From a virus, in the IMG/VR virus record IMGVR_UViG_3300045912_000119, positions 1-30,766 of that record: DNA of 30,766 bases. One strand, given 5' to 3'. Made by a program: the position numbers and the translations under genes. The notes beneath the pieces were generated by a model that worked only from the letters and a program-made list of their open reading frames with translations, had not been told where the DNA came from and made no database searches. Of this stretch, positions 1 to 30,766 are shown in pieces. Numbering within the stretch: the stretch's first letter is position 1; each line of letters starts with the position of its first letter.

Positions 1-64
1 TTTAAGAAATAGGTAATAATAAACAGCTTTGAACAACCCGTGTTTGATAAATATTTAGCTTGTT

Positions 65-574
65 ATGACGAATTACGAAAAAACCTTATTTAACTACTAC
101 ATAGAGCATTACGAAAGCCTCCTCAAATTAGGTAGTGCTTTATGTAGTAAGTTTAAGTTGAAGAGGGATAAAGAGTCCTTTTTACACGATTTAGTATTTG
201 AAGCTTTACTTAGGCTATTTAAATATAAGTTGAAAAAACTTGATTTAGAGTCTTTTAGGAGAGCCATGTTTGTGAATATGAAACTAGAGTTAATTAATTC
301 AATAAGCTCATCAGTTTTAAATGGGCATTTTAATCCTAAAGATATGGAAGAAATTTTATACTTTTACAAATACAGGCCTGATGAGCAATACTTTGAAAAC
401 CCTAAAATGGAAGAGTATATTAAGATTATCAAAGGCTGTAGTTTTAGAAGTGTAAAAACATATCAAACTCTTGACAGGGTTTTAAGGAATAATTTAAAGC
501 CTAGTGAACAAAGGAATGTAGGTATGATTATAAAAAGACTTAGTAAGTTAATTACAAAACAATTAGAAAATTAA
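65..574 (+). CDS. hypothetical protein, possibly sigma-factor-like
   Basis: This is a 169-residue, helix-rich basic protein with no signal peptide or membrane segment. Residues about 38-75 (HDLVFEALLRLFKY, then FRRAMFVNMKLELINS) have the spacing and flavour of region 2 of small sigma-70-like factors, in which an acidic helix is followed by a run such as W/F-x-x-x-M-x-x-N. A C-terminal basic stretch could bind DNA. The match is weak and I would not name it a sigma factor without a profile search. It starts at the first ATG after a 64-nt leader and ends 2 nt before the next ATG (577), so it heads or continues the lysis operon. A regulatory role over the membrane and lysin genes behind it would fit, but that is inference. 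Confidence 0.6.
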   Translation: MTNYEKTLFNYYIEHYESLLKLGSALCSKFKLKRDKESFLHDLVFEALLRLFKYKLKKLDLESFRRAMFVNMKLELINSISSSVLNGHFNPKDMEEILYFYKYRPDEQYFENPKMEEYIKIIKGCSFRSVKTYQTLDRVLRNNLKPSEQRNVGMIIKRLSKLITKQLEN

Positions 575-576
575 TT

Positions 577-771
577 ATGGGACAGATTATTTATGCAATA
601 TTTCTTGCGTATTTCAGTGGTTTGGTATGTAGCTTTTTCTTGATATTACACATAAGAGAGAATTGGCTTATGCTAATACCTAAAAAGAATGCGTTCCTTA
701 GTTGGGCATTCATATTTGCATTTCTTGTATATATGATTGAAGACGATGATGATAAGGGGGGTAGAAGATGA
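577..771 (+). CDS. small two-helix membrane protein, holin candidate
   Basis: This 64-residue protein has two hydrophobic segments, about residues 5-25 and 37-53, separated by a short polar/basic loop. It ends in a charged tail with four consecutive aspartates followed by basic residues. Two transmembrane helices, small size and a charged C-terminus are the usual look of class II holins, which form lesions in the inner membrane and release endolysin. The stop overlaps the ATG of the glucosaminidase gene at 768, so the two are almost certainly co-translated, and this adjacency is the main support for the holin reading. No sequence family is recognised, and it could instead be an antiholin or an unrelated small membrane protein. 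Confidence 0.6.
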   Translation: MGQIIYAIFLAYFSGLVCSFFLILHIRENWLMLIPKKNAFLSWAFIFAFLVYMIEDDDDKGGRR

Positions 772-1160
772 TTAAGATATTACACCCCTTACTACTATAC
801 ATTTGTGGCTTAACAGTACTAAAACCTGCAAATGTAGAAACTACACTTATTCTGAAAGAAGTTCAATTCTCTAAAATTGTATTGGCTCAGTCTATCCTTG
901 AAACAGGTTGGTACAAATGCAAAGACTGTTCTTTGCAAAGTAACAATATATTCGGGTTTAGGGTTAAGTCAGGCTATTTAAGCTTTGCACATTGGACAGA
1001 AAGTGTAAAATACTACAAAAAATGGCAAGATGCACGCTTTAAGAAGTACAAAAAAGAAATATGTAATGACGAAGATTACTATAATTTCTTAAAAGCTGTA
1101 GGCTATGCTGAAGACCCTGAATATGAAAACAAATTAAAACTAATAGTTAAAAGACTATGA
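768..1160 (+). CDS. endolysin, FlgJ/LytG-type N-acetylglucosaminidase
   Basis: This 130-residue protein has the glucosaminidase (GH73-like) signature. KIVLAQSILETGW at residues 36-48 supplies the probable catalytic Glu45. It is followed by SNNIFGFR (58-65), the motif that follows the catalytic Glu in FlgJ-type enzymes, then the aromatic stretch GYLSFAHW...YYKKWQDARF, and a C-terminal VGYAEDPEYENKL motif typical of these enzymes. The family hydrolyses the GlcNAc-MurNAc bond of peptidoglycan. Residues 1-20 are hydrophobic (IKILHPLLLYICGLTVL) and could be a signal or anchor sequence, allowing Sec-dependent export and SAR-like release. The start overlaps the preceding holin-like gene. At 130 aa it is a minimal version of the fold, with no cell-wall-binding domain. 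The stop TGA overlaps the next ATG at 1157. Confidence 0.85.
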   Translation: MIKILHPLLLYICGLTVLKPANVETTLILKEVQFSKIVLAQSILETGWYKCKDCSLQSNNIFGFRVKSGYLSFAHWTESVKYYKKWQDARFKKYKKEICNDEDYYNFLKAVGYAEDPEYENKLKLIVKRL

Positions 1161-1324
1161 ACATCACATTAGCAATAACAGCTTTGGTTGCAATTTGTTT
1201 ATATATAATAGGTCTTATATTAACAAATTCTAAACATTATGAAAGCTCTGGGCTTCTTAAAGAGCTAGGCATAATATTATTAATATACGTATGCTTATGC
1301 TGGTTAGGTTTTGCCCTATTTTAA
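1157..1324 (+). CDS. small membrane protein (55 aa)
   Basis: An ATG overlapping the endolysin stop (ATGA) opens a 55-codon frame. Its product has two clear hydrophobic helices, about residues 3-23 and 35-55, and a short polar loop (TNSKHYESSG) between them. The four-base overlap with the lysin gene and the clean two-helix topology argue that it is real. In lysis cassettes such a protein could be a second holin, an antiholin or a spanin-like partner. No family is recognised and the role is inferred from position only. Confidence 0.55.
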   Translation: MNITLAITALVAICLYIIGLILTNSKHYESSGLLKELGIILLIYVCLCWLGFALF

Positions 1325-1358
1325 ACAAATCAATTATTAACTAAAAAAGATTTAAATT

Positions 1359-1511
1359 ATGGAACATTTAACACATTTGAATTTACACAACTACACAGCT
1401 GGGTATGACACAGCAACAATCAACAAACAGATTAAAAAATCTAGTTGGAAAGCTGGCTACATCACTACTTTTGTAGTAGGTGGCTTAATATTAATTTCAT
1501 TTTTCTTATGA
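1359..1511 (+). CDS. small tail-anchored membrane protein (50 aa)
   Basis: The frame starts in the context TTTAAATTATGG, which resembles the start context of several neighbours (for example 1902 and 6977). It encodes 50 residues: a polar N-terminal half (HLNLHNYTAGYDTATINKQI) and a single C-terminal hydrophobic helix at about residues 34-50. The TGA stop overlaps the ATG of the next gene at 1508. The topology suggests a bitopic or tail-anchored inner-membrane protein of the lysis/envelope cassette. No family is recognised. Confidence 0.5.
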   Translation: MEHLTHLNLHNYTAGYDTATINKQIKKSSWKAGYITTFVVGGLILISFFL

Positions 1512-1891
1512 GAAAACTCATATTAGCTTTGGGGTTTGTGGTAACATCTGTTACTGCAAGCCCTCAAGTTTTGAACTACTTGAGCATGAAACAAGTTCAG
1601 GAATACTTTAACGAAGAAGGTGTTCATAGAGGGGATTCAACCTACGCTTTTATGGACAGTGCAGGTAATATTGCACTGTATCAATTCGACAAAAATAAAA
1701 CGTGTGTAACATCATTTTTAAGGTTTAACGCTTCACAAAAAGAATCTGTAAGGAATTGGGTTAAAAGTAATGGGACTTTATTAAGCCCAAATCGTTACTT
1801 AATAAAACTAACAGAATATACAGACAGGTTCTTAATTTATGAAGTCCAAGACCTTCCAGATGGTATATACGTTATGATTACAAACCTTTAA
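1508..1891 (+). CDS. exported hypothetical protein with signal peptide
   Basis: The frame is open further upstream (a TTG at 1445), but I place the start at the ATG at 1508. It overlaps the previous stop and gives a textbook signal peptide: MRKL, then a hydrophobic core ILALGFVVTSV, then a TASPQ cleavage region at about residues 16-20. The mature part of about 107 residues is globular and mixed alpha/beta, with one cysteine near the middle (KTCVTSF), and has no recognisable domain. Its place behind the lysin suggests action in the periplasm or outer membrane, perhaps as a spanin-like or superinfection-exclusion factor. That is inference; the family is unknown to me. Confidence 0.6.
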   Translation: MRKLILALGFVVTSVTASPQVLNYLSMKQVQEYFNEEGVHRGDSTYAFMDSAGNIALYQFDKNKTCVTSFLRFNASQKESVRNWVKSNGTLLSPNRYLIKLTEYTDRFLIYEVQDLPDGIYVMITNL

Positions 1892-1901
1892 ATTAGTAAT
1901 T

Positions 1902-2204
1902 ATGGAAAACACAGAATTAGAGTTCAGATACCAGTTATGGGGAAGCCATGACAATAAAGTACCTGTTAAACGTATGGATACCAAACAAATTTTAAAATGT
2001 ATTTCCATGTTACAACAGAAAAATTACACAAAGCTTAATGAATTTAGCAAGAATAAGTGGATAAATACCTTTAAAAAAGAGTTAGAATACCGTAATAGGT
2101 TTACTGCTTTAATGATAAAAGAAATAGATTTAATCACTAAAAACAAGCTGAATTTACAAAAAAAAATTAACTTTGCTGTAAAGTCTAAGAATGCAAATAA
2201 ATAA
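1902..2204 (+). CDS. hypothetical protein
   Basis: This is a 100-residue soluble, lysine-rich protein that looks largely helical. It begins in the AT-rich start context AGTAATTATGGAAA seen before other genes here. It shows no cysteine clusters, nucleotide-binding motifs or membrane segments. The segment MDTKQILKCISMLQQ followed by KNKWINTFKKELEYRN reads as two amphipathic helices. It lies between the exported protein and a small membrane protein, whose possible start at 2191 overlaps its 3' end. Function unknown. Confidence 0.5.
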   Translation: MENTELEFRYQLWGSHDNKVPVKRMDTKQILKCISMLQQKNYTKLNEFSKNKWINTFKKELEYRNRFTALMIKEIDLITKNKLNLQKKINFAVKSKNANK

Positions 2205-2415
2205 ACTTATGAAACTATTTAAAGCTATTAGTACTAGCACCTATTTATTTATAGGGATTTACCTAATTTGTATATTAGCGTTTATAAAAAGGCATGAAAA
2301 GTTACCTATTCTTATTAATATCAGCAGTACTGTTGTTTTATTAGTTATAGGGTTACTTTTGTTACTTTCCATAAGAGAAGATTATAAGTTTAATAACTTA
2401 AGACGAAAGAAGTAA
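2191..2415 (+). CDS. small membrane protein (74 aa)
   Basis: The product has two hydrophobic segments, about residues 16-32 (YLFIGIYLICILAFI) and 39-61 (ILINISSTVVLLVIGLLLLL), with a basic C-terminal tail ending in RRKK. Two starts are possible. The ATG at 2191 overlaps the preceding gene by 14 nt. An ATG at 2209, just after the preceding stop, gives 68 residues. The topology suggests an inner-membrane protein with a cytoplasmic basic tail. It is the last member of the membrane-protein cluster before the DNA polymerase gene. No family is recognised. Confidence 0.5.
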   Translation: MQINKLMKLFKAISTSTYLFIGIYLICILAFIKRHEKLPILINISSTVVLLVIGLLLLLSIREDYKFNNLRRKK

Positions 2416-2433
2416 AACTATAATCTTTTATTT

Positions 2434-4398
2434 ATGATATTCCTAATAACAAGTAAAGAAACTGCCGAGGATAATAACCTATTCGGCTTCAGCAAATACT
2501 CTGAGGCTATTACTGTTTTAAACGACTGTAGTAGCCTTTTTGAGTATTTTAAAGACATTAAACACATACAGTTAGATACGGAAACCTCTGGTTTTGACGT
2601 ACATACATGTGAACTTTTAACAGTCCAGTTAGGGACTAATGATGTACAATATGTAGTTGATATGAAACATATCAATATACAAGAATTAAAACCATTACTT
2701 GAAGATGAGAGTAAAAATTTCATATTACAGAATGCAAAATTTGATTTAAGGTTCTTTTATAAACATAATATTTATATTAAGAACATTTACGATACGTTGT
2801 TGGCGGAATGTATACTTACAACAGGCTTAGACCATGAAAACAGGAAACTGTCTTTGGATGCTTTGGCCAAGAAGTATACAGATGGGGAATTAGATAAAAC
2901 AATCAGAGGGGATATACACTTTTTAGGCTTATCAGAAAAAGTGGTTAGATATGCAGCAGATGATGTTAAATACCTTGAAGGTATAATGGATAAGCAGCTT
3001 ATAGAATTAGAAAGTAAAGATTTGCTTGAGACTTTAAAACTTGAAAATGAGTTTGTTAAAGTCCTTGCTTACACAGAATATTGTGGTTTTCATTTAGATG
3101 AAAGCCTATGGATTAAAAATTATGAGAATAACTTAGTTTTATACAAAAAGGCTAAGGAAGACCTTGATGATTACCTAAGAGATAATAAGATAAAAGGTTA
3201 TGTTTCTAACCAATTAAGCATATTTGAAGAAGATAAAGCTAAGGTTAATATTGAATGGTCTAGCAGTAAACAAGTTATTAAACTGTTTAAAAAGTTAGGC
3301 ATAGAAACTAAAGTTATTGAAAAGGGAGAAATTAAAGACTCCGTAGAAGCTAAACATTTAGAAAAGTATGTTAATAAGCATTATATACTACCTTTATACT
3401 TAAACTATAAAGGTTTAGAGAAACAAATAAGTACTTATGGCTTATCTTTCCTTAAGCATATAAACCCTAAAACTAAGAGGGTTCATTGCAACTATTGGCA
3501 AATTGTCAATACTGGACGTTTGAGCAGTCGTGACCCTAATTTACAGAATATAACAGCTGATGAGTCTGTAAGGTCTTGTTTTAGGGCTGAAAAGGGCAAT
3601 CTACTAAGCATTAACGATTACAGTAGTCAGGAACCCCGTACTTTAGCTTCTCTTTCTAATGATAAAAACTTAATTGACTTTTTTAAAAACGGAGACGGTG
3701 ATATACACAGCTTTGTTGCCTCTAAACTATATTCGGTTATAGAGAATAAAGAAGTTATTATAACAAAAGAAGATAAAGAGAAACGACAAGTGGGTAAAGT
3801 ATTAAACTTAAAGCTTAACTACGGTGCTACAGCCTATACAGTTAAAGATGATTTGAACACTTCACAGGAAGAGGCTCAGTTCTTTATTGATGCTTTAGCA
3901 AGTGCATTCCCTGAAAAAGAGAATTACTTTAAAAAGAAGATAAAAGAAACTTTTGATAATGGTTACATAACTACTAATCATATTACAAGGAGAAAGATAT
4001 TTATAGAGGGTATAGATAAGGTAAAAACCTTAAAAGATACCATAAACAAGATTAAGAATGAAGGTAGAGAAATACCTAAGAGTTTATATAGGGAATTTGC
4101 TATACTTAGGGGTAGGATAGAAAGAGCTTCTAAAAACTACCCTATACAAGGTACTTCTGCAGACCAAACAAAGCTAGCAGGTATTATTTTCTTTAATTAC
4201 CTTACAGAGAATAACCTTTTGAATACTGTTAAAATATGCTCTTTTATACATGATGAAATTGTTGTAGAATTTCCTGAAAGTTTAAAAAGCAGCATACCGT
4301 ATAAGTTACAAGACAGCATGGAGAAAGCTTTTTCAGTGTTTTGTAATAACGTACCTGTAGAAGCTAGCCCTAATATATGTGAATATTGGAAAAAGTAA
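2434..4398 (+). CDS. polA: family A DNA polymerase with 3'-5' exonuclease
   Basis: This is a 654-residue phage replicative DNA polymerase. The proofreading domain (about 40-200) has all three exonuclease motifs: D48/E50 in LDTETSGFD, N100-D104 in QNAKFD, and Y173-D177 in YAADD. The polymerase domain (about 330-654) shows motif A NDYSSQEPR with the metal ligand D395, the O-helix motif B with R451, K455 and Y463 in RQVGKVLNLKLNYG, YPIQGTSAD, and motif C HDE at 606-608. There is no 5'-nuclease domain; that activity is supplied by the gene at 18124. Residue 459, the equivalent of E. coli Phe762, is leucine, a natural variant reported for many environmental phage PolA proteins. The start is the ATG 18 nt after the previous stop. 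It opens the replication block. Confidence 0.95.
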   Translation: MIFLITSKETAEDNNLFGFSKYSEAITVLNDCSSLFEYFKDIKHIQLDTETSGFDVHTCELLTVQLGTNDVQYVVDMKHINIQELKPLLEDESKNFILQNAKFDLRFFYKHNIYIKNIYDTLLAECILTTGLDHENRKLSLDALAKKYTDGELDKTIRGDIHFLGLSEKVVRYAADDVKYLEGIMDKQLIELESKDLLETLKLENEFVKVLAYTEYCGFHLDESLWIKNYENNLVLYKKAKEDLDDYLRDNKIKGYVSNQLSIFEEDKAKVNIEWSSSKQVIKLFKKLGIETKVIEKGEIKDSVEAKHLEKYVNKHYILPLYLNYKGLEKQISTYGLSFLKHINPKTKRVHCNYWQIVNTGRLSSRDPNLQNITADESVRSCFRAEKGNLLSINDYSSQEPRTLASLSNDKNLIDFFKNGDGDIHSFVASKLYSVIENKEVIITKEDKEKRQVGKVLNLKLNYGATAYTVKDDLNTSQEEAQFFIDALASAFPEKENYFKKKIKETFDNGYITTNHITRRKIFIEGIDKVKTLKDTINKIKNEGREIPKSLYREFAILRGRIERASKNYPIQGTSADQTKLAGIIFFNYLTENNLLNTVKICSFIHDEIVVEFPESLKSSIPYKLQDSMEKAFSVFCNNVPVEASPNICEYWKK

Positions 4399-4408
4399 AA
4401 CTAAATAA

Positions 4409-4612
4409 ATGGAAAGTGATGAAATAACAGTAGCTTTAACCCTTTTAAAACCTTATTATGCACAAGATGTGCTAAATAACCCTAAGCTTTGTGCAGAGGT
4501 TATTAATAAAGAGTTTAACGCCAAATGCAAAGAACATGATATAATTGTTTATTATAACCTTGTAAGCCTATTACAAAAAGAAAGTGAATTAATCTATGAA
4601 ATTGTTCAATAA
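4409..4612 (+). CDS. hypothetical protein (67 aa)
   Basis: This is a small acidic, helical protein (MESDEITVALTLLKPYYAQ...) starting 10 nt after the polymerase stop and overlapping the next gene at 4596. No motif is seen. It resembles the small conserved proteins often found between phage replication genes, and co-expression with the polymerase is the only functional hint. Confidence 0.5.
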   Translation: MESDEITVALTLLKPYYAQDVLNNPKLCAEVINKEFNAKCKEHDIIVYYNLVSLLQKESELIYEIVQ

Positions 4613-4856
4613 GACAAAAAAAGAAGAGTGTATAGAGTGTTTTAACACTAAAAAGGTATTTGACGGGACTGATTACATAGCATGCCCGAAGTGTTCTAAA
4701 AAGAAGAAAGACTTAATCAAATACTTAGACAAAGTTAATAGAGTTGAAGTAATAGATGATACAGGAAGAGCTTATGTAATATGGGATGATAATATATCAG
4801 TATCCCTGTCCTTACAAGATGATAACAGGACTTTAAAATTGTTTATAAATACCTAA
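4596..4856 (+). CDS. zinc-ribbon protein (86 aa)
   Basis: The N-terminal third holds two CxxC knuckles, C12-x2-C15 (ECIECFN) and C29-x2-C32 (ACPKCSKK), separated by 13 residues. This is a classic zinc-ribbon arrangement. The rest (about residues 45-86) predicts as beta-strands (VEVIDDTGRAYVIWDD...). The gene overlaps its upstream neighbour by 17 nt and is followed after 1 nt by the next ATG. Zinc ribbons in phage replication operons usually bind nucleic acid or protein partners; the specific role is unknown. Confidence 0.6.
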   Translation: MKLFNKTKKEECIECFNTKKVFDGTDYIACPKCSKKKKDLIKYLDKVNRVEVIDDTGRAYVIWDDNISVSLSLQDDNRTLKLFINT

Positions 4857-4857
4857 T

Positions 4858-5121
4858 ATGAAAACTTTAGAAACTAATAAATTAATTAAGAACTTTGCAA
4901 ATATAGATAAAGAAGAGTTTAATCCACATAAGGATTGGAATGATTTTATGAAAGTATTATTTGCTTTAAAGTCAGAATATGACGACCTCCCTAGTAACAA
5001 GCTTGAAACAGTAGGGCCTTTTATAGACAATATACTGGAAGCTATGATTACAGACGATTTAGCTAAAGCTAATGAAAGTTTAATATTAGCCATATACGAA
5101 ATAGAAAAAGTTAATGTATGA
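4858..5121 (+). CDS. hypothetical protein (87 aa)
   Basis: This is an acidic, all-helical small protein. The segment EEFNPHKDWNDFMKVLFALK and the tail EAMITDDLAKANESLILAIYEIEKV read as amphipathic helices. Its ATG lies 1 nt after the zinc-ribbon stop, and its last codons overlap the next gene, whose ATG is at 5114. It has the look of a small conserved phage protein, but I cannot assign a family. Confidence 0.5.
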   Translation: MKTLETNKLIKNFANIDKEEFNPHKDWNDFMKVLFALKSEYDDLPSNKLETVGPFIDNILEAMITDDLAKANESLILAIYEIEKVNV

Positions 5122-5671
5122 CATAGAGTTAGATATAAATTTCATTACAAGGAACCATTTAAGTCCTAATGAGTATGTATTTTTATACCTATACAACAAT
5201 GATAATGAATTGCTTTATAAAGTATTCCCTGATTTAAATGAAGAGAATATTGTAAATGAAACTACTTTAAAGCTTCAGGAAAAGGGTTATATTAAGATAA
5301 TAAGCAATAAAGAAATAGACTTTAGAAAGAAGTTTAACATAAAATACAATACTGATAACAAATACTTTGAAGAGTTCTTTAACACATTCCCTTTAGAAAC
5401 ACCTGATGGTAGGAGATTAAGACCTGTAAGATTAGACTCTGCTATAGCAAAAAGGTGTAAGAAAAAGTACGAAGCATTAACTAAGAACAAATTAGAGATA
5501 CACGAACACATCCTTAAATGCTTAAAAGCACAGCTAGAATATGACCGTAAAAACCTATTATACTTAAACAATATAGATACATGGTTAAATCAGCAAGTAT
5601 GGACTAAGTACGAAGATTTAGTAGACAAGAAGACAGAAGAAACAAAACTTTATGGAAGTGAGATAAAGTAA
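5114..5671 (+). CDS. putative replisome organizer / helicase loader-like protein
   Basis: This is a 185-residue protein. The N-terminal half (LSPNEYVFLYLYN..., then TTLKLQEKGYIKI) resembles the winged-helix region of DnaD-like replication-initiation proteins, with the typical 'plant the phage, read, L-E-x-G-Y-I' helix-strand pattern. The C-terminal part has a linker, then helices ending in YLNNIDTWLNQQVWTKYEDL, the kind of tail seen in phage replisome organizers that recruit helicase. It sits directly upstream of the DnaB-type helicase gene, the expected place for a loader. Assignment rests on pattern and context; no catalytic motif exists to confirm it. Confidence 0.5.
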   Translation: MYDIELDINFITRNHLSPNEYVFLYLYNNDNELLYKVFPDLNEENIVNETTLKLQEKGYIKIISNKEIDFRKKFNIKYNTDNKYFEEFFNTFPLETPDGRRLRPVRLDSAIAKRCKKKYEALTKNKLEIHEHILKCLKAQLEYDRKNLLYLNNIDTWLNQQVWTKYEDLVDKKTEETKLYGSEIK

Positions 5672-5693
5672 AATAGCAAATCTTTAACAAATA

Positions 5694-6635
5694 ATGTCAA
5701 ATGAAAAAAGCAAATTGCAGTTCAAAAGCATTGCAAATGTAACAAAGGAAACATTATACGCAATAGACCAGCGTAGGAAAGGGCTTATAAAACCACTTAA
5801 AACACCTTGGAAAAAGTGGAATTACAATTGTGGTGGTATAGAATGGAATAACATAATATGTATTGGGGGTATGTCTGGAAGCGGTAAAACAGCCATAGCT
5901 AACCAATTAGAAACAGGTTTAAAAGACCTAAACGGTTATGAAAGATTCTCTATACTATCCTTTAACTTTGAAATGTTAGCAACAAGGCTTATAGGGAGAA
6001 AGCTTAGCAACTTTACAAAAATGACTATGAGTGAGTTGTTTAACACTACAGGGAAGAATTTAATAAACGATAACCTATATAAAAGCTTAGAAAGGCATTG
6101 TGAAAGTCTTAATAAGTACGATATATATTATGTAGATATGCCAGGTTCAGTGTCCGAAATAGAGGAAACAATACACAGTTTTATAAAGTACGTTTGTGCT
6201 CCTAAAAACCACAAATGTGTAGTGATGTTAGACCATGTGCTTCTTATCAATGGGGATAAGGAAAGTGATGTAGAGAGAAAAGTGCTGTTTGATTTAATGT
6301 CTATGGAAAATAGACTAAAAAAGATGTATACAATAACATTTATAAATTTATGCCAGCTAAACAGGAATATAGAAAGAATAGAAAGACTTACAGACCCTGT
6401 AATGCACTACCCTCAAAAAGCAGATGTATTCGGTGCTGAAAGTATGTATCAGTTCAGTGATATATTCCTTATAACGCACCGCCCTGAAATGTTAAATTTA
6501 CCTTATTACGGGCCTAATAAGCTCCCTGTAAAAAATAAGATATATTGGCATTTTATTAAAGTTAGGGACGGTGAACCGTTTGTAGCAAGCATGAGTAATA
6601 ATTTAAAATATAATGAAGTTTTAGATGGGGAATAA
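5694..6635 (+). CDS. dnaB: DnaB-type replicative helicase (RecA-like core only)
   Basis: This 313-residue, RecA-fold hexameric helicase is predicted to unwind DNA 5'-3' at the fork. It has Walker A GMSGSGKT (59-66), the DnaB motif FNFEM with E93, Walker B VVMLDH with D180, the sensor-like QLNR (221-224), and KVRDGEP with the probable arginine finger R291 (DnaB consensus K-x-R-x-G). The DnaB N-terminal primase-interacting domain is absent, so the protein is only a short lead-in plus the motor domain; the primase is encoded separately at 8769. It begins 22 nt after the putative loader and overlaps the DUF5664 gene by 11 nt. The identification is confident at superfamily level. Confidence 0.85.
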   Translation: MSNEKSKLQFKSIANVTKETLYAIDQRRKGLIKPLKTPWKKWNYNCGGIEWNNIICIGGMSGSGKTAIANQLETGLKDLNGYERFSILSFNFEMLATRLIGRKLSNFTKMTMSELFNTTGKNLINDNLYKSLERHCESLNKYDIYYVDMPGSVSEIEETIHSFIKYVCAPKNHKCVVMLDHVLLINGDKESDVERKVLFDLMSMENRLKKMYTITFINLCQLNRNIERIERLTDPVMHYPQKADVFGAESMYQFSDIFLITHRPEMLNLPYYGPNKLPVKNKIYWHFIKVRDGEPFVASMSNNLKYNEVLDGE

Positions 6636-6972
6636 AGCTAGCAAACACGACCAGGAAAAGGTTAGTTACACTACAATACCACAATTAGCTTTAAGGGAAG
6701 TTGCAAAAAGCTTCACTCACGGTAAAGTTAAATACGGTATGTATAACTATAGTAAGGGTATGGAGAACACCAGGCTTATTGATGCCGCCCTTAGACATAT
6801 AACTGAGTTTCTTTTAGGAAATGACCTTGACGAAGACAGTAAACGTCATCATTTATCAAATGCTGCAGCTAGTATAATGATGGCTTTAGAAAACAGTTTA
6901 TCTAAAAATGAAGAAGACTTAAGAAACCCTTTATACAAGAAAATGAAAAATAAACCAAATACAAAGATTTGA
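6625..6972 (+). CDS. DUF5664-type dATP/dGTP diphosphohydrolase
   Basis: This 115-residue protein matches the DUF5664 pattern: a D/H-x-x-K start, then LALREVAKSFTHGKVKYG, N-Y-x-K-G, DAALRH and a final helix HHLSNAAASIMMALE. In the family consensus this reads 'EVA..L..G..KYG..NWRKG....R..DAALRHL.....G.D.D.....H...AA....L'. The family is widespread in phages and is annotated as a dATP/dGTP diphosphohydrolase, an all-alpha NTP-pyrophosphatase-like fold that reshapes nucleotide pools. The conserved Trp of NWRKG is Tyr here. It lies between helicase and recombinase genes, consistent with a replication role. Confidence 0.75.
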   Translation: MGNKASKHDQEKVSYTTIPQLALREVAKSFTHGKVKYGMYNYSKGMENTRLIDAALRHITEFLLGNDLDEDSKRHHLSNAAASIMMALENSLSKNEEDLRNPLYKKMKNKPNTKI

Positions 6973-6976
6973 AATT

Positions 6977-7333
6977 ATGGAAACGGTGAATATTATACAG
7001 AATGCTATAAGAACACCAGACGGAGAGATATTAAATAGCTTACATAGGCACCACTTTATAACCCATAAGGTAGGAGATACCTTATACATGGTTGACGGTG
7101 GTTTAGATTATATCAGGAGGTCTGGTGAAGATTATGAAGACCTTACTTTAACTAATAAAGACAGTATAGAAGATATAAAGTTAAAATTATTGATTAAAGT
7201 TAATAACAAATGGGTTAAAATAATAGAATGCAGTGATAAGGTCATAAAAAGCGTTGTAAATGACCCTAAGCTGCCCAGTATTAAAAAACATATATGTTTA
7301 GAAGTTTTAAATGACAGGAACAACGACAAGTAG
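6977..7333 (+). CDS. conserved phage protein with HRHHF and VDGGLDYIRR motifs
   Basis: This 118-residue protein contains two motifs found together in a common small phage family: LHRHHFITH (about residues 22-30) and MVDGGLDYIRRSG (about 38-50). In relatives these read H-R-H-D and V-D-G-G-x-x-Y-x-R-R (DUF7695-like). Some relatives carry cysteines near the first motif; this one does not, so a metal site would have to use the histidines. The C-terminal half is lysine-rich and unassigned. It overlaps the Sak4-like gene by 23 nt. Biochemical function is unknown. Confidence 0.6.
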   Translation: METVNIIQNAIRTPDGEILNSLHRHHFITHKVGDTLYMVDGGLDYIRRSGEDYEDLTLTNKDSIEDIKLKLLIKVNNKWVKIIECSDKVIKSVVNDPKLPSIKKHICLEVLNDRNNDK

Positions 7334-8021
7334 CTCAATAGTACTTCCTAAGAAAAAAGTAAGTGCTCAAACAATAAACCCTAGGAGGATTCTGTTATAT
7401 GGTCCTCCTAAAGTGGGTAAAACAACGATTTTAACGCAATTAGACAATACTTTAATACTAGACTTAGAAAAGGGCACTAGAATGTTAGATGCTCTTAAAA
7501 TTGAGATAAATAGCCTTTCTGAGCTTAAAGATGTAGGAGAGCAGATTAAAAAAGAAGGGAAACCTTACAAAAGAATAGCAGTGGATAACGTAACAAAACT
7601 TGAAGAGTGGTGCGAAGAAGCTGCTAAAAGTATGTATATGCAAACACCAATAGGTAAAAACTTTATAGGGCGGTCTATATTGGAATTGCCTAACGGTGGG
7701 GGCTACCTTTACCTAAGAAATGCCTTTAAGTTATGGAAAGATTATATAGAGTCTCTGGCTGACGAAATAATCTACATAGCACATTTAAAGGATAAATTAA
7801 TTCAAGTAGAAGGTAAAGAGGTATCAGCCAAAGATATAGATTTAACAGGTAAACTTAAAAGCATACTATGTTCTGACGTAGATAGCGTAGGTTATTTAAA
7901 ACGTAAAGGGGGTGTTTTAACAGTCACTTTTAAAGCTGACGATGACGTTATTTGCGGAAGCAGGTGTGACCATTTAAGGGGACAAGAATTTGAGTTCGAT
8001 TGGAAGAAAATTTACATTTAA
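7311..8021 (+). CDS. Sak4-like RecA-fold recombination ATPase (AAA_24)
   Basis: This 236-residue P-loop protein has Walker A GPPKVGKT (31-38), a short strand ILDLEKG, and the Walker B-like segment RIAVDNVTKLEEW. It has the overall layout of phage AAA_24/Sak4 proteins, which are RecA-like single-strand annealing or recombination factors. The basic, disordered first 20 residues (SSSIVLPKKKVSAQ) are typical. The next gene is a probable SSB, and Sak4 proteins commonly work with and lie beside an SSB, which strengthens the call. The start overlaps the previous gene by 23 nt. Confidence 0.75.
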   Translation: MTGTTTSSSIVLPKKKVSAQTINPRRILLYGPPKVGKTTILTQLDNTLILDLEKGTRMLDALKIEINSLSELKDVGEQIKKEGKPYKRIAVDNVTKLEEWCEEAAKSMYMQTPIGKNFIGRSILELPNGGGYLYLRNAFKLWKDYIESLADEIIYIAHLKDKLIQVEGKEVSAKDIDLTGKLKSILCSDVDSVGYLKRKGGVLTVTFKADDDVICGSRCDHLRGQEFEFDWKKIYI

Positions 8022-8039
8022 CTAATTAAAAAATCTATT

Positions 8040-8630
8040 ATGATAAGTACTAAAGGTGTAGAAATTACACAAAATTCAAACAACAAGAAGTCCCCGTATT
8101 TATCTTACGGTGTACACATTTTAAAGATTAATGACATCGAATGTGAAACTGCTGCAACAGGCAGTGTAAGAGCTAGATTTAGAGTGGAATCAGAGCCTAT
8201 TATGCAAGAAGATTTTGAGGGTGTAGATGGAGCAAAAGGCCAAGTAGGTAGTATATTTGGATTATATTTGAAGACGCAAGAACAAGAGTCTGATTTTCTA
8301 AGATGTATTGCTCAAATTGCTGACGCTATGGGCGTAAGACAGCAGTTAGACGATATTGTCGCAGAAGATATAAAAAGTTACATAGAAAAAGTTGCCCATA
8401 TTTTCAAAGGGAAATGGGCAAGATTCCTTGTAGCAACTCAGCAGTATTTGGATATAAACTCAGGTAAAACGAAAAATAGATTAGGATTCCCTAAATATGA
8501 TTTTGTTGAACCCATCACTGTTCCAGAAAGTGAGTCTAAGTTGCGTTTCGATAAAACTAAGACTTATCACTTTAGACCAGTACAGGCTAGTGAAATGCCT
8601 GTAAATCAGGGTTCTGACTTACCTATTTAA
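8040..8630 (+). CDS. probable single-stranded DNA-binding protein
   Basis: This is a 196-residue protein. Residues about 20-130 read as a beta-rich OB-like domain (YGVHILKINDIECE..., ARFRVESEPIM, VGSIFGLYLKT), followed by a helical insert. The C-terminal tail is short and disordered and ends GSDLPI, loosely like the acidic D-I-P-F tail of SSBs. The pairing with the Sak4-like ATPase immediately upstream is a frequent phage arrangement. No clean family signature is visible by eye, so the call relies on fold pattern and context. It is followed by the structured non-coding stretch before the primase. Confidence 0.6.
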   Translation: MISTKGVEITQNSNNKKSPYLSYGVHILKINDIECETAATGSVRARFRVESEPIMQEDFEGVDGAKGQVGSIFGLYLKTQEQESDFLRCIAQIADAMGVRQQLDDIVAEDIKSYIEKVAHIFKGKWARFLVATQQYLDINSGKTKNRLGFPKYDFVEPITVPESESKLRFDKTKTYHFRPVQASEMPVNQGSDLPI

Positions 8631-8644
8631 TAACACTTTAAATA

Positions 8645-8756
8645 AATAGTATTACAAAGTGCCTTATACGAACCACAAACACAATCTCCTAGAGATTAAT
8701 CAGTGGCGTTAGAAGTAAGGTAAACGCAACAATATGGTAGGCTTTGTGATATTATT
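8645..8756 (+). promoter_or_regulatory. structured RNA element upstream of the primase gene
   Basis: The 138-nt gap between SSB and primase is not empty. Bases 8645-8659 pair with 8742-8756 as a 15-bp helix (13 Watson-Crick pairs, two G-U). After a 2-nt bulge (8660-8661) the helix may continue with 8662-8664/8739-8741. Inside lie a perfect 6-bp hairpin, AATCTC (8683-8688) with GAGATT (8692-8697) and loop CTA; a 4-bp helix, CCAC (8673-8676) with GTGG (8703-8706); and CGTT (8707-8710) with AACG (8723-8726). CCTTA (8662-8666) can alternatively pair with TAAGG (8716-8720), so two folds compete. The outer helix ends 12 nt before the primase ATG, where folding would affect ribosome access. No known riboswitch or ribozyme core is recognised. 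Confidence 0.55.
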
Positions 8757-8768
8757 AAATTTTATAAA

Positions 8769-9761
8769 ATGCTTACAACAAAAGGTTTTCAGACAAAAGT
8801 ATCTACAAACATATTAGAATATGTAACAGAGAAAGAAATATTTCAATATTACATAAGCAATTTTAAAAGAATTAACAGACCCTTTTCAAGTGAATTAAGA
8901 GAGGATAAAAACCCATCTTGTGTAATAAATACTTACAATGGTAGGTTAATTTACAAGGACTTCTCTACAAAAGAATCCTATAACTGTTTTGGTTATGTTA
9001 TGAGACTTTATAGTTGCAGTTTTATAGATGCTATAAATATTATAAAAAGAGATTTTAACATAAAATATGATATGCCAAAACATGAAATAAGAGTGCCTAC
9101 TATTGTAAAGAAAGAGAAAGTTTACAAAGATATAAGGATAGAGGTGAGAGATTTTAATGAAAAAGATTTAGAATTTTGGGGACAGTATAAAATTACTAAA
9201 CCAACTTTAGAATACTATAATGTATATGCATGTAAAACATTTTACATAAACGGTATTGATAGTTATTCTTACATAGGGGTAAACCCCGCTTATGCATATG
9301 ACCACAGTTTCTATAAGGAAAATACTTACAAAATACTAAGACCTTTTAGTGAACGTCACAGTAAGTGGTTATCTAATATGCCAGGAACAGTACTTTCTGG
9401 TATTAATAAGTTAAAACATGAAGATTTATTGATTATAACTAAGTCTTTTAAAGACATTATGGTTTGGAGGGAACTATTTGAAATAGATGCAGTTTGCCCC
9501 CAAAGTGAAAACCAAACAGTTTTTAATGAAGAAGATATTAGTTATTTGAAACAAAGATATAAAAAGATTTTAATAAATTATGACAATGATAATACTGGTT
9601 TAAAGTATTCAAAAGAACTTAATACTAAGTATAATTTTGACGGTATATTAAATATACCTGAAGTTTTAAAATCTAAAGACATCAGCGATGCAGCTAAAAC
9701 GAATCCCACTGGAGAAGTCATCTCCCATATATCAGACCTTATTAAAAGTTACAGAACTTAA
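8769..9761 (+). CDS. TOPRIM DNA primase (phage DnaG-like)
   Basis: This is a 330-residue primase. The N-terminal domain (about 30-100) has the CHC2-like pattern PFSSELREDKNPSC...GRLIYKDFSTKE...NCFGYVMRLYSCSFIDAINII, with only two well-placed cysteines (C51, C73), so the zinc site looks degenerate. The TOPRIM domain (about 215-310) reads LLIITKSFKDIMVW, then CPQSEN, then YDNDNTG with D272 and D274, then KDISD. The usual TOPRIM glutamate position in the first motif is Lys225. The 'ITKSxKDxM' form is common among primases of Bacteroidota phages as I recall them. It would prime lagging-strand synthesis for the helicase at 5694. It is preceded by the structured RNA element. Confidence 0.8.
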   Translation: MLTTKGFQTKVSTNILEYVTEKEIFQYYISNFKRINRPFSSELREDKNPSCVINTYNGRLIYKDFSTKESYNCFGYVMRLYSCSFIDAINIIKRDFNIKYDMPKHEIRVPTIVKKEKVYKDIRIEVRDFNEKDLEFWGQYKITKPTLEYYNVYACKTFYINGIDSYSYIGVNPAYAYDHSFYKENTYKILRPFSERHSKWLSNMPGTVLSGINKLKHEDLLIITKSFKDIMVWRELFEIDAVCPQSENQTVFNEEDISYLKQRYKKILINYDNDNTGLKYSKELNTKYNFDGILNIPEVLKSKDISDAAKTNPTGEVISHISDLIKSYRT

Positions 9762-10635
9762 CTTTGTTAAAGACCTTATTAATACATTTAGTGATTTCCC
9801 TATATTTTGCTACTATGAAGGCTTAATGCTTGTAGAAAAAGGTTTTTATTTTGACTTAAGTAATAAAGTTCTTAAAGCTATTAATGACGGGGATATTAAC
9901 ACTTTAAAGAATGATAATACAATAAATTTAAAAGAATTAACCTTTGTAAGAGATTCTATATTTTATAAAGTTTATGACCCTTATTTAAAAAGTTCTTACT
10001 TTATAAGTTATTATCAATTTCAAAGGTATTTTGAAGCTTATTACATGAGGCACCTTAAAAAAGATAAAGACTTAAGAAGAGGTTTTGAAAAGGTAAAAGT
10101 AGTATCTGTAGACAAAAGTATAGAATTATTTGGAAGAAATGTTTTAAGAAAAGCAATGCTTAATAAGAAGTTTAAACTTATTGATATTGAGTATAAGACA
10201 CCCAGAAGAATATTACACCAAGGAATACAAGATAAGTATTATATAATGGTTTTAGAAGTTACAGAGGCAGACGGATTTGATATAAGTAATAATAGCAATA
10301 GGCTTGTTAAATTTGTAGCAGATGATATTTCTATACACGATGATAGTTTATTTAAAGATGTGCTTTACAAAAGAATGGTAGAAAAAGGTTCTGAAGTTAT
10401 AATAAAAAATTCTAAGAAGATAAATATTCCTAAAAACTTTAAAACTGAAGTTTTAGAAGTAAGTAATAAGAAGTTAAGTGTTGAAATATTAGTAAATGAC
10501 CATAAAAATCAAAGAAAATGGATAGGCTTAAGAAAAGTAAAACCTTTAAAAAAGGTGCCAGTTTTGATAAAAGAGGACAGAGAACTCTTAAATCTTTACA
10601 GAAAGAAAAGGGAAAAAAACGAAGTTTCTTCTTAA
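9688..10635 (+). CDS. hypothetical protein at head of the amidoligase cassette
   Basis: This is a 315-residue protein rich in Lys, Tyr and Phe. The longest frame opens at the ATG at 9688, overlapping the primase by 74 nt. The first internal ATG is at 9826, so the true start is uncertain. No catalytic motif is seen. The central part (YYQFQRYFEAYYMRHLKKDKD) is strongly amphipathic, and the C-terminus (about 210-315) is beta-rich then very basic. Its end overlaps the ATP-grasp gene by 118 nt, suggesting that the two are translationally linked. It might be an accessory subunit of the cassette, but that is inference. Confidence 0.55.
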   Translation: MQLKRIPLEKSSPIYQTLLKVTELNFVKDLINTFSDFPIFCYYEGLMLVEKGFYFDLSNKVLKAINDGDINTLKNDNTINLKELTFVRDSIFYKVYDPYLKSSYFISYYQFQRYFEAYYMRHLKKDKDLRRGFEKVKVVSVDKSIELFGRNVLRKAMLNKKFKLIDIEYKTPRRILHQGIQDKYYIMVLEVTEADGFDISNNSNRLVKFVADDISIHDDSLFKDVLYKRMVEKGSEVIIKNSKKINIPKNFKTEVLEVSNKKLSVEILVNDHKNQRKWIGLRKVKPLKKVPVLIKEDRELLNLYRKKREKNEVSS

Positions 10636-11402
10636 CATTATTCTCAAGACACCCTAGTCATAATGTACTAAGAAAGGCTTTAATAGTCCCTAAAAGAACA
10701 TTAATAAGATTAGGCTCTACTACTAAAGGCTCTGCAAATTATACTTTAGAGATTAACTCTATACAAAGTGTAAAAAACAGTGCAAATAAGCTTTTGATGA
10801 AAAAGATATTTAAAGAAAACGATATAAAAACAGCAGATTGGTGGACAGAGGGCACTTTAATAGATTGGGCTAAAGAAAGATACCCCATTGTTGCTAAGAG
10901 TATTTACGGAAGTAGGGGTAGAGGAAATACCCTTATAAAAAATGAAGAGGATTTGTATATTTGGGCAGAAGATAAAAACCTAAGTAATTACATATTTGAA
11001 AAATACTATTCTTATAACAGAGAATATAGGTTACATGTAACTAAAAATGGTTGTTTTTATGCTTGTCGTAAAGTATTAAAAAGTGAAACTCCTGAAGACA
11101 AAAGATGGTTTAGGAACGACTCTAACTGTAGTTGGTTATTGGAAACCAATGAAAAGTTTGACAAGCCTGTAAACTGGGAAGATATTGAAAAAGAATGTGT
11201 AAAAGCTTTAACATGTTTAGGCTTAGACATTGGGGGTTTTGATGTCAGAGTACAATCCAGTAAAGATAAAGATGGCAATTTAAGAGAATACCCAGAATTT
11301 ATAGTTATAGAAAGTAACTCTGCCTGTTCCTTTGGGGACATTACGGGTATTAAATACAAAGAAGCTATTGAAAAACTTATAAAAGAATATTATGATTGCT
11401 GA
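10518..11402 (+). CDS. ATP-grasp ligase of phiEco32-type amidoligase cluster
   Basis: This is a 294-residue ATP-grasp fold enzyme. Residues 1-50 are very basic. IRLGS (63-67) begins the pre-ATP-grasp region. KSIYGSRGRG (127-136) supplies the ATP-binding lysine and glycine-rich loop. FEKYY (160-164) is the linker-strand Glu, REYRLHV (168-174) the R-x-Y-R element, FDVRVQ (241-246) the metal region, and FIVIESNSACSFG (261-273) the E/N metal ligands. The family makes acyl-phosphates and ligates them to amines or thiols. Related ATP-grasps occur next to COOH-NH2 ligases in phages (Iyer and Aravind group, phiEco32 type), exactly the context here. The start at 10518 overlaps the previous gene by 118 nt, but no later Met would keep the IRLGS region. 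Confidence 0.8.
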   Translation: MDRLKKSKTFKKGASFDKRGQRTLKSLQKEKGKKRSFFLTLFSRHPSHNVLRKALIVPKRTLIRLGSTTKGSANYTLEINSIQSVKNSANKLLMKKIFKENDIKTADWWTEGTLIDWAKERYPIVAKSIYGSRGRGNTLIKNEEDLYIWAEDKNLSNYIFEKYYSYNREYRLHVTKNGCFYACRKVLKSETPEDKRWFRNDSNCSWLLETNEKFDKPVNWEDIEKECVKALTCLGLDIGGFDVRVQSSKDKDGNLREYPEFIVIESNSACSFGDITGIKYKEAIEKLIKEYYDC

Positions 11403-12012
11403 AAAGAAAACAGCTGTTAAAGCCTTAACAGACGCACAAATAAAAGAGAAAAGAAAGGCTTATGCAAGTATACCTAGTAAATATTTTGCTCTTACCTTAG
11501 AAGAAGTTCTTTATGCTTTTGACAGCTTAATATTATTAAAAGATAATGCTTTTTGCAAATCTTTTAAAACTAAAATTAAAGCCTATTATAAAAAAGGTTT
11601 TATCATAAGCGTTGTTCCTGAAAACTATACTCTATTTAAAGATAAAAGAAATATGGTGTGGTATGAAATTGTACACACTTATATAAACTTTTATGTACTA
11701 GATTATAGATTTACTGAAGTGTTTAAAAGTCCCGATTTTAAGAGGTTCCCTGCTCAGTGCAGTACTGCAATAATGTACAATTTGGAAGGGGGTTTGAGTC
11801 ATAACCCTAATTTCAATTTAGAATATTTCAAAATAATAGAGATGTTATTAAAAATGATGAACTATACACAGATTATGATTAGCCTTTCTGAGGATGAAAA
11901 TTATTATAATACCCATTTATTTTTTGAAAAATTGGGGTATAAGACTATACACACCCTTGAAAATTTAAATACAGGTCATTTTATAGAGTTTAAAGTTAAA
12001 CACTTATGGTAA
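11392..12012 (+). CDS. GNAT-like acetyltransferase-fold protein
   Basis: This is a 206-residue protein. The C-terminal part (NYYNTHLFFEKLGYKTIHTLENLNTG, about 170-195) has the FFEKLGY-turn-strand pattern that closes many GNAT domains. The middle (WYEIVHTYINFYVLDYR, then AQCSTAIMYNLEGG) would supply the central strands and pyrophosphate loop, although a clean R/Q-x-x-G-x-G/A acetyl-CoA loop is not visible. Acetyltransferase-fold proteins are reported members of phiEco32-type amidoligase clusters, where they may act as aminoacyl or peptidyl transferases. It overlaps the ATP-grasp gene by 11 nt and the amidoligase gene by 7 nt. The GNAT call is moderate. Confidence 0.55.
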   Translation: MIAEKKTAVKALTDAQIKEKRKAYASIPSKYFALTLEEVLYAFDSLILLKDNAFCKSFKTKIKAYYKKGFIISVVPENYTLFKDKRNMVWYEIVHTYINFYVLDYRFTEVFKSPDFKRFPAQCSTAIMYNLEGGLSHNPNFNLEYFKIIEMLLKMMNYTQIMISLSEDENYYNTHLFFEKLGYKTIHTLENLNTGHFIEFKVKHLW

Positions 12013-12839
12013 TAAATAAAAATGAAATAACTGTAGGTTCAGACCCAGAGTTTTTCCTACAAGACTCCGAGAGTCGTAATTTAGTATCAGCTATTGGTAT
12101 AATACCAGGCTCTAAGAAAAACCCTCATTATCTTGAAAAAGATGGGTTTGCAATACAAGTAGATAATGTAGCTTGTGAGTTTAATGTACCTCCTTGCAAA
12201 GATTATAAAGAAATGTGGGGTAATTTTGAATACATTTTTAAAACTTTAAGAGAATCTTACCTCCCTAAAAACATAGAACCTTTGATAATAAGTTCTGCAA
12301 TTTTTCCTAAAGAACTATTAGAGCACCCTATTGCAAAGACTTTTGGGTGTGAAGAAGATTTCTGTGCATGGACAGAAAGTGTAAACCCTAAACCTAAGTC
12401 TGAAAACCCTTGTTTGCGTACTGCAGCAGGTCATATTCATATAGGTTATAACAACCCTACTTTAGATACATCTATCTCTTTTATAAAAGCTTTGGACTTA
12501 TTCATAAGCATACCTTTAGTTTTTGAAGAAAAGGATAAAAGAAGAAGAGAGTTGTATGGAAAAGCAGGCTGCTTTAGGTTTACTAAATTCGGTTTTGAAT
12601 ACAGAACCCCTGGTAATTTATGGATAACAGATATAAGTTATGTTAAATTTATATTTGATGCTATAAATAGGGCTATTGATTTTGTAAATGATAACAGAAT
12701 AAAGGATTTAGATGCTACTGATGTTAAAAAGATTCAATTGGCAATAAATAATAACAATAAATTGTTTGCCAAACAGTTAGTTAATAAGTTTAAAATACCT
12801 TTATTTAACACTATATATGAAAACAGTACAGTTTGTTAA
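12006..12839 (+). CDS. phiEco32-like amidoligase-type 2 (COOH-NH2 ligase)
   Basis: This 277-residue enzyme belongs to the glutamine-synthetase/GCS-like amidoligase superfamily. VGSDPEFFLQD (10-20) gives the metal-binding Glu15. DNVACEFN (about 54-61) is the second acidic motif. AGHIHIGY (141-148) is the conserved H-x-H-x-G strand, and RFTKFGFEYRTPGNLW (about 195-210) is the R-x-x-x-G-x-E-x-R motif that binds the ATP phosphates. This set is the signature of phiEco32-like amidoligases. The superfamily joins a carboxylate to an amine with ATP hydrolysis; the substrate of the phage versions is unknown. It is embedded between the GNAT-like gene and a gene of unknown function. Confidence 0.88.
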   Translation: MVINKNEITVGSDPEFFLQDSESRNLVSAIGIIPGSKKNPHYLEKDGFAIQVDNVACEFNVPPCKDYKEMWGNFEYIFKTLRESYLPKNIEPLIISSAIFPKELLEHPIAKTFGCEEDFCAWTESVNPKPKSENPCLRTAAGHIHIGYNNPTLDTSISFIKALDLFISIPLVFEEKDKRRRELYGKAGCFRFTKFGFEYRTPGNLWITDISYVKFIFDAINRAIDFVNDNRIKDLDATDVKKIQLAINNNNKLFAKQLVNKFKIPLFNTIYENSTVC

Positions 12840-13542
12840 TAATACAGAAGATTGTTTAAACGAAATACCTATGTCAGGCTTAATGTATACAGTTTTAAAC
12901 AAAGATTTAGTTTCTTTGACCCCTAGAATGTTATGTAGAGATTACATATTAGACTTGTTTTGGTCTGAAAATACAGGAAATGATATAGATAATATTTATG
13001 GTTTTACATACGAACCTGGTAAGTTAGACTTAAAAGATAATGTAAATATTGCATTAACTTATGCCCCTAATATAGATTTTCGTTTTAATGAAATCTCTGA
13101 ATTACCAGAATTTGAAGAAGAGGATTTAGAGAAATTAAAAAGTGTTTTAAATTTAGCAGAAAGTTCCTTAAACTTCTCTAAAACAGAGTTAGAGTTTGCT
13201 AATGATAAGAAAGTTATACTTTTAACATGTAGCCCTGAATGGTTTACAAAACCTTATGTTATAAGCATATATACTTTATTATGGAACCTTAGTAGTCATT
13301 ATTCTGATGAATCTAGTATAGAAGAATTTCTTAGGAACATAACAGCTTTGAATGACAAAAGAGCTATGTTTGTTAAAACGAACTTATGCTTTTTAGAAGA
13401 TTTCTTTTATGGAGTACAGCATGAGCAAAAATGGGAGTCTTATAATAGAGATATAAATAGCGACTACTCGATACACAATACATCAGGTTTTGTAAATTTT
13501 AATAATAACCTAATTAAAAAATCAAAAGTATGTGCGGACTAA
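12817..13542 (+). CDS. hypothetical protein in amidoligase cassette
   Basis: This is a 241-residue acidic protein (clusters ELPEFEEEDLEKL and DESSIEEFLRN) with alternating helices and strands. It has no signal peptide, membrane segment or recognisable catalytic signature. It overlaps the amidoligase by 23 nt and the following glutamine amidotransferase by 13 nt, so it is probably translated with them. It may be a cluster-specific partner or the acceptor of the modification. Function unknown. Confidence 0.55.
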   Translation: MKTVQFVNNTEDCLNEIPMSGLMYTVLNKDLVSLTPRMLCRDYILDLFWSENTGNDIDNIYGFTYEPGKLDLKDNVNIALTYAPNIDFRFNEISELPEFEEEDLEKLKSVLNLAESSLNFSKTELEFANDKKVILLTCSPEWFTKPYVISIYTLLWNLSSHYSDESSIEEFLRNITALNDKRAMFVKTNLCFLEDFFYGVQHEQKWESYNRDINSDYSIHNTSGFVNFNNNLIKKSKVCAD

Positions 13543-14900
13543 TAGGCTTCTCTGGAAGCGACATGAATGTAGATAAAATAAAGTTACTATTATTTTGGAA
13601 TAGCCTAGAACGTGGAAAAGACGCCACAGGCATATACAGCAGACAAACAGGTATCATAAAAGATAACAATGAAGCTAGGATTTTTATAAAAAACAATAAC
13701 GATGCTTTTAAAAACTGTAACCTTTTTATAGGGCATGTTAGGGCTAAAACATCAGGTTTTAACACTAAAGACAATGCCCACCCATTCTCCTATAACGGAA
13801 TAGTACTAGCTCATAACGGTACTTTATACCAAGAAATTAAGTTATGTCAAACTATGGGTTTAAATTACACTGATTTTGACGTAGATAGTGAAATACTTGC
13901 AGCAGGTATAGGTAAAACTTTAGATACTAAGGTATTAACAGCTTACGAAGGTTCTGCAGCAGTATTGTTTACAGACCATAATAATAAAAACTCTGATATA
14001 CTATACGCTTATAGGGATAAAAACAGACCTTTGTTTAGGGGTAGTTTAGATAACTCTTTGTACATATCATCTATAAAAGAATCTTTGGAATTTATAGGGT
14101 GTAATAACATCAAAGAGTTTAAAGAAAACCACCTTTATGCTATAAAAAATGGTAAGATAGATAGTTACGTTAAGATTAAAAATCCTAATGTAATAAGTAC
14201 TACTACTCATATAAGCAGTTGTGGTGTTAACAGTAATTCTGAATTTGTAGGGAGTTATGTTGTTATTGATACTGAAATTAGCACAAACTCTCCTGATTAT
14301 GAGTATATTGTTAAAAATAAGGTAAAAAAAGGTAATTCTTATTACGTTAACAGCTTTTTCACGAAAGACAGCAAACCTTACTTTAATGTAAAATGCCCTT
14401 ATACTAATAAAGTTTTAGATATTCCTAAATATGTAACAGCTTATACTAAGTATACCCTTAAAACAGGTGATTATGCATTATGCATGGCCAATTTAACATA
14501 CACTTCTAAAGAAAAAAAGGGGCAACCTTGTGCAGCTATAGGAGATTTGTTAAAGGTTATAGGTTTTGCTCAAAAGAATGAAAAGGATATTGAAGTTAAA
14601 AACTTAAGTAATGGTGAGACTTTTTGGGTAGACCCTAGATTTATACGAGGCTTTTACAATGTAAATGTTGACCAAAATCTATTGGAAACATTGAAAAAGA
14701 AGTACGAAGATAAAGAAAATAACTTCCTTAAAGACTTAAGTATATTTTCAGAGGTTTATAAAGATTTAGATAATATGACAAAATCTCTATCTGAAAATGA
14801 AAACTACTCTTTGAAAAATGTAACAGAAGCTGTAGACGAAATTAAAAGTAAGTTAGAGGCTTTAGAAACAGAGATAGAACAAGAGTTATGGGCAAGTTAG
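13530..14900 (+). CDS. class II glutamine amidotransferase (Ntn-hydrolase) 1
   Basis: This 456-residue protein begins MCGLIGFSG, so removal of Met exposes the catalytic Cys2 of class II (GlmS/AsnB/PurF-type) glutaminases. RGKDATGIY (28-36), GHVRAKTSG (68-76, with R71 for the glutamine carboxylate), HPFSYNG, and AHNG (94-97, oxyanion Asn96/Gly97) complete the active site. The first 200 residues are the glutaminase. The remaining 250 contain a beta-rich region and a C-terminal coiled coil (about 390-450), with no synthetase domain recognised. It should hydrolyse glutamine and pass ammonia to a partner, most simply one of the amidoligases on either side. The start ATG is fixed by the required Cys at position 2. 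Confidence 0.9.
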   Translation: MCGLIGFSGSDMNVDKIKLLLFWNSLERGKDATGIYSRQTGIIKDNNEARIFIKNNNDAFKNCNLFIGHVRAKTSGFNTKDNAHPFSYNGIVLAHNGTLYQEIKLCQTMGLNYTDFDVDSEILAAGIGKTLDTKVLTAYEGSAAVLFTDHNNKNSDILYAYRDKNRPLFRGSLDNSLYISSIKESLEFIGCNNIKEFKENHLYAIKNGKIDSYVKIKNPNVISTTTHISSCGVNSNSEFVGSYVVIDTEISTNSPDYEYIVKNKVKKGNSYYVNSFFTKDSKPYFNVKCPYTNKVLDIPKYVTAYTKYTLKTGDYALCMANLTYTSKEKKGQPCAAIGDLLKVIGFAQKNEKDIEVKNLSNGETFWVDPRFIRGFYNVNVDQNLLETLKKKYEDKENNFLKDLSIFSEVYKDLDNMTKSLSENENYSLKNVTEAVDEIKSKLEALETEIEQELWAS

Positions 14901-14914
14901 TAAAGATTTATAAA

Positions 14915-14931
14915 TGTTTAACTATTAAACA
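14915..14931 (+). other. 7-bp perfect hairpin before second amidoligase gene
   Basis: TGTTTAA, loop CTA, TTAAACA forms a perfect 7-bp inverted repeat in the 39-nt gap between the first glutamine amidotransferase and the second amidoligase (ATG at 14940). This is one of the few places in the cassette where genes do not overlap. It lacks a following T-run, so it is not a good intrinsic terminator. It could be an RNA-processing or translational-control hairpin, or a protein-binding palindrome. Confidence 0.3.
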
Positions 14932-14939
14932 GTTTACGT

Positions 14940-16685
14940 ATGCCTCAAAATCAAAATCCTAGTAATACGACTAACTTACACCTTCTTACAGAAGAAGAAC
15001 TTTCGCAAATCCTAAATGGACTGACAATTCCTGAAAACCCGCTTAATATAAATGTAGAAGAAGTACCTGTTACATCTTCAGATACTTGGCCAAGTTTAGA
15101 AGTTAGTGAGGGTTCTTCAGATACAAGTATAAATGAAGAAAATAGCATAACCCCTTTGCCAGAGCCTGTGTTCTTTGCTCATGGAGGAGACGGAAGTGGT
15201 ATTGCAGGTTCTAATTCTAAAAAATGTAATTTTGGAGGAACAACTTCTGTAACTTATGGTAAAGTAGTTATTTCTGGAAAAGTTTACCCTGTAGAAAAAT
15301 GTGTATTAATACACAAAAACTGGTACCTTAAAACTGATAAAAATGTCATAACAGACTATTATGGGAATATTACACATAAAAACTACTGTGAATCCTATTA
15401 TGATTTTAAAAGTCTAAATTTAAACAAGTTAGAAGACGGTAGCTTTATGGTAAGTTTCAAAGACACTTTGTACTTTGACATTATAAAAAATGTTAATTTA
15501 GACAGGTTTGTATACACAATAGAATGTAAGGGTTACACTTTTAAGGTTTTTGCAGAGAAAGAAGATGATTTAATACAAGCAGGATTTAAAGAATCTTTCA
15601 AAAATGGTAATTATTACATAAACTTAGACGAATTAAAGACTGCAAAAAGCCCAAGACTATTTAATGTTTTTGAGAATCATTATGTTAAAAATCCTAAAGA
15701 AGATAACCTTAAAACCAATTTGTTTTTAGAGAACAAAGACTATACATTTGGAGTGGAGATAGAAGCTAGTTCTGGAATAATACCAACAAGGCTGATGTTT
15801 GACATAGATGCTCACTGTGAACGTGATGGCTCTATAAATAAGCATATGCCTAATAAACCTGGTGGCCCAGAAATAGTTACAAGCGTTTTAAAAGGAGATT
15901 TAGGCTTTGTAAAACTAAAGAAAATATGCGATGTGTTAAGTAAACGGTATACTATAAACAAAGACTGCGGTGTGCATGTGCATGTAGGGAAAAGGGAATT
16001 TAGCAATGAGTTTCTTTTCTTTATGTATTTCGTAGCTTTGAAAATAGAGAATGAACTGTTTTCTTTACTTCCGCATTCCAGAAGATTTAATAAATACTGT
16101 AGACCTTTGATTCCTGTATTAGATTTTCATGGAGGTATTTCTGATATGAAAAGGTATAAGGAGTTGTATGAAACAGATACTTACTTGTATAAACAAAGTA
16201 TAAACGATTTTGTAAATTCTTTATATGTTTTAGCATCTAAACACCCTTTAGACCATAAAAATAATAAAGAAACAAATCATCCAGAAGGTTCTAAATGCAG
16301 TTATAATCAAAATACTATAAGGTATTGTTGGTTAAACCTAATACCTGCGATGTTTAATACAAGGGGTTCTAAAGCATATACCCTTGAGTTTAGAAATCAT
16401 AGTGCTAGTCTTAACTTTAACAAAATAAAAAATTGGGTTAAATTATGTGTAGGCATTGTAGATTTTGTAGATACTAAACAAGAGTATATATTAAACAATT
16501 TTGAAAAAATAGACTTAAATACGATAATAAGAATGACTTACCCAAAAAGGGGGGATAGGCTTATAGCGTATATGGATTCTAGGAAAGAGTTGTTTAGAGT
16601 GTCTACTTCTGAGAAAGCAGAGTATTACAAAAAGAGTAACTTAGATAATAAAAACAAAAAACTAAAAGAAATAATATGTGCTTAA
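14940..16685 (+). CDS. second amidoligase (Amidoligase_2-type) with long N-terminal extension
   Basis: This is a 581-residue protein. Residues 1-75 are low-complexity (Ser, Thr, Asn, Pro, Glu), followed by a short glycine-rich stretch (HGGDGSGIAG). Residues about 100-265 hold beta-rich repeats of unknown function (two similar K-C-V-L-I-H-K-N-W-Y-type segments). The amidoligase domain starts at FGVEIEAS with metal ligands E273 and E275. It continues with DAHCERDGSI, PGGPEIVTS, CGVHVHVG (343-350) and the C-terminal LEFRNHSASLNFNKI, which carries the E-x-R motif. It should form an amide bond with ATP. The first amidoligase is about half its size. The end overlaps the second amidotransferase gene by 10 nt. 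Confidence 0.85.
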   Translation: MPQNQNPSNTTNLHLLTEEELSQILNGLTIPENPLNINVEEVPVTSSDTWPSLEVSEGSSDTSINEENSITPLPEPVFFAHGGDGSGIAGSNSKKCNFGGTTSVTYGKVVISGKVYPVEKCVLIHKNWYLKTDKNVITDYYGNITHKNYCESYYDFKSLNLNKLEDGSFMVSFKDTLYFDIIKNVNLDRFVYTIECKGYTFKVFAEKEDDLIQAGFKESFKNGNYYINLDELKTAKSPRLFNVFENHYVKNPKEDNLKTNLFLENKDYTFGVEIEASSGIIPTRLMFDIDAHCERDGSINKHMPNKPGGPEIVTSVLKGDLGFVKLKKICDVLSKRYTINKDCGVHVHVGKREFSNEFLFFMYFVALKIENELFSLLPHSRRFNKYCRPLIPVLDFHGGISDMKRYKELYETDTYLYKQSINDFVNSLYVLASKHPLDHKNNKETNHPEGSKCSYNQNTIRYCWLNLIPAMFNTRGSKAYTLEFRNHSASLNFNKIKNWVKLCVGIVDFVDTKQEYILNNFEKIDLNTIIRMTYPKRGDRLIAYMDSRKELFRVSTSEKAEYYKKSNLDNKNKKLKEIICA

Positions 16686-18124
16686 TCACAGTCATACCCA
16701 GTGGGGTAGATAAATACAGCAATTTCATACTTGATGCAATAAATGCAGGTTTTGCTACACAAGCAGATGGTACTGGGATGGTTTATCGTTTTAAAGACGA
16801 TAACCAAATTCATGTAGACAAGGGTTATTTTAATGAAACTAACTTTTTGAATGTTTACAGGGCTTTGAATTTTACAAAAGATGATGAGGTTATTATACAC
16901 CACAGACAAAGTACACAAGGTTCTAGAGATGAAAGTCAATGCCACCCATTTTTTGTAACAGATAGTGATACTATACTAGGGAAAGGTAATTACACCTCTA
17001 GTACCCTACCTGCTATAGCCCATAATGGGATTATAAATGGGCATGAGTATTTTGACCTGTTCAATTCTGATACTTATATGTGGGTAAAGAATACCCTTTC
17101 TAAAGATATAATGCATTTTATAAACAATACTGACGATTATATAAACGCAAACAAGGAACAATTAGGATGGTCGAAGTTTGCTTTGATTCACCCTACTTTA
17201 ACCTTTGACACTATAAGTTTTAATAAAGATGGAGCCCCTACAATGAGGCATTATATTAACAATCATATAATGCTTACAGAAGGTTTCATAGAAGACCAGG
17301 GTTGTTTCTTTTCTAATTCTTGTTACAAAAACAGAAGCTTTAGAGATTTGGGAGGTAGTTCTTTTATGACTAGTTACTCTAGAAACTATAAGCGTTTTGA
17401 AGAAGAGGAAGAAGATGACTTTCAAACTACAGGTCTTAGTAAAACTCTTACAGAAGAAAACTTAGGGTTAAGATTTGACATGAAGAATATAAAGGAACCT
17501 GTTAAAAAAGAAGGTTCTAAAAATGTTATAAAAGATTTTACAAGGAGTATTATCCCTTTTTCCATTCAGGAGGCGCAACCTGTTAAAAACACTGATGAAG
17601 ATAGTGAAGATGCATCAAAAATATTGATAAAAGACCCTTTATTTTGCATAACAAAAGACATTGTTAAAGAACTAAGGGTTTATGATAAACACGATTTGAC
17701 TACACCTGGAAAGGTAGAGATGATTGATAATGACAACTTAACAAATATACGTGTAGGGTTTTACAAGAATAATAGTCTTATTGCCAGTATTCATAATATA
17801 GGAGAAGATTATAGGAAAAACTACTACATATATGCTGTTGACTTTAGGAATAAGTATAAAGACTATAACACTTTAAATAGTCATATACAGAAAAGTAAAA
17901 GTCAGTTTAAGAAGTTGTCTAAGATTTTAACTAAAGCTAAGCATAAAAACTTAACTTTATTAGATGTAAAAATAGGAGATACTGTATTAAAATACATAAA
18001 TATAAAGGCTATAGAACTCTTTTTAGAACAATATTCTTTACAAAAAGATATGGAAAATGAATTAAAACGTATTAAAGAAAGGTCTAAAGAGTTCAGCAAT
18101 AACACACCCACACTCATAATGTAA
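16676..18124 (+). CDS. class II glutamine amidotransferase (Ntn-hydrolase) 2
   Basis: This 482-residue protein begins MCLITVIPSG with catalytic Cys2. The class II glutaminase motifs follow: ADGTGMVY (30-37), IIHHRQSTQGS (73-83, with R77), CHPF (89-92) and AIAHNGIING (113-122, oxyanion N117/G118). Residues about 230-482 are a separate lysine-rich region with acidic patches (FEEEEEDDFQ) and no recognised domain. It differs greatly from the first amidotransferase outside the core, so the two are not a recent tandem duplication. Pairing one amidotransferase directly after each amidoligase suggests two ligase-glutaminase couples. The start is fixed by the Met-Cys N-terminus. Confidence 0.88.
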   Translation: MCLITVIPSGVDKYSNFILDAINAGFATQADGTGMVYRFKDDNQIHVDKGYFNETNFLNVYRALNFTKDDEVIIHHRQSTQGSRDESQCHPFFVTDSDTILGKGNYTSSTLPAIAHNGIINGHEYFDLFNSDTYMWVKNTLSKDIMHFINNTDDYINANKEQLGWSKFALIHPTLTFDTISFNKDGAPTMRHYINNHIMLTEGFIEDQGCFFSNSCYKNRSFRDLGGSSFMTSYSRNYKRFEEEEEDDFQTTGLSKTLTEENLGLRFDMKNIKEPVKKEGSKNVIKDFTRSIIPFSIQEAQPVKNTDEDSEDASKILIKDPLFCITKDIVKELRVYDKHDLTTPGKVEMIDNDNLTNIRVGFYKNNSLIASIHNIGEDYRKNYYIYAVDFRNKYKDYNTLNSHIQKSKSQFKKLSKILTKAKHKNLTLLDVKIGDTVLKYINIKAIELFLEQYSLQKDMENELKRIKERSKEFSNNTPTLIM

Positions 18125-19248
18125 TGGCGTTTTTAAAAAAAGGAAGTAAGAAAGTAAAAAACACGAAAGCTTGTGAAATAGACGGCATTAAATTTAAGAG
18201 TACCTTAGAAGCAAATGTTTACACAGTATTTAAAGAGTTTGGAATACCCTTAGATTATGAAAAAGAAACATATACTATACTCCAAAACTTTGAATACCAA
18301 GGTGAGAACGTACGCCCAATAAGGATAACTCCTGATTTTGAAGCTGTAAATATGCCTGTGATTATAGAAGCTAAAGGTCACCCTAATGAGGCTTTTCCCC
18401 TTAAATTGAAGCTTTTTAAGAAGTACCTTAGTGAACATAAACCGCATCACAGTCTTTACATTATTAGGTCTAAGAAACAGGCTATAGAACTAGCTTCCAA
18501 ACTACAAGTCTACAGCAAACCAACAGCCTTGTTTGACGGGGATGGTATCTGCTACATTGCTGGTTTACCCAAAAACGGCATTTTAAAGCCTTTAGAAGAG
18601 GTTTTTGAATATGTAGATGCTATCCTGTCAGATGGGGTTAAAAAGACCAACTGTGAGGCTTATATAGGGTATTTAACGGGGTCTAATAACTTCCGTAAAG
18701 ATATTAACCCTGAGTATAAAGCTAACAGGAAAGGTAAAGAAAAACCCCCTTACTTTAAAGAAATAAGGGAGTACCTTATAAATAAACATAACTTTCAAGA
18801 ATTTAAGGGTTTAGAGGCAGATGACTGTATTAGTATAATAGCTAAGCATTATAAAAATACGGTTATAGTGTCTGTAGACAAAGACCTTAATATGTTGGAA
18901 GGTACAGTTTATAACCCAAGAAAGCAGCTTATTGCTGTTAATACAAAAGAGGATTTTGATAAGTATTTTTGGACAAGCATGATAGTTGGAGATACCGCAG
19001 ATAATGTTAAAGGAATACCTGGATATGGCCCTAAAAAGGCTAAGATTATTCTTAGTGATACTAGTAAACCTTATCATACCTTAGTGCTTAATGCCTATGT
19101 AGAAGCATTTAAAGAAGATGGGGTATCTGAATTTTGTAAAAACTATTACTGTTTAAAACTTTTAGATAAGTATAAAGGTTTTATTATACCAGAATCAAAG
19201 GAATCAAACCTTAATGTGGCAACGGCAAATGAAGTGGAAATTGTTTGA
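18124..19248 (+). CDS. fusion of PD-(D/E)XK nuclease and 5'-3' exonuclease (FEN)
   Basis: This is a 374-residue, two-domain nuclease. The N-terminal domain (about 15-125) has the DUF1064-like PD-(D/E)XK pattern, with E30 in STLEA, P70-D71 in TPDFE and E82-x-K84 in IIEAKG. The C-terminal domain (about 133-360) is a flap-endonuclease/5'-3' exonuclease: FDGDG (137-141), PEYKANRK (196-203), EADD (231-234), VDKD (251-254), DTADN (290-294) and the helix-3-turn-helix GIPGYGPKKA (297-306). It supplies the primer-removal activity that the polymerase lacks, and joins it to a Holliday-junction- or recombination-type nuclease. The start overlaps the TAA of the previous gene (TAATG). The frame is continuous through both domains. 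Confidence 0.85.
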   Translation: MAFLKKGSKKVKNTKACEIDGIKFKSTLEANVYTVFKEFGIPLDYEKETYTILQNFEYQGENVRPIRITPDFEAVNMPVIIEAKGHPNEAFPLKLKLFKKYLSEHKPHHSLYIIRSKKQAIELASKLQVYSKPTALFDGDGICYIAGLPKNGILKPLEEVFEYVDAILSDGVKKTNCEAYIGYLTGSNNFRKDINPEYKANRKGKEKPPYFKEIREYLINKHNFQEFKGLEADDCISIIAKHYKNTVIVSVDKDLNMLEGTVYNPRKQLIAVNTKEDFDKYFWTSMIVGDTADNVKGIPGYGPKKAKIILSDTSKPYHTLVLNAYVEAFKEDGVSEFCKNYYCLKLLDKYKGFIIPESKESNLNVATANEVEIV

Positions 19249-19846
19249 TTTCAACAAAAGTTATAATTATATATTACCAATTTTAGGAGGTAAAGCATCT
19301 GACTATATAAAAAACACAAGTAGGCATATTACTTTTGTTAATTGTTTTGTAGGAGATGAAAACTATCCAGAATTTAATAAACATATTTTCCTCCTTTATA
19401 AGTATTCGTCACATGAAGACTATAAAGAGTTTGAATATGGACTACAAACTCATCCGCTATTCGTTAAAATGTACGACCCTGCAACAGAATATGTTATGTA
19501 CATTTTTAGAGTACCTGAAGAGTATCAAGAAGACTATCAAAAATTTAGAGAAGGTGCATATAGCAAATATAGCAACAATTATAAACAACAAATACTTAAT
19601 TTTTATGGCTTAGATTTAAACAAAGACTATAATAATGCTGTTATAGGCGTTTTGTATAAGTTAGAATCTGGATTCAACGCTACAGAAGCTTACATAAACA
19701 AAAACGTACCTAAGCAGTATTGGATAAAAATTCCTAGGAATCAAGAAGCAAGTAGCAAACCAGAGCTAGAAATAGGTTCAGAAATAAGATTTATAGAAAT
19801 TTTCCAAAACAAATTAATTTCACAAATATCAGTCCTTAATGAGTAA
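19214..19846 (+). CDS. conserved phage protein of unknown function
   Basis: This is a 210-residue soluble protein. The first ATG (19214) overlaps the nuclease by 35 nt; a second ATG at 19232 also overlaps it. The core has aromatic-rich motifs, YPEFNKHIFLLYKY, LQTHPLFVKMYDP and VMYIFRVPEEYQEDYQKF, followed by GAYSKYSNNYKQQIL. I recall this pattern from unassigned proteins of Bacteroidota phages. No catalytic residues stand out. It overlaps the metallophosphoesterase gene by 8 nt. The context suggests a late-replication or processing role, but nothing specific can be said. Confidence 0.6.
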   Translation: MWQRQMKWKLFDFNKSYNYILPILGGKASDYIKNTSRHITFVNCFVGDENYPEFNKHIFLLYKYSSHEDYKEFEYGLQTHPLFVKMYDPATEYVMYIFRVPEEYQEDYQKFREGAYSKYSNNYKQQILNFYGLDLNKDYNNAVIGVLYKLESGFNATEAYINKNVPKQYWIKIPRNQEASSKPELEIGSEIRFIEIFQNKLISQISVLNE

Positions 19847-20768
19847 AAGTGCAGTAGTTTATGACTTTTTAAGCAAAAACACAGGTTACCTTAAATGGTC
19901 TCCTGAGAAGGTAGCTATTAAGTTGGGTATAAACCCTAAAATAGTTAAGCCTATACTAAAAGAGCTTAGAAGAAGAGAGTGGAATAAGTACTCAAAGGAA
20001 GAAAAGGAGTATTCTAAAGAAGGTGTGCACATCTTGGCAGGATGCTTTCACTTTCCTTTCCATAATGAAAGGTTCTTTGAAAACGCTTTTCTTAAAATAG
20101 TATCAGATACCCCTAATTTAGCAGGGGTTCACCTTTTAGGAGATATGCAAGATTTATACTCCTTATCTAGCCATAATAAAGGTCAGGTAAACATAAAGGG
20201 TTTAGATTTAGAAAAAGAATATATGTTAAATAATAAAGCTTTTGATAAAATTGACCAGGCTGTAGGGCACAGAAGTGTGCAAAAAACCTACATATACGGC
20301 AACCATGAAGATAGGTACTTTAGGGAACTTAAAAACATAGACAGCTCTAAATATGGAGGTGCTTTATTAAGCCCTAAAGAGGCTTGTTTTTTAGTAGATA
20401 GGGGTTATACAGTTAAAGAAAACTGGAAAGATGACTATGTAACTATAGGCAAGTACCTTGATGCTTGTCATGGTCAATACACTACAAAAAGCCCTGCTAA
20501 GAAGCATTTAGACACATATAAAAGGTCTTTAGCTTTTGTACATACCCATATAATAGACCAGCATTATGACGCTGGTATGGCTGCTTTTAATATAGGCTGG
20601 GGTGGTAATATGTACGCCCCTGCTTTTAGTTATGCAAGTCGTATAACTAAGTTAAATTGGCAAAATGGGTTTGCAGCAGTTTATGTAGATGAAGATGGTT
20701 ATTATCATGTTAATCAATTAACTTGGTATAACAACAAACTTTATTACAATAACAGATTGTATAAATAA
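19839..20768 (+). CDS. metallophosphoesterase with N-terminal helix-turn-helix
   Basis: This is a 309-residue protein. Residues 1-48 form a probable winged or simple HTH (WSPEKVAIKLGINPKIVKPILKEL). Residues about 63-280 are a calcineurin-like phosphoesterase: GCFHFPFHN (68-76), GDMQD (101-105), GNHED (154-158), CHGQYT (210-215) and VHTHIID (234-240). In motif I the usual metal-ligand Asp of D-x-H is Cys69, while His71 is kept; all later motifs are intact. Such enzymes cleave phosphodiesters, and with a DNA-binding domain a nuclease or 3'-end processing role is likely. It overlaps the preceding gene by 8 nt and is the last gene before the accessory patch. Confidence 0.85.
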   Translation: MSKSAVVYDFLSKNTGYLKWSPEKVAIKLGINPKIVKPILKELRRREWNKYSKEEKEYSKEGVHILAGCFHFPFHNERFFENAFLKIVSDTPNLAGVHLLGDMQDLYSLSSHNKGQVNIKGLDLEKEYMLNNKAFDKIDQAVGHRSVQKTYIYGNHEDRYFRELKNIDSSKYGGALLSPKEACFLVDRGYTVKENWKDDYVTIGKYLDACHGQYTTKSPAKKHLDTYKRSLAFVHTHIIDQHYDAGMAAFNIGWGGNMYAPAFSYASRITKLNWQNGFAAVYVDEDGYYHVNQLTWYNNKLYYNNRLYK

Positions 20769-20776
20769 AATCGGTA

Positions 20777-20840
20777 GGCGTGTTCTAATAACTGGAAATT
20801 ACTTTTGATAAGGATGTGGGTTCGAGTCCCTCACACGCCT
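20777..20840 (+). tRNA. degenerate tRNA-like element
   Basis: The acceptor stem GGCGTGT (20777-20783) with ACACGCC (20833-20839) is a perfect 7 bp. The T arm GTGGG-TTCGAGT-CCCTC (20816-20832) has a canonical T loop with one mismatch. Between them only 32 nt remain, about 10 too few. Either a D arm (TAAT...ATTA) or a 3-bp anticodon stem, TTA-CTTTTGA-TAA, can form, but not both. If the latter is right the loop gives anticodon TTT (Lys). CCA is not encoded. It is most likely a decayed tRNA or a tRNA-like structure; an attachment-site remnant is also possible. It lies directly after the metallophosphoesterase gene. Confidence 0.4.
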
Positions 20841-20855
20841 CAAAATAACATAACT

Positions 20856-21083
20856 ATGAAAAAATACAAACTTATAAAAAAATACCCAGGTTCTCCTGAA
20901 TTGGGAACTATTATTAAAGAAAACGGTTCTTGCTATGATTTTGCTGTTTTTAATAGACATTTTCATACAATGGATAAAAAAACTATTGAAAATAATCCTG
21001 AATTTTGAGAAGAAGTAATTGATTATCCTGTAGGTACTAAAATTATTGATACAACAAGAAAACAAGGTTGGAAATGGAATTAG
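20856..21083 (+). pseudogene. small phage protein interrupted by an in-frame TGA
   Basis: From the ATG at 20856 the frame encodes 50 residues, beginning KKYKLIKKYPGSPELG, up to TGA at 21006. It then stays open for 24 more codons (EEVIDYPVGTKIIDTTRK..., ending KWN) to TAG at 21081. Related phage proteins typically end in N-x-P-E-F-W-E-E-V, and here the text is NNPEF-TGA-EEVID, so the stop falls exactly at the expected Trp codon. A TGG-to-TGA nonsense mutation explains this simply; TGA readthrough is less likely because neighbours use TGA as a stop and TGG for Trp. A potential start also lies in the tRNA-like element at 20805, but the ATG at 20856 fits the family start. Confidence 0.6.
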
Positions 21084-21184
21084 TAGAAGAATGTTTGCCT
21101 ATGCCTAATATTCATGTAAAAACAGGTAAGTATCAACCTAAAATAATAAATAATAGTGTTTTTGTAAAAAGAATATGGAAATAA
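21074..21184 (+). CDS. very small ORF (36 aa), uncertain
   Basis: An ATG overlapping the end of the interrupted gene opens 36 codons (MELVEECLPMPNIHVKTG..., ending RIWK). The stop overlaps the next gene's ATG at 21175. The chain of overlaps is the only support. It could be a real mini-protein or the remnant of a longer gene in this decaying patch. Confidence 0.3.
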   Translation: MELVEECLPMPNIHVKTGKYQPKIINNSVFVKRIWK

Positions 21185-21570
21185 ATGTATATGTAATTTC
21201 AAATGAACAACCATTTGTAAATTGGTTTGGCACATTAAAAAGTTATGATTTTATAACTAATAAATGTATAATAGAAAATAACAGAGAAGAAGACGTAGAA
21301 GTTTCTTTAAGTGAAGTTCAAGAAGCTGACACTAATTTGCCGTTAAAAGAATTTTTACTAAAAAAGATTCATAAAGAAAATGTAATTAGTTTTTTAGTTA
21401 AAAGCAACTTATCAATTGAAGAGGCTGAAATATTTTATAGTTTAAGTTGCAAAATAAAACCACCTATAGAAGAAATAGATGCATTTTACAGAGAAATGGA
21501 AAATGGTATTCCTTTTGAAGGTGGTATAGGAACAACTGAAGCAATTGTAGGATTAACTGAAAGTTTATAA
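21175..21570 (+). CDS. hypothetical protein (131 aa)
   Basis: This is an acidic protein with an N-terminal beta-rich part (MEINVYVISNEQPFVNWFGTL) and a helical C-terminal half (SNLSIEEAEIFYSLSCKIK). The frame is intact and ends 2 nt before the next ATG at 21573. Both this gene and the next begin with the codons for MEIN, which may reflect a shared leader or chance. I recognise no family. It is the longest apparently undamaged gene in the accessory patch between 20.77 and 22.4 kb. Confidence 0.5.
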   Translation: MEINVYVISNEQPFVNWFGTLKSYDFITNKCIIENNREEDVEVSLSEVQEADTNLPLKEFLLKKIHKENVISFLVKSNLSIEEAEIFYSLSCKIKPPIEEIDAFYREMENGIPFEGGIGTTEAIVGLTESL

Positions 21571-21572
21571 TT

Positions 21573-21994
21573 ATGGAAATAAATAAACATTTTGTTCTTA
21601 CGAACAATCATTGGCTTTAAAAGAGTTGGGTTTTGGTGAAGAATGTTTAGGTTATTATGGGAAAACATCCAAATACTCTAAAAATAAATTAATTAGAGAA
21701 CATAGTTTATATAATAAACTTAAACATTCAAATGGAAGAGTAGACGCCCCACTAAAAACACAAGCATTTGAGTTTTTTAGAGAAAAGTTTAAGTTAAGAA
21801 GTTGGATTGAATCGCAAGATGGTTATTATACTTTTTATAATTATGTAATCTTAAATAGGCTAGAAACAGTTCCTTCAAAATTTTATACTAAATCTAATAT
21901 AAATACATTTAAAACTTACGAAGATGCAGAGGATGCCTGTTTAAATAAATTAATCGCCATAGCCCATGCGCAAAAAAGCAATACTAAAATTTAA
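21573..21994 (+). pseudogene. frameshifted conserved phage protein (S-Y-E-Q-x-L-A-L-K-E-L-G-F family)
   Basis: The ATG at 21573 reads MEINKHFV and then runs into an early stop (21618). Shifting by one base at about 21594-21597 joins it to a long frame, SYEQSLALKELGFGEECLGYY..., ending at 21994. The combined reading, HFVSYEQSLALKELGF, matches a common small phage family with 'YEQAxALKELGF' followed by 'APLxxQAFxFFREKxxLR' and a C-terminal 'YEDAEDACLNKLI', all present here. Restoring one T (GTT-CTT to GTT-TCT) repairs the gene. It is either a true single-base deletion or an error in a short T run. Using the TTG at 21611 as a start would drop the conserved first motif. Confidence 0.7.
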
Positions 21995-22142
21995 TAATGG
22001 AAGACTGGCACTATTATGTAATAAATGCCATGTAATTATTAAAATAGGAAGTGAGTTTAATGAGGAAGAGAGGTTGTTTTCCATAGGAAAAGGAAAACTT
22101 CCTCCACAATATTGTAATAACTGTAAAAACTTAAAAACATGA
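21966..22142 (+). CDS. small zinc-ribbon protein (58 aa)
   Basis: This intact 58-codon frame has C18-x2-C21 (LCNKCHVIIKIG) and C50-x2-C53 (QYCNNCKN), giving a four-cysteine zinc site. The layout C-x-K-C-x-V-I-I-K-x-G ... LPPQYCxxCK is one I recall from small conserved phage proteins. It starts inside the 3' end of the previous gene and its stop overlaps the next ATG. Despite damage on both sides this gene looks functional. Its role is unknown, possibly nucleic-acid or protein binding. Confidence 0.65.
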   Translation: MRKKAILKFNNGRLALLCNKCHVIIKIGSEFNEEERLFSIGKGKLPPQYCNNCKNLKT

Positions 22143-22237
22143 TAAAATTTAAAGAAAAGATTACCGTTGAACAAATTCATAAAGAATTTGATACAGCACA
22201 AGATGGGATACTACTAATAGTTGTAAAAGCTATCTAA
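22139..22237 (+). pseudogene. truncated small phage protein (N-terminal 32 aa)
   Basis: The ATG overlaps the zinc-ribbon stop (ATGA) and gives MIKFKEKITVEQIHKEFDTAQ..., then a short hydrophobic tail and TAA TAG TAA. The first 21 residues resemble the start of longer phage proteins with the pattern 'ITxEQIxxEFxTAQ'. The sequence diverges just where another broken gene (probable PRPP synthetase) begins to make sense in a different frame, at about 22205. I read it as a gene cut off by a deletion junction. Confidence 0.45.
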
Positions 22238-22398
22238 TAGTAACACATGGTATTTTTAGTAAAGGGTTTGAAGAATTATCTCGATATTTTAATGGTATTT
22301 ATTGTACTAATAGTTACAAAGATTTAAAATTTCATCCTTTTGTAAATGATATTATGGGTCCGAAAGAGAGGTTTGTTAAACAATTATCAGTTTTTTAA
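22205..22398 (+). pseudogene. C-terminal remnant of phage ribose-phosphate pyrophosphokinase
   Basis: In a frame without its own start codon, the translation reads CKSYLIVTHGIFSKGFEELS, then RYFNGIYCTNSYKD, ending with VKQLSVF at a TAA. The V-T-H-G-I-F-S-K-G strand-loop-helix followed by 'I-x-x-T-N-S' is the C-terminal signature of PRPP synthetases, including those that phages carry with NAMPT for NAD+ salvage. All N-terminal catalytic parts, including the PRPP-binding loop, are missing, so it cannot be an active enzyme. It abuts the truncated gene at about 22205 and ends 6 nt from the convergent giant gene, marking the edge of the accessory patch. Confidence 0.6.
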
Positions 22399-22404
22399 GA
22401 AATT

Positions 22405-25400
22405 TTAATCGTCACCCCCAAACAATTTTTCCCATAAAGTCTCTTCATAAACTTGTTTAGAGGCTTGCATAGTATTATACACGGGTGTGGTAATCGGGAA
22501 TAGCTGCATAGTTTCTCTTAACCATCGGCTATCTCCCGCATTTACCCCCGATGATATTACATCATCTCCCATAATAAGTCTTACAGATGCACTAATCCAA
22601 TCAGTTACATCATCTACTATCTTTGTAGCAGGTATAGGATTTTTTAGAATTTTAAAGAAAGAATCTGGCCATACATAGAATATAACATCATCCTGTAGCC
22701 TATGACTTATGTTTACAAAGTAATTAATCACTGCTTTCTCTTCAGGGTCATCAGATGCACTAGCTTTAAGCATTAAGCCCATAGCTATTAACCCTATGTA
22801 TATAAGTATCTCTGTTGCATTTTTACGCATATTAGCCTTATCTAAATCAGAAAGCTGCGTATTAACATCCTTATTGTAATATCCAAAAGTAAGTGCTTTT
22901 AAAAGCTGACGTTTTAGGTCATTAGCTAAAAAGAAATAGTTTTGAAATATATTGTTCTCTGTACCGTCTTTGTTTACAGTAGTATCGTTAAAGAATAGCG
23001 GTATTAATGCTCTTAACCTACCTTTAGTATCCCTTTCAAGTATTTCATTATGGTTAAGCTCCCCAAACCTGTTGTTAAAACCTTCAGCAATCCAAGACCT
23101 AAACATTATCAACATTCTACCAAATACAGTCTTCTTAATCAGTACAGGTGAGTTAGGGTCGTAGTTACCATGTATTTTCTTATTAATCTCTACAATCTTA
23201 GTTTTAAACTTTGTCTGTTTACTGCCTGCAGTATCCCAAGCTTTGTCATCCCCTATAAAGTTACCTTCATCGTCATGTGCTTCAAACAAGTTAACTTCTT
23301 TACCGTTTACAGTTACCTTAGTATTAAGCATTAATGCTATAAAGGTGCTACCTTGGTTAAAGAACTCAGCCCTTTTTGTAAGCTCATAAGGGGATAGTTT
23401 AGATAAGCCTTTATTAACACTACTGTTATATGCAGAACCTTTATTATAATTCTCTTTAATATCACCTAATACGTTATACTTTTCTATTAAACTTAATATT
23501 TTTTTAGCCTTTTTATTCCTTACAAAGTCTGCCCCTAAAGTATTCCAAAGCATACGGTAGGCTTTCCTAAGCTGTGAAGTGTTAAAGTCTTCAGCACCTG
23601 CTGCCCAAGTAAAGTTAGATACGTAACCAAAACCTAAGTTAGTTGCAGCACTATACACATTCCACCCTAAACCTTTTACATGTAAATAACGTAGAAACAA
23701 TTCATATTGGCGTTCTTTAACAACGTACTTCCCTATACTTTGAAGCTCGTCTTTCAAAGCCTCTGTTTTAGCTTCATATTCTTCTTTAGTAATTTTCCCA
23801 GATTCAAAGGCTTGCTTCGTTTTTTTTACTTCTTCATTAATGGCCTTTCGTTTCTTACGTTCCTCTATTGTATAGACTTTGTTTTTGGATACAGTTTCTT
23901 TCTTCTTCTTGTCAAAGAATACTTCAAACTGATACTCCCACATTTCTCTTAGGTTGTTTAAGCCCCCTTTTGCCGCTAAAGCACCCCACTTACTTGAGTT
24001 AACTTGATTACCTTCAGCATCAAGTATTTGCTCTTTAGCATCCTTTATAGCTACATCATATAAACGTATTAAGTCTTCTATACTGCTTTTATGCTTATAA
24101 GAGTTAGATACTGCAGAAAATGCTTTAATAACTTTAGTAAGGTCAAAAGACTTGTTTTTAGCCTTTTCAGCAACGATTCTCTTTATCTCTGATGCTTTGT
24201 ATAACCTTTGTGCTTTTTTATCGTTAGGATGCTTAATTTTGGCCTCTTTTAATATACTATCATATTCTTCATCTGTAACTTTGCCATACACATTATCCAT
24301 CATGTATACGGGGAGCTTTAAACGAGGTTTCCCTGTAGAATCCATTTCGACTACATTATTATCCCATATTTCATTAATACCTACAGAATTTACATAACTG
24401 TTATATAGTACTTTAGGTATTGAGGTTATGTTAGATATATTAATGTTGTCAAATAAATTGACAGGTAATTCAGGGAGATAATTACTTTGTAGACCCTCTT
24501 TTACGTGTTGTGGGTAAAATGCTTTATACTGTTTTAAAGCATCCATAAATTCGTTATAGTACTCTAAATAAGCACTATTAGACTCTATAAACTGAAAGTT
24601 CTTATCATAGAAATTGGTATCTTTATTGTTTGAGTCGAACCGCCTTGGTACTTGTATAAGGTATTCGTAACCTTGAAAGAATTTTTCATTATTTGTAACT
24701 GTTGTTTCATTGTTAAAGTATGTGTTTGCATATGAAAATGGGGAGTATTTAACTAACCAGTCGTCTATAGCCTGCATTTCTTCTGCTAAACTTAAGTCTT
24801 TTACAGCTAACTGTTCTTTAAAAAGCTCAAAACGGTTTTCAAATTTAGCAAGCTGTTTTTCGGCTTGTTTTAAGTAGAACTCATAACCCTTTTCCCCTAA
24901 ATGTCTTTTAAGTTCTTTTATGTGATTGTCTATGTAAGTACGGTCAAATTCTTTGGCGTTTGTATGCAAGTCTTTGTAAACTTCTGGGAAAAGCACCCTA
25001 TAGTCAAATAGTAGGGTATTCTCCTTTATAAATTTCTTATATCGTTTCCAAGCTTTGCCGTCTTTCCTTTTAGCACCTTTTGGTGTATTATCTTTAATAG
25101 CTTCAAAGAACTCAGGGCTAAATCTGTGTACAATTTGTCCTGTTGCTTTACCGTCAGCCCAAGTCTGTTTAAACTTTTCAAAAAGCTTTTTAGGGTTACT
25201 TGTACCTGCAGCCTTAATAAGTTTCTCTGTTAACTTATCCCATTTCCCAAGTTCTTTTGCAGTTTCTAATTCTGCTTTAGTGTTAGCTTCTTTAATAATT
25301 CTGTCTATAGCCCTTATTACAAGGTTCCTGCTTTGTGCAGCATCTAAGAACAAAGCACTGGCTCTGCTCTCTTCTCTAAGCTCCTTAATGTCTTTTACAC

Positions 25401-26004
25401 TGATATTCTTCCCTGTAATATCCTTGACACTTTGCTGTATAGCTAAGTGAGAGGCATTAGTCCAACTATACCTGTGAAGTTCATGTGCAGCATCCCTAAT
25501 TTTTTTTAGCTCTTGGTAATTAAGAGATTGGTCTGTTATATCAGACTCCATTAAGAATTGGTCAGTGTACTCACTAGTCCAAAATTTAAGAAGTTCTAAT
25601 GTATAAAGTAAGTCACTTTCTGATAAGGAATCCCCTGTTAGTATTCTTCTAACTTCTTCTATATCAGAATTACCAATAGATATTACTTTTGAGAAAGTTT
25701 CTTGGTTTTTAAGGTTTTCTATCTCTTCTAATACCTTTTCTTTAGTGTCTACAAAATCCCTAACTTTAATCTCATTCTTCTTAGCCCTTGCCTTTTGTAT
25801 ATTTTCATTCAGTATTTTAACCTGTAATTCTTTTTGGTTTATAAGAACCTGATACTTATTGTCATTGTTAGAAGGTAATGCATCATCGTATTGAACAGGA
25901 CTAGTCCTATCGTTCAAATACAATGTTATTGCATCCTTAGCCCCATATTTAGCTATCATAGCAGCTAACATAGGGTCTTTTACACTTTTTACTTTACATG
26001 ACAT
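22405..26004 (-). CDS. giant virion/ejected protein downstream of the RNA polymerase gene
   Basis: This 1199-residue protein has long helical and coiled-coil regions (about 40-110 and 380-450). A middle region (about 470-640) is aromatic-rich: PRRFDSNNKDTNFYDKNF, FYPQHVKEGLQSNYLPELPV. A charged helical stretch follows (about 720-790), and the C-terminal third has hydrophobic segments including ILIYIGLIAMGLMLKA near residue 1085. No enzymatic motif is recognised. In crAss-like phages, giant proteins beside the virion RNA polymerase are packaged and ejected, and this gene's size, order and strand match. A hydrophobic C-terminal region could help DNA or protein cross the envelope; that is inference. 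It starts 36 nt after the polymerase stop and converges on the rightward genes at 22.4 kb. Confidence 0.7.
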   Translation of the reverse strand: MSCKVKSVKDPMLAAMIAKYGAKDAITLYLNDRTSPVQYDDALPSNNDNKYQVLINQKELQVKILNENIQKARAKKNEIKVRDFVDTKEKVLEEIENLKNQETFSKVISIGNSDIEEVRRILTGDSLSESDLLYTLELLKFWTSEYTDQFLMESDITDQSLNYQELKKIRDAAHELHRYSWTNASHLAIQQSVKDITGKNISVKDIKELREESRASALFLDAAQSRNLVIRAIDRIIKEANTKAELETAKELGKWDKLTEKLIKAAGTSNPKKLFEKFKQTWADGKATGQIVHRFSPEFFEAIKDNTPKGAKRKDGKAWKRYKKFIKENTLLFDYRVLFPEVYKDLHTNAKEFDRTYIDNHIKELKRHLGEKGYEFYLKQAEKQLAKFENRFELFKEQLAVKDLSLAEEMQAIDDWLVKYSPFSYANTYFNNETTVTNNEKFFQGYEYLIQVPRRFDSNNKDTNFYDKNFQFIESNSAYLEYYNEFMDALKQYKAFYPQHVKEGLQSNYLPELPVNLFDNINISNITSIPKVLYNSYVNSVGINEIWDNNVVEMDSTGKPRLKLPVYMMDNVYGKVTDEEYDSILKEAKIKHPNDKKAQRLYKASEIKRIVAEKAKNKSFDLTKVIKAFSAVSNSYKHKSSIEDLIRLYDVAIKDAKEQILDAEGNQVNSSKWGALAAKGGLNNLREMWEYQFEVFFDKKKKETVSKNKVYTIEERKKRKAINEEVKKTKQAFESGKITKEEYEAKTEALKDELQSIGKYVVKERQYELFLRYLHVKGLGWNVYSAATNLGFGYVSNFTWAAGAEDFNTSQLRKAYRMLWNTLGADFVRNKKAKKILSLIEKYNVLGDIKENYNKGSAYNSSVNKGLSKLSPYELTKRAEFFNQGSTFIALMLNTKVTVNGKEVNLFEAHDDEGNFIGDDKAWDTAGSKQTKFKTKIVEINKKIHGNYDPNSPVLIKKTVFGRMLIMFRSWIAEGFNNRFGELNHNEILERDTKGRLRALIPLFFNDTTVNKDGTENNIFQNYFFLANDLKRQLLKALTFGYYNKDVNTQLSDLDKANMRKNATEILIYIGLIAMGLMLKASASDDPEEKAVINYFVNISHRLQDDVIFYVWPDSFFKILKNPIPATKIVDDVTDWISASVRLIMGDDVISSGVNAGDSRWLRETMQLFPITTPVYNTMQASKQVYEETLWEKLFGGDD

Positions 26005-26039
26005 ATTACAAAAATATTATTAATAATTTTAATTACCTA

Positions 26040-29000
26040 TTACTCGCACTCAAATTTTATATCCCCATTTGATAATAAATCTCTCAACTTAGCACGTTCT
26101 TCTTTAGTTAGACCTTTAGCAAATTCTGTTACAGATTCAAATAGGTCTAACTGTTGAGGTGCTTCTTTAGCTACCTTTTCTTTAATAGCTTCTGCTGCTT
26201 TGTGAACTTCTTCAGCTCTCTTAATCTTATTAGTAGATTGAGAGGGGTCTACAATGTCATTAACAGCCCTATTTTTCTTAGCTAAAGTGTCAATACCCTT
26301 AGTTGTGTTAATTAAGTATTTAAGGTTATAAGCTGTAGTACCATCGTTAGCAGGAGCTTTAGCAGCAAAGTATTTAACAGGCTTGCCCATCTTAGCCATT
26401 TTATCATTAAGCCTGCTTATCTTGGTAAGGATAGTTGTGTATTCTGATGGGCTTACATTAGTCTTTTTAAATGTATACCCTGCAAGTTTACTTAAAGAGT
26501 ATGCACTAACTTCTTTCCAATCACCTTTAGGGATATTATAACCAGGCAGTTCATCTACAGAGGTATCTGTATCAGGGCTTTGTTCTACAGTACTTCTTCT
26601 TATTATTTCTTCTAGGGATAGACCTTCATATGGGTTTTGAGAAGTATCTACAGCAGCAGTACTTAAATCTTTTTGTTCTGATTTAGATACACTTTTATAC
26701 GCTTCAATCGAAGTTTTTTCAGATATAACTAAATCAACTATGTTAGTTATAGCAGCTTCTAAAGCAGAATCTGCATTAACATCCCCAAAACCTGCTAAAA
26801 ACTCTTTTAAGTAGTTTATTATCTTCTCTATTATGTTTTTACTTTGACCTTTGTACTTTATAGCATTTAAAACTTTATAAGTATTAGGTTCTGTTAAAGC
26901 CATTGTAACCAATTCCTCAACATTATCCCCATAAAATACATAGTACTTATCTCTAAGCTCTATAAAGTTAGGCTTATGGTTCTTAGATTCATACTGTTCA
27001 GTAAAGTCTTGTAAACCTTCAGCCGTTAAACCTAAATGTTTTAACTTACCATTCTTAACTTCATTTCTAAGGAACTCATGTAAGTTTTTCAAATTTAGTA
27101 TAGCAGCTTTCTGTTTTTCAGTAAGGTTTAATTTAAAATCAATATTACGAAGAGCTTGTTTTATTAAACGAGACGATACCCCGTGTAATAACTCATGTAA
27201 TACAGTCTTAACTAAATCTGTTTTTAAATTAGTATTTATGCTAATTCTATTATGTTTACTTTCAAAAACACCCTCTAAACTACTCATTTTAACAACTTGT
27301 AGTTTTAAAGTTCTTTCTGTAGAAGGTAAAGAGTCTATAGCATCAGATATTAGTTTAGACACAACCCTTTCTTGAGCTGTTAAGCTAGAATCATTAGACC
27401 AATCTGCTAACATTAAACTTATATCATTTAAGTTCATTTGATTTTTAACCCCATACCTTTCAAAGCTGTTTAAAGAGGTTTTAGCAGTATTGTTTATAGT
27501 CTTAGCTGTAACAGCCTTTTGTTGTACTTTATCCCTTGAGGCTGTGTTTTCTACAGGTTTTAAACTGTAATTATTAGAAGGAATACTAGACAAATCACTT
27601 CCATATTCATTAACAAAAGTTCCACCTTTTAACGGTACAAGTACATAAGTGTTAGTGCTATAATCATATTGGTATAAGAAATAACCTTTAGCATTAATAT
27701 CTGTTTTAATAGAAGCAAAAGTTGGTGGGAAACCTGATACTTTATCCACAGTATAAGTTAAAGGTATTTTGTAACTTTTACCATCAGCCCCTTTTACAAT
27801 TGTGTAAGTCTTAGGCTTTTGGTTTTTCATACGCTTAGTAAGCTCTGGGTTATTTTGAAAGAACTCTCTAACAAAGTCGTAGGTGTATTTAGGACTATTG
27901 ATGTCAATATTCCTTAAAGCCTCCCCAATGCCTAGTTCCTCTAAAAACTCAGGGCTTATATAAGAACCTATACTATAAGGTGTTTTTAAAGCACCTGTTA
28001 AGTAATAGTACATAACAAAGTCTTTTGCAAAGTCTTTATAAGTATAACCTGGTTCTAGTTCTTTGTCTGTGTATAACAGGTCATTAAATTCTTTTATTAA
28101 ATCTTCTTCCTCTAACTTTTCAAGGTTATTGTTATAGGTAACTACACTAGGTTTAATTCCTAGAACATCTCTATTAACCTCTAACCTTTGTATTAATTTG
28201 TTTTTAGATACTTTCTTAAAAGCATGTACTCTATCAGCAAAAGACTTATTAGTTTTGTTGCTTATCAACAGCCTATACCTTTCAGCAACTAAGTCTATGT
28301 TTAGGCTTTCTTTTATTGCATTAGCAACCATGTTAGATTTAAACTCGTTAAATACTAACTTACTCATTTCTGCACTCTTCTTCCCTGTTATTTTGATTAT
28401 TTCATCATTAGCTTGTTCAAATCCCCTTGCGTTTACAGGGAATAGTCTATCAAATACACTTACAGCATTTAAAGCGTATACTGAAGCTATACCGTTTATA
28501 CTTGTAGGTTTAACAAACCTTCCATTTACAAAAAGTACATGCCCAGCTTCTACAGATTTAGCATCTGCACTACTTTCCCCTATCAATAAGCTAAGGTTCC
28601 TAAAGTCTAGCATTAAATCAAGGTTGTTAATCTTATTAACCTGCTCTTCTATTTCAAAGAAGTTTTTCCCTAAACCTTTAGAGTCAGTATTTATAGCACT
28701 GGTTATAACCCTAAGTTTCTTACCTAATTCAGATGCTTGTAAGAATTTCTTTAAAGCAACATATTGTACAAAGTCATAGTTATCAGAAGCTTTGTTGAAT
28801 ATAGCCTTTTTCAAGTCTTCTATAGATATTAAACCTTCTTCTAAATCAAGTTCTTCATTAGTATACTTTAAGCTTTTAAATGTTTCTACAGCAGCATCTA
28901 TTTCAGGGGTTTCTGAAAAGTTATCACTTGTACTGTCCATAAAGGCCATTACATTATTAACATAAGCTTTAACTGAGTCTTGATTTAGTAAATAAGATAT

Positions 29001-30766
29001 TAAATCCTCTTCATAACCATTTTGAATTAAACCTACTATACTGTCAAAAGTAATAGTATTTATGTTTAACTTCTCCATTATAGATTCTTTTTCATTATCC
29101 ACAGAAGCTGACTGGTAGTATGTATGTATATCACTTTTCTTATTACCTCTCCCTGTACTTGGGTCGCTTATGCTAGTAGGTTTCTCCCCTTTAAAGGTTA
29201 TATGAAACTCCCCTGTATCTTTAAAGTTAGTGTATATAATACTAGGGTGTGCTATTAAAGCTGTGTTAAGGGTATTACTAGAAGAGAATAGCCCTACACC
29301 TGCCTTACCACCCCTACCGTTCATATACTTCATGTTTTGGTAAGATGATGATAGTGGTGTTACGAATTTACTTTTTAACTTAGCCTGCTCTACTGCGTAA
29401 ATTTCTGCAGCTAATTCTTTCAGCATACCAAACCCTAAAGGTTTTAATACACTCTCTATAACTTCAGGGTGAGTCATTACAAACTTATGACTATCAAGTA
29501 TTTCATTATGTAAAACACCCTCTAAGTCTTTCTCTTTGTTAGTAACCCTTAATACTTTGCCTTCTTTATTAACATAGTATTTGTAGTTATAGTTATAAAG
29601 TTTATCTATGTCAAAGTCAGAGCCCATTTGTTTTGTAAACTCTTTAGGGGCTACAACCATGTTTTCATAAGCCTCTGGTAAGAACCCTACAACTTCTACC
29701 CAAGACATAGATGAATGCGACTGGGTAGGTATTCTAAAAGAGAACATTTCTAAAAGCTCTTTTCCTATTAAGTCTGTGTTTAAGTACTTTCTACCGTCTT
29801 TTTCAACAATATAATCTTTAATGTTTAACAGCTCACCTTTGTTGTTTTTAAATTTAAAAGGTATGATTATCTGAGCAGGTTTAATAACACCGTCTTCTAT
29901 ACGCATTGTTTTAAGGCCTGCTTTAGGGTCATAACCTTCTACATAAACCATGTCGTTTTTAGCATCAGGGTTCTCTTCTAAAAAGCCTTCTTCAGTAACT
30001 AAAGCAGCACTGAAACCAGGGGACTTAACCTTGCGTACATCATTATCTGCTAAAGATATTACTAAAGACTCAAACTTATCAGCGTAATCTGTTAAGTATA
30101 AAGGTAATTTGAATACATCTTCCCCGTTAACGTCTTTTCTTAGTTTTAAGTATTCTATTACTACGCTAGGGTACTTGTCTTCAATAGCCTTTTCTAACAA
30201 TACAGCTTGTAGTTTTTTAATGTCTAGTACTCCGTTTTTAGTAAATCTTTCTAGGAATTTACCATATTTATGAGCTGTTAACTCTTTTTGGTTATTTATA
30301 AACTTATCATACTCTTGCTTAATAGCATCTATATGCAAGATGTTGTTCCAAATAAGCTTAACTTCTTGTGAACCTCTGTTTATAGTGGTTTTCTCTGGGT
30401 CAAAGGGTACCTCTTGTTGTATCTTGAAGTTATCCCTATCCATAAGTATAGTGTTTTCAAACTTTATATCGTCTTTAACACTACCATCTTTGTTGAATAT
30501 TGTGCTGTTGTCTTTTTTAGAACCTAGTTTAACACCTGATTTAAAGGCTAGCCTTACAAGGTTATCATCTTTTTGCAAAGCCTCCATTGCTTTCCTAATC
30601 TTGTCTAAGCCTTTTCCTTTAGTTAATTGAGGTATTAAAGGTATAGCACTAGACTTAACATACACAGGGTAGTAAGTCTTTAAGCTAGGGTTAAAATGAT
30701 AACCATAATATACTGGTTTAGTAGGCTGTAATAGGATATTTAATTCTTCTTTGGAGAATTTAGCAT
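26040..30766 (-). CDS. virion RNA polymerase-like giant protein with HExxH motif, partial
   Basis: The frame is open to the window edge, so the N-terminus lies beyond 30766; the GTG at 30665 is internal. At least 1574 residues are visible. Numbering from that GTG, FRIPTQSHSS (about 312-321) and QMGSDFDIDKLYNY with D350/D352/D354 reproduce the R-x-P-T and D-x-D-x-D catalytic loop of beta-prime and of crAss-like phage gp66 (phi14:2) and YonO-type polymerases. The Lys-rich segments YVKSSAIPLIPQ and FKSGVKLG may belong to the partner psi-barrel. GGKAGVGLFSS (about 452) follows. Near residue 1157, VLHELLHGVSS is a zincin-type HExxH motif. It would be injected to transcribe early genes. Confidence 0.82.
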   Translation of the reverse strand, partial: AKFSKEELNILLQPTKPVYYGYHFNPSLKTYYPVYVKSSAIPLIPQLTKGKGLDKIRKAMEALQKDDNLVRLAFKSGVKLGSKKDNSTIFNKDGSVKDDIKFENTILMDRDNFKIQQEVPFDPEKTTINRGSQEVKLIWNNILHIDAIKQEYDKFINNQKELTAHKYGKFLERFTKNGVLDIKKLQAVLLEKAIEDKYPSVVIEYLKLRKDVNGEDVFKLPLYLTDYADKFESLVISLADNDVRKVKSPGFSAALVTEEGFLEENPDAKNDMVYVEGYDPKAGLKTMRIEDGVIKPAQIIIPFKFKNNKGELLNIKDYIVEKDGRKYLNTDLIGKELLEMFSFRIPTQSHSSMSWVEVVGFLPEAYENMVVAPKEFTKQMGSDFDIDKLYNYNYKYYVNKEGKVLRVTNKEKDLEGVLHNEILDSHKFVMTHPEVIESVLKPLGFGMLKELAAEIYAVEQAKLKSKFVTPLSSSYQNMKYMNGRGGKAGVGLFSSSNTLNTALIAHPSIIYTNFKDTGEFHITFKGEKPTSISDPSTGRGNKKSDIHTYYQSASVDNEKESIMEKLNINTITFDSIVGLIQNGYEEDLISYLLNQDSVKAYVNNVMAFMDSTSDNFSETPEIDAAVETFKSLKYTNEELDLEEGLISIEDLKKAIFNKASDNYDFVQYVALKKFLQASELGKKLRVITSAINTDSKGLGKNFFEIEEQVNKINNLDLMLDFRNLSLLIGESSADAKSVEAGHVLFVNGRFVKPTSINGIASVYALNAVSVFDRLFPVNARGFEQANDEIIKITGKKSAEMSKLVFNEFKSNMVANAIKESLNIDLVAERYRLLISNKTNKSFADRVHAFKKVSKNKLIQRLEVNRDVLGIKPSVVTYNNNLEKLEEEDLIKEFNDLLYTDKELEPGYTYKDFAKDFVMYYYLTGALKTPYSIGSYISPEFLEELGIGEALRNIDINSPKYTYDFVREFFQNNPELTKRMKNQKPKTYTIVKGADGKSYKIPLTYTVDKVSGFPPTFASIKTDINAKGYFLYQYDYSTNTYVLVPLKGGTFVNEYGSDLSSIPSNNYSLKPVENTASRDKVQQKAVTAKTINNTAKTSLNSFERYGVKNQMNLNDISLMLADWSNDSSLTAQERVVSKLISDAIDSLPSTERTLKLQVVKMSSLEGVFESKHNRISINTNLKTDLVKTVLHELLHGVSSRLIKQALRNIDFKLNLTEKQKAAILNLKNLHEFLRNEVKNGKLKHLGLTAEGLQDFTEQYESKNHKPNFIELRDKYYVFYGDNVEELVTMALTEPNTYKVLNAIKYKGQSKNIIEKIINYLKEFLAGFGDVNADSALEAAITNIVDLVISEKTSIEAYKSVSKSEQKDLSTAAVDTSQNPYEGLSLEEIIRRSTVEQSPDTDTSVDELPGYNIPKGDWKEVSAYSLSKLAGYTFKKTNVSPSEYTTILTKISRLNDKMAKMGKPVKYFAAKAPANDGTTAYNLKYLINTTKGIDTLAKKNRAVNDIVDPSQSTNKIKRAEEVHKAAEAIKEKVAKEAPQQLDLFESVTEFAKGLTKEERAKLRDLLSNGDIKFECE

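What the first reader, a model, noticed from the sequence alone, without database searches (positions are those of the whole stretch)
10518..18124. Expanded amidoligase cassette: two COOH-NH2 ligases, two glutaminases, an ATP-grasp and a GNAT-like protein
Six probable enzymes of amide-bond chemistry sit in overlapping genes over 7.6 kb. The phiEco32-type clusters predicted by the Iyer/Aravind group contain such families, and their product is unknown. Here each amidoligase is followed by an Ntn glutaminase (the first pair separated by one unknown gene), suggesting two ligase-ammonia-source couples acting in sequence, perhaps building a peptide or amide tag on a protein, nucleotide or cell-wall acceptor. 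The cassette sits inside the replication block, so it is probably expressed with replication rather than with structural genes, which would favour a DNA, nucleotide or host-protein target. Seen: the motifs and overlaps. Inferred: the pathway.
Basis: partly seen in the sequence, partly recalled or inferred. Interest (0 to 1): 0.75.

Follow-up and report, generated by a model that had tools for sequence, protein, structure and literature searches.

The report
Phage amidoligase cassette, two-glutaminase variant
This crAss-like phage fragment carries a variant of a widespread phage gene set that joins molecules through amide bonds; the set is real and tightly conserved, but what it makes is still unknown, and here it has an extra glutaminase-type enzyme and two unusual partner proteins.

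Summary
Confirmed: 10518-18124 encodes, in overlapping genes, an ATP-grasp ligase, a degenerate GNAT-fold protein, a phiEco32-type COOH-NH2 ligase (PF14395), an unknown protein (UNK5), a class II glutaminase (GAT1), an Amidoligase_2 enzyme and a second class II glutaminase (GAT2), within the replication block. It is a variant of a known kind: the phage amidoligase cassette of phiEco32-, LUZ24- and 7-11-like phages and of crAss-like Asinivirinae. Of 52 IMG/VR loci found through the COOH-NH2 ligase alone, all 52 also carry GAT and Amidoligase_2, and 46 carry the ATP-grasp. New here: (1) GAT2 is a separate glutaminase lineage (100/99 support), found only directly after Amidoligase_2. (2) Most relatives also carry gamma-glutamyl-cleaving enzymes (GGACT, PuuD-like C26); this fragment lacks both. 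(3) UNK5 is a recurrent cassette protein with no PDB fold match and invariant Cys/Asp/His. (4) The GNAT-like protein lacks the acetyl-CoA motif its relatives keep. My favoured reading is gamma-glutamyl amide making and breaking on an unknown acceptor, not necessarily ammonia channelling. The acceptor is undecided: restriction resistance of cassette-bearing Gordonclarkvirinae hints at DNA, but DNA of cassette-bearing phage tf is cut by five enzymes.

The parts
9688..10635 (+). P1, 315-aa protein of unknown function just upstream of the ATP-grasp, in the place that GGACT (gamma-glutamyl cyclotransferase) holds in many relatives; membership in the cassette uncertain
   Evidence: no hits in Pfam, PHROGs, NCBIfam, PADLOC; no relative in fetched loci
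10518..11402 (+). ATP-grasp carboxylate-amine ligase (phage RimK-like / 'S6 glutaminyl transferase' family)
   Evidence: PHROG 2599 3.6e-31; NCBIfam weak hits to MptN, RimK, cyanophycin synthetase; 43-48% identity to phi14:2 and cr108_1
11392..12012 (+). GNAT-fold-like protein without the acetyl-CoA motif; invariant Cys123
   Evidence: Foldseek list almost all GNATs; relatives L059, L090 over the Pfam GNAT cut-off; motif RGKRxGT present in L058/L059 (RNKRAGT in L090), absent here
12006..12839 (+). phiEco32-type COOH-NH2 ligase type 2 (glutamine-synthetase-like, PF14395)
   Evidence: PF14395 1.2e-13, PHROG 3815 4.9e-67; conserved GSDPE, HxHxGY, R180, R191, E198, R200
12817..13542 (+). UNK5, unknown-fold family recurring in or near the cassette; invariant C40, D42, G62, S150, H220, G224
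   Evidence: AlphaFold2 pLDDT 80.4, pTM 0.83; no PDB match at E<=0.001; one viral match of unknown function at 1.1e-6
13530..14900 (+). GAT1, class II (Ntn) glutaminase with a C-terminal extension
   Evidence: GATase_6 1.4e-13, PHROG 4736 2.3e-26, PurF-like in the PDB; C2, R71, H95-N96-G97, D119 invariant
14940..16685 (+). Amidoligase_2 enzyme (PF12224) with a ~250-aa N-terminal extension
   Evidence: PF12224 2e-14; conserved FGxExE, RDGS, GxE, HxHxG, EFRxH
16676..18124 (+). GAT2, second class II (Ntn) glutaminase, distinct lineage, paired with Amidoligase_2
   Evidence: invariant C2, R77, H116-N117-G118, D132 in 14 sequences; GAT1/GAT2 split 100/99
8769..9761 (+). DNA primase flanking the cassette
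   Evidence: PHROG 12622 1.6e-34
18124..19248 (+). exonuclease / resolvase-like protein flanking the cassette
   Evidence: PHROG 107 4.4e-55, PF02739 3e-11

Best explanation
It is a phage amidoligase cassette of the phiEco32 / crAss-Asinivirinae kind, in the variant that has a second glutaminase directly after Amidoligase_2. Shown: enzyme families, active-site residues, conserved linkage, replication-block setting. Inferred mechanism: the ATP-grasp ligase and the two glutamine-synthetase-like ligases each activate a carboxylate with ATP and join it to an amine, in successive steps on one acceptor. The Ntn enzymes cleave gamma-glutamyl amides, either to release ammonia from glutamine or, as EgtC does, to take off a gamma-glutamyl group. 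In most relatives a GGACT and a PuuD-like C26 hydrolase add two more gamma-glutamyl-cleaving activities, so I favour a pathway that makes and breaks gamma-glutamyl (isopeptide) bonds during infection over simple ammonia-dependent amidation. The acceptor (small metabolite, envelope peptide, protein or nucleotide) is not determined. My confidence is about 0.95 for the cassette identity and about 0.4 for the gamma-glutamyl chemistry; the figure below is for the statement as a whole.
For: Families and motifs. Linkage in three samples gathered by different genes: through the COOH-NH2 ligase, 52/52 with GAT and Amidoligase_2, 46/52 ATP-grasp, 35 C26, 34 GGACT; through Amidoligase_2, 36/36 with COOH-NH2 ligase and GAT, 35/36 ATP-grasp; through ATP-grasp, 42/42 with GAT and Amidoligase_2, 39/42 COOH-NH2 ligase. 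The query gene itself is present by construction, and some contigs recur between samples. Annotated records: phi14:2, cr108_1, Bas89, NV1, GAP52. GGACT directly precedes the ATP-grasp gene in crAss-like phages (31 cases) and, in reversed order, overlaps it in LUZ24-like NV1. C26 directly precedes the COOH-NH2 ligase in 43 cases. Precedents for cleaving gamma-glutamyl bonds with the same folds: class II GAT EgtC with the gamma-glutamyl ligase EgtA (PMC9103826); PuuA with PuuD (PMC8394153); gamma-glutamyl cyclotransferases of the BtrG fold (PMC12756093).
Against: No biochemistry exists for any of these phage enzymes in the papers I could read. This fragment has neither GGACT nor C26, though it is only 30.8 kb of what is probably a ~100-kb genome. 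GAT2 co-occurs with C26 and GGACT in 7 of 12 contigs, so it is not a plain substitute for them. Class II GATs more often act as ammonia sources. The COOH-NH2 ligase/C26 co-loss (0 of 6 against 61 of 71, p 3e-5) rests on few independent lineages: three of the six contigs look like one phage type and two are distant.
Confidence: 0.5

Rival explanations
1. Ammonia-channelling couples: each glutaminase frees ammonia from glutamine for its neighbouring ligase, so the product carries carboxamides.
For: Both GATs keep the full class II glutaminase active site; GAT1 scores best against PurF, GlmS and AsnB, which channel ammonia; Amidoligase_2-GAT2 is a stable two-gene unit.
Against: No synthase domain is recognised in either GAT; most cassettes serve two ligases with one GAT; conserved GGACT and C26 are not explained by amidation.
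Confidence: 0.35
2. Nucleotide or DNA modification: the pathway adds an amide-linked group to a base or dNTP and protects phage DNA from restriction.
For: The cassette lies beside primase/helicase genes in the crAss-like, phiEco32-like, LUZ24-like, OM43 and Rhizobium phages looked at. Gordonclarkvirinae, which carry it (Bas89), are reported as remarkably resistant to restriction-modification with no known modification pathway (PMC11990801).
Against: DNA of cassette-bearing LUZ24-like phage tf is cut by RsaI, HpaI, EcoRV, SmaI and HaeIII (PMC3517423), so no bulk modification that blocks those. The Basel authors point instead to a dCTP deaminase and a nucleotidyltransferase. No hydroxymethylase or base-transfer gene was found among the window genes scanned.
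Confidence: 0.2
3. Envelope or cell-wall modification against superinfection, the published proposal for phiEco32 (Iyer and others 2009, as quoted in PMC10580990 and PMC11318856).
For: The proposal is quoted. GS-like and ATP-grasp ligases act on peptide stems elsewhere, peptidoglycan contains a gamma-D-glutamyl bond, and early expression would suit exclusion (own knowledge).
Against: No transporter, lipid-carrier or periplasmic enzyme recognised in the cassette; hosts have very different envelopes (Bacteroidota, Proteobacteria, mycobacteria for the two-gene form); the constant primase neighbourhood is unexplained. I could not read the original paper.
Confidence: 0.2
4. Tagging of a host or phage protein: the RimK-like ATP-grasp adds amino acids to a protein end and the other enzymes trim or amidate the tag.
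For: The ATP-grasp falls in the PHROG named ribosomal protein S6 glutaminyl transferase.
Against: The PHROG name is annotation only; the cassette DNA is filled by large ORFs, leaving no small tag gene inside it; no conserved target identified.
Confidence: 0.15

Closest known systems
phiEco32-type amidoligase cassette (Gordonclarkvirinae, e.g. Escherichia phage Bas89; 7-11-like GAP52)
   Same: PF14395 ligase, class II GAT, ATP-grasp, beside replication genes; Amidoligase_2 and GGACT annotated in Bas89
   Different: Order is COOH-NH2 ligase - x - Amidoligase_2 - GAT - ATP-grasp - GGACT - primase; one GAT; GGACT present; no UNK5 or C26 match in the proteins tested
LUZ24-like phage cassette (UFV-P2, NV1)
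   Same: Same enzyme set next to primase/helicase (published gene table of UFV-P2 in PMC3890496)
   Different: Gene order as in phiEco32; single GAT; no C26 match
crAss-like Asinivirinae cassette (Cellulophaga phage phi14:2, cr108_1)
   Same: Same order ATP-grasp ... COOH-NH2 ligase - GAT - Amidoligase_2, between primase and exonuclease
   Different: GGACT (phi14:2) or C26 (cr108_1) present; no GAT2, GNAT-like protein or UNK5 inside the cassette; UDG follows Amidoligase_2
Amidoligase_2-GAT two-gene units (OM43 phage MEP402; Marvin-like mycobacteriophage Poise)
   Same: Amidoligase_2 directly followed by a class II glutaminase of the GAT2 kind
   Different: No second ligase or ATP-grasp annotated nearby; Amidoligase_2 there scores just under the Pfam cut-off (19.3-19.6 against 22)
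Cellular gamma-glutamyl pathways (EgtA/EgtC, PuuA/PuuD, BtrJ/BtrG)
   Same: Similar folds of ligase and gamma-glutamyl-cleaving enzyme used in pairs (BtrJ/BtrG pairing from my own knowledge)
   Different: Analogy of folds only; membership not tested; substrates here unknown

Membership tests
phage amidoligase cassette (phiEco32 / LUZ24 / Asinivirinae kind) | COOH-NH2 ligase type 2 + Amidoligase_2 + class II GAT encoded together | tested here: met
   same set in 52/52 loci found through the COOH-NH2 ligase
phage amidoligase cassette (phiEco32 / LUZ24 / Asinivirinae kind) | ATP-grasp ligase in the same cluster | tested here: met
   46/52 loci
phage amidoligase cassette (phiEco32 / LUZ24 / Asinivirinae kind) | GGACT (PF06094) in or beside the cluster (common but not universal) | tested here: not met
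   profile finds none in the window; present in 64 of 77 contigs, so not a strict requirement; the window is a fragment
COOH-NH2_lig (PF14395) | score over the curated cut-off | tested here: met
   51.4 against 25 bits
Amidoligase_2 (PF12224) | score over the curated cut-off | tested here: met
   54.5 against 22 bits
class II glutaminase (Ntn), GAT1 | N-terminal Cys and the R / NG / D glutamine-binding set | tested here: met
   C2, R71, N96-G97, D119 invariant; GATase_6 over cut-off
class II glutaminase (Ntn), GAT2 | N-terminal Cys and the R / NG / D glutamine-binding set | tested here: met
   C2, R77, N117-G118, D132 invariant in 14 sequences; no Pfam model over its cut-off
ATP-grasp | score over the curated Pfam cut-off | tested here: not met
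   19.6 against 27 bits; PHROG 2599 strong, so the assignment rests on PHROG and alignment
active GNAT acetyltransferase | GNAT fold | tested here: inconclusive
   low-confidence model; nearly all of the 50 PDB matches listed are GNATs, best E 3.9e-3
active GNAT acetyltransferase | acetyl-CoA pyrophosphate-binding motif (R/Q-x-x-G-x-G/A type) | tested here: not met
   RGKRxGT in L058/L059 and RNKRAGT in L090, absent in the window and in L132
ammonia-channelling glutaminase-ligase couple | ammonia transfer between the two active sites | not testable with these tools
   needs biochemistry or a complex structure
known anti-phage defence system component | match to a PADLOC model | tested here: not met
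   0 families for all eight proteins

The most novel reading that the evidence does not exclude
The amidoligase cassette is an unrecognised covalent DNA- or nucleotide-protection pathway, made through gamma-glutamyl-type ligation, that explains the unexplained restriction resistance of Gordonclarkvirinae and is shared by crAss-like phages; this window shows its two-glutaminase form, with an unknown-fold cysteine protein (UNK5) as a further enzyme.
Probability: 0.1. Interest if true: 0.88.

Novelty: new variant of a known kind. Interest (0 to 1): 0.5.

Why it matters
The cassette occurs in many unrelated phage groups, including crAss-like phages and phages of E. coli K-12, and I found no report that its product is known, although a role was predicted in 2009. 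The conserved company of two gamma-glutamyl-cleaving enzymes, the separate GAT2 lineage tied to Amidoligase_2, and the recurrent UNK5 family narrow the chemistry to look for and name new candidate components. Cassette-bearing Basel-collection phages that grow on a laboratory E. coli strain and resist restriction without a known reason make the question directly testable.

Tried and rejected
Close-relative scans with the single COOH-NH2 ligase and with the GNAT-like protein found nothing; alignments worked. UNK5 against the other unknown cassette proteins (c12, c13) by profile comparison: not significant. Weak Foldseek matches of UNK5 to unknown proteins of GAP52 and cr108_1 (E 0.12 and 0.93), which by length appear to be the cassette neighbours in those phages, are only a lead. 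P1 as a divergent GGACT and P3 as a divergent C26: no profile match. GAT2 as a recent duplicate of GAT1: rejected, the families separate with 100/99 support. GAT2 as a replacement for C26 or GGACT: not supported. Amidoligase_2 of GAT2 loci forming one clade (14/14, 97/88) was not taken as proof of a couple, because the GAT1 tree is consistent with the same lineage split, so it may be a phage-lineage effect. The Occludin_ELL hit in GAT2 (1.3e-5, below cut-off) is judged a coiled-coil artefact. A scan with the GAT2 alignment was not possible. PDB sequence searches for both GS-like ligases and GAT2 found nothing. The original 2009 paper is not held.
Full report
Observation. The window is an IMG/VR virus record of 30,766 bases. 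The stretch 10518-18124 holds seven co-directed ORFs that overlap by 7-23 nt, with a 39-nt gap between GAT1 and Amidoligase_2; GAT2 then overlaps the exonuclease gene by 1 nt. Families: ATP-grasp (PHROG 2599, 3.6e-31), COOH-NH2 ligase (PF14395, 1.2e-13; PHROG 3815, 4.9e-67), class II glutaminase GAT1 (GATase_6, 1.4e-13), Amidoligase_2 (PF12224, 2e-14). The second glutaminase is below all library cut-offs, but its active-site residues are invariant across 14 relatives. Upstream lie DNA polymerase A, a DnaB-type helicase, a Sak4-like protein and primase; downstream an exonuclease.

Known context. The same enzymes lie between primase and exonuclease in Cellulophaga phage phi14:2 and crAss-like cr108_1, both Steigviridae, Asinivirinae. 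The crAss-like label for this window rests on that gene content; terminase and capsid genes are not in the fragment, so it was not tested further. In phiEco32-like Bas89, LUZ24-like NV1 and 7-11-like GAP52 the order differs: COOH-NH2 ligase - x - Amidoligase_2 - GAT - ATP-grasp - GGACT - primase/helicase (in GAP52 seen as far as the ATP-grasp, with the Amidoligase_2 position annotated as hypothetical). A published table of UFV-P2 lists this set (PMC3890496). The cassette is therefore known. The published guess for phiEco32 is envelope modification against superinfection (quoted in PMC10580990, and PMC11318856).

Linkage test. Three IMG/VR samples gathered through different genes agree. Through the COOH-NH2 ligase: 52/52 loci of at least 17 kb hold GAT and Amidoligase_2, 46 ATP-grasp, 35 C26, 34 GGACT, 8 GAT2. 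Through Amidoligase_2: 36/36 loci of at least 15 kb hold COOH-NH2 ligase and GAT, 35 ATP-grasp. Through ATP-grasp: 42/42 hold GAT and Amidoligase_2, 39 COOH-NH2 ligase. Some contigs recur between samples. Six loci on contigs of about 160-353 kb carry C26 - COOH-NH2 ligase - GAT - Amidoligase_2 without a nearby ATP-grasp hit (L116, L122, L124, L136, L151, L153).

In relatives the cassette usually includes a GGACT (PF06094) and one or two C26 hydrolases of the PuuD kind (PF07722). C26 directly precedes the COOH-NH2 ligase in 43 cases, and GGACT directly precedes the ATP-grasp in 31. Both are absent here. Both cleave gamma-glutamyl bonds in their characterised relatives, as does the class II GAT EgtC. 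This is the main reason I prefer gamma-glutamyl chemistry to plain ammonia-dependent amidation. It is inference.

The two couples. GAT1 and GAT2 separate with 100/99 support, and GAT2 groups with glutaminases of a Christensenellales phage, mycobacteriophage Poise and a Rhizobium phage (long branches, unrooted). In Poise and in OM43 phage MEP402 the pair Amidoligase_2-GAT stands without a second ligase annotated nearby (the ligases score 19.3 and 19.6 against a cut-off of 22). In crAss-like relatives GAT2 always directly follows Amidoligase_2. That couple is well supported as a unit. GAT1 is not tied to the COOH-NH2 ligase: it directly precedes Amidoligase_2 in 78 cases against 49 directly after the COOH-NH2 ligase. 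Amidoligase_2 of GAT2-bearing loci is one clade (14/14, 97/88), which may simply mark the phage lineage.

Variant features. Loci L018 (the same contig as L154) and L132 share this window's order ATP-grasp - GNAT-like - COOH-NH2 ligase - (UNK5 here) - GAT - Amidoligase_2 - GAT2. The GNAT-like family includes members over the Pfam cut-off (L059, L090) that keep an RGKRxGT-type motif; the window protein and L132 lack it, so acetyl-CoA use is doubtful. A Cys in the GNAT core (C123) is invariant in the aligned members. UNK5 has 14 or more members, lies inside the cassette in several lineages and 5.6-8.8 kb downstream in others, has a good model (pLDDT 80.4) and no PDB match at E<=0.001. Its invariant C40, D42 and H220 suggest an enzyme, not shown.

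Acceptor. Replication-block placement recurs in the crAss-like, phiEco32-like, LUZ24-like, OM43 and Rhizobium phages examined. The Basel study reports that Gordonclarkvirinae resist restriction-modification without a known modification (PMC11990801), and Bas89 of that group carries this cassette. Against a bulk DNA modification, DNA of cassette-bearing phage tf is cut by RsaI, HpaI, EcoRV, SmaI and HaeIII (PMC3517423). I leave the acceptor open: small metabolite or peptide, envelope, nucleotide and protein all remain possible.

Verdict. New variant of a known kind.

Noticed in passing
window 12817-13542; L003, L032, L015, L016, L018, L113: UNK5, a protein family of unknown fold with invariant Cys/Asp/His, recurs next to the COOH-NH2 ligase or ATP-grasp in several lineages and sits 5.6-8.8 kb downstream in others; weak Foldseek matches point to unknown proteins of GAP52 and cr108_1.
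   Followed up: partly
L031, L085/L087, L093, L102, L112; also L105 (Bas89) COOH-NH2 ligase: Ligase genes of the cassette are repeatedly split by inserts; the L031 and L102 inserts fall in a recurring family (c9) and the Bas89 insert is annotated as an HNH endonuclease, as expected for homing elements in highly conserved genes.
   Followed up: no
L116, L122, L124, L136, L151, L153: Contigs of about 160-353 kb carry a shorter cassette C26 - COOH-NH2 ligase - GAT - Amidoligase_2 with no ATP-grasp hit nearby.
   Followed up: no
L113 (contig binned as an archaeon MAG): GAT - Amidoligase_2 and UNK5 - COOH-NH2 ligase on one contig, followed by genes whose sequences look like GuaB and PurA/PurZ; probably a phage contig mis-binned.
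   Followed up: no
cassette unknowns, e.g. L006:13671-14573, L095:5430-6206: A second unknown family (13-16 members by iterated profile search) lies near the ATP-grasp, C26 and COOH-NH2 ligase genes in many crAss-like cassettes.
   Followed up: partly
window 22405-30764, - strand: Two very large ORFs: 1199 aa with no PHROG match, and one of over 1574 aa, open at the window edge, matching phrog_16227 (virion structural protein).
   Followed up: no
window 768-1160: Glucosaminidase-domain protein (PF01832, 2e-15), a likely endolysin, at the left end of the replication block.
   Followed up: no
L007 (Leptolyngbya phage Lbo-JY46): The cassette lies near genes annotated as nicotinate phosphoribosyltransferase (PncB) and PRPP synthetase (PrsA), suggestive of NAD metabolism next to amidoligases.
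   Followed up: no
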